DNA from: a virus
IMG/VR virus record: IMGVR_UViG_3300045998_000033
Span: 1 to 46,520 of that record
Length of the DNA: 46,520 nt
Strand: one strand, 5' to 3'
A model generated the notes under the pieces. That model worked only from the letters and a program-made list of their open reading frames with translations. It was not told the origin of the DNA and made no database searches. Shown here one piece after another: positions 1-46,520 of this stretch. The position numbers were made by a program, and so were the translations under genes. Numbering within the stretch: position 1 is the first letter of the stretch; each line of letters opens with the position of its first letter.

Positions 1-23
1 CCTTCCCTCTGTACCAAAGTGAG
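1..23. repeat. Terminal direct repeat, left copy
   Basis: The first 23 bases are identical to the last 23 bases of the window. This shows that the sequence closes on itself, either as a circular or circularly permuted assembly or, less likely, as a very short true terminal repeat. T7-type terminal repeats are usually much longer, at about 150 bases or more. Confidence 0.9.
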
Positions 24-188
24 AGTAAGCGCTATACTTATTTTTAACTAAAGTTAAAAATAAGTTTACTTACTACTTGGTTAAATATATTATTTAATTT
101 AATTAATATTTAACCTAATTATATTATAATATAATATATTATATATAGGGGCTTGACTTTAATTTGGTTTAACCCTCTATGTTGTAGT
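24..188. other. Very AT-rich, palindrome-rich intergenic region
   Basis: There is no credible gene here. Positions 36-65 form a 14-bp perfect stem with a 2-base loop. Positions 79-88 and 106-115 form a 10-bp stem. Positions 117-148 are almost pure A/T with alternating TATA/ATTA palindromes. The region sits inside the early arm, between the 478-aa gene (across the contig junction) and the last small early gene. It could be a replication origin, a genome-end or packaging region, or a spacer with terminators. The sequence does not decide between these. Confidence 0.5.
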
Positions 189-224
189 ATGTTGTAGTAT
201 GGTATTTTTACCATACTACAACAT
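189..224 (-). terminator. 16-bp perfect hairpin after the last small early gene
   Basis: A 16-bp perfect stem (189-204 with 209-224) encloses a TTTT loop. It lies 13 bases beyond the stop codon of the minus-strand gene that ends at 238. A decamer, gttgtagtat, is tandemly duplicated in the left arm (181-200). There is no clear U tract after the stem on the minus strand, so it may stabilise a 3' end rather than be a classical intrinsic terminator. Confidence 0.45.
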
Positions 225-237
225 TAAATTGGTCTAT

Positions 238-489
238 TTAGCTGTCTAACGCTTCTAAGACTGCTTCTAATGCATCTATTCGATTGTCGATTTTATCCTG
301 AGTATCGTTTAACTCAGTTTTGATATTGTCGATTTTGTAGGTAGGCAAGTCAGAAGCTTTTAATTCTTTCATTGTTTCATCTAATTCTTCAATTGCTTCA
401 GTAATAAAACTCATTGCGTTTTCAAGATTTACTAGGGCATTCTTTAGGGATTGGTTAGTGTCAGCTTTAAGGTATTGATTCCAATTCAT
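238..489 (-). CDS. Small coiled-coil early protein
   Basis: This is an 83-aa acidic protein of unknown function. Most of it has heptad-like spacing of Leu, Ile, Val and Met among Glu and Lys, so a helical coiled coil is likely. It has no membrane segment and no recognisable enzyme motif. The ATG at 489 follows a good ribosome-binding site (TAGGAG) and a sigma70-like promoter (519-548), so it has its own early transcription unit. It is the last gene of the early cluster before the AT-rich region. A host-takeover or scaffold-type role is possible, but nothing in the sequence proves it. Confidence 0.8.
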   Translation of the reverse strand: MNWNQYLKADTNQSLKNALVNLENAMSFITEAIEELDETMKELKASDLPTYKIDNIKTELNDTQDKIDNRIDALEAVLEALDS

Positions 490-518
490 CTTAGGTCTCC
501 TATTAGGTTTGTTTGTCT

Positions 519-548
519 ATTGTACTGTAACCTAGGGGTTTAGGTCAA
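519..548 (-). promoter_or_regulatory. Sigma70-type early promoter
   Basis: On the minus strand, TTGACC (543-548) lies 18 bases from TACAAT (519-524). The start codon of the 83-aa gene is 29 bases beyond the -10 box. Confidence 0.75.
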
Positions 549-567
549 CCCCTAAGTTATAAACTAT

Positions 568-771
568 CTAATCATCATAGTTAAACTCTTCGTAGAGAGA
601 CCATGGACTATTGTAGTCAGAATTACAAATGCGACCGTTCATGTACTTTATTGTGTCAGCATACTTTCTAACGTGTTTGTTAAGCTTGCGCTTATGGTAA
701 TCATATTGAGAGTGATTCCCAATGCAAACGCTAGCTAGGTATTGAACCTGTCTGATTAGATTGTATTTCAT
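568..771 (-). CDS. Small basic early protein
   Basis: This is a 67-aa protein of unknown function. The ATG at 771 is chosen because AAAGGAGA lies 5 bases upstream. An in-frame ATG at 810 would add 13 low-complexity residues and has no such site. The middle is rich in Lys, Arg, His and Tyr, and the C-terminus is acidic. A perfect promoter (988-1016) lies about 210 bases upstream, which leaves a long leader containing a duplicated 43-base hairpin element. Confidence 0.7.
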   Translation of the reverse strand: MKYNLIRQVQYLASVCIGNHSQYDYHKRKLNKHVRKYADTIKYMNGRICNSDYNSPWSLYEEFNYDD

Positions 772-792
772 TGTGTCTCCTTTGTCTGTGTC

Positions 793-835
793 TTTGTCTG
801 GGTTAGTCACTCTCTCAGCATGAGAGTTAATTGTG
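793..835 (-). repeat. 43-base leader repeat, copy 1
   Basis: This is the gene-proximal copy of a 43-base direct repeat with a period of 65 bases. It differs from the copy at 858-900 at one position. It contains a short hairpin with ACTCTC and GAGAGT arms and a 7-base loop. Confidence 0.85.
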
Positions 836-857
836 ACTGTATGTGTTTGTGTTTGTG

Positions 858-900
858 TTTGTCTGGGTTAGTCACTCTCCCAGCATGAGAGTTAATTGTG
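858..900 (-). repeat. 43-base leader repeat, copy 2
   Basis: This is the promoter-proximal copy of the 43-base repeat. Both copies lie inside the untranslated leader between the promoter at 988-1016 and the ATG at 771. A duplicated stem-loop in a leader suggests RNA-level control or protein binding. Confidence 0.85.
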
Positions 901-905
901 TCTGA

Positions 906-933
906 ATTCTCCCCAGTCTAAGAATCTTGTCAA
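906..933 (-). promoter_or_regulatory. Possible second promoter in the leader
   Basis: On the minus strand, a perfect TTGACA (928-933) lies 16 bases from a weak GAGAAT (906-911). Only the -35 box is convincing. Confidence 0.35.
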
Positions 934-987
934 CCCTAAAGTTTGGGGAGATTAGGGTAAGGCTAACCCTACCCTTTGATTAATCCT

Positions 988-1016
988 ATTATACCATATC
1001 AGAAGGGGGTTGTCAA
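988..1016 (-). promoter_or_regulatory. Perfect consensus sigma70 promoter
   Basis: On the minus strand, TTGACA (1011-1016), a spacer of exactly 17 bases and TATAAT (988-993) match the consensus at every position. The -35 hexamer sits in the loop of a G5/C5 inverted repeat (1005-1009 with 1018-1022) just downstream of the stop codon of the gene ending at 1033. Confidence 0.9.
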
Positions 1017-1032
1017 TCCCCCCACTGTGGGC

Positions 1033-1266
1033 CTAGTCTACATTCCAGTCTTCTGTCGTGTTGAGAAACACTGATTCATAGGCTAGGGCTAGAGTCTTAC
1101 CAGTCCCAAGATAACCGTAACTGTGCACTGTCCATTCTCCTTTGACCAAATCATGACAGATATAGTTGTCATTCATGCCCTCTGTAAACCAAAAGGTAGA
1201 ATCTTTGCCTTGGAAACAGTGAACTGGGCCATTCAAGATGATTTTAATTGTTGCGTCTTCGGTCAT
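1033..1266 (-). CDS. Small early protein of unknown function
   Basis: This is a 77-aa acidic protein with several aromatic residues and a glycine-rich stretch (GYLGTGKT) near residues 52-59. That stretch looks like a P-loop fragment, but the protein is far too small for an NTPase, so it is probably coincidental. The ATG at 1266 is preferred because TGAGGA lies 7 bases upstream; an in-frame TTG at 1284 has no such support. It has its own promoter at 1293-1322 and belongs to a row of single-gene early units. Confidence 0.75.
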   Translation of the reverse strand: MTEDATIKIILNGPVHCFQGKDSTFWFTEGMNDNYICHDLVKGEWTVHSYGYLGTGKTLALAYESVFLNTTEDWNVD

Positions 1267-1292
1267 TTTCAATTCCTCAATCAATTAGGTGT

Positions 1293-1322
1293 ATTGTACA
1301 GGGTAGAGTAGGGGGTTGTCAA
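1293..1322 (-). promoter_or_regulatory. Sigma70-type early promoter with -35 in a hairpin loop
   Basis: On the minus strand, TTGACA (1317-1322) lies 18 bases from TACAAT (1293-1298). Arms of G5 (1311-1315) and C6 (1324-1329) flank the hexamer with one T on each side. Confidence 0.85.
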
Positions 1323-1338
1323 TCCCCCCATTGCGGGC

Positions 1339-1557
1339 CTAATCTCCGAAGTACAGTTCATACATCTCGGCAAAGTCTAGCGCGGCTTGTTTTGCTTTGT
1401 CAAGACTAGGGAAGTTATTGCCAACGTATTTGCCAATTTCTTTGGTGTCGTGGCAGTCGGTGTAAATTTCCCAATCCCATTCGAGACGTTCGATGTAGAC
1501 TGTGGTGTTGTCGCACAATCGAGTGAAGTACAGGTCATCAGAGAATTGCTTAATCAT
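1339..1557 (-). CDS. Small acidic early protein
   Basis: This is a 72-aa acidic, aromatic-rich protein of unknown function without membrane segments. The ATG at 1557 follows GAGGT by 8 bases. A four-codon upstream frame starting at 1564 overlaps this start codon and could modulate its initiation. The promoter-like site ahead (1586-1615) has a good -10 box but a reversed -35 hexamer, so its expression may depend on read-through from the next gene upstream or on the state of that site. Confidence 0.75.
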   Translation of the reverse strand: MIKQFSDDLYFTRLCDNTTVYIERLEWDWEIYTDCHDTKEIGKYVGNNFPSLDKAKQAALDFAEMYELYFGD

Positions 1558-1585
1558 CGGTCATTACCTCAATTGGTTTACTAGT

Positions 1586-1615
1586 ATTGTACAGGGTAGA
1601 GTGGGAGGGTTGACA
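1586..1615 (-). promoter_or_regulatory. Promoter-like site with a reversed -35 hexamer
   Basis: On the minus strand the -10 box TACAAT (1586-1591), the 18-base spacer and the surrounding bases match the promoter at 1293-1322. The hexamer at the -35 position (1610-1615), however, reads TTGACA on the plus strand, which is the exact reverse complement of a working -35 box. Confidence 0.6.
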
Positions 1616-1622
1616 CCCTCCC
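1603..1622. repeat. Inverted repeat enclosing the reversed -35 hexamer
   Basis: Seven-base perfect arms GGGAGGG (1603-1609) and CCCTCCC (1616-1622) directly abut the six central bases TTGACA. Flipping the centre would change nothing except the direction of the hexamer. The site lies 9 bases downstream of the stop codon of the gene ending at 1631. Confidence 0.85.
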
Positions 1623-1630
1623 AGGGTAAG

Positions 1631-2086
1631 TTATGCAATCAGTCCCAGCCGTTTCGCCTCACTTTCAAGTGTATCACGTTTCGCGTTAAGCTTGACCTCA
1701 ATGGGGCCGCGGCTATCGCGGTATTCCTTAAGTAGTCGCTGCAAGTCTTTGTAAGTCAGTGTCACCGGCTCTGGCTCAATTGTCACCGGCTTAGGTTCAA
1801 TCGTTGTCACCGGCTCCGGTTCAATCGTTGTCACTGGTTCAATCGTCATTGGTTGGGGTTCAATCGTCATTGGTTCAATCGTTGCCGGCTTAGGTTGGGA
1901 TTCCGTAAGAGTCAAGCCTTGGATTCCGAATTGAATAGTGATTTGGTCGGCGAGCCAGTCGGCAATCGAGTAAAGTGTCGCAGTCAATCCTTTGAACATG
2001 AAGTGAACCCAAAGTGTGAGCAGTGTAGTCATTTCGGTCAGGTCGAATTTGTTAGAGGTGAAGTAAGCAGTTGAAGTGTTAGCCAT
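1631..2086 (-). CDS. Early protein with a Thr-Ile-Glu-Pro repeat linker
   Basis: This is a 151-aa protein. Residues 1-65 include a hydrophobic helix-forming stretch (around residues 16-45) that could touch a membrane. About 50 residues of short TIEP/VTIEP-type repeats follow, making an extended Pro-rich linker. The last 40 residues are charged and helical. The ATG at 2086 is chosen because GAGG lies about 10 bases upstream; reading from 2197 would add a low-complexity segment without a ribosome-binding site. The promoter at 2233-2261 would drive it as the first early gene. Its function is unknown; the layout (membrane-like domain, linker, charged tail) suggests a tether or adaptor. Confidence 0.7.
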   Translation of the reverse strand: MANTSTAYFTSNKFDLTEMTTLLTLWVHFMFKGLTATLYSIADWLADQITIQFGIQGLTLTESQPKPATIEPMTIEPQPMTIEPVTTIEPEPVTTIEPKPVTIEPEPVTLTYKDLQRLLKEYRDSRGPIEVKLNAKRDTLESEAKRLGLIA

Positions 2087-2386
2087 GGTTGTAAGCCTCA
2101 GAAGTGTATGTGTTGTCAATGTACAGAGATTTGTGTTTGCCAAGTCTGACTTAGGTGTATGGGTTTGGGTCGACCCCGCGCCCACCCCTAAGGTCATCTA
2201 GGCCCGAAGCCCTTTCCAACTTCGGTACCCCTATTATAACACATTCCCCCGGTCCCGTCAAATCGAGCCTTTTTTCGGCCCAACACTCTCATTCCCATTC
2301 TCTCATATCGGTCCCCCTACCCCGACCAGCCCCCTCGCGACCCGACGGGGGAATTTCGAGGTTACGCATAGGTTATTAAGTCCACT
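2087..2386. other. Divergent intergenic region, GC-rich half
   Basis: I see no gene here. The stretch is unusually C/G-rich compared with the rest of the window, especially 2165-2230 and 2240-2360, and holds the outward early promoter at 2233-2261. It abuts the AT-rich iterons, so base composition changes sharply at about 2,370. Confidence 0.6.
2233..2261 (-). promoter_or_regulatory. Strong sigma70-type promoter of the early arm
   Basis: On the minus strand, TTGACG (2256-2261), a 17-base spacer and TATAAT (2233-2238) match the consensus in 11 of 12 positions. It points away from the late operon and would give a leader of about 140 bases before the ATG at 2086. Confidence 0.85.
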
Positions 2387-2471
2387 AAAAAATTTTGCAA
2401 TAAATTTTGTAATTGAAAAATTTTGCAATAAATTTTAATTACTAAAAAATTTTGCAATAAATTTTGTAATT
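2387..2471. repeat. Three AT-rich iterons
   Basis: Three direct repeats (2387-2414, 2416-2440, 2444-2471) share the core AATTTTGCAATAAATTTT with a period of about 28-29 bases. They lie at the point where the two transcription arms diverge. Iterons next to an AT-rich stretch are typical of replication-initiator or regulator binding, so this is a candidate origin or late-gene control site. Confidence 0.75.
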
Positions 2472-2480
2472 AAATTTAAT
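2452..2480 (+). promoter_or_regulatory. Candidate late promoter, weak
   Basis: On the plus strand, TTGCAA (2452-2457, inside the third iteron) lies 17 bases from TTTAAT (2475-2480). The -35 matches consensus in 4 of 6 positions and the -10 in 5 of 6. It is much weaker than the early promoters, which would fit delayed or activated late transcription. It is the only plus-strand candidate I noticed ahead of the late operon. Confidence 0.4.
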
Positions 2481-2535
2481 TGATAAAGTTAGGTAATAAA
2501 CTAAATAGGTTAAGTTAGGTTAGGCTAATTTAGCT

Positions 2536-2739
2536 GTGAGTTATTACCATGGTAAAAGTATGCAAAGTAGAATTGCTGAACTTAAACAGGTTCGACAATA
2601 CCAGGTTGAGAAACAAAATCAACCTAAAGGGTATAGCCGAGTAAGTATGCTAAAGACAGCTCGACTAGTCGGACCTATGAAGACGGAGGTTACCAAAAAG
2701 ATTAAACCCACCAAAAAGCTGAAGTTGGCAGAGGTATAA
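2536..2739 (+). CDS. Small basic protein, first late gene
   Basis: This is a 67-aa very basic protein (Lys/Arg-rich, with a C-terminal KKIKPTKKLK stretch) and no recognised domain. The frame opens with GTG at 2536; an in-frame ATG at 2560 is an alternative start, and neither has a strong ribosome-binding site. It lies 1 base before the next gene, at the head of the late operon. Its charge suggests nucleic-acid contact, for instance in packaging next to the terminase, but this is inference. Confidence 0.6.
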   Translation: MSYYHGKSMQSRIAELKQVRQYQVEKQNQPKGYSRVSMLKTARLVGPMKTEVTKKIKPTKKLKLAEV

Positions 2740-2740
2740 A

Positions 2741-3175
2741 ATGGGACGACGACGTAGTCCTAGTGTTGTAGTTCAGGGGCCAACTCAAGCTGAACTACAA
2801 CAACGAGAACGACAACACCAAGCTGAGTTGAAAGTAGTAGAACAGCAACAGCAACAACAAGCTGCTTACCAAGCTGAGCAGATGCGAGTCGCACAACAAC
2901 AAGCTGAGGAACAACGACGAGCATTGGAAGCCCAAGAGAAAGCTCAACAAATCTCTGCAAGAAGGGGGTTAATCAGCCAACGATTAAGCAGGGTACAACA
3001 ACAGGCTGATGCAGCTACTGGGCTAGACCAAGCTAATCAAATCAAGCAGGCTCAGACAGCCCAACAAAGTCGTGCCGAGTCGCGTATGACTAAGGAACGA
3101 CAAACCCAAGCTGCTCAACAGAGAGGGGTTATCAGCAGTTTACTAACCCGACGACGTTCAAGAGGTTTAATCTAA
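2741..3175 (+). CDS. Gln-rich coiled-coil protein
   Basis: This is a 144-aa protein dominated by Gln, Ala, Arg and Glu, with an Arg-rich start and end and a long predicted coiled coil (about residues 17-130). Two similar motifs, RRGLISQRLSR (residues 74-84) and QRGVISSLLTRRR near the C-terminus, suggest an internal duplication or two docking segments. Its stop adjoins the next start. Similar Gln-rich helical proteins occur in the structural modules of short-tailed phages, so a virion or assembly role is plausible. Confidence 0.65.
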   Translation: MGRRRSPSVVVQGPTQAELQQRERQHQAELKVVEQQQQQQAAYQAEQMRVAQQQAEEQRRALEAQEKAQQISARRGLISQRLSRVQQQADAATGLDQANQIKQAQTAQQSRAESRMTKERQTQAAQQRGVISSLLTRRRSRGLI

Positions 3176-3694
3176 ATGGCTTATCCTAATCCGTCTGTAC
3201 TTCAACAGACTCAACAACAACGAGTTACTAACCTCCTCCAAACTCAAGCACCTTTGGAGCGTGTGGCTTATGTAGGCCAAACGACTAATGCAACTCCTAC
3301 TGAGTTGTTCCTTGGTGGGGTTGCTGACCAACGGCTTCAACCGCCTGAAGACAGTGTACTGATTGCACAATTTACTGCAATTGGACGTGAAGACGTAGCC
3401 GACAAGAATGCAGCCCACTTTATTGGTCGTTCTGCGTTTAGTGTGATTCGGTACGGTACGACTTTGGAGGTAGAGGGGACAAACGCGTTTATCGACGTAG
3501 CGACTACTGGTAACCCTGCTACTCAAGCAGTTATTGGTACGGCTGGTCATGTAGCCTTCACAGTCGATAACACTAATGATTGGATGGTGTTGACTGTGAC
3601 TGGATTGGCTGCAACGACTATCAACTGGTGTGTCCAGTTGGACAGCTATCTGTGTCTACCTTATCCCACTGTCCAGTACAAAGCCCAATACTAA
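3176..3694 (+). CDS. Probable minor virion protein, beta-rich
   Basis: This is a 172-aa protein. After a Gln-rich N-terminus (residues 1-30), the rest is beta-rich. It ends in a Thr/Val-rich stretch with the pattern NDWMVLTVTGLAATTINW (about residues 137-154), like a small beta-sandwich seen in many phage structural proteins of unknown exact place. The TAATG at 3692-3696 couples it to the terminase. A capsid decoration or fibre role is possible. Confidence 0.6.
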   Translation: MAYPNPSVLQQTQQQRVTNLLQTQAPLERVAYVGQTTNATPTELFLGGVADQRLQPPEDSVLIAQFTAIGREDVADKNAAHFIGRSAFSVIRYGTTLEVEGTNAFIDVATTGNPATQAVIGTAGHVAFTVDNTNDWMVLTVTGLAATTINWCVQLDSYLCLPYPTVQYKAQY

Positions 3695-5340
3695 TGAGTA
3701 AGATAAAAGCCTTAGTTGACTTCTGGTACTTCCTCGACTTTATCAACTTCAAAGGAGGGGTTAAAAACTTCGACCCAGTACACGAAGAGGTTGCTAGGTT
3801 TTTATCGTCTGCTCAGGCTGCTAAGAACAAAGTTGACTTTGACCCACTAGAACGACGGAAGCGATTCCTCATGATGCACCGGAGTGGATTTAAATCTACT
3901 CTGGTGGTGGGTTATGTACTGTGGCGAATTTACCGAAATCCCAATATTCGTATCCTAATCAATTCGGCTGAAAAGAAATTAAGTATTGCCTTCCTTAGGG
4001 AGATTACCCAATATCTGATTGATGGCGAATTGCAAGATAGACTCTGGAACGACAGACCTCATATATCAGGTCCACTTGTTCCAGTTCTATCAGCAGATAA
4101 GAAGGGGATGAATAAGTCAGACCGGGATATGTTTGCTTCCATTATTGCCCAAAAGACAATTTGGCATAGTGAAGCTATCCAAGTAATTCGACCAGCTACA
4201 TTAAAGGAACCTACAGTTGGGATTACTTCAGCTAGGACTAGTGACACTGGATTCCACTTCGACCTAATTATCAACGACGACTTGGTAACTTTCCTCAATT
4301 CAGATTCACCTGACAAAGCTAGGAAGATTTACCAACAAGCAGCTGACCTTACTTCAGTTTTGGACCCAATGTACCTAGCTGAAATAGGGGAGGTTAAAGG
4401 TAAGGTGTTTAAGGAGTGGGTAGGTCGTGAAATCATTACTACTGGAACCCCCTATTTCCACTGGGATTTCAATGTTCACCTGAGTAATTCTGAAAATCTA
4501 GGCTACGTTAAGTTTGTTCGTAACATTTACAAAAATGGTATTGACGCTTCTGACGGGTATACCTGTCCGAGCAGATTCGACGACAAATACGTAGCTGAAC
4601 TACGCAACGAGTTGATTAACAGTAGGGGGGTTAAAGCCTGGTCTGCTCAGTACCTCCTAAAGGTAGTTGCGGCTGAACACCAAACTTTGCGGTTTGATAA
4701 CGTAGTCAAAATAGGCTTAAGTTACATCCACATTCAAGGTAATGGTGTTGCCAATGTTACTATTGGTAGCGATTTGCGACAGATTCGTTGTATAGCAGCG
4801 TTAGACCCAGCAGCGACCATCAACAAACACAGCAACCATAGTGGTTTCGTTATTGGTGGGATTGATTCTATGAACAACCTTTACATATTAGGTGGGTTCA
4901 AAGAGAAGTTAACCCCCTCCAGTTTAGCTGAGCGGTGTCTAAAGTTACTTAAGTTTTATGGAGTTTGGCGGTTAGTTATCGAGTCAGGTGTGTCTTTAGC
5001 CAATGCGGTTATGGACACATTTAAGTTAGTCTTTTCAGGTCGTCATCAGTGTGCCTTTATACCGTACACCCCTAAAGGAGATAAGAATGAAAGGATTGGG
5101 TGGGCTTTAGAACCCTACCTAGGTCAAGACCCTGTTGCTAACATCTATGTGGTTGAGACTTTGTGGAATCCTTTGGTCGAGGAGATTCAACTATTTGACC
5201 CGGATGCGAAAGATAACATGGATGACCTACTTGACTCTATCCACATTCTAATTAACTCGGTCAAGAAATCGTCAAAGACTAAGCACAAGAAACTTACCCA
5301 AACAGTCTCAGTAAATTCAAAGTACGGTGGTTATGTCTAA
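3694..5340 (+). CDS. terL: Terminase large subunit
   Basis: This ATPase-nuclease pumps and cuts DNA during head filling. The protein is 548 aa, compared with 586 aa for T7 gp19. A degenerate Walker A, HRSGFKST (residues 62-69), has the R..GFKS form usual in T7-type terminases. An acidic Walker B-like IINDDL lies near residue 190. The C-terminal half carries nuclease-type acidic positions: LDPAA near residue 370, a VIES stretch near 430 and DDLLDSIH near 510. The ATG at 3694 overlaps the preceding stop; earlier in-frame starts would extend into that gene. It sits at the head of the late arm, whereas T7 has it at the end. No small terminase subunit was identified; the small basic gene at 2,536 is the only nearby candidate. 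Confidence 0.9.
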   Translation: MSKIKALVDFWYFLDFINFKGGVKNFDPVHEEVARFLSSAQAAKNKVDFDPLERRKRFLMMHRSGFKSTLVVGYVLWRIYRNPNIRILINSAEKKLSIAFLREITQYLIDGELQDRLWNDRPHISGPLVPVLSADKKGMNKSDRDMFASIIAQKTIWHSEAIQVIRPATLKEPTVGITSARTSDTGFHFDLIINDDLVTFLNSDSPDKARKIYQQAADLTSVLDPMYLAEIGEVKGKVFKEWVGREIITTGTPYFHWDFNVHLSNSENLGYVKFVRNIYKNGIDASDGYTCPSRFDDKYVAELRNELINSRGVKAWSAQYLLKVVAAEHQTLRFDNVVKIGLSYIHIQGNGVANVTIGSDLRQIRCIAALDPAATINKHSNHSGFVIGGIDSMNNLYILGGFKEKLTPSSLAERCLKLLKFYGVWRLVIESGVSLANAVMDTFKLVFSGRHQCAFIPYTPKGDKNERIGWALEPYLGQDPVANIYVVETLWNPLVEEIQLFDPDAKDNMDDLLDSIHILINSVKKSSKTKHKKLTQTVSVNSKYGGYV

Positions 5341-7159
5341 GACGATTAAAGACTATGTTTATAAGTCGTTTGAGCTTTACAAAGATGCTCGACTTCAACT
5401 AGAATCTACCTGGTTAGAAAGTTGGGCTGAATATGCTGGAACGACTGCAGCCGTATCTTGGTTACGTCATAATCAGTTCCATACTGAACGCAACCGAGAT
5501 AATCCAAACGACCAAGAGTGGAAACATCGAGTCCACACAGGTAAAGCCCATGAGTCAGTTGAACTCATTTGGTCTTACTTTATGCAGGCCAGTTTTCCTA
5601 GTCAGAACTGGTTTGAGATTGAACCTGTTAAGGACTTAGACGATTTAGAAGGTATTAACCTCCTCAAAAGGTTTTACCGACACCAGTTAGAGTGTTCTAA
5701 CTTCAAACAGGTTTATGGTGACGCACTTCGACAGTTGTTGATTACAGGTTCTACCTGCATTCATGTCAGTATGTGCAGTCATAGTAAAAAACCTAGATTT
5801 GATGTAATCGACAACTTTAACTATTACACTGACCCAACTAAACCTGCTAGCGAGACCTCCTTTATTCGTAGGTATTTAGTACCTCGGTCTTATATTAAGA
5901 AGATGGTTAAAGCTGGTAAGTGGGAAGGTATGTCGATTGCTAAAGTCAATAAACTGTCTAAACACTCAATCGACACGGATGATACTGAACTAGACCAGGT
6001 TTCTCACTTTGCTGGAATAAGGACTGATGAAGTTAGAGAGTACGGCCCAGATGACCTAATTCAGATTCTGGAGTACTGGGGTCCACTTTATGAAAACGAC
6101 GAAATGATTGGGCAAGGGACAGCCATCGTTTGCCACGAAGGAACCCTCCATCATAAGGTTACAAAACAACGTCGGCCTTACATTGTAGCCAACTTCATTT
6201 CAATGCTCAACCGGAGTTGGGGTATCTCAACTCTAACAGCAAACTTGGGTTTACTCCACGTTGACCGCAGCTTTACCAATGCTCGACTAGACAACCTTCT
6301 AGCGACTTGCCACAACATGTGGGAGGTTATCGAAGAGGGGGTTGTAGACCCTGAATTTAAGTTTTACCCAGGTGCAAAAATCCCAGTTCGAGAACGGGGT
6401 AGTATCAACCCTGTTCCTATCGGTCAAAGTAATATCGCTTTGACTTATCAAGAGGAAGCCAACCTCCAGGCCCGAATCGACCGTAATATGGGTACAATTC
6501 CTTCAGTCGGTTCAGGTCCGCAACGTAAAGCTGAGCGGGTTACAGCCCAAGAAATTCAAGCAGCTCAAGATGCTGGTGGTACCAGACTCAACCAATATCA
6601 CAGCCACATTGAACGTACTTTAGTTAACCCCACCCTACAGATGTTTCACCAGTTGTGGAAATCTGTACCAGGTTATGTTAAGACTGTTCTATCAAATGAA
6701 GATGGTGAGTATGGTGAATACCAGATTAAACCATCTGAGTTTTGTTGTTGTGATGTTAACTTCAAAATCAAAGGTTCTGAAGCAGTATTAACTTCATCGT
6801 CTAAGGTTACTAGATTCGTTGAGTTTTTGAACCTTGTGTTAGCTAATGAGCTGCTAACTCAAAAAGTGAACATCGATTACATCATGGAGCAGATTGTGTA
6901 CCTTTGGGGATTTGATGAACCTGAAAAAGTTTTACAGGTTGAAGAACCGGACCCCATGGAACAAGCTGCACCTCAAGATGCAATGTTGGACCAACTAGAC
7001 CAAGTAGATTCACCTACTGCTAATGTTGTGGAATCGCAAATGATGGCAGATGGTGGTGCTCAACTAGCTCAAAATTTAGCAGGTTTACAAAATGGACAAG
7101 GAACAGCTAGCCCAAGCCTTGGCGGAGGTACTCCCCCAGGTCTTACAGGAGCAATTTAA
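5333..7159 (+). CDS. Portal (head-tail connector) protein
   Basis: This 608-aa protein is of the T7 gp8 type. The portal dodecamer is the DNA gate of the head and the site where terminase and tail attach. Family features include the aromatic N-terminal helix (SWAEY), the HRVHTGKAHESVE segment (about residues 60-72), the long helical C-terminal half and the GTIPSVG...KAERVTAQEI region (about residues 387-407). The C-terminus ends in a flexible Gln/Gly/Pro-rich tail. The ATG at 5333 follows a GGTGG stretch; a GTG at 5327 is an alternative. It overlaps the terminase by 8 bases and the scaffold gene by 68 bases. Confidence 0.9.
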   Translation: MSKTIKDYVYKSFELYKDARLQLESTWLESWAEYAGTTAAVSWLRHNQFHTERNRDNPNDQEWKHRVHTGKAHESVELIWSYFMQASFPSQNWFEIEPVKDLDDLEGINLLKRFYRHQLECSNFKQVYGDALRQLLITGSTCIHVSMCSHSKKPRFDVIDNFNYYTDPTKPASETSFIRRYLVPRSYIKKMVKAGKWEGMSIAKVNKLSKHSIDTDDTELDQVSHFAGIRTDEVREYGPDDLIQILEYWGPLYENDEMIGQGTAIVCHEGTLHHKVTKQRRPYIVANFISMLNRSWGISTLTANLGLLHVDRSFTNARLDNLLATCHNMWEVIEEGVVDPEFKFYPGAKIPVRERGSINPVPIGQSNIALTYQEEANLQARIDRNMGTIPSVGSGPQRKAERVTAQEIQAAQDAGGTRLNQYHSHIERTLVNPTLQMFHQLWKSVPGYVKTVLSNEDGEYGEYQIKPSEFCCCDVNFKIKGSEAVLTSSSKVTRFVEFLNLVLANELLTQKVNIDYIMEQIVYLWGFDEPEKVLQVEEPDPMEQAAPQDAMLDQLDQVDSPTANVVESQMMADGGAQLAQNLAGLQNGQGTASPSLGGGTPPGLTGAI

Positions 7160-7592
7160 CATCGACCTCTCTTCTGTACCTGAAACACTAGAGCAGATTA
7201 GTTCTCTGACAGCAGCTCAGGCTGACAAGATGTGGAGAGATACTATTCAGCTTGAAGGTGATGAATACGATACAGCAGTGACCGCAGTTAAAGAGTACTA
7301 TGAGAAACTTCCTCAGGAGACTCAGCAAGCTCTTGATAATCCAGAAGGTCTAAAGTACATCTGGAGTCAAGTTCAACCTAATTTAGCGGCCATCCAAGAG
7401 CAAGCTAATCAACTTACACCAGCAGTTGATGAAGGCAGCCCCGCTGTAGCTTCTTCTGCTAAAACCAATTACAGCCCTACTCGTATTTGGTCTGAAGCAG
7501 AAATTGACGAAGTTATTAACTCGGGGGGGATGGATGACCCCAAAATTGCTCAAGTCATTGAACAAGCATATACTGAAGGACGAGTACAATAA
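7092..7592 (+). CDS. Capsid assembly (scaffolding) protein
   Basis: This is a 166-aa acidic, helix-rich protein placed between portal and major capsid protein, as T7 gp9 is. The C-terminal part (about residues 130-166) has the typical form RIWSEAEID...INSGGMDDPKIAQ, ending in a helix with a basic turn; this end usually binds the capsid protein. It is shorter than T7 gp9 (about 307 aa). The start overlaps the portal gene by 68 bases in another frame. The TAATG at its end couples it to the capsid gene. Confidence 0.88.
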   Translation: MDKEQLAQALAEVLPQVLQEQFNIDLSSVPETLEQISSLTAAQADKMWRDTIQLEGDEYDTAVTAVKEYYEKLPQETQQALDNPEGLKYIWSQVQPNLAAIQEQANQLTPAVDEGSPAVASSAKTNYSPTRIWSEAEIDEVINSGGMDDPKIAQVIEQAYTEGRVQ

Positions 7593-8617
7593 TGGCACTT
7601 CAAGCCCCCTACAAAGGTAGTACGTTCAATCCTAGTCGGGTTGACAAGTTTATTCCTGAACTGTGGTCTAAGCAGGTCCGGTACAATCGGGATAAAGAAC
7701 TGGTAGCTGCTCAAATTGTTAAAAAGTATGAGCGGCCTGCTAATTACGGTGATATTATCCACATTCCCCTGATTGATGATTTCGCTGTTTACGATAAGCA
7801 GACCGAATCGCAAGTGACCCTCCAGGTTCAAAGCCCTCGTGAGTATACCATCACGGTTGATATGCTCCGGGAGTCGTCTTTTGCAATTGAAGATATCACC
7901 CAGATTTTCTCTCAGTACGACACTAAGTCTATCTACATGAATCGGGTCAAGTACGCTCTGGCTCGGGACATCGACAACAGTGTGTTAGCTTTGCGGGGTT
8001 CTATTAAACCTGACCGTTGGTTGGTTTCCTCTAGCGATGGTACGGTTGCAGGAACTCCTCAACCCATTGATGATGAAATCATCTTGGCTGCTATTGAGCA
8101 GATGGAGTTGGATTCTGTACCTCGTTCTGAGATGATGTGGTTGATTGGGCCTGAGGTTCAAACTCAACTTCACCTGATTGACAAGTACATCAGTTCAGAC
8201 TATGTATCTGGTCGTCCTACGATGACTGGTGAGATTGGTAGCCTATACGGTATCCGTGTGGTGGTTTCGAACAACATCGTTCGTAACACCAACCTAATTC
8301 GTAACGGCACAGGTGCAACCCCTGCTCCTGTACCTGGTGTGGTTGGTTCCTATTGGACTCCTACTCAATCGCCTCTCCAAACCACCACTGGTACTGGTCT
8401 ACCCCGTGGTCAAACCGGTAACGAGGACGCTGCTCCGTTTATCACCAGTCTTTTGGTTCATCCCGAATGGGCTTTGTGGATGAGTCCCACCAATGGGGTT
8501 AAGACGGAAACGACTCGCGAAACTCTCTATATGATGGACGCAGTTGTTAACAGTCAAATTTACGGTACGAAATTGTACCGCGATGACCACGTCCTGGCGA
8601 TTCATACCGCACCGTAA
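7592..8617 (+). CDS. Major capsid protein
   Basis: This 341-aa protein forms the head shell (HK97 fold, T7 gp10-like; T7 gp10A is 345 aa). Support comes from its position directly after the scaffold gene, its length, an N-terminal segment with basic and aromatic residues, a long helix region with acidic and Ile-rich turns (about residues 95-130) and a beta-rich C-terminus. Base use is higher in G/C at third positions than in neighbours, as expected for the most highly expressed gene. AAGGA lies about 11 bases before the ATG. The stop overlaps the next ATG. Confidence 0.9.
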   Translation: MALQAPYKGSTFNPSRVDKFIPELWSKQVRYNRDKELVAAQIVKKYERPANYGDIIHIPLIDDFAVYDKQTESQVTLQVQSPREYTITVDMLRESSFAIEDITQIFSQYDTKSIYMNRVKYALARDIDNSVLALRGSIKPDRWLVSSSDGTVAGTPQPIDDEIILAAIEQMELDSVPRSEMMWLIGPEVQTQLHLIDKYISSDYVSGRPTMTGEIGSLYGIRVVVSNNIVRNTNLIRNGTGATPAPVPGVVGSYWTPTQSPLQTTTGTGLPRGQTGNEDAAPFITSLLVHPEWALWMSPTNGVKTETTRETLYMMDAVVNSQIYGTKLYRDDHVLAIHTAP

Positions 8618-9306
8618 TGAACTCCACTTCTACTAAGCTGGATGTGATTAATACCGCTCTTCGTAATATCGGGGAGCGGGTAGTAACCACAACTAATGAT
8701 AGTCAAGCTAGTGAACTTGCTTTGTCTTTACTACCGGAAGTGCTTACGTTTATTGTAAACAGGCACTTCTGGTTTTTCTGTAACAAGTTCCTAAACACAG
8801 ACCCACTAAGTTTAGATGTAGATGTTAGCTACTCAGGTGACACAGTAGGACTTCTGAAACCTATTATTCGAGTAAACAACATCTACTCTAACCCTACTCC
8901 AGGTAACCGTATTCGACACGCTAACTTTTGTAGGTTAGACTCGTTTGAGTATGCCTACTCTAATGTAGCTATGACCTCGGATACTGATGAAGTAGTTTAC
9001 TACACAATCGACAGGTTTGGGGATATTAGGTTGTTTCCTTATCCAGCTACAAACGCTGCTAAGGCAAACTTACGTATTGAAGTTTATAGCTTCATCCCCA
9101 CTCCGACGTTAGACTCAGATGTGTTCGAGATACCTGAACCTTACGTTCCTATGGTATCTACTTTGTTGAGTGCTAGACTTTCTAATAGGTTACTCAACTC
9201 ACCCCAAATGGCACAAGTCTACGAAGCTGAGTATGAGGTCTTACACCGTAAGCTAGTGGAGACTACAGATACCAAACCTAAGAATTATCGTTGGAGCGTG
9301 TTATGA
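8617..9306 (+). CDS. Tail tubular protein A (adaptor, gp11-like)
   Basis: This 229-aa protein joins the portal to the tail nozzle (T7 gp11 is 196 aa). It begins with the helix typical of the family (LDVINTALRNIGE, residues 8-20), then a beta-rich middle and a C-terminal helix pair. Its place between capsid protein and the large nozzle protein fits T7 order. The ATG overlaps the capsid stop codon. Confidence 0.88.
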   Translation: MNSTSTKLDVINTALRNIGERVVTTTNDSQASELALSLLPEVLTFIVNRHFWFFCNKFLNTDPLSLDVDVSYSGDTVGLLKPIIRVNNIYSNPTPGNRIRHANFCRLDSFEYAYSNVAMTSDTDEVVYYTIDRFGDIRLFPYPATNAAKANLRIEVYSFIPTPTLDSDVFEIPEPYVPMVSTLLSARLSNRLLNSPQMAQVYEAEYEVLHRKLVETTDTKPKNYRWSVL

Positions 9307-12300
9307 GCCTCAATCGCGTAGTTAATGACCAGTCTAATCTTCGTGCAAGTAACTCAGGTGGTCTAAACGTAGTAAGTGCAAACATCACTTTGCCTTACTC
9401 AGATGCAGACGCCTTAGTCAACTTTGACGTAGATTCTTCTGGTCGTCTAACTAAGCGTAAAGGAACTAGAGTTTTAGCTCAATTCAATAAATCCTCTAAA
9501 GTGTATTCAGTTAGGTTCGATGTAACTCCTAGAGTGGGGTTCATCGTAACCAAGGTGGATACTACTATGCGTGTATTTTATATTTATAAAGACAAGAGTT
9601 ATGCGACTATTCAAGCTGATGTGTTTTCGGCTAAGTCTACTAACTATCCCTTGTCTAGTGTACTTTTATTTGATGGTGAGACCCCATCTATTTTACTTCT
9701 GGTAGAACACTCAGCTCCAGTTCAGTTATTTGGATATTATGAGTCTAGCATTGCCCACGTAGGGTCTAGTTATACGTTTGAAAATGATTGGAGTGGATTA
9801 TATAATACTGGTATAGCGTTCAAAGATGGTCAAAACATTGTATCTTCTTTTGAACCTACTAGAGTTACTAACCTCCCTTCAGGTCAATATGATTTAGATG
9901 TTGTATCCCTTAAGTGGGGTTGGTGGGCTGAGTCTGAAGTTTGGTACGGTAAAGATTTCTACCAAGCCTTGGGTAGAGCAGGCGATGCTCAAGTAGACCA
10001 GCATACTCAAATTCCAGAAGAGTTAAGAAGTGATTTAGATAACGATGAAAACTATCCTTGGGAACTGTTTTACTCAGATGACCCTGCGGACAAGTACACA
10101 CTAGACTCTACTGGTACACCTAGTTTAGCTACTGAGTACAGTTTTTCCGATGGCACAAACTACAACAGTGAAACCTCAACCACCCCACTTAAACCGTCTA
10201 GCCTGTTTGTTACGTTTGGGCGTAATAACTTCTACAATCGTCAACTTATCCTAGATGAAAACATAAATGGTGTTAACAACCAAATTACTTTTGACGACCA
10301 TGGTTATCGAACAGGTGATGAAGTTTACTTTGAATTAGGTGAGGATGGTACAGCGTTTGTAGGAACTACGCCTGGTACAACTTACTACGTTAAAAAGTTA
10401 AACGATAACCTATTTGAGTTATACTCAGATGCAGGGTTGACCACAATTGTACCAATTACTAACCACCCTACTTTAACCTTTTCCGACCTAAATGTAAATC
10501 CTACTGGTCATACAATCAACATCAACTCTCATGGTTTAGTTGAAGGTGACCAAGTTTATGTGGGTTCGTCTTTCGGTCGGTTACTTCCTGGGTTGTCTAA
10601 TTCAGTAGACTACTACGTAAAGGTTGTAGACGTTAACAACATCAACCTATATTTTGATAGGTTGTTTAGACACCAGGTAACAATTACTTTCCCAGCTAAG
10701 ATTTTTCTAACCTCGTCTGACTACCATTCTTCTACTAGCGAGATTATAGTTGGAGCTACGGATTTACTAGACGGCGACCAAATTAGGCTTTACTCTAGAA
10801 CAGGTGGAATACTTCCTACTGGTATTACAGCAGGCCAGGTTTACTGGGTTAAAGTCACATCAACTACAAATATTCAACTGTATACTAATGCAGGTCTAAC
10901 TTCTTTAGTAACATTCACAGGTGGAACTGGTCATACTTACGCGATTAAACATTACGGTAACCACGACCTTCGTATTAAAGGTGGTTCTGTATTTTTAACT
11001 CGAATTGCGTATGACCACGTTGGTATTTCACGACACCGTAAACTTAGATTTAATGGTGGTCGTGGTATACTATCTACTAACTTAGATGTATTAGTAGATG
11101 ACACTACTTACACTTTAGATGACGTTAATAAGTATACTGCGTTTACTGATGTACTAACCCCTACTACTAACCCTGCTGATAGTTTGTATTGGATTGGGTT
11201 TCAGACTGATGTAGTAGGGTTAGACTTAGTCAGCAAGGTTACCTTAGTCAACAAAGAGCCGAGCTGCGTTGGAACTAGTGCACTTTCTATTCCGTTCAAC
11301 GGAGCTAACTCAGGTGGATACATTCCAGCTCATGGATTTGGTAGGTTTGCTGATTATCATAAGTGTCTGTTTCCTACCTTCGGTACTTTAATTCAAGGTA
11401 GGTTGTGTCTAAGTGGTTTTTCACTTTATCCTGGTTTGTTGTTATTTTCAGCTGTCAGCAACTCTAAGTTTGTTGACGAGTTCTTTAACTACTACCAGAT
11501 TACAGATGCCCTGAGTTTACCCGACATTGACCCATTCGACCTTAATTTAGTATCAGACAACCAGAGTTCAATTACCGCGATTACGTCTTACCAGAATAGT
11601 TTATTTGTTTTCACTGCAACCACATCTTACCGGTTGCGAGGTGAAGGCGCTAAACTCACTGCACAAGGCTCTAGCCTATTTATTGTAGCTCACCAAGGTG
11701 CATTAAACTCAGCTTGTGTGGCTAGGTCTGAGAATGGTGTAGTCGTATTATCGGCTACTGGAGTTTACAACATTACCTTAGCGATTGAAGACTCATTTCA
11801 ATCTTCTGAAATGAGTACACAAATCAAGACTCTGTTTAAACCTCTCTCTAATGCATACAACAACAATCTACCTTGGATTGTTTACGACTTCTTTAACTTG
11901 AAGTTCTATGTAGGTTTACCTAGGGTTAAGAATCAGGTCAACGAGCTATTGCTAGTGTTTGATTCTAGGAGTGGAGCTTGGACTGAGTACCAGTCATATG
12001 GGGGGTTTGATACTTACAGAGGTTTAGTTTACCGAGACAACTTCTATGGTACTCAAATAGCCTTTACAGGTCAGATACAATGTGCTAGTCATTTAACTAG
12101 GTTAGACTACCACCTGTACAGTGACTACACTAAGTACTACGATGTCTTACCTATTGTAGAAGGTTTACCCCCTCTAGTAGAATCAACACTAACTGATGGT
12201 GGGGTTACAGTTTACGAGTTTGATGTTTATGAACTACCGTTCGCAAACTACAACACGTACTCTTTATCTATAGACGGTTCTGTTGTTACAGACTTCACCA

Positions 12301-12557
12301 AACTAAAAGCGCCTAAATACACTATTCAGTTAGACTCGGACCCTGGACCAGGTCATACGCTAGACCTAACTAAGGAGGTTAGAATATGCCATGTCAACGG
12401 AGTTAGACAAAACATTGATTTTACTACGGATACACTAAATCAATGTCCTACTATACCTGAGCCTATAGTAAGTCTTAGTCTAGTACAAGGACCACTAGTC
12501 TTAGATGGTACTTGGGCATTGGATGGGTCTCAACTTTTAGATGGATTAAAGAACTAA
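9303..12557 (+). CDS. Tail tubular protein B (nozzle, gp12-like)
   Basis: This 1,084-aa protein forms the tail nozzle. T7 gp12 has 794 aa, so it is clearly enlarged. The N-terminal 200 residues and the C-terminal half (propeller-like segments such as SYQNSLFVFT followed by TTSYRLRG) match the family pattern. Residues about 325-550 hold three successive beta-domains of about 75 aa, each with the theme GLxxGDxVY, then G...TYYVK or VYWVK, then NxxLY. This looks like an insertion of repeated Ig- or carbohydrate-binding-like domains. The ATG at 9303 follows GGAG and overlaps the gp11-like gene by 4 bases. Confidence 0.87.
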   Translation: MSLNRVVNDQSNLRASNSGGLNVVSANITLPYSDADALVNFDVDSSGRLTKRKGTRVLAQFNKSSKVYSVRFDVTPRVGFIVTKVDTTMRVFYIYKDKSYATIQADVFSAKSTNYPLSSVLLFDGETPSILLLVEHSAPVQLFGYYESSIAHVGSSYTFENDWSGLYNTGIAFKDGQNIVSSFEPTRVTNLPSGQYDLDVVSLKWGWWAESEVWYGKDFYQALGRAGDAQVDQHTQIPEELRSDLDNDENYPWELFYSDDPADKYTLDSTGTPSLATEYSFSDGTNYNSETSTTPLKPSSLFVTFGRNNFYNRQLILDENINGVNNQITFDDHGYRTGDEVYFELGEDGTAFVGTTPGTTYYVKKLNDNLFELYSDAGLTTIVPITNHPTLTFSDLNVNPTGHTININSHGLVEGDQVYVGSSFGRLLPGLSNSVDYYVKVVDVNNINLYFDRLFRHQVTITFPAKIFLTSSDYHSSTSEIIVGATDLLDGDQIRLYSRTGGILPTGITAGQVYWVKVTSTTNIQLYTNAGLTSLVTFTGGTGHTYAIKHYGNHDLRIKGGSVFLTRIAYDHVGISRHRKLRFNGGRGILSTNLDVLVDDTTYTLDDVNKYTAFTDVLTPTTNPADSLYWIGFQTDVVGLDLVSKVTLVNKEPSCVGTSALSIPFNGANSGGYIPAHGFGRFADYHKCLFPTFGTLIQGRLCLSGFSLYPGLLLFSAVSNSKFVDEFFNYYQITDALSLPDIDPFDLNLVSDNQSSITAITSYQNSLFVFTATTSYRLRGEGAKLTAQGSSLFIVAHQGALNSACVARSENGVVVLSATGVYNITLAIEDSFQSSEMSTQIKTLFKPLSNAYNNNLPWIVYDFFNLKFYVGLPRVKNQVNELLLVFDSRSGAWTEYQSYGGFDTYRGLVYRDNFYGTQIAFTGQIQCASHLTRLDYHLYSDYTKYYDVLPIVEGLPPLVESTLTDGGVTVYEFDVYELPFANYNTYSLSIDGSVVTDFTKLKAPKYTIQLDSDPGPGHTLDLTKEVRICHVNGVRQNIDFTTDTLNQCPTIPEPIVSLSLVQGPLVLDGTWALDGSQLLDGLKN

Positions 12558-12558
12558 C

Positions 12559-13755
12559 ATGGTTGCTATTAACGACGGAGATGGGTGGGTTTCAGTAACC
12601 CGACCTGAGACAACTGATATCGCTCTGGGAGGTAACGAGACAGACTTCCCTGGTAAATTTTTTCGAGAGTTAGCTAGTCGGGATAAGTGTATCTTCGACC
12701 TGATTCTTACCAGCATAAGTATCATTTCAACTAACACTTTTGACATTTCAGCCAACACAGGTAATATTTCAACCAACACAAGTAACATTGCGACCAACAC
12801 AAGTAACATTGCGACTCTTACTACTCGAACTGACCTAATTCCTGGTCGCAATAAGATTATCAATGGTAGCTTTGATATCTGGCAACGTGGTACATCGTTT
12901 AATTTATCTCAGTACACAGCAGACAGATGGGTCAATGTCTTACTTGGAAGTTCTGCTTCTACCGTAACTCGGCAAAACTTCACTCTAGGTCAAACTGATG
13001 TTACTGGTAACCCCTCCTACTACTATCGTGCAACAGTAACCTCTGGTGGTACAGCTGGTAGCGGCGTTCTTGTTCAACAACGAATTGAAGACGTTCGTAC
13101 CTTTCAAGGTCAGACAGTAACTGTGTCGTTCTGGGCTAAGGCTAACGCTACTAAGTCCGTCTCAGTTGAGCTTGAGCAGAACTTCGGTACTGGTGGTTCA
13201 CCTTCTACTGTAGTTACTGGTATTGGTGTTACTAAGTTAACTTTAACCTCCTCCTGGGCCAAGTATACTGCTACTGTGTCTATTCCTTCTATCTCAGGTA
13301 AAACTCTAGGTTCTAACAATAATGACTTCCTTGCTTTCAATATTTGGTTTGAGGCAGGGTCAGACTATAACAGTCGTACTAACACTCTAGGGTTACAGTC
13401 AGGTACGTTTGATATCGCTCAAGTTCAGATTGAAGAAGGTAGTACAGCTACCAAGTTTGAGGAGTTACCTCTATCTACTCAACTTCAGTTGTGTCAGCGT
13501 TACTATGGTAACAATGGTGGAGGTGGATACATATTGTATGGTAACTCTTTAGGTACTTTGGCTCTAGCTTCGCTAACTCTTCCTGTATCTATGCGAACAG
13601 CTCCTACTGTGGTTGTAATTTTAGACAGCTCTAGTAATTGTAGTATTACTGCTAATTCCCACGGAACTAGTTGTGTCTACGTTACAGCTAGCCCTGTCAA
13701 TTCAAGTGTTGCAGCTTATATAGATGTACGAGTATCAGTAGACGCGGAGCTTTAA
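12559..13755 (+). CDS. Tail fibre with a carbohydrate-binding-like domain
   Basis: This is a 398-aa protein. Residues 1-50 probably dock to the tail. Residues about 58-95 are heptad repeats of the NISTNTS/NIATNTS type, the pattern of a trimeric fibre stem. From about residue 97 (NKIINGSFDIWQRGTSF) a jelly-roll domain of the CBM4/9-like type found in many phage fibres follows, with SFWAKA and W-rich strands. The end (from LQLCQRYY) is a further beta domain. It directly follows the nozzle gene, so it is likely the main tail fibre or host-recognition protein; the 417-aa repeat protein later in the operon could be a second one. Confidence 0.8.
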   Translation: MVAINDGDGWVSVTRPETTDIALGGNETDFPGKFFRELASRDKCIFDLILTSISIISTNTFDISANTGNISTNTSNIATNTSNIATLTTRTDLIPGRNKIINGSFDIWQRGTSFNLSQYTADRWVNVLLGSSASTVTRQNFTLGQTDVTGNPSYYYRATVTSGGTAGSGVLVQQRIEDVRTFQGQTVTVSFWAKANATKSVSVELEQNFGTGGSPSTVVTGIGVTKLTLTSSWAKYTATVSIPSISGKTLGSNNNDFLAFNIWFEAGSDYNSRTNTLGLQSGTFDIAQVQIEEGSTATKFEELPLSTQLQLCQRYYGNNGGGGYILYGNSLGTLALASLTLPVSMRTAPTVVVILDSSSNCSITANSHGTSCVYVTASPVNSSVAAYIDVRVSVDAEL

Positions 13756-13756
13756 C

Positions 13757-13930
13757 ATGGAAATCACAAACGCTAAGTATGTAACAAATAACACAACTGG
13801 CGAAGTTGTAATTCAAGCTGTTGTATACGGAACAGATGTATTTGTTCCAACTGTACCAGGTAACCGCTACTACGATGAGATGCTACGACAGATAGCAGAT
13901 GGTGTTTTAGTTATCGAAGGTGAACCATGA
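13757..13930 (+). CDS. Small late protein of 57 aa
   Basis: This short frame runs from the ATG at 13757 to a TGA whose bases overlap the next ATG (ATGA). The protein has a beta-rich N-terminal half and ends in an acidic helix. It is just one base after the fibre stop and uses codons like its neighbours, so it is very likely real. It may be a fibre-assembly helper or a small virion protein; no family is recognised. Confidence 0.75.
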   Translation: MEITNAKYVTNNTTGEVVIQAVVYGTDVFVPTVPGNRYYDEMLRQIADGVLVIEGEP

Positions 13931-14379
13931 GTTGGAGTGTTGGGGATATCGTAGAAATTGGTTACGCTATTCCTAGTTTATATATCAGCCCACCTGTTCA
14001 TTATGAACAAATTAAGACATCTAAACAAGGTGTTTATATGTTGGTTGTTGTTCGTAACGAACGTACTAGATTCGGAGACAGTGAGCTATTCTATAAAACT
14101 CTAGTCCAAGACTACTCAGCTATTCGAGGACGTTTACAATACCCTTCTCAAATTAGTGTAGGGGTTACTTCTGACAACTCTAACCTACTAGACTATCAGA
14201 CTGATTTAATTCAGTCTGATGAGTTAGAACTAGAGTGGGTTGTCATTAAAGAACCATTACGTAGAGTAGGAGGACAAATTCAGCTAATTGTGTTCAACGA
14301 TGGTTCTGATGCTTTAACCATCGATGGTTATGAAATCAAAACAGGTGACGTAAGTTCTAGTAGAGTGAGGTCAGGTTAA
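13927..14379 (+). CDS. Late protein of unknown function
   Basis: This is a 150-aa beta-rich protein with no recognised family. It overlaps the preceding gene by ATGA and the next by TAATG, so it is translated within the late operon between the fibre and the internal virion proteins. A minor tail or fibre-associated structural role is the best guess from context. Confidence 0.75.
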   Translation: MSWSVGDIVEIGYAIPSLYISPPVHYEQIKTSKQGVYMLVVVRNERTRFGDSELFYKTLVQDYSAIRGRLQYPSQISVGVTSDNSNLLDYQTDLIQSDELELEWVVIKEPLRRVGGQIQLIVFNDGSDALTIDGYEIKTGDVSSSRVRSG

Positions 14380-15587
14380 TGGGAGCTGTTGCACCGGTAG
14401 TAGGAGTAGTTGGTGCTGTTGCTGGTATGGCTCAGCGCAATGCTCAAGTAGCACAATCAGAGCGAGCGGCGAGACTTCAGATTGAGGCTAACAACCGGTC
14501 GCATCAGATTAAAATGTTGGACTTAGAACGTGAGCGAAGACAGCAACAGTACGCAGCTGATTTAGAGAAACAACAAGCTGTTGCTAACGCTCAACTAAGC
14601 CAGTTACAGTTGCGGATGAATGAGATTGCTGAGAGAGTTGCTATTGCTGAGCAGCTTACTTCAGTTAACTTTGACGATGCTCAAGCTCAGTTAGTGGCAG
14701 CTGCACAACAGTATGATGCTATGCTTCAGTCGTTTCAGGCTGAGCAAGGTCTAGCTGAGGAAGAGCTTAACCGTACTCAGGAGATGGGTCAAGCTTACAG
14801 TCAACTCCGACAACGTAACGACCAGATTAAAGAGGCACTCAACCAAGGTGACCTTAGACGTGCTCAACTGCTTAGTGCTACAGCACGTCAGGATGACACC
14901 AACATGGGAATCTCTGAAGCTGTAACAGCCTACGATGCTAACCAACAAGCTCAACTAGAGTCTGAGTTAATGACTGAGGTTATGGCTGACCGTGCTCAAG
15001 CTGAGTATATGGAAATGGATGAGGATAGAGCACAAGCTTTCCAAGCCTTACTTTATAAGATTAATCAATCTCAAGAGGTAAGTCAACTTGCTGCTTCTAA
15101 CCTCCTCCAAGCAGACACAGCTGATAAGGCTGATGCTGCTAGAGAAAGATTAGAAGATTACAGACAAGCAGTTAGTCGTATTGCCCAACTAGGGTCGCAA
15201 GGCATCGACCTAGCCAAACAAAGCAGTCTACTACAAACTGACATCAATTTAGGTTATGGTGAAACAGCTAGGAAGAATGCAGCTTTGGCTACAGGTGTTG
15301 AGACTGCTTCGAGAAATGCTCAAATTTCTGCTTCGGTACCTAAACGCAATTGGGCTGGTAGTTTACTAAATGTAGGTATGTCTGCTATGCCTTTGTTAAG
15401 TATGAGGTTTGGAGGAAGTACAAATTTATCAGGTTATCGTCCTAGTAGGTTCTCTGTTGGGTTGTACCAACCTCAACAACCTCAAGCTTTACCTGGGTTT
15501 AATACGTTTAACGAAGCCTACATTTCCTCTAACCCAGTTATACCTAGAAGTACAGGCATCTCTCCGGTTAACATTACTCCATACTAA
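14379..15587 (+). CDS. Internal virion protein, gp14-like candidate
   Basis: This is a 402-aa protein. Residues 1-17 form a small hydrophobic Ala/Val/Gly segment. Residues about 20-310 are an almost continuous Ala/Gln/Glu-rich helix and coiled coil, and the C-terminal 80 residues are Pro/Ser-rich and flexible. The position just before two giant internal proteins matches T7 gp14, the first ejection protein, which makes the outer-membrane pore. T7 gp14 is only 196 aa, so this one is twice as long. The assignment rests on position and architecture, not on a sequence match. Confidence 0.65.
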   Translation: MGAVAPVVGVVGAVAGMAQRNAQVAQSERAARLQIEANNRSHQIKMLDLERERRQQQYAADLEKQQAVANAQLSQLQLRMNEIAERVAIAEQLTSVNFDDAQAQLVAAAQQYDAMLQSFQAEQGLAEEELNRTQEMGQAYSQLRQRNDQIKEALNQGDLRRAQLLSATARQDDTNMGISEAVTAYDANQQAQLESELMTEVMADRAQAEYMEMDEDRAQAFQALLYKINQSQEVSQLAASNLLQADTADKADAARERLEDYRQAVSRIAQLGSQGIDLAKQSSLLQTDINLGYGETARKNAALATGVETASRNAQISASVPKRNWAGSLLNVGMSAMPLLSMRFGGSTNLSGYRPSRFSVGLYQPQQPQALPGFNTFNEAYISSNPVIPRSTGISPVNITPY

Positions 15588-15589
15588 TT

Positions 15590-18500
15590 ATGAAAGGTGT
15601 AAAGTTTTTAAAGGGTACGCCAATTAACCCTACAGCTGCGGAGGTACCTAAACCTACTGGGGAGTTACAGGTACCCGGTCAGTCTATGACCACAGCAGAT
15701 TTAGCAGCACAGTCTATGCAAAATGCTCAAGCTGTTGCAGCTCGTAATGCTCAGGTGGCTTCTAGTGCGTCGTCTACCTTAGCCTCTGCAGTCCAAGCTT
15801 CTGGGGTAACCTACCCTAGAGAAGGGTTTGACTTAGCAGGTCTGGGTAAGATGATTACCGAGACCTACTCTAGTATTACCCAGGCTCGGGCAGAACGAGA
15901 AAGTCAACAGGCTTTGTTTGACCTAACTCGTGATGCTGAGCAGTTACGATTGAACGCATTAAACATTGTGTCCTCTGATGGGGGTTTAGCATCTTACGAA
16001 ACTGCGACTGCTAACTTACTTAAACGATATCGAGAGCGAGTTCCGTATGATGCGTTCGAGCAAATCTTCTCAAATGTAACCAATGCAGGTCGTGATGCCT
16101 ACTCTACTGTAAATGGTAGATTGTACCAACAATCACAGGAGTTAGAGGATGCTGCTACTGCAATGAAGGAACGTGAGATTTTACTATCTCTACGACCCTC
16201 CATTTCTCAGATGTCCTCAGTTGACCCTACTCGACGTGCTGATGGTTGGACTGGTATTCAGACCTATTTGGAAGAGTTAGCAACATCAGGGGAAGTCGAT
16301 ATGGCTTCCTATTTTCGTATTGGTACAAGTGTGTTAGATGCAGCTCTGGAAGCTGATATCCAACCTGGTTTAATCGAAGCTGCACGTAATCGACTTAACG
16401 AAACTGTAGAGTCTATCACACTTCAACAACAGGCTTATGTGCAATGGGCACAAAATCCCTCCCCCCAAGGTTACATGGAGTATGATAAAGCTATATTTGA
16501 GATTCTGGCACAGTACCCGGATGCACCTATCTTGGCTTCTGACCCTACTGTATTCCTGCAACAGTACCAAGCTTTACAAGATTTACAGCAACGTCAGAAT
16601 CTATTGATAGCTGAATCTCCTGCAGCCAGGGCTGCTTTAGAAGGTGCACAAGACCTCCCTACTGGTGTAATTGACCAGTTGGCATTATTCTTGATGCATC
16701 CTAGTCAAGGTAGAATCTACCGCACTCAGATTGAACAATTAGAAGCCCAAGCCGAGAGAGCAGGTTTAATTAGTGATTGGCCCTCAGTCTTAGCTCAGTC
16801 AGAGTTCTATGAGCAAACCCTAAGTCGTCTTACTGAGTTAAACCGAGAAGTTGGTCAAGCCAAGGCAGACTTGCAGAAGTTAAGGTCTGACTCTTATACT
16901 GATACACAAAACCAAATTATACGTTGGCGTAGTGCAGCACAGGGAGAAATTCCTGATAGCGTCGGTATGGCGGCGGTTCTTCAGAGTCCGGCACAGTTTA
17001 ATATAGACTCAGAAATTATAGAGCTGTTAAGGAAATCTCAGTTAACTCCTGAAGAATTAGAGACGCTAACTCGTATTGCAAATACGTTAGCACAAGCTGA
17101 AATGAACGCTGCTACAGCACAGTATAACACACTTTTTCAAGAAAGGGAGCAGTTAATTTCACCTTTACGACAGTTGTCAGCAGGTGAACAAAGGTTGATT
17201 ATTGAGGTTAATGGTAACCCTGTAGTCAATAACGAGTTCTTTAATCAGCTTGTACCCCTAGCCTCTGAGACTTTACAGAGTGTACAAAATCGAATTCAAC
17301 AGGTTAATGCAGAGATTACTGCTGCTCAGCAAGGACCACCTCTAGGTACTCAAGCAGGAGGCAGAAGAAGCCCTTTTAGTAACCCTTCTCTGCACAGGCA
17401 GACCATTGAAGGGGTTGAAGCTATTCTGCCATTCCATCCTACTGATGACGTAATCTTACTGACTGGTGAGTTCGGTGAGCCTAGGCGTACACACAACCAT
17501 GGTGGAGTTGACCTTGGTGTCCCAATTGGTACGCCTATTCTAAACTATATCGCAGGTACAGTAGAGGCTGTAGGCTATTACGGTAATTACGGTAACTTGG
17601 TTGATGTACGTGCATCCGATGGTTCAATACACAGATTTGCTCACTTAGATGATACCAACGTAATTGTAGGGCATCAAGTTATGCCTGGAGATGTACTAGG
17701 TTACTCAGGTAACACAGGTAACTCTAGAGGTGCCCACCTACACTGGGAGGTTATACTAGATGCAGATTCAGAAGGCAATGGTACTAAGGTAGACCCCCTT
17801 CAGTGGTCTTCCCAGCATATAGTTTCCCAACCTTATGCAGTTAGAGGTCAGTCTAATCCCACCCCACAACAGTTACAGGGGGTTCCGTTAGATAACGGAG
17901 GTTACTTACAAAACGGACTTATATATGATGCAGACGGTACAGCCAACCCTGCTGCCTACACTGCTAATGCCCCTATGTATCCTGCTGTTGCCCCGACTGT
18001 TAAAAGCCAAACCCCTAGTGACCCTAGCTTCAATTATGGGTATCAAGTTGTAGCTGATGATACCAGGTTTAGAACTGAACTTCATCGAATGGCTGCTAGG
18101 TTAGATATCCCAGCTCAGTGGATTTTGGATGTTATGGCCTTAGAGACTGGTGGTACATTTGACCCTAACTCTCGAAACTATGACGAAAGGTCCAGAGCGT
18201 TTGGTTTAATTCAGTTTTTACCTAGTACTATTAGGGGGTTACAACAGAACCACCCAGACCTAGATGAAGCTGACTTATACTCAGGTGATAGAACCAGACA
18301 GCTTAAGTGGGTTGAGGCCTATCTATCCGAGATGAGTGACAAGATTGATACAGTCTATGACTTGGCTGTATGCATCTTTTTAGGTGAACCTCGATTAGAC
18401 CAATACCAAGCTAATCCTGATTCTATAAGACGAGCAGGCGACTTCAACATAGGAATAAGTGCTTATGTTGATAAACTAGGAAAATATGCAGGTAGACGAT

Positions 18501-18610
18501 ATCGACCTATCTTTCCTACTGGTAGTGAGATTCACACTAGACCAGTAAGAGGTTGTACTACTTGTATGATGATGTCAACTAATTTCCAACCACACGAATC
18601 TTATGAGTAA
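15590..18610 (+). CDS. Internal virion protein with M23 peptidase and lytic transglycosylase domains
   Basis: This 1,006-aa protein probably opens the cell wall during DNA entry. Residues 1-600 are mainly helical, Gln-rich structural sequence. A peptidase M23 (LytM) domain spans about 622-730, with zinc ligands H637 and D641 in HGGVD and H718 in HLH (H716 catalytic). A Pro/Ala-rich linker follows. A lytic transglycosylase (SLT) domain spans about 830-930, with catalytic E852 in ALETGG and the AFGLIQFLPST motif. T7 gp16 carries one transglycosylase; here peptide and glycan bonds could both be cut. The gene starts 2 bases after the preceding stop and overlaps the next by 8 bases. Confidence 0.88.
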   Translation: MKGVKFLKGTPINPTAAEVPKPTGELQVPGQSMTTADLAAQSMQNAQAVAARNAQVASSASSTLASAVQASGVTYPREGFDLAGLGKMITETYSSITQARAERESQQALFDLTRDAEQLRLNALNIVSSDGGLASYETATANLLKRYRERVPYDAFEQIFSNVTNAGRDAYSTVNGRLYQQSQELEDAATAMKEREILLSLRPSISQMSSVDPTRRADGWTGIQTYLEELATSGEVDMASYFRIGTSVLDAALEADIQPGLIEAARNRLNETVESITLQQQAYVQWAQNPSPQGYMEYDKAIFEILAQYPDAPILASDPTVFLQQYQALQDLQQRQNLLIAESPAARAALEGAQDLPTGVIDQLALFLMHPSQGRIYRTQIEQLEAQAERAGLISDWPSVLAQSEFYEQTLSRLTELNREVGQAKADLQKLRSDSYTDTQNQIIRWRSAAQGEIPDSVGMAAVLQSPAQFNIDSEIIELLRKSQLTPEELETLTRIANTLAQAEMNAATAQYNTLFQEREQLISPLRQLSAGEQRLIIEVNGNPVVNNEFFNQLVPLASETLQSVQNRIQQVNAEITAAQQGPPLGTQAGGRRSPFSNPSLHRQTIEGVEAILPFHPTDDVILLTGEFGEPRRTHNHGGVDLGVPIGTPILNYIAGTVEAVGYYGNYGNLVDVRASDGSIHRFAHLDDTNVIVGHQVMPGDVLGYSGNTGNSRGAHLHWEVILDADSEGNGTKVDPLQWSSQHIVSQPYAVRGQSNPTPQQLQGVPLDNGGYLQNGLIYDADGTANPAAYTANAPMYPAVAPTVKSQTPSDPSFNYGYQVVADDTRFRTELHRMAARLDIPAQWILDVMALETGGTFDPNSRNYDERSRAFGLIQFLPSTIRGLQQNHPDLDEADLYSGDRTRQLKWVEAYLSEMSDKIDTVYDLAVCIFLGEPRLDQYQANPDSIRRAGDFNIGISAYVDKLGKYAGRRYRPIFPTGSEIHTRPVRGCTTCMMMSTNFQPHESYE

Positions 18611-21600
18611 CGCACTAGACCGAGTCAAACAAGAAGCTATTGAATCTACTACGCCTAGCGTAGGTGAGTATATAGGTACTACGCCTCGGTCTAGTGAACC
18701 TGCTCAACCTACACCTCCTAAGCTACCTGACCTACCTGACCCAGGTACTGTTGAAGGTCCAGACATGCCACCTACGCCAGATGTAGAAGTGGCAGATGTA
18801 GTGGGTCAACCTTCTCCTGTAATTAACCCTTCAGTAATTAACCCTCCTTCTGTTGAAGAAAGTACAGCGAATTATAATCGAGTTGTAAATTTACCACCTA
18901 CACCAGGTACTCCAGAGAGTGGGTTAACTTTTTTACCTCCTGAGGAAGAACCTAGTTGGGTTGATTTGGCTAGGGGTTTACAACAATCTCAGTACACTCT
19001 ACAGATTCCTGATTTTACTTCTAACTGGTTCGATTCTATAACTACAGGTGACGTTAGTCTAACCCAACCAGCATTTGATAGTACTGCTAGAGATGTTAAT
19101 AGAAATGTAAGTTTATGGCAGCGATTTTTATTTGGTCCTGATGGTACACTGGCTTCAGACGGTCAAGTAGACCAGGCTCAACTAGGTCCACTTACTGTAC
19201 CAGATGAAGGTCTACTAGGTACACCTTTGTATGCATTGCGTTTAGGTTTTAATCTAGCCATGGCGATGTATGCTGATGTAAGAAGAAACCGACAATCTGT
19301 CATTAACTATGATAGGTTGTTTGGTGGACCTAATGCTGAAGCGAGTCTGTTCAATTCTCCTGAACGTCGTGAGGAAGTCTATAACCAATTATCACCTAGT
19401 CCTGACCGTAATATCACTAACTTAGAAGCTGCTATTACTGGGGAGGTTCAAGACTATAACTTCCTGTCTATACGAGACTTGAATGGTACCAATAACACCT
19501 TTGGAGTCTTTACCGAGGACGAAGTTAGAGGTTGGAATACCACTGGAGCTGATGAACTTCGTGAGCGTTTTCGTGAGAACTTTGAAGAACGTCAACAGTT
19601 TCGTCGTTTAATTGGTTTTCCTCGAACTTTTTTACTTGGTCCGCTTGCTAACCCTCAAATTTTCAACCTTGAAGTAGGTCAATCTGAAGCCGACCAAAAT
19701 GAAACTAGAGCGTGGCAGAATCTTTATGGTCGAATACTAGAAATACCTTATGCTGTTGTAGACAACTTTAGAATGGGGTTATCTATCGCCACAGGTAACG
19801 ACATCTCAGTCGTAGGTAAAGCGCTCGTTGCTGCAGCTGCTGATGCCATTAACCCGTTAGACCCTTTTAACGCCGCAGACATGTATAGGATGTGGCGTAT
19901 TTCTCGGTTGAGTCAGTCCGCTCGACGTGGTACTCAACGTGCTGCTATTGAATCTGACTTTGTTGGTGCCCTTACTTTTGGTAATAGACCCACCACTCAA
20001 CAAGCTCGTTTAGATTTCATCCGTGCTGTTGAGAATATGAAGTTTGATGAGTTAACCGATGATGAGTTTCTCCGAATTGTAGACAGGCTAAGTGAAGAGC
20101 GTGGTGATTTAGGTCGGATAGCAAGAAATAATCCTGAGTTACGGGAGCGTCTTGCTCGAGTACGGGCTACAGGAGAAGTAAGTAGTACAACTAGAATCAC
20201 TGATAATGCTTCTGACTTAGTAGATTCAGAGAAGTCACAACAACTAACCAGTTTGCGAGAGGAGCTTGCTGAAGTACAAGCTAGGCTCGATAGAGCCTGG
20301 GATGCTCGTGACGAGTCAGCTATATATCCTCTGTACATTAGAAAGTTGGAACTAGAGTCGCAAATAGATAATTTGACCGCATCTACTCAAACTCCTGTTG
20401 TTGTTTCTGACTTAACAGATTTAGAGCGGTCACGACAGCTAGATAGTTTGCGAGAAGAGCTTGCTACCTTACAAGCTAGTCTCTACCAAGCCGTTGATGA
20501 TGGCGATTCTATAGCTGTAAATAATCTAAACCTTAGGATTGAGGAGCTAAGGTCGCAAATAGATAATTTGACCGCAGCTACTCAAACGGGTGCTGTTGTA
20601 GATGAGCTATCTCGCCTAGCTGACGACATGTTAGGCTCAGGGTACAGTAGCTTATCTCGTCGAGTCGATGTAGATGCGATTCCACAGGGTACACCTAATC
20701 GTTTTTTAAGTTTAGCCGTTCGAGAAGGCAGAGACGATTTAGCATCACGTATTCGTGATACTCTAAGACGATTTGATGACCTAAATGTATCCAATCAAAT
20801 CGCGTTACTTACAGCGGATGCAATAGACCTGAATCGTAAATGGTTACGTGACCTAGCCGACGATATCCTAGACCAGTTAGACAACGTCTCAAGTAGACTT
20901 GCTAAACTACACTCAGCCAGAGCTGGTGCAGACATTCTACGTAGCTTTCTGGATAACCCCTCTCTTCTACGAAATCGGGATGACATAATTGATGATTTAC
21001 TAGAAAGACTAGGTAGAGCTTTACCCGAACCTCAACCTACCAGTCTGGCAGATGAAGGGGTTACTACAATTGAAACAACTGCTGTAACTGTACCTGATAC
21101 TCCTACCAAACCTAAGACTAAACCTAGGAAGGTTAGAGATTTAGGTGAGTCTATAGACGAGAAGATTAGTAAGGTTGAAGCTAGACTCGATGAGTTAAAC
21201 GAGTCATCTTGGAAAGGAACCATCTCTGATGCTGAACGCGATGAGTTAAGGCGGTTAGATGACACCCTACGAGACTTACAGTATCGTAAGGACTATGACC
21301 TAGCAAAAGCAGGGGAGTCACTACCAGATGGTTTGAGCACTACTGCTAAGTTAGTAGAGAATGGTGAACTTGTAGATGTTGACCCAGTCACAATTAAGTT
21401 GACTGACCAAACTGATAAGTTAGACGAAACTGCGGTCTCGCTACAAAGAGTGGCTGATGATGCTAAGCAGAATAAACCTACTAAACGGGAAGCCGATATT
21501 AATCGGGACGCTGCTACGGTTAGAGCCGAGGTTTCTACTAATCCTGCAGTAACCAAGTCTAACACTCAGCAGAAATATAAGGAGATTGCAGACCAACTAA

Positions 21601-24600
21601 GTTCCACACAAAACTTAACTGTTAGACAGCTCAAGGACATCGCCAAGGAGTACAAAGTACCTGGTTATAGTAAGTATAGAAAGAAAGCTGACCTACGTCA
21701 GTTTCTTACTGATTACTTTACTGAGAAGTCTAAACGTACTGGGTTAAGTGCTACTACACCTACTGAGCCTATTAGGGTTCACCGTGGTAATACTTCCACT
21801 GAGCCTGACTTCGTACCTAAAGTTAAGAAGCCTAAGAAGTCTACTACAACACCTAAACCTGCTGAACCAAAACCGGTTTGGATGGAGAAACCCTCCTCTC
21901 CGAAGGTTCAAGTGTTTGAGTATCTCAAACAAGAACACGACCCAGCTGTACTTGCTGAAGTTGCTGGTATGATTAAGTCAGAATCATTTAATGGTTCTGC
22001 TGATATGCTAGAGGCTTTGACTTATGTACCTCCTGAGGTTTTAGAATCTCTTAGGAGGCTCAATAAGTTAGGTGTAACCCTCTGGAACGGTCAGGAAGCT
22101 ATCGACCTTGAAGTATACTCTAACTGGAAGTCTGAACCATACAAAAATGGTGGTATCTTCGCCGGTTTTGAAAAGGTTATGATAGTGGCTCCTGTTCCTG
22201 GTACCATAACACATGAGTCTATCCATGCTCAATTTTACTACCCTAGAGTCAAGTTAGCAGTTGAGCAAGGACTACACCCTAGAAGTTACTACGAGATTAA
22301 CCCAGATCTATTTGAGTTTGCAAGTAAAGCCAACACTACCTTTGGAGGGTTTCTACCTTGGATTAGAGAGACTGATTACTACAAACAGACCTGGTCTCAA
22401 GCTCTACAACTCGCTGTGAATTGGAAGACTACCATAGACAATGGTCGTCTTCCTATAACGCATTCAATTATAGACTTCATACATGACAAGACTGTTGAGT
22501 TAGCTATACAGTCTGTAGATTCTGGTATAGATTCTACATTCACTGCAAGGTCTTCAGTTAGTATAGCTATGGCCGATGCTATTGCTTATGCCTTCACTGG
22601 TCGAATCTTAGATACTGATAAACCACTCCAACATGCGTTTAGTATTAAGATGATACCAGATGTGAAACCTCTTCTTAGCAAAGACCCGTTCTTCGGTTAC
22701 TACTTTGAAGAAGAGATGATAACCTATGGTACTCAAGGTTATCCTACTGTAGCTGAGGCTGTGTTGACTGGTAAACCTTTTGACCCAGCTGGTGTTGAAG
22801 AACAACTCCGCAAGGTTCGTATCAGAGAGGGGTTAGAACCAATGACCCCATCCCCTGTTACACCTAAACCTACTACAGCTGCACCTACTCCAGCTGTACC
22901 GGAACCTACCCCAACTCCTAAACCTAGTCCAGAACCTAGCCCGACTCCAACTCCTAGTCCAACCACACCAGAGCCTACTACTACAGCTGCTCCTACTCCT
23001 CAATTAAGTAGTATGGAGGAGGAGCTTGCTAAGCTGGAGGCCAGGTACGATAGAGCTTTGGCTGCTAACAGGTTCGACGCTGCAGATGCTATTGACCGTA
23101 AGATTGAGAATTTAAAGTCTCGGATGCGTCGGCAATCTCAATTAGGAGACGAGTGGGCTGAGGATGTCACTCAGCAGCTTGGTCCTCAGAGTGTTGAATT
23201 ACTTGGTAGTAGTGATTCTGTATCTAACCTAGCTGCGTCTACTAATTACCAGTATACCCAAGCTGACCTGGAGAGGGTTAACATCTACAATACTAGCTTC
23301 TTAGGATTTAAGCCTGGTGCAAAGATTAACTTCGACCGGTTTAAGCGAGCTTTCCAGTATGTGCCTCGTAGCCTATTCGATGCTATTAACTGGAGTAAGG
23401 TCACACTCTATCACGGTTTGGATTTAGGCGCAATCAAAACTCGTACCAGATACAGTGATGGTTGGGCAGGTCTAACTGTCGGTCGTGCAAACGGCGAAGC
23501 TCATGTTTTCATTAAGCCAGAGGCGTTTGACTCAGCTGTGTTAACACACGAGTTACTTCATGCCCACTTTCGACAAATACGAGATACTGCACCTGATATC
23601 CAACTCAAGTTAGTTACCAGAGAGCTTGACAATCCCGAATTAGTGAGCTATCCTGGTTACAGCACTGAAGCGATAGACACACAAGCCAAAATATTTACTG
23701 ACCAATTACGTAAGGTTATCGATGAGATTGACAACACAGGTACACCAATCGACCGAGGGTTTACCCTCAATGGTTTAATCGAGTTAGGTAATGTTATCTT
23801 CGACGACTTAGACTATCGAATGTTTACTGCATTCATTAAAAATATGCCTAAGTCTTACGCTGAAGATTACCAAACTTGGTTAGCTGAGGTGATGATGTTC
23901 CAGTCGTATCAGAAGGCTTTAACTGATTTAGGGTTAGTCTCTGGTACTGAAGACTTCCTACAGTTTTTTGTTGACCTATCTGAAGTCTCTTTTCTATCTG
24001 AGTTGCAAAGTGTGATGGGTATAGCTGCTTTAGAAGAGTTGCTAGCTTATCGCCTTACTTGGGACCCAGGGCATTTCGATATCATGATAGGTAATGAGCG
24101 TTCACTAACACCGGATGAATTTTATGTCACAGCTACCACAAGACGTTCTAGAGACTCTACGCCAATTCGACGCGGATATTCAGAAACTGGTGAGCCAGGG
24201 TCTGGATTACTACCAGGCGGAGAGCCAGGCGGCTATGCAGAACGGTATCCGATTGATTCCGAATCTCAACTCTTATCGAGGTTCGGGGCGGAAAATGAGT
24301 TCGGACCAGGACTCTACACCACCTCAGATTTCCAACGAGCCGAGTGGTATGGACAAGCCCCAACCCGACTCAACCGCACTGGAGGAACCCCCCAAGGAGA
24401 CCCCTGGGTTGACACCTACACCATTGACCCAAGAGCCAACATCGCCCACCACTCCGATGTCTTCCCCGACTATGACAAGTTCCACCGAGCAGGTCGATTC
24501 GATGAACTTGCCGCAGTAAACCGCAAGGCTCTATCGGAGGGGGTTGACGTAATCGATACGGGTGCAGAAGATTACGTCATCCTCAATCCCAATGTAGTTA

Positions 24601-24920
24601 TGGATGTAAGCCGAACTGCTGTGGACAGTTTAGAAACCCCCTTCAAAATGCGCATAGCTGAGTACAACGCTCGACTGTCTTCTGAGTTACCTACAACTGA
24701 AACCAGGTTAAGCCTAGCTCGCCAAGGTCTACGAGAGGTGGGTCAACACTATGAAGACATCCTAGTTCGTGCTCGGCAGACTTTCAGCGACGAAGCCCGT
24801 ACTCAGTTTAACCGACTTACAGACTTATCTACTCAGGTTAAAGACCGAGCCAAGCAAGGTCGTCGTTCAATGGTCGAAGCTGTAGAGAACCTAATTGAGG
24901 ATGTAACTAAATGCCTGTAA
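18603..24920 (+). CDS. Giant multidomain internal virion protein (polyvalent type)
   Basis: This 2,105-aa protein sits in the ejection-protein block. Residues 1-110 are Pro/Thr-rich and about 110-540 structural. A duplicated coiled-coil unit starts at residues 545 and 610. A SAP-like DNA-binding helix pair lies near 1005-1035. A first metallopeptidase-like domain has HESIH at 1204-1208. A Pro/Thr linker (1413-1466) and a third coil follow. A second, related metallopeptidase-like domain has HELLH at 1649-1653. An ADP-ribosyltransferase-like C-terminal domain has FGPGLYTT from F1900 and ends with an acidic turn and VILNPN near 1990. From about 24,120 to 24,290 the +1 frame looks more protein-like than the main frame, implying two compensating frame breaks. 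The last codons overlap the next gene. Domain calls come from motifs by eye. Confidence 0.8.
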   Translation: MSNALDRVKQEAIESTTPSVGEYIGTTPRSSEPAQPTPPKLPDLPDPGTVEGPDMPPTPDVEVADVVGQPSPVINPSVINPPSVEESTANYNRVVNLPPTPGTPESGLTFLPPEEEPSWVDLARGLQQSQYTLQIPDFTSNWFDSITTGDVSLTQPAFDSTARDVNRNVSLWQRFLFGPDGTLASDGQVDQAQLGPLTVPDEGLLGTPLYALRLGFNLAMAMYADVRRNRQSVINYDRLFGGPNAEASLFNSPERREEVYNQLSPSPDRNITNLEAAITGEVQDYNFLSIRDLNGTNNTFGVFTEDEVRGWNTTGADELRERFRENFEERQQFRRLIGFPRTFLLGPLANPQIFNLEVGQSEADQNETRAWQNLYGRILEIPYAVVDNFRMGLSIATGNDISVVGKALVAAAADAINPLDPFNAADMYRMWRISRLSQSARRGTQRAAIESDFVGALTFGNRPTTQQARLDFIRAVENMKFDELTDDEFLRIVDRLSEERGDLGRIARNNPELRERLARVRATGEVSSTTRITDNASDLVDSEKSQQLTSLREELAEVQARLDRAWDARDESAIYPLYIRKLELESQIDNLTASTQTPVVVSDLTDLERSRQLDSLREELATLQASLYQAVDDGDSIAVNNLNLRIEELRSQIDNLTAATQTGAVVDELSRLADDMLGSGYSSLSRRVDVDAIPQGTPNRFLSLAVREGRDDLASRIRDTLRRFDDLNVSNQIALLTADAIDLNRKWLRDLADDILDQLDNVSSRLAKLHSARAGADILRSFLDNPSLLRNRDDIIDDLLERLGRALPEPQPTSLADEGVTTIETTAVTVPDTPTKPKTKPRKVRDLGESIDEKISKVEARLDELNESSWKGTISDAERDELRRLDDTLRDLQYRKDYDLAKAGESLPDGLSTTAKLVENGELVDVDPVTIKLTDQTDKLDETAVSLQRVADDAKQNKPTKREADINRDAATVRAEVSTNPAVTKSNTQQKYKEIADQLSSTQNLTVRQLKDIAKEYKVPGYSKYRKKADLRQFLTDYFTEKSKRTGLSATTPTEPIRVHRGNTSTEPDFVPKVKKPKKSTTTPKPAEPKPVWMEKPSSPKVQVFEYLKQEHDPAVLAEVAGMIKSESFNGSADMLEALTYVPPEVLESLRRLNKLGVTLWNGQEAIDLEVYSNWKSEPYKNGGIFAGFEKVMIVAPVPGTITHESIHAQFYYPRVKLAVEQGLHPRSYYEINPDLFEFASKANTTFGGFLPWIRETDYYKQTWSQALQLAVNWKTTIDNGRLPITHSIIDFIHDKTVELAIQSVDSGIDSTFTARSSVSIAMADAIAYAFTGRILDTDKPLQHAFSIKMIPDVKPLLSKDPFFGYYFEEEMITYGTQGYPTVAEAVLTGKPFDPAGVEEQLRKVRIREGLEPMTPSPVTPKPTTAAPTPAVPEPTPTPKPSPEPSPTPTPSPTTPEPTTTAAPTPQLSSMEEELAKLEARYDRALAANRFDAADAIDRKIENLKSRMRRQSQLGDEWAEDVTQQLGPQSVELLGSSDSVSNLAASTNYQYTQADLERVNIYNTSFLGFKPGAKINFDRFKRAFQYVPRSLFDAINWSKVTLYHGLDLGAIKTRTRYSDGWAGLTVGRANGEAHVFIKPEAFDSAVLTHELLHAHFRQIRDTAPDIQLKLVTRELDNPELVSYPGYSTEAIDTQAKIFTDQLRKVIDEIDNTGTPIDRGFTLNGLIELGNVIFDDLDYRMFTAFIKNMPKSYAEDYQTWLAEVMMFQSYQKALTDLGLVSGTEDFLQFFVDLSEVSFLSELQSVMGIAALEELLAYRLTWDPGHFDIMIGNERSLTPDEFYVTATTRRSRDSTPIRRGYSETGEPGSGLLPGGEPGGYAERYPIDSESQLLSRFGAENEFGPGLYTTSDFQRAEWYGQAPTRLNRTGGTPQGDPWVDTYTIDPRANIAHHSDVFPDYDKFHRAGRFDELAAVNRKALSEGVDVIDTGAEDYVILNPNVVMDVSRTAVDSLETPFKMRIAEYNARLSSELPTTETRLSLARQGLREVGQHYEDILVRARQTFSDEARTQFNRLTDLSTQVKDRAKQGRRSMVEAVENLIEDVTKCL
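20235..20624 (+). repeat. Tandem 195-base duplication inside the giant protein
   Basis: Two coiled-coil units of 65 residues begin at 20235 and 20430. They share LREELA near the start and SQIDNLTA near the end. The 24-base stretch starting at 20358 and 20553 is identical, so the duplication looks recent. Confidence 0.8.
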
Positions 24921-27900
24921 ACCCCAACCCTAACGCCAGCTCTAATTGTCGTATCGTTATTGACAACGCAATAGGCAACTACGGCAAAATGGGGGCTGAT
25001 GAGTTTGATACAGCTGTCGACGGTATTAAGCTGGAGTTGGATAACCTTGAAGGTTACCGACTCCAACAGTACCAGAAGATGGCTAAGACTCGGGAAGCCG
25101 CAGAGTACGCTCAAATTATGGTTAACCGTACTCGAATGCTTCAGAATATGTTCGACTTGGTTGAACTAAAACCTGGAGAGTCTAATGCAGTTCTTAACTT
25201 TGCTGCACTTGCAATGGACTGGACTCTTGGTAAAGTAGGTCAGGTTAAGCGGACGATTGATATGCAACGAGAGTCTGCTGCGTCTATGTTAGAGCATGCT
25301 GTACGGACCTCTGTGTCCCGTGCAGTTACTGAACTCCAAAACACTATTGACCAGATGCTACCTAATGCCTCACTCTATGACAAACGACTACTAGGTTTAC
25401 TGTCTGTAGAGATTGGGGCACTAGGAGCTGAATTAGAGGGGTTAAGCACTTCACCCTTAAGTAAGGTGTTTAACGAAAACCGATTTAACCGCTTTCAAAG
25501 TTGGGCTTCTAGCAACTACGGTTTAACACCTGAGCAGATTAATTTACTGGCTAGACGAGGTATCCAAGTAGGTGCAGCCGAAGAGGAGATTCGCATCCTA
25601 GCCAAATCACTAGGGTTGAGTATAGACCGACTAAATGACCTAGGTTACATTCACCGTAGTTATACTCGGTTAGGTCTAGCCAGGTTAGAAGATATCCGTG
25701 GTCGAACTATTGGTTCTAACTTAGACCAATTGGGTATTGGAACCCACCCTCTGAGTGGGTTAAGTCGTCAGTTTAACTTCATCCAACCTACTACTCAAGA
25801 AGCTTTGGTGTTATTTGCTGAGTTGACTGGGTTGACTAAAGGTAAGGTCTATGAGTCCTTTGCGTCTACTGGTAAACCTCATCAATGGTTACAAGGTCGA
25901 GCCAAGGATATCCAAGATGCTGTACAAGTAACTGATGGTAAAGTACTTGAGTTAGTAATTGGTGAAACTTCCAAGGATAAAGATAGGGTTCAATCTCTGT
26001 ACCGTAAACTTCGTGAATACACTAAACCTCGTTCGTCTGAAAGGGTAAGGTTAACTAGAGCCTTCAAAGACCAGGATTACTTTGAGTTATCCCAGTTAGC
26101 AGTAGAGTTGCTAAGGCCTCAAGGCTATGATGCTGTATCTTTTGTAGATAGACGTACTGGAGATGGGTTCCTATTAAACTGGTCTGCTACCTTAGAAAAG
26201 GTAGATGCGACTGGTGAATTAATGGAATTGTTTAGCAACCCATACGCTCTAACCGAGTTTATTAGGGAGAGGTTAACTGTTAACCAAATCGACCAGTTAG
26301 TTGATTCCGGTTTGTTGAATATCTTACCCATGAGTTCTGTTGAAATCATGGAACTCCTCAACGGGATGTATGGGATGTCTTTTGACAACTTAGGTCAACT
26401 TATGGAAGTAGACCTAATGACCGCATCCTACCAGTATACTGAATCTTTAAAGAATGCAGCTAGACAAGGTGCAATGATTCAGATACTGACAGACGGCAGA
26501 GCTGAGGCGGCTGGTTGGGTCATACCAGCTACTGACCCCATTCTTAGAGACCGAGCCTACAAGGATTACGTTACCATAGGTGACAAGTTTAATGAGCACT
26601 TCCTCAATATTAATAATAAAGCACCTACTAAAGAGTTAGAGGAATTGCTAGTAGAGATGGGGTTAGAGCGTAAGTCTGCTAGAGACTTAGCAAGCTCTAA
26701 AGCCCATCCAATTGTTGCTAACGTAATCAACCAGTATATTGCAACTTCCTGGAATGCTAGTGTGATGGGTATCGCTGGTCAAACCGTGATGGAGGTTAGC
26801 CAAGACGCTCTTAAATATGGTGTGGCTGAAGGTGGGTTAGGTTATATAGACCGTAACATCGCTGAAGCTTACTTTAGTGCATCTTGGTTTGGGTTTAACC
26901 CAGGTAGAATCAAAGAAGCTTTTGACACCATCAGAGGGTTAAGTCGAACCAACGACCTGAGTTTCATCAGCGATAGACCTTGGGCCTATTTTGAAGGTAG
27001 GCAGATTTCCAAGAGAGAAGCTGTTGAGATGTACATGCAGCACTTCTCAGCTAATTCAGCTTCTGATATGCCTACTATTGAGAACGGGTATATTGCAGGA
27101 GGGTTTAGAAGTTGGTTGTACAAGCTTCAAGAGTTTCCTACTCACATTAAGAAGTGGTACGAATACGTAAACGCTGACCCCTCCCAATATGGTAGAGCTC
27201 AGCGTAGTACTTTTCAACAGTTCAAACGTATTGTAAACGGGACTTACAAAGGCTCAGTTGACGTACTAGATGAAGGTTGGGTACGTATTGTGTCGATGGC
27301 GCATCAGGGTGAGATGTCAGTTAAACTGGCTTTCTGGCTCAGTCAATTTGAACCTATCGGTACAAAAGGCAAGTCTGCTAACTGGTTTGGTTACCTGGCT
27401 ACTGGTGGTTACTACCAATACAGTAGAACCTTCGAGGAAGTTTCCAAGCGAATGCAAGATGCCTTTATTAACCCCAACACTATGGGCTGGCTTCCTCGTA
27501 GTGCCAATACTTGGTATGGTAACTTTCTCCAGTATGCTGTTAAGGCTCCTTACCAAATGGGTCGTGCTGTAGTCACTAACCCTGCTAGACTGTACAGATG
27601 GCACAGAGCACATAGCATGTGGAATCAAATCCAACAGATTAGGTATGAACCTACTGAAGCTGGGTTTGCTGATTGGGAACTTGAAGAGAGACCACACTAC
27701 TTAGGTCAAACCCAGGATAAGTTTGGTAGACCTATGAACGTGTTGTTGTTTCCACAAGGTTACGACTCGTTCAGCCGAGTTTGGACTACTATTGACAAAA
27801 CAGGTAAATCTATCCAAACTATAATGGGTGACCCACCTACTGGACAACGTAAGTTGGCTCAGATTAAAGGAGAGGGTCCACTTGCACCTGAGTCTATTGC

Positions 27901-28723
27901 TAACGAAGTTGCTCGTAATGCAGGTAGACTTCAACAGGCTTTGGTTGAACAGCTTACTGGAGAACGTGTAACCTCAGGTCAAAGTCTAAAACTCAAGGAT
28001 TACGAAAAACGACCTAGCTTCCTGTTCTGGAATCCTCACCCTCGTACAGTCGCATTAGTACGGTCAGCTATACCTGCTCTTGGTTACGTAGATGACCTAA
28101 ACCTATTTGGTATGTTTGGGCAACCTCAGATTGAAGATGCTAGTGGTCGTATCTTAGAAGAAGGTGTACCTGGACTAAGAGGAGTTGAACGCTACCCAGC
28201 TAGAGCACTTGACCTAACTAGAACCTCAGACAACATGACTCGATGGTTCGTTTTAGCCTTTAAGCTAGCTGGGGCCAATGTCAGAATCTCTTCGGTAGAA
28301 GACAACGTAGCTAATAACTTAGCAGAAGTTAGTTTTGTACTAAGAGACTTAGAGAGGGGGTTTAACGAAAGTCTGCGAGACCTCCAATTCGAGGCGGCTA
28401 GAGGTGTAATAGACCAAAGTCAATGGGAACGTCGCGATAAAGCTACATCTGACCTACTTGCTCAAATTTACTGGTTAAGCTTGGAAGAGATTAGGTTAAC
28501 CCTCCTCGCGGGTGAGTATGGTATTATACCAAGCGAGCTCCAGAGTGATATCTTCCATGCTACCGTTAACAGTTACACCACGCTAAACAATCTACCTCCT
28601 CAAGTTCATAGAGAGCTTCAGGAGCTACACAACTCCATTAATCAGATGGGTAGTCAGTACGAGGATATTCGTAATGGTCAAACGAGTACCACAACGGAAG
28701 AACAAGGTGAAGCCGTCCGGTAA
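24911..28723 (+). CDS. Large internal virion protein of unknown function
   Basis: This is a 1,270-aa mostly helical protein with no domain I recognise. Its size, its position right after the two other giant proteins and its 10-base overlap with the preceding gene suggest an ejection/core protein comparable to the long helical part of T7 gp16 (1,318 aa). Trp/Tyr-rich patches (for example around residues 810-880) and many amphipathic helices would suit a periplasmic conduit. It overlaps the next gene by 50 bases. The function rests only on context. Confidence 0.7.
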   Translation: MPVNPNPNASSNCRIVIDNAIGNYGKMGADEFDTAVDGIKLELDNLEGYRLQQYQKMAKTREAAEYAQIMVNRTRMLQNMFDLVELKPGESNAVLNFAALAMDWTLGKVGQVKRTIDMQRESAASMLEHAVRTSVSRAVTELQNTIDQMLPNASLYDKRLLGLLSVEIGALGAELEGLSTSPLSKVFNENRFNRFQSWASSNYGLTPEQINLLARRGIQVGAAEEEIRILAKSLGLSIDRLNDLGYIHRSYTRLGLARLEDIRGRTIGSNLDQLGIGTHPLSGLSRQFNFIQPTTQEALVLFAELTGLTKGKVYESFASTGKPHQWLQGRAKDIQDAVQVTDGKVLELVIGETSKDKDRVQSLYRKLREYTKPRSSERVRLTRAFKDQDYFELSQLAVELLRPQGYDAVSFVDRRTGDGFLLNWSATLEKVDATGELMELFSNPYALTEFIRERLTVNQIDQLVDSGLLNILPMSSVEIMELLNGMYGMSFDNLGQLMEVDLMTASYQYTESLKNAARQGAMIQILTDGRAEAAGWVIPATDPILRDRAYKDYVTIGDKFNEHFLNINNKAPTKELEELLVEMGLERKSARDLASSKAHPIVANVINQYIATSWNASVMGIAGQTVMEVSQDALKYGVAEGGLGYIDRNIAEAYFSASWFGFNPGRIKEAFDTIRGLSRTNDLSFISDRPWAYFEGRQISKREAVEMYMQHFSANSASDMPTIENGYIAGGFRSWLYKLQEFPTHIKKWYEYVNADPSQYGRAQRSTFQQFKRIVNGTYKGSVDVLDEGWVRIVSMAHQGEMSVKLAFWLSQFEPIGTKGKSANWFGYLATGGYYQYSRTFEEVSKRMQDAFINPNTMGWLPRSANTWYGNFLQYAVKAPYQMGRAVVTNPARLYRWHRAHSMWNQIQQIRYEPTEAGFADWELEERPHYLGQTQDKFGRPMNVLLFPQGYDSFSRVWTTIDKTGKSIQTIMGDPPTGQRKLAQIKGEGPLAPESIANEVARNAGRLQQALVEQLTGERVTSGQSLKLKDYEKRPSFLFWNPHPRTVALVRSAIPALGYVDDLNLFGMFGQPQIEDASGRILEEGVPGLRGVERYPARALDLTRTSDNMTRWFVLAFKLAGANVRISSVEDNVANNLAEVSFVLRDLERGFNESLRDLQFEAARGVIDQSQWERRDKATSDLLAQIYWLSLEEIRLTLLAGEYGIIPSELQSDIFHATVNSYTTLNNLPPQVHRELQELHNSINQMGSQYEDIRNGQTSTTTEEQGEAVR

Positions 28724-28967
28724 ACCTAAGAAAGGTACAACCAAGTCTACTGGGCGGTCTTACGAATACCAGCGAGAGTACAATGCTCGACCTGCTGAAA
28801 AGAAGCGTCGAGCACAGCTCAACAGAGCCAACCGTAAGTCTGGTACTTACGGTAACGGTGATAAGAAGGATGTCAGTCATCGAGGAGGTAAGATTGTAGG
28901 AATGGAACCTCAATCTAAGAACCGAGCACGTAATGGAAAGGGTTCTACCAAGCGAGGTAAAAAATGA
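28674..28967 (+). CDS. Small very basic HNH-like protein
   Basis: This 97-aa protein has about one third Lys/Arg. The segment YQREYNARPAEKKRRAQLNR (residues 28-47) followed by NGDKKDVSHRGG (about 59-70) and a final SKNRARN resembles a family of small podovirus proteins related to HNH nucleases. In those, the middle usually reads GDGKDVxHxDGN. Here the second His/Asn positions are replaced, so nuclease activity is doubtful and DNA binding more likely. The ATG follows GAGGA by 8 bases. Confidence 0.65.
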   Translation: MVKRVPQRKNKVKPSGKPKKGTTKSTGRSYEYQREYNARPAEKKRRAQLNRANRKSGTYGNGDKKDVSHRGGKIVGMEPQSKNRARNGKGSTKRGKK

Positions 28968-29182
28968 TGACAATCATTTCTATTCTCGAAGCAATAGGGA
29001 TTGTAGGTAGTTCAGTATATTGGCTTCGTAGTCAGATGCTTGAACACTTACCAGGTCTACTTCATCAACTAATCAAAAAAGATTTAGACGTAACTTTTCA
29101 ACGCCTATCAGAATTAGAAGTCAAAGTCGACCTGCTTCGAGATAGACTAGAGACAGTAGAGCGTGTGCTAGTAGATAAGTAA
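28964..29182 (+). CDS. Small membrane-anchor and coiled-coil protein
   Basis: This is a 72-aa protein. Residues about 3-22 are a hydrophobic segment compatible with a membrane anchor, and residues 30-72 form a charged coiled coil. It overlaps the preceding gene by ATGA. This architecture is compatible with a spanin- or holin-like accessory, or with a virion assembly factor; it is far from the endolysin (2.1 kb upstream), so no firm role is given. GAGGT precedes the start. Confidence 0.65.
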   Translation: MMTIISILEAIGIVGSSVYWLRSQMLEHLPGLLHQLIKKDLDVTFQRLSELEVKVDLLRDRLETVERVLVDK

Positions 29183-29196
29183 ATGGAGTGTAGTAG

Positions 29197-29432
29197 ATGC
29201 TAGGTGGTAAGTTCATTAATAACGAGCTATCTAGCCAAGGTTAGTTGAGGGCTATTTAGAAAAAGCTAGACAGCTGGTTTTTAATTCAAATACACTAGAT
29301 GCAATTTGGGTAGCTAATGCAAATGTACTTGAGTACAATTCAACTGACGTACTTCTGTTTGTAGCAACCGCTAGAAGGGGAGGGTCAAATAGTTTTGTGT
29401 CTACTACAGTTAATTATCAGGAGATTATATGA
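29197..29432 (+). pseudogene. Frameshifted small gene before the repeat protein
   Basis: A good GGAG site 8 bases upstream leads to the ATG at 29197, but this frame stops after 15 codons (TAG at 29242). Reading then continues cleanly in the -1 frame to a TGA at 29430-29432, which overlaps the next ATG as ATGA. The joined product would be about 78 aa with normal codon use: MLGGKFINNELSSQG, then LVEGYLEKARQLV and onward. One extra T in the GGTT at 29239-29242 would restore the frame. It is either a recent one-base deletion, a sequencing error, or a frameshifted gene. No family is recognised. Confidence 0.65.
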
Positions 29433-30682
29433 GCACCGATACAGGGTCTATGCAGATTGAATTGTTTAGACTTTTCCAAAACTTAGGGGGTGTTGTGTTA
29501 CCAGACCAGAATTCTAACAGCTACTCTATACAGGGGTGGTTAACTCGAATCAATTCATTACTAGAAGATGATGTAAATTCTCAATCTGTAACTTACTCTA
29601 TCGTAAGTTACTCCGGTAATTATTATCGTCTGCCCACCTACGCAAGAACGCTTGATTTAACTTCAACTGATGCTAGCTTGAAAGGTTTTAATGGAGGTTT
29701 TACTGACGGTAGATACGGTTATTTTGTGCCACTTGACAATGGCGTATACTTCGGTAAAGTAGCAAGGGTTGACTTAACCGATTTCTCAACTGTATCTGTT
29801 CTTGATTTAACTTCAACTGATGCTGACTTGAAAGGTTTTAATGAAGGTTTTACTGACGGTAGATATGGTTACTTTGTGCCATTTGTCAATGGCTTATTCT
29901 TCGGCAAAGTAGCAAGAGTTGATTTAACTGATTTCTCAACCGTATCTGTTCTTGACTTAACTTCAACTGATGCTAGTTTGAAAGGTTTTCTTGGAGGCTT
30001 TACCGATGGTAGGTATGGTTACTTTGTGCCATATAACAATGGTGCAACTTTTGGTAAAGTGGCAAGGGTTGACTTAACTGATTTCTCAACCGTATCTGTT
30101 TTAGATTTAACTCAAACAGATGCTGACTTGAAAGGCTTTGGTAAAGGCTTTACTGATGGTAGATACGGTTATTTTGTGCCACTTAGCAATGGCGCTTACT
30201 TCGGCAAAGTAGCTAGGGTTGATTTAACTGATTTCTCAACGGTATCTGTTCTCGACTTAACTCTAACAGATGCTGACTTAAAAGGTTTTTACGGAGGTTT
30301 TACTGATGGTAGATACGGTTATTTTGTACCAAGTAACAATGGTGCAGCCTTCGGCAAAGTAGCAAGAGTTGATTTAACCGATTTCTCAACCGTATCTGTT
30401 TTAGATTTAACTTCAACTGATTCTGACTTGAAAGGTTTTATTGGAGGTTTTACTGATGGTAGGTATGGTTATTTTGTACCAAATAACAATGGTGCATTCT
30501 TTGGTAAAGTAGCTAGAGTTGATTTAACTGATTTCTCAACTGTATCTGTTCTCGACTTAACTTCAACTGATGCTGACTTGAAAGGTTTTCACGGAGGTTT
30601 TACTGACGGTAGGTATGGTTACTTTATACCTAATAACAATGGTGCAGCTTTTGGTAAAGTAGCCAGGGTTGATTTATTTTAA
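29429..30682 (+). CDS. Seven-repeat beta-propeller-like protein, receptor-binding candidate
   Basis: This is a 417-aa protein. Residues 1-85 are a unique N-terminal part that probably attaches to the virion. From 29,684 there are seven repeats of exactly 150 bases (50 aa); the last is cut to 32 aa. The frame is GF-xx-GFTDGRYGYFVP-xx-NG-xx-FGKVARVDLTDF. A LDLTSTD strand before repeat 1 would complete the last blade, as in the closure of seven-bladed propellers. The repeats are nearly identical except at the six x positions. A ligand-binding tail protein is the best guess; the function is inferred. It overlaps the broken gene upstream by ATGA. Confidence 0.75.
   Translation: MSTDTGSMQIELFRLFQNLGGVVLPDQNSNSYSIQGWLTRINSLLEDDVNSQSVTYSIVSYSGNYYRLPTYARTLDLTSTDASLKGFNGGFTDGRYGYFVPLDNGVYFGKVARVDLTDFSTVSVLDLTSTDADLKGFNEGFTDGRYGYFVPFVNGLFFGKVARVDLTDFSTVSVLDLTSTDASLKGFLGGFTDGRYGYFVPYNNGATFGKVARVDLTDFSTVSVLDLTQTDADLKGFGKGFTDGRYGYFVPLSNGAYFGKVARVDLTDFSTVSVLDLTLTDADLKGFYGGFTDGRYGYFVPSNNGAAFGKVARVDLTDFSTVSVLDLTSTDSDLKGFIGGFTDGRYGYFVPNNNGAFFGKVARVDLTDFSTVSVLDLTSTDADLKGFHGGFTDGRYGYFIPNNNGAAFGKVARVDLF
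29684..30679 (+). repeat. Seven tandem 150-base coding repeats
   Basis: Units start at 29684, 29834, 29984, 30134, 30284, 30434 and 30584, with no indel between them. Differences concentrate in the codons right after GGTTTT and on either side of the AATGG(C/T) codons. Confidence 0.92.
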
Positions 30683-30705
30683 CTTCACAGCAAGGAATCA
30701 AAATC

Positions 30706-31080
30706 ATGAAAGTACGTATTGTCAATGAAAGAATCGCCGAACTGAATACAGTTAACAGCAATGTGGAATTGCCGCCAGAGTATTTGGGGACGAATCTTTC
30801 TCAGTATTTGTACGACGGGCAAAACTGGAGTATCGACCCAGATTATCCAGTCGACACGCCGGACTGGACAGGACTACGGGCCGACTTGCTAGGCTCCGCC
30901 ACAATCGCCGCCTGGTTCGATACCCTGCCGGCAATCAATAGGGAGGATATCACCGCCCAGATTCAAGGGCGGGATACTGCGACGCTAGCGGATGCAGTGG
31001 TGCGGGTAGACTATGACCCTGTTAAACTAGAACTTAATCAGTTTCTGACCGACCGAAATATTGGAGTTCAACTACCATGA
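30706..31080 (+). CDS. Small late protein with host-like composition
   Basis: This is a 124-aa acidic protein without a recognised domain; Trp-rich motifs (NWSIDPDYP near residues 43-51 and AAWFDTLP near 68-75) stand out. Codons in its middle (about 30,830-30,990) are rich in G/C at third positions, unlike the genes before it, so the segment may have come from a cyanobacterial chromosome or prophage. AAGGA precedes the ATG. It follows the receptor-binding candidate, so it could be a fibre chaperone, and it overlaps the holin candidate by ATGA. Confidence 0.7.
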   Translation: MKVRIVNERIAELNTVNSNVELPPEYLGTNLSQYLYDGQNWSIDPDYPVDTPDWTGLRADLLGSATIAAWFDTLPAINREDITAQIQGRDTATLADAVVRVDYDPVKLELNQFLTDRNIGVQLP

Positions 31081-31247
31081 CTTTTAACTTACAAGTACAA
31101 GAATGGGTCGAAGTAGCATTGGCTGTACACGCTCTAGCTAGCGTGATTGTAGCAGCTACCCCGACCCCTAAGGACGACGTTATTCTTAGTAAGTTTTATA
31201 AACTTATTGAGATAATCTCACTTACTGTAGGCAAAGCTAAACAGTAA
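31077..31247 (+). CDS. Holin candidate
   Basis: This is a 56-aa protein. Residues about 10-28 are a hydrophobic helix, followed by ATPTPKDD, then a second helix and a short basic end (VGKAKQ). This pattern is known from small proteins next to endolysins in marine and freshwater phages, often annotated as holins. It overlaps the preceding gene by ATGA and lies 34 bases before the endolysin, which supports a lysis role. Topology with only one clear membrane segment leaves doubt. Confidence 0.65.
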   Translation: MTFNLQVQEWVEVALAVHALASVIVAATPTPKDDVILSKFYKLIEIISLTVGKAKQ

Positions 31248-31281
31248 GTAACTCGACTCTCACATTTAAGGTGGTATTTTC

Positions 31282-32490
31282 ATGATTAAATTTTTAGATG
31301 CTGTGAAGTATCACCAAAATCTTGAGCATCAGATTGATGCTTGGCAATTTCTTCAGGCATCAGTTCCTAAAGAAATTCTTGATGAGTTTGCAAAAAGGTA
31401 TCGCAATGAAAAAGTAGAAGGACTCCCAACTCTTGGAGTACAGCTAATCAAAGAATTTGAAGGATGTCATCTAAAAGCCTACTACGACCCCTTGACTGGT
31501 GGACTTCCCATTACAATTGGGTGGGGTAGTACACGCAGAAAAGATGGAACTCGTTTTGTGATTGAAGATAAAATCACACAAGAGGAGGCCGATGACCTTT
31601 TCTACCATCAACTAAGGAGAGAGTTTCTTCCACCACTTAAGGAAATTCCTTATTGGAATGAGATGAGTGAGAATCAGCAAGGGGCACTTCTATCTTTTGC
31701 GTATAATCTTGGAGCACAATTTTACGGGTCTTCTGGTTTCAATACCATAACTAGAGTGCTTAAGAATAAAGAGTGGGATAGAGTTCCTGATGCTCTTTAT
31801 CTTTATCGTAATCCAGGAACAAATGTAGAACCAGGACTTGCTCGTAGGAGAAAAGCAGAAGGTAAACTCTGGAGAAAAGTAGGAGGGAAAGACGACAACA
31901 AGATAATTAAGCTGCCGGTGAAGTATCGTTCTCAGTTGGACAATGACCCCTCCGTGTTTGGTCCCGGTTCGCGTCAGTGCAATACCACCAGCAACACAAT
32001 GCTGGCAGATTTCTTGTTAGATGGAGCACTGACCCAAAAGGCTCTGGATATGGGCTACCCCGAACCGGAGTCTGTTTTTATGCGGTTGGTGGCCAAGTAC
32101 GGTGACACCACGAGTCACGCAGCCCAAACCCAAGCGCTTCGGAATCTGGGCATTGAGTCCTACTTCAGCTATACCCTTTCTTCCAAAGATTTGTTGATGT
32201 CCTTGGAAAAGGGCATTCCGGTAGTAGTGGGCTTTGCCTATAAGAAGAGCGGCCACATTTGTCTAGTGGTGGGTTACGACCCCCAAAAGCGGCAGTGGTT
32301 AGTACACGACCCCTACGGCACCCGTCACGGCTCTAGTAACTCCTACGATGTGGGAGTGGGGGGCCAGTACGACCGCTACTCCGGCGATGTGATGCAGCAA
32401 ATTTTTTGGGACCAGGGCCAGGAGGCGGGCTGGGGCCGCATTGTTACAAGTGTAAAGGGCAAGCCTACTGGTTTACCCACAGGTCTCTGA
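31282..32490 (+). CDS. Endolysin: GH24 lysozyme fused to a C39-like peptidase
   Basis: This is a 402-aa protein. Residues about 48-198 are a T4-type lysozyme (glycoside hydrolase 24) with catalytic E60 in EFEG, D69 and T78 in ITIG, at the spacing of the T4 E-D-T triad. Residues about 212-395 are a C39-like papain-fold peptidase with C233 (RQCNTTS), H325 (GHICLVVGYD) and D343 (VHDPYG). It would cut both glycan and peptide bonds of the wall. Base composition changes at about 31,910: the peptidase half is much richer in G/C, which points to a domain acquired by fusion. AAGGTGG precedes the ATG. It is the last late gene. Confidence 0.88.
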   Translation: MIKFLDAVKYHQNLEHQIDAWQFLQASVPKEILDEFAKRYRNEKVEGLPTLGVQLIKEFEGCHLKAYYDPLTGGLPITIGWGSTRRKDGTRFVIEDKITQEEADDLFYHQLRREFLPPLKEIPYWNEMSENQQGALLSFAYNLGAQFYGSSGFNTITRVLKNKEWDRVPDALYLYRNPGTNVEPGLARRRKAEGKLWRKVGGKDDNKIIKLPVKYRSQLDNDPSVFGPGSRQCNTTSNTMLADFLLDGALTQKALDMGYPEPESVFMRLVAKYGDTTSHAAQTQALRNLGIESYFSYTLSSKDLLMSLEKGIPVVVGFAYKKSGHICLVVGYDPQKRQWLVHDPYGTRHGSSNSYDVGVGGQYDRYSGDVMQQIFWDQGQEAGWGRIVTSVKGKPTGLPTGL

Positions 32491-32500
32491 TTAGCACAAT

Positions 32501-32531
32501 AAGACCTAGGTGTTTAACCTAGGTCTTTTTT
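32501..32531 (+). terminator. Intrinsic terminator of the late operon
   Basis: An 11-bp perfect stem (AAGACCTAGGT, 32501-32511, with 32517-32527) has a 5-base loop and six T residues (32526-32531). It lies between converging arms, so the hairpin may also help stop minus-strand transcripts, although that side lacks a long U tract. Confidence 0.92.
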
Positions 32532-32536
32532 ATTGG

Positions 32537-32767
32537 TTACATGAAGGGACTGCACTCTTCACAATGTAGACCAATCTCATTGGCCCAAACTGGTTCTGCA
32601 ATTGCACCACAACAAGGACAAGGGTCTAAAGACTTTAGCTCCATAGCTGCAATCTGTTGAGCGTAGTCTTTGGTCCAACAGTCTCGGATTTCATTACCCT
32701 CTGTATCTTTGATAACCCACTTACGAGGGGAGGGTCTACTAGGTTGATGTTCTACAGTGTATTTCAT
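32537..32767 (-). CDS. Small zinc-ribbon protein
   Basis: This is a 76-aa protein. The C-terminal half has CPCC (residues 52-55) and, about 16 residues later, HCEEC, a four-cysteine zinc-ribbon pattern. The N-terminal half is basic and Pro/Arg-rich. It is the last gene of the early arm and overlaps the preceding one by ATGA. A nucleic-acid or transcription-factor-like role is plausible but unproven. Confidence 0.75.
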   Translation of the reverse strand: MKYTVEHQPSRPSPRKWVIKDTEGNEIRDCWTKDYAQQIAAMELKSLDPCPCCGAIAEPVWANEIGLHCEECSPFM

Positions 32768-32970
32768 TTGAGTTTACCTTTCATCAGAAACAACAGTTTA
32801 CGTTCAAAGTTGTCAATCATTCGTAATGCTTCTTGGATATCATCTAAGTCATCAACCATAGAGAGGGAGGTTATAGCATCGTCTAACTGAACCCCAAAGT
32901 TATCTAGGTTGGTTCGAGATTCACTTCGAGATGATACAGTGCTTACGTTTTTCCATGGTGTATTCATCAT
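32764..32970 (-). CDS. Small acidic protein
   Basis: This is a 68-aa protein of unknown function: a Ser-rich start, then an acidic middle and a helical basic end (KLLFLMKGKLK). It overlaps the upstream gene by 50 bases in another frame and the downstream gene by ATGA. A weak TAGGA precedes the ATG. Confidence 0.6.
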   Translation of the reverse strand: MMNTPWKNVSTVSSRSESRTNLDNFGVQLDDAITSLSMVDDLDDIQEALRMIDNFERKLLFLMKGKLK

Positions 32971-33421
32971 AGTTGATTCCTAGTTCTTCCAAAACTTCAA
33001 TTAGTCGAGGGATTGTACGAGTACTATGACCTAGTAAGTTATAAAATTCATCCTTACTAAAACAAAACTCGTTGTGGTCTATTAGACCTACTAGACCTAT
33101 TAGGTAGCTAGACTTAAGAGGCCAACCTGAAGTACGAGTATAAACCCACTTACACCAGTTTGACTTGATTCGTTCTGAAACCTCCACAGTATATTTAAGT
33201 CGAGGTAGATGCAGATTAGGTACGAATTGGTAACCCTCCTCTACAGGATAGTATACCCAATCGTGGTCTACTCTCTTCTGAGCTAGGTAAATCCAACGTG
33301 GGCACCGTTTGTGATTGTCCCTGATTTCAAAAGGGACAGTTACACCTAACTCAGATAACAACCAAAACTTGGATGTGTCTAAGTTTAACCAACGATGTTT
33401 AAGTTGAGTTCTTAATATCAT
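32921..33421 (-). CDS. Early protein of unknown function
   Basis: This 166-aa basic, Trp/Tyr-rich protein belongs to no family I recognise. The last 55 residues, with a hydrophobic helix and a turn NEFCFSKDEFYNLLG, could be a small helix-turn-helix. It overlaps the preceding gene by ATGA. Confidence 0.7.
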   Translation of the reverse strand: MILRTQLKHRWLNLDTSKFWLLSELGVTVPFEIRDNHKRCPRWIYLAQKRVDHDWVYYPVEEGYQFVPNLHLPRLKYTVEVSERIKSNWCKWVYTRTSGWPLKSSYLIGLVGLIDHNEFCFSKDEFYNLLGHSTRTIPRLIEVLEELGINYDEYTMEKRKHCIISK

Positions 33422-33729
33422 TGTACTTCACTTCGAGCAACATTTTCTTCCACTGCTTTAATGATGGCTTTGACTTTCTCGTTTATCGTATAAACGACCT
33501 GTTCATCGCCTGACATAATAGCACTGTTACGAACTAAGCTGAGTAATGTGGAACTCAACATCTTTAGTTCATTCTCTAGGTATTCTGGAGTGTCCCAAAA
33601 AGTCGTGATGATTGCCTCTATTCGGGCAATCAATAGGTCGATGTCTTGCTTGTGTAATTCACTACCAGGCATAGTGTCAACCCATCGACTTACGTTCTCT
33701 AAGGTTGCTAAGGCGTTACTCTTGTTCAC
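33418..33729 (-). CDS. Small helical early protein
   Basis: This 103-aa acidic helical protein of unknown function begins with GTG at 33729, 9 bases after a GAGGT site, and overlaps the end of the preceding gene by 14 bases. It forms one transcription unit with its neighbours, driven by the promoter at 33924-33952. Confidence 0.7.
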   Translation of the reverse strand: MNKSNALATLENVSRWVDTMPGSELHKQDIDLLIARIEAIITTFWDTPEYLENELKMLSSTLLSLVRNSAIMSGDEQVVYTINEKVKAIIKAVEENVARSEVQ

Positions 33730-33892
33730 TTGCTAAGACCTCAAAGGTTTCTGCTAACTCGATTAGAACATCGTCTTTATTACCTGCATTGACTTGTTGC
33801 TCTAAGAGGCTGTGAAGTAACTCAACTTCCTCTTTAGTCAACTCAATTGCATAGGGAGGGTTATCCTCCATTGGTGTCCATTTAGGTTGCAT
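33716..33892 (-). CDS. Small acidic helical protein
   Basis: This 58-aa protein of unknown function has a two-helix pattern (TKEEVELLHSLLEQQ, then an acidic helix). The ATG at 33892 is chosen because TTGAGGT lies 8 bases upstream; an in-frame TTG at 33907 would start inside that site. It is the first gene after the promoter at 33924-33952. Confidence 0.7.
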   Translation of the reverse strand: MQPKWTPMEDNPPYAIELTKEEVELLHSLLEQQVNAGNKDDVLIELAETFEVLASEQE

Positions 33893-33923
33893 TGAGATAG
33901 ACCTCAACTAAACTTACTGTAAT

Positions 33924-33952
33924 AATATAACACATCTACGAAGCTTTGTCAA
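33924..33952 (-). promoter_or_regulatory. Sigma70-type promoter
   Basis: On the minus strand, TTGACA (33947-33952), 17 bases and TATATT (33924-33929). The transcribed start region (TTACAGTAA then TTGAGGT) is nearly the same as after the promoter at 35843-35871. Confidence 0.85.
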
Positions 33953-33968
33953 ATGTAGACCGAACATA

Positions 33969-35810
33969 TTAAGATAGAGTAACATTAGACCCCACTAACT
34001 CATTGATGTTGTCTTGCTTAAGGTGGAGTACGTCATCTACCATTTTCTCAGTCTTATCCGGGTCATCCCAGTAAACCCAATAGACGTTCAGGGTTGACTT
34101 CTGACCGATACGATGAGCGCGGTCTTCAGCTTGAACTGCATCGCCTGGAGTCCAAGGACGGTCACCTAGAATGATGTAGTCACAGGGGGTTAACTCTACA
34201 CCAACTCCACCACACTTGAAGGTAGTTAGGAATACGTCATACTCACCAGCTTGGAAGTCTTTAATCTTCTGAGCACGAACAGCCTCACTATCTGAAGCCT
34301 TAAGTTCAGCTACCTTCCAATCCTTGAGGTGGGTTGCCAGTAGCTCAATGGCTTCACGGAAGTCAAAGAACACAGCAACTTGTGAACCTTGGTTTAGGAT
34401 GTCCTTGGTTAATTCAGCTACACCCTCAACTTTACCTAGTGCAGCAGCTAGACGTAGACCACCTAACTCTACCAGGTTTTGAACTTCACCAGATACTAAA
34501 CCCTCCTGTACACGGCGGTTATAGTTTGCCATGTACTCAGCATAACGTTGTTCATACAACTTACGGTATTTGGGAGACAGCTCAACTTCGTATTGGATTC
34601 GCATTTTCTCAGGGAGGTCTAACACTTCATCTTTATGACGAAAGTGGATGTAGTGACCTGCATCACTACTCAGACGCTTTAACCGCATCTCTTCTTGCCA
34701 ACCATAGCGACTTGCGTATACAGCTTTGTTGACTGCGGTAGGTAACCCACACACTTGAAGCTGAGTAAAAATGTCACGACAGGTTCCATTCTTAGCAGGT
34801 GTACCAGATAACATTAGGGTTGCTAGACTGTACTTAGCAATGTCCAAGAACTTTTGAGTTCTTTGGGATTCAGGGTCTTGGGTGTAGTGTGACTCATCTG
34901 CAATCACAATATACTTCTGGCCCATTGGAGGTTCTGGAATAGCAGCCCAACTTGAGATGATGACGATGATATCCTCAAAAGCAGTTTGGGCAAAGTAAGA
35001 AGCCCAACTAGATTTTACTGACTTAGGTGCAATCACAAATACACAATCTAACTCTGTTGTATTGTGATAAGCTAAAGCCCAATAACAGGCGGATAGGGTT
35101 TTACCTAGTCCCATATCAAAAGCTAGGATAGAGTTACGTTCAGACAGATTAGTTAACCACTCAGCTTGGTGAGGAAATAAAGAGTAGGTACCAGAGGGAG
35201 GGTTAGCAGCCAACCTTACCATTTCTTTCTTGGCTTCACGGAAAGCAGACTCAGCTAACTCTTGGTGATTTAGCATCTGCTGGACTACAGCTTTAACCTG
35301 GTCATCGACTTTAACGAAGTCAGTAAACTTCATCTTAGGCCAATACATTTTAAGCCATTGAGGAGTGGGTTTAATATACCAGGTCATTTCATTGTATGAC
35401 CACCCCGTCTTGTACATGAAATTACGAAACTTAGAAGCATCATATTCACCGGTTAACCAAGCAGACCAATTACGACTTGTATCCGTTGCAACCTTAAGTT
35501 GTAATTGATTATCTTTGTAGACCAACCTATCCTTATCTTGGCCTAACCCTTGTTCTAGTTGAGCACGGGTCAACTTAACTGGTTTGGCCCAGTCAGGGAA
35601 GACACCTGAAAAAGTAATTTCTTTGCGGTACCGCATCCAAAAGATTGAGAATGCACAGATGCCATTAACAGTATAAGAGAATGGAATACGATAGCAATCT
35701 TTATACTTAGGACGAAACCCAAGTCGACTAATGAAATTGGTGAAAACTTTATCGGCTTCATTGTTAAAAACTTCAATGTCACCGGTTACATGATTAAACT
35801 TAACTTCCAT
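33969..35810 (-). CDS. SNF2-family DNA helicase/translocase
   Basis: This 613-aa ATP-driven DNA translocase is probably used in replication restart, recombination or removal of bound proteins. The N-terminal 200 residues are a family-variable region. Helicase domain 1 has Walker A DMGLGKT (K237) and DESH (residues 305-308). The domain 2 motif VI AEDRAHRIGQ lies near residue 570, all typical of SNF2 proteins. The ATG at 35810 follows TTTGAGGT by about 9 bases. It has its own promoter at 35843-35871, so it is a separate early unit. Confidence 0.92.
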   Translation of the reverse strand: MEVKFNHVTGDIEVFNNEADKVFTNFISRLGFRPKYKDCYRIPFSYTVNGICAFSIFWMRYRKEITFSGVFPDWAKPVKLTRAQLEQGLGQDKDRLVYKDNQLQLKVATDTSRNWSAWLTGEYDASKFRNFMYKTGWSYNEMTWYIKPTPQWLKMYWPKMKFTDFVKVDDQVKAVVQQMLNHQELAESAFREAKKEMVRLAANPPSGTYSLFPHQAEWLTNLSERNSILAFDMGLGKTLSACYWALAYHNTTELDCVFVIAPKSVKSSWASYFAQTAFEDIIVIISSWAAIPEPPMGQKYIVIADESHYTQDPESQRTQKFLDIAKYSLATLMLSGTPAKNGTCRDIFTQLQVCGLPTAVNKAVYASRYGWQEEMRLKRLSSDAGHYIHFRHKDEVLDLPEKMRIQYEVELSPKYRKLYEQRYAEYMANYNRRVQEGLVSGEVQNLVELGGLRLAAALGKVEGVAELTKDILNQGSQVAVFFDFREAIELLATHLKDWKVAELKASDSEAVRAQKIKDFQAGEYDVFLTTFKCGGVGVELTPCDYIILGDRPWTPGDAVQAEDRAHRIGQKSTLNVYWVYWDDPDKTEKMVDDVLHLKQDNINELVGSNVTLS

Positions 35811-35842
35811 GGGTGGTTACCTCAAATTAGATTTACTGTAAC

Positions 35843-35871
35843 AATATAACATAAAATTCAAATATTGTCAA
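35843..35871 (-). promoter_or_regulatory. Sigma70-type promoter of the helicase gene
   Basis: On the minus strand, TTGACA (35866-35871), 17 bases and TATATT (35843-35848). The following TTACAGTAA and TTTGAGGT elements repeat those of the promoter at 33924-33952. Confidence 0.85.
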
Positions 35872-35947
35872 TATTATATAACTACTCAGTTATATATTGA
35901 TCTCCCTAGCTAAACCCTAACAGCAGAATGATCATACGTCAACGGAG

Positions 35948-35976
35948 AGGCCCCTAGGATCTAATTCTAGGGGCCT
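35948..35976. terminator. GC-rich hairpin, terminator-like
   Basis: A 10-bp perfect stem (AGGCCCCTAG, 35948-35957, with 35967-35976) has a 9-base loop that starts with GATC. There is no U tract on either strand, so its terminator function is uncertain. Confidence 0.4.
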
Positions 35977-36051
35977 TAAATAGGGCTTAGGTACTATCTA
36001 ACCTAATCGAGATTATCGAAGCTTACAGAGCCATATAGAGGCATATAAGTA

Positions 36052-36074
36052 AACCTTATAATATGTATAAGGTT
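36052..36074 (-). terminator. AT-rich hairpin after the winged-helix gene
   Basis: A 9-bp stem (AACCTTATA with TATAAGGTT) has a 5-base loop, placed 11 bases beyond the stop codon of the gene ending at 36086. The flanking ATAAGTA and TACTTAT extend the symmetry. It is a possible 3' end of the transcript. Confidence 0.4.
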
Positions 36075-36085
36075 ACCTTATATAC

Positions 36086-36436
36086 TTATGCAGGTTTGTA
36101 TCTTCTAGGTACTTCTGAGACTTGTTTAATCTTACCTTGCTTTTCCATAGCCTTCAGAAGTCGGTAAGTAGATTGAACTGAGATATCTAACTCTACTGAT
36201 ATCTCAGGGGCTGACATAGGTTCGTCTCTAATCATGTCTAAGATTTGAGAGAACCTGACCTCAGCAGGATAGGATAGTTTACCTGCACAGTTTAACTGTA
36301 CTCTATAAGTACAGGTTCTTTTGATGTTGTTTTCAGGTAAGGCAAGTCCTTTAGTTATACAGATGTACCTTTCTTGGACATCCTTACCATATGTACTTCC
36401 TAGATATTCAGCGTAATTCACGTTGTAAGTATCCAT
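36086..36436 (-). CDS. Winged-helix DNA-binding protein
   Basis: This is a 116-aa protein. The C-terminal 65 residues have the helix-turn-helix pattern ILDMIRDEPMSAPEI, then ELDISVQSTYRLLKAMEKQG and a basic wing, as in MarR/ArsR-type regulators. It may control the switch between early and late transcription or a neighbouring promoter. The ATG at 36436 lies 1 base inside a GTG alternative. It overlaps the preceding gene by about 30 bases and is the last gene of its unit. Confidence 0.75.
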   Translation of the reverse strand: MDTYNVNYAEYLGSTYGKDVQERYICITKGLALPENNIKRTCTYRVQLNCAGKLSYPAEVRFSQILDMIRDEPMSAPEISVELDISVQSTYRLLKAMEKQGKIKQVSEVPRRYKPA

Positions 36437-36626
36437 CACACTTGAAATCCTTTCGAGTTACAAGTTGACCTTCTATTCCTGTAACCTTAGAATCAGGTCC
36501 AGTTACCAGGATTGTCATACACCCTGACATAACCCCATCCTCTGTAGGACGGGCGTAGTTACAAGTGGCATAGTCTCGTTGATATAAAAAAGGTAGAGAC
36601 CAGTGTTCACAATTTTGACAAGTCAT
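36408..36626 (-). CDS. Small cysteine-rich protein
   Basis: This 72-aa protein has CQNC at residues 3-6 and further Cys at about 22, 36 and 63, which suggests a metal-binding site. It overlaps the nuclease gene by ATGA and the winged-helix gene by about 30 bases. Small Cys-rich partners next to Cas4/RecB-type nucleases are common, but no specific role is shown. Confidence 0.7.
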   Translation of the reverse strand: MTCQNCEHWSLPFLYQRDYATCNYARPTEDGVMSGCMTILVTGPDSKVTGIEGQLVTRKDFKCDGYLQRELR

Positions 36627-37468
36627 TGTAGGCTACCCCAGATACGTTCAAACTCTTCTCTGTCTACATAGATTCCATCTTCAGTTGGATAAGCTGTGTA
36701 CTTAGATGCAGCCAACTTCATGTTAGGTGGGATAAGTAACTTACCAGTCATGACCTTATTTTTCTTTTCACAGATAGGGTCAGGTGGTCTTACATTATTC
36801 CTTATCCAACTGAGAGGGGGCTCACTCGTAGCGTCTAATTCAGACAATGCTTTGTCAAACTTCTTAATCTTAGCAGCTGCTTTGACTAAAGTAGACTTGA
36901 CTAGGTTAGTAGGTAATTTCACATACTGTAAAGCTCCGGTTGACTTGTTGAGTACTAGCCAACCAGCAGACCCTACTTTACGTTGAGTCTGTACCGCCTT
37001 AGTATACAAAGCAAGTTGAGTTATGTAACCTCTCTCGTCATCAGCACAGCTTACGAATTGAGTCCAATAGGTATGACTCATTGACTTAATCTCAATAAGT
37101 CGGTCATCGACCATGCAGTCGATATGACCATAAACTCCTTTGTACTCTACTTCTAATTGTTTAGAGTGTACATCTAACCCGAATGACTGCATCATTGCAA
37201 TCAGTAAGGTTTCAGTTACATCTCCTATGTGAAAGATATAACGTAGACCACACTCTAGGTCTTCTTCGGTAGGGTCTATTACGGCTTGGTAGATTAACTC
37301 TACTAATGGCTTACCGATTTGAGAAAGTCCAATGGGTCTTGGGTTACGTTGGACAAATTGACGGAGGTAAGATTGTTTAACCTCCTCACCTACTTGGTCG
37401 GCGTATTTATTAGAACCAAAGCATGGGCGCTCTGAGTTCCACCAATCTATAAACTTGAACAAGGACAT
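36623..37468 (-). CDS. PD-(D/E)XK nuclease, RecB/Cas4-like exonuclease
   Basis: This is a 281-aa protein. Motifs in order are E86 in a GDVTE turn, D117 in GHID, E126-I-K128 (EIK) and Q151LALY, the QxxxY motif of RecB-type nucleases. It probably resects DNA ends and partners with the annealing protein two genes upstream, giving a Red-like recombination pair. Its start lies only 2 bases after the U tract of an intrinsic terminator (37471-37495), and no ribosome-binding site is visible, so its expression must rely on read-through. Confidence 0.85.
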   Translation of the reverse strand: MSLFKFIDWWNSERPCFGSNKYADQVGEEVKQSYLRQFVQRNPRPIGLSQIGKPLVELIYQAVIDPTEEDLECGLRYIFHIGDVTETLLIAMMQSFGLDVHSKQLEVEYKGVYGHIDCMVDDRLIEIKSMSHTYWTQFVSCADDERGYITQLALYTKAVQTQRKVGSAGWLVLNKSTGALQYVKLPTNLVKSTLVKAAAKIKKFDKALSELDATSEPPLSWIRNNVRPPDPICEKKNKVMTGKLLIPPNMKLAASKYTAYPTEDGIYVDREEFERIWGSLQ

Positions 37469-37470
37469 GC

Positions 37471-37495
37471 AAAAAAGCCCAGGTAGACTGGGCTT
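37471..37495 (-). terminator. Intrinsic terminator touching a start codon
   Basis: On the minus strand an 8-bp stem (AAGCCCAG with CTGGGCTT) and a 5-base loop are followed by six T residues. It lies 12 bases after the stop codon of the 125-aa gene and 2 bases before the ATG of the nuclease. Confidence 0.85.
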
Positions 37496-37506
37496 GTAAA
37501 CTACAT

Positions 37507-37884
37507 TTAGCGACGAGACCGTGTTTGGCCTTTGGTCCGTTTAGACTTCTTTGTTCGACTAGACTTTGTATCTTCTAAAGAAGAGTCTTCAAACTCTTCT
37601 ACTAGTTCTTCCCAATCGTCTCGGTCGATGTCAGATGACCAGACCATACCGGATTCAAAGTAAGAGGTGTCACTATCAGGTTCATAAAGGCGACCCCCAA
37701 ACTTAACTTGGTCCCGTTGAGTCAGTTCAGCATCGCCTGCTTTAATCTGCTCGGCTAGCTCTAGGATAACTGCGGCATGAATCAAAAGGCTAACTGAGGC
37801 TGACTCATTACCATCGCTATCAGGTTCAAACAAAAAGATTGAACCTTGATAGGGTGTCTTAGATTTGGATTTCTTACGTGGCAT
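37507..37884 (-). CDS. Small protein with acidic middle and basic tails
   Basis: This 125-aa protein has a Lys/Arg-rich start and end and a long acidic region (about residues 75-110). A helix (SVSLLIHAAVILELAEQI) lies at residues 31-48. No family is recognised. AAGGT precedes the ATG. It lies between the annealing protein and the nuclease, so it could be a recombination accessory. Confidence 0.7.
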   Translation of the reverse strand: MPRKKSKSKTPYQGSIFLFEPDSDGNESASVSLLIHAAVILELAEQIKAGDAELTQRDQVKFGGRLYEPDSDTSYFESGMVWSSDIDRDDWEELVEEFEDSSLEDTKSSRTKKSKRTKGQTRSRR

Positions 37885-37898
37885 AATGTTACCTTAGT

Positions 37899-38486
37899 TT
37901 ATTGGCGACGACGACGGAAGCGAGTGTTACCACGAGAGGTCTTTTTTGGTTCCTCATCTTCCTCCTCATCTTCATCATCTTCCTCATCGAAGTTGAACTC
38001 ATCCTCATCATCGTCTTCGTCTACCTCAGGCTTACTACGACGGCGGCGTTTGGTGGGTTCCTCCCCGGTCTTGGTGTCCTCGGGGTCAGCCTCACCAAGA
38101 TACATAAGCCAACCAAGTCCAGTCTCTAGTGCAATTAGTTTAGCAAATGCACGATTGAGTGAGTCGCTAATATCACGAGCGTCAGGTTCAGCCTTGGCAG
38201 CGTGGCGACCAGTCCCATGTTGCATGACAGGGTAAATCATTACAGGAGACTCACCATCAGGCCATACTAGAACAACGTGGAGAAGTACACCACAACCCTC
38301 TTCCAAGTTTTGGATTTCCACCAACTTAGGATAAGCCAATGGGTAGGTTTCCCGGAGGAGGGTTAACATAGTATTGGCGGGAATATAACTCCCTTTGAAA
38401 CCTTTACCATTCTTAAGAGACTTGGTCTTATCAGACAGGTCCAACATGGTGTTAGACAACCATTCTTCCTTTGAAATTCGATACAT
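37899..38486 (-). CDS. Single-strand annealing protein, DUF1071/Sak-like
   Basis: This is a 195-aa protein. The core (residues about 70-132), with MIYPVMQHGTGRH, DARDISDSLNRAFAKLIAL and GLGWLMYLGE, resembles DUF1071-type single-strand annealing proteins of phages, which read close to a PVMD...NDINxSIMRCLxKxIA...GLGLYIYAGED pattern. A highly acidic stretch (about 150-180) and a basic C-terminus follow. It would pair complementary DNA strands exposed by the nuclease downstream. GGGAGA precedes the ATG. The family call is from memory of the motif. Confidence 0.72.
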   Translation of the reverse strand: MYRISKEEWLSNTMLDLSDKTKSLKNGKGFKGSYIPANTMLTLLRETYPLAYPKLVEIQNLEEGCGVLLHVVLVWPDGESPVMIYPVMQHGTGRHAAKAEPDARDISDSLNRAFAKLIALETGLGWLMYLGEADPEDTKTGEEPTKRRRRSKPEVDEDDDEDEFNFDEEDDEDEEEDEEPKKTSRGNTRFRRRRQ

Positions 38487-38699
38487 TTAATTCTCCCAGA
38501 TTACTAGACTTTTGGCTGAACGTGGAAGGTCGACTATTTGACCTTCCATTATTTCTTCGTAGTCAACACAGAGTTCACGCCACTGGTTAACTTTTAAAAC
38601 ATCTAGGTAACGGTTACCTTCGGTGAGGTAATTCGCTGTTTCCGGGGGGAAACGAGCTAGGTACATTTTAGTACCTATGATAATCAGGACCATGCTCAT
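38487..38699 (-). CDS. Small early protein of unknown function
   Basis: This is a 70-aa protein with a hydrophobic start (MSMVLIIIGTKMYLARF) and a charged remainder. Another start at M3 (38693) is possible. It overlaps the small frame upstream by ATGA and ends next to the start of the annealing protein gene. Confidence 0.65.
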   Translation of the reverse strand: MSMVLIIIGTKMYLARFPPETANYLTEGNRYLDVLKVNQWRELCVDYEEIMEGQIVDLPRSAKSLVIWEN

Positions 38700-38797
38700 A
38701 GGTTGAAGCTTTCCTTGAGTAAATTAAAGAGTTTTGCAGTCTCACCGACTGCTCTTTGAAATGAGGCATCTAACCCTCTAGAGGTTGTACGCCTCAT
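38696..38797 (-). CDS. Very short frame just after a perfect promoter
   Basis: This 33-codon frame starts at the ATG at 38797. A longer reading (to 38929, 77 aa) would include a membrane-like helix but runs through the promoter and into the polymerase gene, so the short form is preferred. Its stop overlaps the next start (ATGA), which supports translation. There is no clear ribosome-binding site; the transcript would start about 10 bases before the ATG. Confidence 0.45.
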   Translation of the reverse strand: MRRTTSRGLDASFQRAVGETAKLFNLLKESFNL

Positions 38798-38813
38798 TAG
38801 TATTGCTGAATAA

Positions 38814-38842
38814 ATTATAGCACAAGACAAGGTAAGTGTCAA
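38814..38842 (-). promoter_or_regulatory. Perfect consensus sigma70 promoter for the recombination genes
   Basis: On the minus strand, TTGACA (38837-38842), exactly 17 bases and TATAAT (38814-38819) match consensus in all 12 positions. It lies just beyond the stop of the polymerase gene. Confidence 0.92.
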
Positions 38843-38867
38843 CAACAAGAGGAAATTTCGGGTTGAC

Positions 38868-40700
38868 TTACTTAGCCTCAGCCCAGGATGCTCCTGAGTT
38901 GAAACTACATCGGATTGGGATTGCTCCATTGTCGGTTACTAAGATATCGGTAGAGTTAAAATTGGAGTTGAGAAGCTTAACAAGAGATTCGGTGTGTTCA
39001 GTAGGGCAGATGTACATAGCCTCGTCGTGTACCGCCACAGTCTGACGAACTAGACTAAACTTAGGTTGTTTAGAGTAGTCGTCATAGGCTCGGTTTTGTA
39101 GCTCCTTGAATATGGAACCTGCTGAGCCTTGGATGATGTAGTTACCTACTTTGCGGGTACCCTCAGCTAGTACGTCAGACTTGGCTGAGAGAACCTCACG
39201 GACTACATACTTAGCACCCATGAGGTCATGAAACACACCATGGTTACGAATGACCCGCTTAACTAAACTATCCCTAAACTTGTCTAGTTTAGTAGCAGAG
39301 TAGATTGCTCGGCGAACCTCAGACATTTCTTGTTTAGAGATACCTGAAGATGAAGCAAGCTTCTCATCACCTGCCCCGTAGATTAGGGCGAATATAACGG
39401 TTTTGGCGATATCGCGACCTGCTTCAGTAGGAGGTAACCCCCACATATCACGGTTGATAGTGTGGAGGTCATCACCTGCTCTAACCGCGTCGGCCATGTA
39501 AGTTGAGTAGCCGTACTCTTCTAAGTAGAAACTCAACACGACTAACTCAATCCGGTCTAGGTCACCGACTATGACATCGTAACCAGGTGGGGCTATGAAG
39601 ACTTGGCGGAATCGTTTACCTGACTTAGAACGTCGTGGAATGTTCTGTAAGTTAGGGTTGGACGAACTAAGCCGTCGTGTCGAAGTCCGGCATTGATTGA
39701 AGTCACCGTAGATTAAACTACCTGCCCTCTTAGTGAGGAGGGGTTTAATAAACCCGGTATACTTGTGCTCAGCTAGGTTTGCTGCGTTCATCAGTGCTGC
39801 AATTGGGTGAAACCTAACCATGTCAGGTAAAGTTGTTTTGTCTACCGACAACTTACCAGTTTCAGTAACTTTGAACAACCGCTTTGGTACACCAAATTGT
39901 TGTAACAGTTTAACATTTTGGTCTGTAGAGTTAGGATTCCACAAAGCTAGTTTTGTTTGCCACCAGACCTGTTCACCTTTGACCTTGCTATATCCGGTCT
40001 TGTAATACTGACTTTGACTAGGTAGATACTCAACGTGCTGTTGAGTAATTTTAGTCTCTGTAGACTTATCCTGCCAGTAGTAGTGGTAAGAGTAAACTTT
40101 CTTACGTAACCATTCAAGGTATCGAGTATAAACTCGGTCTAGGTGTTCTAAGGCTTCCACGTCTAACGTAGAGCCTAGTTGCATGTCCATCAGAACCTGT
40201 TGATAGGGGAGGTCTACATTACGGTAGAACTCCCAAGCAACTACGTCCTGTTTAAGTTGCTTACCTAAGCGGTAAAATAGCTTAAGCGCAAGTGTAGCAT
40301 CTTGCTTACAATACTTACCCATCTTAGGAGTGTATTTAGTAAAGCTAGGGGAGTCTAGTTTCTCCTCACCCAAATGCTTTTTGGCTAGGTCATTTAGACC
40401 CAAGCCGATGCTACTAGGTTTGAGTGAATACGCAAGTAACATGGTGTCATGCCAATCCTCGAAAGTTATGTTGTAATGGGTACGAATTGTACCTAAGTCA
40501 AACAAAGCGTTATGACATATGGGGATAACCCCCTCTTTTTTAAGTCGGCGTAATTCCTCGCCTACCTCATCGTGGCCTACTACCAGCCAAGTCTTAATTT
40601 GTTTACCATCCCTAGTTGAGAATGCGGCACAGTGTACTGTTGTCTTGTGGTCCCACGTGGAATTTAGACTGTTAGTTTCTAAGTCGATTGCGGTTAGCAT
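38868..40700 (-). CDS. DNA polymerase, family A
   Basis: This 610-aa replicative polymerase of the T7 gp5 type (T7: 704 aa) has an N-terminal 3'-5' exonuclease with D6 and E8 (IDLET), CHNALFDLG and YCKQDATLA. The palm carries motif A as VGDLDRIEL, the O-helix RDIAKTVIFALIYGAG and motif C HDEAM. The O-helix residue equivalent to E. coli F762/T7 Y526 is Phe. The ATG at 40700 is chosen because AAGGAGG lies 7 bases upstream and a promoter (40731-40759) sits inside the longer reading from 40751. It lies after the resolvase and a small gene in the replication block. Confidence 0.95.
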   Translation of the reverse strand: MLTAIDLETNSLNSTWDHKTTVHCAAFSTRDGKQIKTWLVVGHDEVGEELRRLKKEGVIPICHNALFDLGTIRTHYNITFEDWHDTMLLAYSLKPSSIGLGLNDLAKKHLGEEKLDSPSFTKYTPKMGKYCKQDATLALKLFYRLGKQLKQDVVAWEFYRNVDLPYQQVLMDMQLGSTLDVEALEHLDRVYTRYLEWLRKKVYSYHYYWQDKSTETKITQQHVEYLPSQSQYYKTGYSKVKGEQVWWQTKLALWNPNSTDQNVKLLQQFGVPKRLFKVTETGKLSVDKTTLPDMVRFHPIAALMNAANLAEHKYTGFIKPLLTKRAGSLIYGDFNQCRTSTRRLSSSNPNLQNIPRRSKSGKRFRQVFIAPPGYDVIVGDLDRIELVVLSFYLEEYGYSTYMADAVRAGDDLHTINRDMWGLPPTEAGRDIAKTVIFALIYGAGDEKLASSSGISKQEMSEVRRAIYSATKLDKFRDSLVKRVIRNHGVFHDLMGAKYVVREVLSAKSDVLAEGTRKVGNYIIQGSAGSIFKELQNRAYDDYSKQPKFSLVRQTVAVHDEAMYICPTEHTESLVKLLNSNFNSTDILVTDNGAIPIRCSFNSGASWAEAK

Positions 40701-40870
40701 AACCAAACCTCCTTGATACATACTGTGTCTATTGTACCACAAGGTTCCCAATCTGTCAAACGCTCTGCCAGAATCATTGGTTTACCGTGTTCTACCCAAG
40801 GGTAAGACCTAATTATGTAATTGGGGAGGTCATAATTTTTTTTACCTTCGACCTTAAGAATTACTAGCAT
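40694..40870 (-). CDS. Small early protein containing a promoter in its 3' half
   Basis: This 58-aa basic protein of unknown function with normal-looking sequence starts at the ATG at 40870, inside the end of the resolvase gene, and stops inside the start of the polymerase gene. The polymerase promoter lies within its coding region. Confidence 0.55.
   Translation of the reverse strand: MLVILKVEGKKNYDLPNYIIRSYPWVEHGKPMILAERLTDWEPCGTIDTVCIKEVWLC
40731..40759 (-). promoter_or_regulatory. Sigma70-type promoter of the DNA polymerase
   Basis: On the minus strand, TTGACA (40754-40759), 17 bases and TACAAT (40731-40736), followed by a short leader with AAGGAGG. Confidence 0.87.
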
Positions 40871-41276
40871 AGAGGGCTTTAATCTCCTCCATTCTGTCTT
40901 CCTGGTCTTTGATGTACGCACTGGCCTTTTGGGCGGAGTTAGGCCCAAATACATGTGCTCTAATGCCTTCTCTTTCGAGCGCGGCCACCATATGTCTGCC
41001 TTTTTTCGGCCACCTATCTTTGAAGTTTCCATCTAACACTAACACAATAAACAATATACGCTGCTTAGCGCAGTGTTGGGCTACGTACTTTAACCGTCTA
41101 AACTGCTCTCTATCTAGGAACTCTTTGTACTCGATTAAAGTTCCTTTTGGAGTTACGAAATCTGGTATGTAGGGGGTCTCATACCAGATTTTGGTAGGCT
41201 CATATTCCCAGTCTGGGAAGGTCTCCCAAACTAGAATTTCACCTCTGCTTCTAGTAGTCTTGGTCAACTTCTTCAT
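40854..41276 (-). CDS. Endonuclease I-like Holliday-junction resolvase
   Basis: This 140-aa protein compares with T7 gp3 (149 aa). The core ETPYIPDFVTPKGTLIEYK (about residues 33-51 from this start) gives the PD-(D/E)XK site of this family: PDF, then E-x-K. It would cut branched DNA and help break host DNA or resolve recombination joints. The start is uncertain: the ATG at 41276 or a GTG at 41291, both inside the end of the primase-helicase gene. Confidence 0.82.
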   Translation of the reverse strand: MKKLTKTTRSRGEILVWETFPDWEYEPTKIWYETPYIPDFVTPKGTLIEYKEFLDREQFRRLKYVAQHCAKQRILFIVLVLDGNFKDRWPKKGRHMVAALEREGIRAHVFGPNSAQKASAYIKDQEDRMEEIKALYASNS

Positions 41277-42849
41277 AAGATTTTTTATCACTTAAGTAGA
41301 CTACTTCTACTTCGGATTGATGAGAGTCACCCATGCGGGGAAGCTTCAAAATCTTTAAGGTGCGTTCGGTTTCTCCTATTACACCGTCCATACCTATAAC
41401 ACATGTGGCCTGTTGGATTCTTTGAACCCCACCACTTAAATCATCTATACGGATAGATGACCCATATTTACCATCTCGTTGTTTGGTGTGACTTACCATA
41501 ATAACAGCCACAGGAGGACGTTTGTCCTTTGGACTTCCTTGTGCAAAGTCTTTCAACTTTTTTACTGCTGGTCTGACATCTTCCCACTTTTGGGGAAGGT
41601 AGTCATCTAACACGTCAACAACTACTAGACCCACCCCATGACTGTACACAGCCGATTCAGCCGCATCTAAGAGGCTGTCCATGTCTGCAACTCCATTGTA
41701 AAAAATGAAGTTATCCATTACGAAGTTCAAGGATTCATCAATTTCTTTGAATGTTGCACCTTGGAGTACACCATCTCGATACTCAACTGAATTTCGTAAG
41801 TCTAGTTCGACAAGTTTGTGTACCATCTCCTCGTGTAACATTTCAGACCCAGCCCATAGGACTTTGGTCTCGTTGTTACAAACAATTGAATGTGCCCAGT
41901 TGAGCACAAAAGTAGACTTACCTAATCCAGTATGAGCACCGAATATTAAGGCTTCCCCACGTTTAAGTGAACCCCCTACCATGGCATCCAAACCAGGGTA
42001 AGTAGATTTGAATCCAGATAGTTGTCCAGCTTGGAGGTGGGTCATGTAGCTAGATTTGATTGTGTTGCCTGCAATCAAATCTACTGATGCAATCTTTTCT
42101 GAGTATTCTAAGCATTCTAGAATACCGTCTGCACCTTTGACCTCAAAGACATCGCAAGGGTCTTTCTTAGTCCAAGATACTACTTGGACTTTATACTCTG
42201 GTAAGAGTGAAATTGCTTTGTCTGTGCAAGTTTGACCTGCTTCGTCTTGGTCAAAACCTAAATAGATTTCTTTGTATTCGCGAATAAACTTAGCGATAGT
42301 TTCTATTTTGGTTATGTTATCGGTGCCACTCACACCTAAAACATCGCATTTGATTCCGTGTTTTTCAAACACTGAAGCACAACAGAGAGTGTCAGGTTCA
42401 CCCTCAACTAAAAGAACTGCATCATGTTTTACCATATGCAATCCGAATAAGGAAAAGTCTGTGAAACCTTTATACCAGAAGGTTCCTTTAGACTTGGAAT
42501 TTCTGAAGTTTCGACCCTTCAGACCTGTTAGAACACCCTTTAGGTCAAAGTAGGGGAAAGCCAAAGTTAGGCTGTGTTTCTTAGTGTATTTAGACCCAGC
42601 ACGGGTCTTAATAGGTTCAGCCAAAACCCCCCATTTGACCGCAATCTTACTTAGGTAGGTTCTATTAGGAAATTCTGTGATAGGGGTTAAGTCTGGCATC
42701 TTACGTGATACCCTACTTTTATTTGATTCACCCCCTTCATGGTAGCCACAAGCAAAACAGTGTTTGTGGTCACCAAAATCTACTAGGTTGTCGCCGCTGC
42801 TATCCCGTCCAGCAGCAGCACATTTGGGACATTGTTGTTTAGAGGTCAT
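41251..42849 (-). CDS. DNA primase-helicase, T7 gp4-like
   Basis: This 532-aa protein compares with T7 gp4A (566 aa). A zinc-binding domain has C7, C10, C31 and C34. The TOPRIM fold has E149 (LVEGEPD) and D200/D202 (GFDQDEAG). The RecA-like helicase has Walker A GAHTGLGKST (K311) and a Walker B-like LVVVDVLDDY. It therefore makes primers and unwinds DNA at the fork. GGAGG precedes the ATG, which overlaps the preceding stop. Confidence 0.94.
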   Translation of the reverse strand: MTSKQQCPKCAAAGRDSSGDNLVDFGDHKHCFACGYHEGGESNKSRVSRKMPDLTPITEFPNRTYLSKIAVKWGVLAEPIKTRAGSKYTKKHSLTLAFPYFDLKGVLTGLKGRNFRNSKSKGTFWYKGFTDFSLFGLHMVKHDAVLLVEGEPDTLCCASVFEKHGIKCDVLGVSGTDNITKIETIAKFIREYKEIYLGFDQDEAGQTCTDKAISLLPEYKVQVVSWTKKDPCDVFEVKGADGILECLEYSEKIASVDLIAGNTIKSSYMTHLQAGQLSGFKSTYPGLDAMVGGSLKRGEALIFGAHTGLGKSTFVLNWAHSIVCNNETKVLWAGSEMLHEEMVHKLVELDLRNSVEYRDGVLQGATFKEIDESLNFVMDNFIFYNGVADMDSLLDAAESAVYSHGVGLVVVDVLDDYLPQKWEDVRPAVKKLKDFAQGSPKDKRPPVAVIMVSHTKQRDGKYGSSIRIDDLSGGVQRIQQATCVIGMDGVIGETERTLKILKLPRMGDSHQSEVEVVYLSDKKSYEEVDQDY

Positions 42850-43235
42850 AGGATACCTCCGAACATATCATCAAACTCCTCATCAATTTGGTCTAGAGCA
42901 GTTTTAATTTGCTCTTTAACTCTTTCTTTCTCAACTTTCTCAGCTTTTTTTGCCTTATCTTTGTGGGGGGTCACATGACCTTGCCCGTCAAATGCTGAAG
43001 GAAGTTTTGTTACTACGTATTCTGTCTGTACTTCCTCAAGCTGGAGATGGTCTGCTAGTTCTTTGGCTACAAAGTAACGGACCTCACCTTGACGGGTTGC
43101 GTTGATTGTAGCTAAGGCATTAATCCCGTTTATAGAGATTAACTTGTTTAGAAACTTTGCCGGTACCTTATCCAATTGGACTAGATAGTCCACTGCTGTA
43201 AAATAGTCTCGATTGTTTACTCTGATGTAAGTCAT
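42846..43235 (-). CDS. Small replication-block protein with acidic Phe tail
   Basis: This is a 129-aa protein. The N-terminal 80 residues are mixed alpha/beta, a Lys-rich linker follows, and the last 15 residues (DQIDEEFDDMFGGIL) are acidic with Phe. The tail resembles that of single-stranded DNA-binding proteins such as T7 gp2.5, which dock onto replisome parts. It is directly upstream of the primase-helicase. GGGGAGG precedes the ATG. An SSB or helicase-loader role is a guess. Confidence 0.75.
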   Translation of the reverse strand: MTYIRVNNRDYFTAVDYLVQLDKVPAKFLNKLISINGINALATINATRQGEVRYFVAKELADHLQLEEVQTEYVVTKLPSAFDGQGHVTPHKDKAKKAEKVEKERVKEQIKTALDQIDEEFDDMFGGIL

Positions 43236-43250
43236 TTCTAAACCTCCCCT

Positions 43251-43706
43251 TTAGAACAGTTCATCAAACATATCTTCAAAATCCAATTCAAACGGTTGAA
43301 CCGGATAATAGTTTATGAAGTCTGATTCAGAGAAGTTTAGTTTGTCGTCCACTCGTATAGATGTTCGCCACAAATAAACATGACGTAACTTTTGGGGAGC
43401 ATAGGGTTGCCGAAGTTTAGGAACTTCTAACAACCGTAAACATTCAATTACTCGAATGTCGTCTACTTTGAGTAGTCTGATTTCATGAATTTGCAATTTT
43501 TCTAGTAACTTATTATCTTTTCCTTTCAGAGGGAAAGACAACTTAGTCCCGTGATGTTTGAAACTGATTACAGACTTGCCTGTAATCATATGCAATCCAT
43601 CAGAACAAGTGTGTTGATACTGAAACTTGCGAGGGTTGCCAGATGCAACCATAGGCTTAACGCCATAGTTTTTGCAAAGCTGGATTAAGGCTTGATAATG
43701 GGTCAT
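43251..43706 (-). CDS. Replication-block protein with acidic Phe tail
   Basis: This is a 151-aa protein of unknown function that ends in FELDFEDMFDELF, close to the tail of the following gene. The body is basic and His-rich. The ATG at 43706 is chosen because the promoter at 43731-43759 would otherwise lie in the coding sequence (longer reading to 43775). It starts the primase-helicase transcription unit. Confidence 0.72.
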   Translation of the reverse strand: MTHYQALIQLCKNYGVKPMVASGNPRKFQYQHTCSDGLHMITGKSVISFKHHGTKLSFPLKGKDNKLLEKLQIHEIRLLKVDDIRVIECLRLLEVPKLRQPYAPQKLRHVYLWRTSIRVDDKLNFSESDFINYYPVQPFELDFEDMFDELF

Positions 43707-43730
43707 ATTTAACCTATCTATACTATGTAT

Positions 43731-43759
43731 AGTATACCATAAGTTATGGTTATTGTCAA
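43731..43759 (-). promoter_or_regulatory. Sigma70-type promoter of the primase-helicase unit
   Basis: On the minus strand, TTGACA (43754-43759), 17 bases and TATACT (43731-43736). A near-palindrome (43719-43736, TATACTATGTATAGTATA) covers the -10 box and start point and could be an operator. Confidence 0.87.
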
Positions 43760-43778
43760 ACATAACCCCCTTCATTTG

Positions 43779-44105
43779 TCAATAGGTAAAGTGACCTAAA
43801 TTAATTAAGCGTTTTAACTCTTGCATAGCTTTGTAGGGAGTTACAGGTAGGTCAACCCCTAAAACAGACCCTATGAAACTTACGCAAGTTGTTGACCGCA
43901 TCCCTAAACCTGCCATTATTAAATCTTGCAAAGTTACTCTAGTATTTAACCTAGCAATAGCATCTATACGGTTTAACATAATGGTTTCCATATAATAAGA
44001 AACTTCCCATTTAATTGTGTAGTGGTTAGTAAATGGTATTGTATTAGATTTGCCTACTCCGTTAAAACATAGGTCATACCAGTTACCATCAATCCAAATA
44101 GTCAT
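43779..44105 (-). CDS. Early protein of unknown function
   Basis: This is a 108-aa protein. The ATG at 44105 overlaps the end of the preceding gene; a longer reading would run far into it. The motif TTCVSFIGSVLGVDLP (residues about 71-86) resembles the Cys-containing helix of NlpC/papain-like proteins, but no full catalytic set can be seen. Confidence 0.6.
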   Translation of the reverse strand: MTIWIDGNWYDLCFNGVGKSNTIPFTNHYTIKWEVSYYMETIMLNRIDAIARLNTRVTLQDLIMAGLGMRSTTCVSFIGSVLGVDLPVTPYKAMQELKRLINLGHFTY

Positions 44106-44814
44106 ATGCGTCCATGTCGGTATTTTCATAAGCTTCAGATATGGCTGAATCATCAAAACTGATTCCCAACTCATGGGAACCGTAGAAACCGACACTTGTA
44201 TAATAGGACGCTGCATTGACCACACTCTCCACTCTATTTAGGTAAAATTCATACTCAAGTTGTACATCAGGATACATTTCTTTGTATCCATATGTACTTA
44301 TAAAGTAAGTTTCATAATCTATATTTTGTCTTTTACAGATAAAATAGATTACAAAATACTTTATAAATTTAGTCTTACAGTTTAGTAGACAACTATTATG
44401 CGGCAAAGCTATGCCTAATCTACGGCATTGTAAGACTGCTTCTATTTGAGCGAAATTACGTTCAAACGCAAATCTTATCCATGGTGGATTCTTATCCCAC
44501 CAAAGTAAAGCCCATTCGTAGTAGGCCAGGATTCTTTCAGTTTTGTAGTCTTCATTAAACTGCATTCTTTTGAAGTGAGACCTAGTTTTATACCCGATAA
44601 ACTTAGCAGTTTGTTCCCAGGAATCTAATTGTGCGGCCCTACTCAATTTATGAAGTTTACCGTGTTGAAACCAAGCACAGTAATTGTCTAGACTGTAGCG
44701 ATAGGACGTTCCAGCGTGTTGCTTGTGTTTACTCTCATTTAATTCTGGGTCAAATTCTGCGAGTCTCTCCCAGGGGTTATACTCTTCAATGGTTCTTTTC
44801 TTTCCTCTTTTCAT
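44089..44814 (-). CDS. Early protein of unknown function, start next to a terminator
   Basis: This is a 241-aa Trp/Tyr/Lys-rich protein with no recognised family. A membrane-like stretch (FIKYFVIYFICK) occurs around residue 150. Its ATG is 3 bases after the U tract of an intrinsic terminator (44818-44843), with no ribosome-binding site. It would be expressed by read-through from the strong 478-aa gene upstream. Confidence 0.65.
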   Translation of the reverse strand: MKRGKKRTIEEYNPWERLAEFDPELNESKHKQHAGTSYRYSLDNYCAWFQHGKLHKLSRAAQLDSWEQTAKFIGYKTRSHFKRMQFNEDYKTERILAYYEWALLWWDKNPPWIRFAFERNFAQIEAVLQCRRLGIALPHNSCLLNCKTKFIKYFVIYFICKRQNIDYETYFISTYGYKEMYPDVQLEYEFYLNRVESVVNAASYYTSVGFYGSHELGISFDDSAISEAYENTDMDAYDYLD

Positions 44815-44817
44815 ACG

Positions 44818-44843
44818 AAAAAACCCAGTCTGTTAGACTGGGT
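44818..44843 (-). terminator. Intrinsic terminator after the 478-aa gene
   Basis: On the minus strand a 9-bp stem (ACCCAGTCT with AGACTGGGT) and a 3-base loop are followed by five to six T residues, ending just before the ATG at 44814. Confidence 0.87.
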
Positions 44844-44871
44844 GTAACACCATCACTTGAGACTAGGCTAC

Positions 44872-44903
44872 AGTTAACCCTACCCTAAAGGGTAGGGTTA
44901 ACT
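44872..44903. repeat. 32-base near-perfect palindrome
   Basis: A 15-bp perfect stem (AGTTAACCCTACCCT and its complement) is separated by two bases. It lies 11 bases beyond the stop of the gene ending at 44914 and upstream of the terminator. It may be a second hairpin protecting the transcript end or a protein-binding palindrome. Confidence 0.85.
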
Positions 44904-44913
44904 AAGGATTCAG

Positions 44914-46350
44914 TTACACGTCAAAATCGAAATCAAACAAATCATCATCATCATCATCACTATCAGAGACTTCGATAGATTCAACTTCCTCTTCCTCGAC
45001 GTCATCATCTTCGGGGAAGATATCCCCCAAAGCTTCGTTATCATCCAACATTTCCAGCAAGTGCTGAATCACGTTGCCCAATTTCCATTCTTGAGGGTCA
45101 TTAGACTTGGCAATACCAGCATTACGCCCAATATTGCCTAGGTCTGTCACAGTGACCGTCCACAAGACTTGGAATGCTAGCTCAAAGAATGTCAATTCTG
45201 CGTCACTAGGGATATGCTCCCAATTGAATGATTCACTATCGCCTAGCAATTCTTGCCACTCAGAAACTTCACGTGATTCTGTAAGCAGCAACGTCACAGT
45301 ATCGCCCAACATATTAGGGTTAAAACTATGCTTGCTGTTGTTAAACGTGGGAGTAGTGAAACCGCCTGATTTCTTGGCCTTGGGCTTAACGTCGGATGAA
45401 CCGACTACAAACTGGCGTAGACCGTGATTACCAGTTTCCCCTTCTAGGGTGAATTTATTAATCACGTTATACAGAGTCTCATAGGATTTTTTGAGACCTT
45501 CTGGACTAAACCGGGAGTACTCTGTTCCCGTTGTTTGCATCATACCAGGCATGATGGTTAGGTTATGGTTGCCGTCGTAAGACGTATTGAGACACAGTAG
45601 AGAGAAACCATCCTTAGAAGGAATCTTGCCAGTAGCTAGGCCTTGATAGATGCTAACTGGGTCAGTAGGATTAACCCCCAAGCTGGACAATTTAACCATG
45701 GTTTTCTCCCCGCTTGTGGGAGTGCGACTACCGTTAAAGTGTAGGGTAACGCTACCATCCAAGGCCTTGAGTGTTTCATCTGTACGGTCCAATAGCTCAG
45801 GCGCGTTTTTACCCTTGCTGTAGTTGTATTTCTTGAAGCTACCAGCAAAATCATAAGACAAGGTAAGAACAGAAAGACCTTGTCCCATAACGTAGGTCTC
45901 AAAAGCCTCAAAATCTTCATCATCAAGTTTCTTACGGATACCAAGTAAAACCATCTTGGCGATACAGCCTAGGCTATAAAGCCGGTGTCGGTTTTGGCTG
46001 TCCCGACCCCCATGACTGTAATGGGTTTCCCACAATGGGAGAGCCAAACGCCCAAAAGTAAGTAACCCTTCCTTACCAGAAATAATTTCTTTAACTTTCA
46101 CTAGGTTAATATTTTCCTGGCTTACGCTAGAGTTAACCAATGCTAGGGCTTCCCCTAGTGTTGTGTTAACCGGTGCAGGTTCCCCGTTAATTTGGATATG
46201 GGACTGGAAAGTACGATAGAAGACATCTTGCTTAGAATCGCTAGATTTGAAATCATCCATCAATCGCTTAGTCAATAGGAGAATGTTCTTCTTGGCTAGC
46301 GGGCTAGTGAAAGACGCTTTAACTGCTGATAGGTCAAAATTCAGAGACAT
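44914..46350 (-). CDS. Major early protein with acidic Phe tail
   Basis: This is a 478-aa protein with no recognised fold. A beta-rich middle (about residues 200-330) and an Asp/Glu-rich end (from about 440) finish with DDDDDLFDFDFDV, similar to SSB-type docking tails. It is flanked by its own promoter (46416-46444) and a strong terminator, and its codons are richer in G/C than its neighbours, like the capsid gene, so high expression is likely. An unusual DNA-binding or replisome protein is the best guess; it could also be a host-takeover factor. Confidence 0.75.
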   Translation of the reverse strand: MSLNFDLSAVKASFTSPLAKKNILLLTKRLMDDFKSSDSKQDVFYRTFQSHIQINGEPAPVNTTLGEALALVNSSVSQENINLVKVKEIISGKEGLLTFGRLALPLWETHYSHGGRDSQNRHRLYSLGCIAKMVLLGIRKKLDDEDFEAFETYVMGQGLSVLTLSYDFAGSFKKYNYSKGKNAPELLDRTDETLKALDGSVTLHFNGSRTPTSGEKTMVKLSSLGVNPTDPVSIYQGLATGKIPSKDGFSLLCLNTSYDGNHNLTIMPGMMQTTGTEYSRFSPEGLKKSYETLYNVINKFTLEGETGNHGLRQFVVGSSDVKPKAKKSGGFTTPTFNNSKHSFNPNMLGDTVTLLLTESREVSEWQELLGDSESFNWEHIPSDAELTFFELAFQVLWTVTVTDLGNIGRNAGIAKSNDPQEWKLGNVIQHLLEMLDDNEALGDIFPEDDDVEEEEVESIEVSDSDDDDDDLFDFDFDV

Positions 46351-46415
46351 GAGTTAGTGAACCTATAGAAATGAACTGATAGATGGTTAGTGACCTCCCA
46401 TCCCTTGTATACACA

Positions 46416-46444
46416 ATGGTATCATAGTTTAATATGTTTGTCAA
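46416..46444 (-). promoter_or_regulatory. Sigma70-type promoter of the 478-aa gene
   Basis: On the minus strand, TTGACA (46439-46444), 17 bases and TACCAT (46416-46421, 4 of 6). The leader is about 60 bases with a GGGAGG in its first part. Confidence 0.7.
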
Positions 46445-46497
46445 ATTAAACCATAAATTTTATTTGTATGATTTTGGATAATTTTGTCTGATGTGAC

Positions 46498-46520
46498 CCT
46501 TCCCTCTGTACCAAAGTGAG
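46498..46520. repeat. Terminal direct repeat, right copy
   Basis: This is identical to positions 1-23. With the overlap removed, the unique length is 46,497 bases. Confidence 0.9.

What the first reader, a model, noticed from the sequence alone, without database searches (positions are those of the whole stretch)
18603..24920. A 2,105-aa probable ejected protein with several enzyme-like domains
Seen: a single late gene in the internal-protein block combines a SAP-like helix pair (about 1005-1035), two HExxH domains (1204-1208 and 1649-1653), coiled coils, a Pro/Thr linker and an ADP-ribosyltransferase-like C-terminus (FGPGLYTT at 1900, VILNPN near 1990). Known: T7-type internal proteins are injected before the genome, and polyvalent phage proteins can carry such effector domains. 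Inference: this is an injected multi-enzyme effector that could modify or cleave host defence or transcription proteins at the first moment of infection. In a podovirus without its own RNA polymerase this would be a notable way to act on host RNA polymerase early.
Basis: partly seen in the sequence, partly recalled or inferred. Interest (0 to 1): 0.85.

Follow-up and report, generated by a model that had tools for sequence, protein, structure and literature searches.

The report
Ejected multi-domain protein of freshwater cyanophages
This giant phage protein belongs to a family whose solved relative sits inside the virus particle ready for ejection into the host; it carries an ADP-ribosyltransferase-like fold plus two possible protease motifs, and every complete family member has a single cysteine at its very end, matched by a single cysteine at the start of its neighbour, a possible chemical latch that is untested.

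Summary
The 2,105-aa gene is real and all described motifs are there. It is the ortholog of Anabaena phage A-4L gp27, solved as chain B of PDB 9k3a, "Cyanophage A4 pre-ejectosome". It fills a conserved slot in Saffermanviridae-type freshwater cyanophages, between an M23 internal protein and a ~1,100-aa partner (chain A of 9k3a). Two domains place it in the family: an N-terminal core (E=2e-5) and a C-terminal ART-like domain (E=5e-8); a structure model of the latter matches 9k3a_B, then ART-superfamily folds. So "ejected protein with an ART-like C-terminus" is supported. Caveats: the window has Arg where 20 of 21 scorable relatives keep the catalytic His, so transferase activity is doubtful; the two HExxH motifs exceed chance (P=5e-5) but their fold could not be confirmed; the RNA polymerase target is untested. 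Between core and ART, members carry 207-1,447 residues of exchangeable cargo. New: all 20 complete members are purged of cysteine except one in the last 1-3 residues, and the partner has one near its N-terminus. This supports ejection and suggests, unproven, an inter-chain disulfide latch.

The parts
18603..24920 (+). 2,105-aa ejection-slot protein (ortholog of A-4L gp27, PDB 9k3a chain B)
   Evidence: ORF; synteny with PP, Pf-WMP4, A-4L, TR020, Lbo240; HMM hits
19206..19856 (+). N-terminal family core, residues 202-418 (G-LG--LY-L ... DV ... A-G---D)
   Evidence: HMM built from 27 relatives without the window: E=2.2e-5, better than 1,000 shuffles
20223..20612 (+). tandem helical-hairpin-like repeat, residues 541-605 and 606-670
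   Evidence: ungapped self-alignment, score 154
21609..21707 (+). Rho_N/SAP-like helix pair, residues 1003-1035
   Evidence: Pfam Rho_N E=2.2e-5, just under the curated cutoff
22023..22238 (+). first HExxH region, residues 1141-1212 (THESIHAQF at 1203-1211)
   Evidence: motif above chance; similar lead-in to the second region, P=0.003, or 0.014 with the motif held fixed
22848..23003 (+). Pro/Thr-rich linker, residues about 1416-1467
   Evidence: sequence
23358..23570 (+). second HExxH region, residues 1586-1656 (THELLHAHF at 1648-1656)
   Evidence: motif above chance; fold not confirmed
24150..24671 (+). ART-like domain, residues 1850-2023 (R1857 in place of His; Y1905; E1989/D1990)
   Evidence: family HMM, alignment, AlphaFold pLDDT 74 and Foldseek to 9k3a_B E=3e-7 then RES toxin, exotoxin A domain III, tankyrases
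24912..24914 (+). the only cysteine codon of the gene, Cys2104 of 2105
24911..28723 (+). 1,270-aa partner (A-4L ortholog is chain A of 9k3a); single cysteine at residue 13
15590..18610 (+). 1,006-aa internal protein with M23 peptidase and a transglycosylase-like domain, C-terminal CxxC (989-992)
   Evidence: Pfam M23 1.8e-22; A-4L ortholog in PDB 9k2v, 10 copies
14379..15587 (+). 402-aa internal protein at the position of A-4L ORF29; no cysteine
   Evidence: synteny

Best explanation
The gene encodes the large cargo-bearing component of a Saffermanviridae-type pre-ejectosome. It is packaged in the head with the M23 internal protein and with its partner encoded just downstream, and leaves the virion at infection (its place in the virion is shown for the A4 ortholog and taken over by homology; ejection itself is inferred). 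The N-terminal core, conserved in all members, probably serves packaging or channel building (inferred). The C-terminal ART-like domain and the modules inserted between core and ART form a polyvalent effector that reaches the host cytoplasm and acts on host proteins or processes the protein itself (inferred from domain type). In this phage the cargo is a Rho_N/SAP-like helix pair and two HExxH regions.
For: Gene order int400 - M23 - this slot - partner is the same in PP, Pf-WMP4, A-4L, TR020, Lbo240 and in IMG/VR contigs. The A-4L slot and partner proteins are chains B and A of one PDB entry, titled Cyanophage A4 pre-ejectosome; the A-4L M23 protein is in 9k2v. The window belongs to the family by two independent domains. 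ART fold: the model matches 9k3a_B, then RES toxin, exotoxin A domain III, tankyrase/PARPs; Pfam ART-PolyVal matches 6 of 17 and DUF3990 5 of 17 family domains. Cargo swapping: PP and Pf-WMP3 slots are 97% identical except a 217-aa insert in PP; Pf-WMP4 and Lbo240 share 75% to residue about 890 and then differ; Pf-WMP4 carries an extra ADPrib_exo_Tox/ART domain, E=1.1e-9. Cysteine purge as in known ejected proteins: slot 0.06-0.08% against 0.7-0.9% in other large proteins of these phages; T7 and P-SSP7 gp15 and gp16 have none; N4-like vRNAPs have none, which authors tie to passage into the cell.
Against: The window's ART has Arg1857 where 20 of 21 scorable relatives keep His, and the third catalytic residue varies across the family, so the domain may be structural. 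HExxH folds are unconfirmed, with no clear third zinc ligand. Sequence identity to A-4L is low, so the protein's place in this phage's virion is by homology, not by proteomics.
Confidence: 0.8

Rival explanations
1. The protein is a purely structural ejectosome component. The ART-like domain is a retired enzyme fold kept as a packing or assembly module, and the inserted regions are spacers.
For: The C-terminal part is recognised in the A4 pre-ejectosome model; His is Arg in the window and Phe in L022, the strand 1-2 part is missing in L021, and the third residue is D, N, K, G or H across members; the N-core and the terminal cysteine are more conserved than the catalytic residues, and L009 lacks the ART domain altogether.
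Against: His and Tyr are kept in most members; some members add a second, intact-looking ART or an HExxH motif, which a spacer would not need; HExxH twice is unlikely by chance.
Confidence: 0.35
2. The two HExxH regions are autoproteolytic domains that cut the long chain for packaging or release, as proposed for phage P1 DdrB and N4 vRNAP.
For: Polyvalent proteins often hold one to five zincin-like peptidases with proposed self-processing roles; the regions flank a Pro/Thr linker and precede the ART domain.
Against: Most relatives have no HExxH motif, so processing cannot be a general need of the slot protein; fold unconfirmed.
Confidence: 0.3
3. A T4 Alt-like modifier of host RNA polymerase.
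For: ART fold; no phage RNA polymerase among the window proteins searched; PHROGs names the Pf-WMP4 slot family 'RNA polymerase ADP-ribosylase'.
Against: That label is an annotation, not a test; Alt is of the R-S-E class while this domain is nearest the H-Y-D class; catalytic His lost here.
Confidence: 0.12

Closest known systems
Anabaena phage A-4L gp27 (PDB 9k3a chain B, cyanophage A4 pre-ejectosome)
   Same: Same gene slot, N-core, ART-like domain near the C-terminus, single C-terminal cysteine
   Different: A-4L has the catalytic His and no HExxH; the window protein is 388 aa longer with Rho_N-like and two HExxH regions
Polyvalent proteins (Iyer et al. 2017, PMC5512222)
   Same: Very long virion-linked protein with several unlike enzyme-type domains, ART of the ART-PolyVal/HYD kind, zincin-type motifs
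   Different: The word 'cyanophage' does not occur in that paper's text; His replaced in the window; peptidase fold not confirmed
Pf-WMP4 slot protein (phrog_832) and PP slot protein (phrog_33290)
   Same: Orthologous slot, shared ART-like module and N-core
   Different: Other cargo: an added ADPrib_exo_Tox-type ART in Pf-WMP4, a 217-aa insert in PP; no HExxH
T7 internal core proteins gp15 and gp16; N4 vRNAP
   Same: Ejected giant proteins free of cysteine
   Different: No sequence match found; this family keeps one terminal cysteine

Membership tests
Saffermanviridae pre-ejectosome slot protein (A-4L gp27 type) | position between the M23 internal protein and the ~1,100-aa partner | tested here: met
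Saffermanviridae pre-ejectosome slot protein (A-4L gp27 type) | N-terminal core domain | tested here: met
   HMM E=2.2e-5 at residues 202-418
Saffermanviridae pre-ejectosome slot protein (A-4L gp27 type) | C-terminal ART-like domain | tested here: met
   HMM E=5e-8; Foldseek to 9k3a_B E=3.3e-7
Saffermanviridae pre-ejectosome slot protein (A-4L gp27 type) | presence in the virion | not testable with these tools
   known here only for the A-4L ortholog
ART-PolyVal / Tox-ART-HYD2 | ART fold | tested here: met
   pLDDT 74, pTM 0.66; nearly all listed PDB hits are ART-superfamily proteins, after 9k3a_B
ART-PolyVal / Tox-ART-HYD2 | His in strand 1 | tested here: not met
   Arg1857 at this column; relatives keep His in 20 of 21 scorable cases
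ART-PolyVal / Tox-ART-HYD2 | Tyr in strand 2 | tested here: met
   Tyr1905
ART-PolyVal / Tox-ART-HYD2 | Asp in strand 5 | tested here: inconclusive
   E1989/D1990 near the column; column variable in the family
Zincin-like metallopeptidase | HExxH motif | tested here: met
   two, P(>=2 by chance)=5e-5
Zincin-like metallopeptidase | zincin fold and third zinc ligand | tested here: inconclusive
   model pLDDT 38, Foldseek uninformative, no Pfam zincin above cutoff
Polyvalent proteins | several unlike enzymatic domains in one virion-delivered chain | tested here: inconclusive
   ART fold supported, peptidase folds not; delivery by homology
SAP domain | SAP/Rho_N helix-extended-helix | tested here: inconclusive
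   Rho_N 24.8 bits against 24.9
T7 internal core protein gp14/15/16 | sequence similarity | tested here: not met
   no PHROG match of this kind for the protein

The most novel reading that the evidence does not exclude
The slot protein and its partner are joined head to tail by one inter-chain disulfide (C-terminal Cys of one, N-terminal Cys of the other), made in the virion or in the oxidising space outside the cytoplasm and broken in the host cytoplasm, so that a redox switch frees the effector from the channel protein. Purging of all other cysteines from both chains, acquired cargo domains included, keeps this pair exclusive.
Probability: 0.3. Interest if true: 0.8.

Novelty: new variant of a known kind. 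Interest (0 to 1): 0.62.

Why it matters
It ties a class predicted mainly from sequence (polyvalent effectors) to a family with a solved virion structure, in phages small enough to study, with near-identical pairs that differ by one cargo module (PP and Pf-WMP3). The single terminal cysteine on each of two adjacent ejection proteins is a sharp, cheap-to-test clue to how ejected proteins are held and released, and the cysteine purge may serve as a general sequence mark of ejected proteins.

Tried and rejected
Close relatives of the whole protein: none in phages, IMG/VR or GTDB scans. HExxH regions: no Pfam, PDB, phage, plasmid or IMG/VR relatives; a structure model with a two-row alignment failed and its fold search is meaningless. 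L021's HELTH region aligns poorly with the window's, so it was left out of the model. A first ART HMM wrongly included a chance HGS segment of L021 and the wrong segment of Pf-WMP4; rebuilt. Partner alignment too diverse for a scan; M23 scan of GTDB found none. Overlap of the reading frames as the cause of the terminal cysteine was rejected: it is kept where the genes do not overlap (PP, A-4L, TR020, L007, L020, L021). A zinc site shared with the M23 CxxC is disfavoured: TR020 lacks that CxxC and L021 lacks it at the C-terminus, yet both keep the pair. The A4 structure paper (doi 10.1073/pnas.2423403122) is not held, so I cannot say what its authors already noted.

Full report
What is there. 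Two HExxH motifs in one protein of this make-up are expected in about 5 of 100,000 shuffles. The lead-in sequences of the two motifs resemble each other (YVP...VTL..G...THE..HA.F; P=0.003, or 0.014 with the motif held fixed), which suggests but does not prove an internal duplication. Rho_N scores a hair under the Pfam cutoff at 1003-1028.

What phage. The record is a 46,520-base virus contig. Its tail and internal genes match the freshwater cyanopodoviruses of Saffermanviridae at about 20-35% identity, and its replication genes are of the same kinds. No RNA polymerase was found among the proteins searched, but not every small ORF was scanned and the record may be incomplete.

The slot. In PP, Pf-WMP4, A-4L, TR020 and Lbo240 the gene order is tail protein B, a ~400-aa internal protein, a ~1,000-aa M23 internal protein, a 1,459-1,717-aa protein, and a ~1,100-aa partner. 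The window has the same order at 9291-28723, with an extra fibre-like gene and a 150-aa ORF between tail protein B and the 402-aa protein. IMG/VR contigs extend the family to over 25 slot proteins, some of them fragments. An N-terminal core HMM converges on all 27 relatives and hits the window at 202-418 (E=2.2e-5). An ART-domain HMM built without the window hits it in two collinear pieces, 1895-1953 and 1974-2023 (E=5e-8). Of relatives complete enough to judge, only L009 lacks the ART domain.

Virion evidence. A profile of the ART domain finds PDB 9k3a chain B, which is the full A-4L slot protein; chain A is the A-4L partner. The entry is titled 'Cyanophage A4 pre-ejectosome with C1 symmetry'. 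The A-4L M23 protein is in 9k2v with ten chains. The paper (Hou et al. 2025, PNAS, doi 10.1073/pnas.2423403122, seen only as a reference) could not be read.

ART fold. AlphaFold with 17 family rows gives pLDDT 74, pTM 0.66. Foldseek ranks 9k3a_B first (E=3.3e-7), then RES toxin, exotoxin A domain III, tankyrases and PARPs; each of these later hits is weak (E 0.01-0.3), but they are nearly all of one superfamily. Pfam ART-PolyVal matches 6 of 17 rows, best 1.1e-4. The polyvalent-protein paper gives this ART class the residues His, Tyr, Asp. Relatives keep His in 20 of 21 scorable cases (Phe in L022; the segment is missing in L021) and Tyr in 19 of 21, while the third position varies. The window has Arg1857, Tyr1905 and E1989/D1990. 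So the fold is well supported, the activity in this phage is not.

Cargo. The stretch between N-core and ART varies from 207 to 1,447 aa and the window has the longest. PP and Pf-WMP3 slots are 97% identical on both sides of a 217-aa insert present only in PP. Pf-WMP4 and Lbo240 are 75% identical to about residue 890 and then unrelated; Pf-WMP4 ends in a domain matching ADPrib_exo_Tox (1.1e-9) and ART (1.5e-8), although R-S-E ARTs of the Alt class were reported absent from genuine polyvalent proteins. HExxH occurs only in the window (two) and L021 (one) among the slots checked. This is the pattern of a delivery scaffold with exchangeable effectors.

Cysteines. Each of 20 complete slot proteins (27,581 residues) has one cysteine in its last three residues; the single extra one, in L055, lies before a likely better start codon. 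Ten fragments lacking the C-terminus (7,568 residues) have none. Partners have one cysteine near the N-terminus; TR020 has two more. Ends read after the pattern was seen fit it: L071 and L074 slot and partner. Other large proteins of these phages carry 0.7-0.9% cysteine. T7 and P-SSP7 gp15 and gp16 have none, and their gp14-position proteins have one at residue 2; N4-like vRNAPs have none. The purge therefore supports ejection. The kept pair on two proteins that form one complex in A4 suggests a head-to-tail disulfide. This is an inference: related sequences are not independent, no coordinates were examined, and other roles for the terminal thiols are open.

Verdict. Observation confirmed; interpretation partly supported: an ejected, polyvalent-type protein, yes; active ART, active peptidases and an RNA polymerase target, unproven. 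A new variant of a known kind.

Noticed in passing
window 24912-24914 and 24947-24949; L002-L074: One cysteine at the extreme C-terminus of every complete slot protein and one near the N-terminus of every partner protein, with nearly all others purged.
   Followed up: partly
window 24911-28723: PHROGs calls this gene a tail fibre/host-specificity protein, but the A-4L ortholog is chain A of the pre-ejectosome entry 9k3a, so the label is probably wrong.
   Followed up: partly
L003 16404-20783 (Pf-WMP4): The slot protein carries a second ART of the ADPrib_exo_Tox type at residues 1247-1397 besides the shared ART-like domain.
   Followed up: partly
L002 16629-21767 against L011 11629-16116: PP has a 217-aa in-frame insert (residues 1174-1391) that the otherwise 97% identical Pf-WMP3 protein lacks.
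   Followed up: partly
window 15590-18610: Besides M23, the profile of this protein matches a lytic transglycosylase structure (9udh) near its C-terminus, and it ends in a CxxC...H motif.
   Followed up: no
L077, L078: T7 gp14 and the P-SSP7 protein at the same position each have a single cysteine at residue 2; gp15 and gp16 have none.
   Followed up: no
window 29429-30682: 417-aa ORF without cysteine after the partner gene, matched only by weak short PHROG hits.
   Followed up: no
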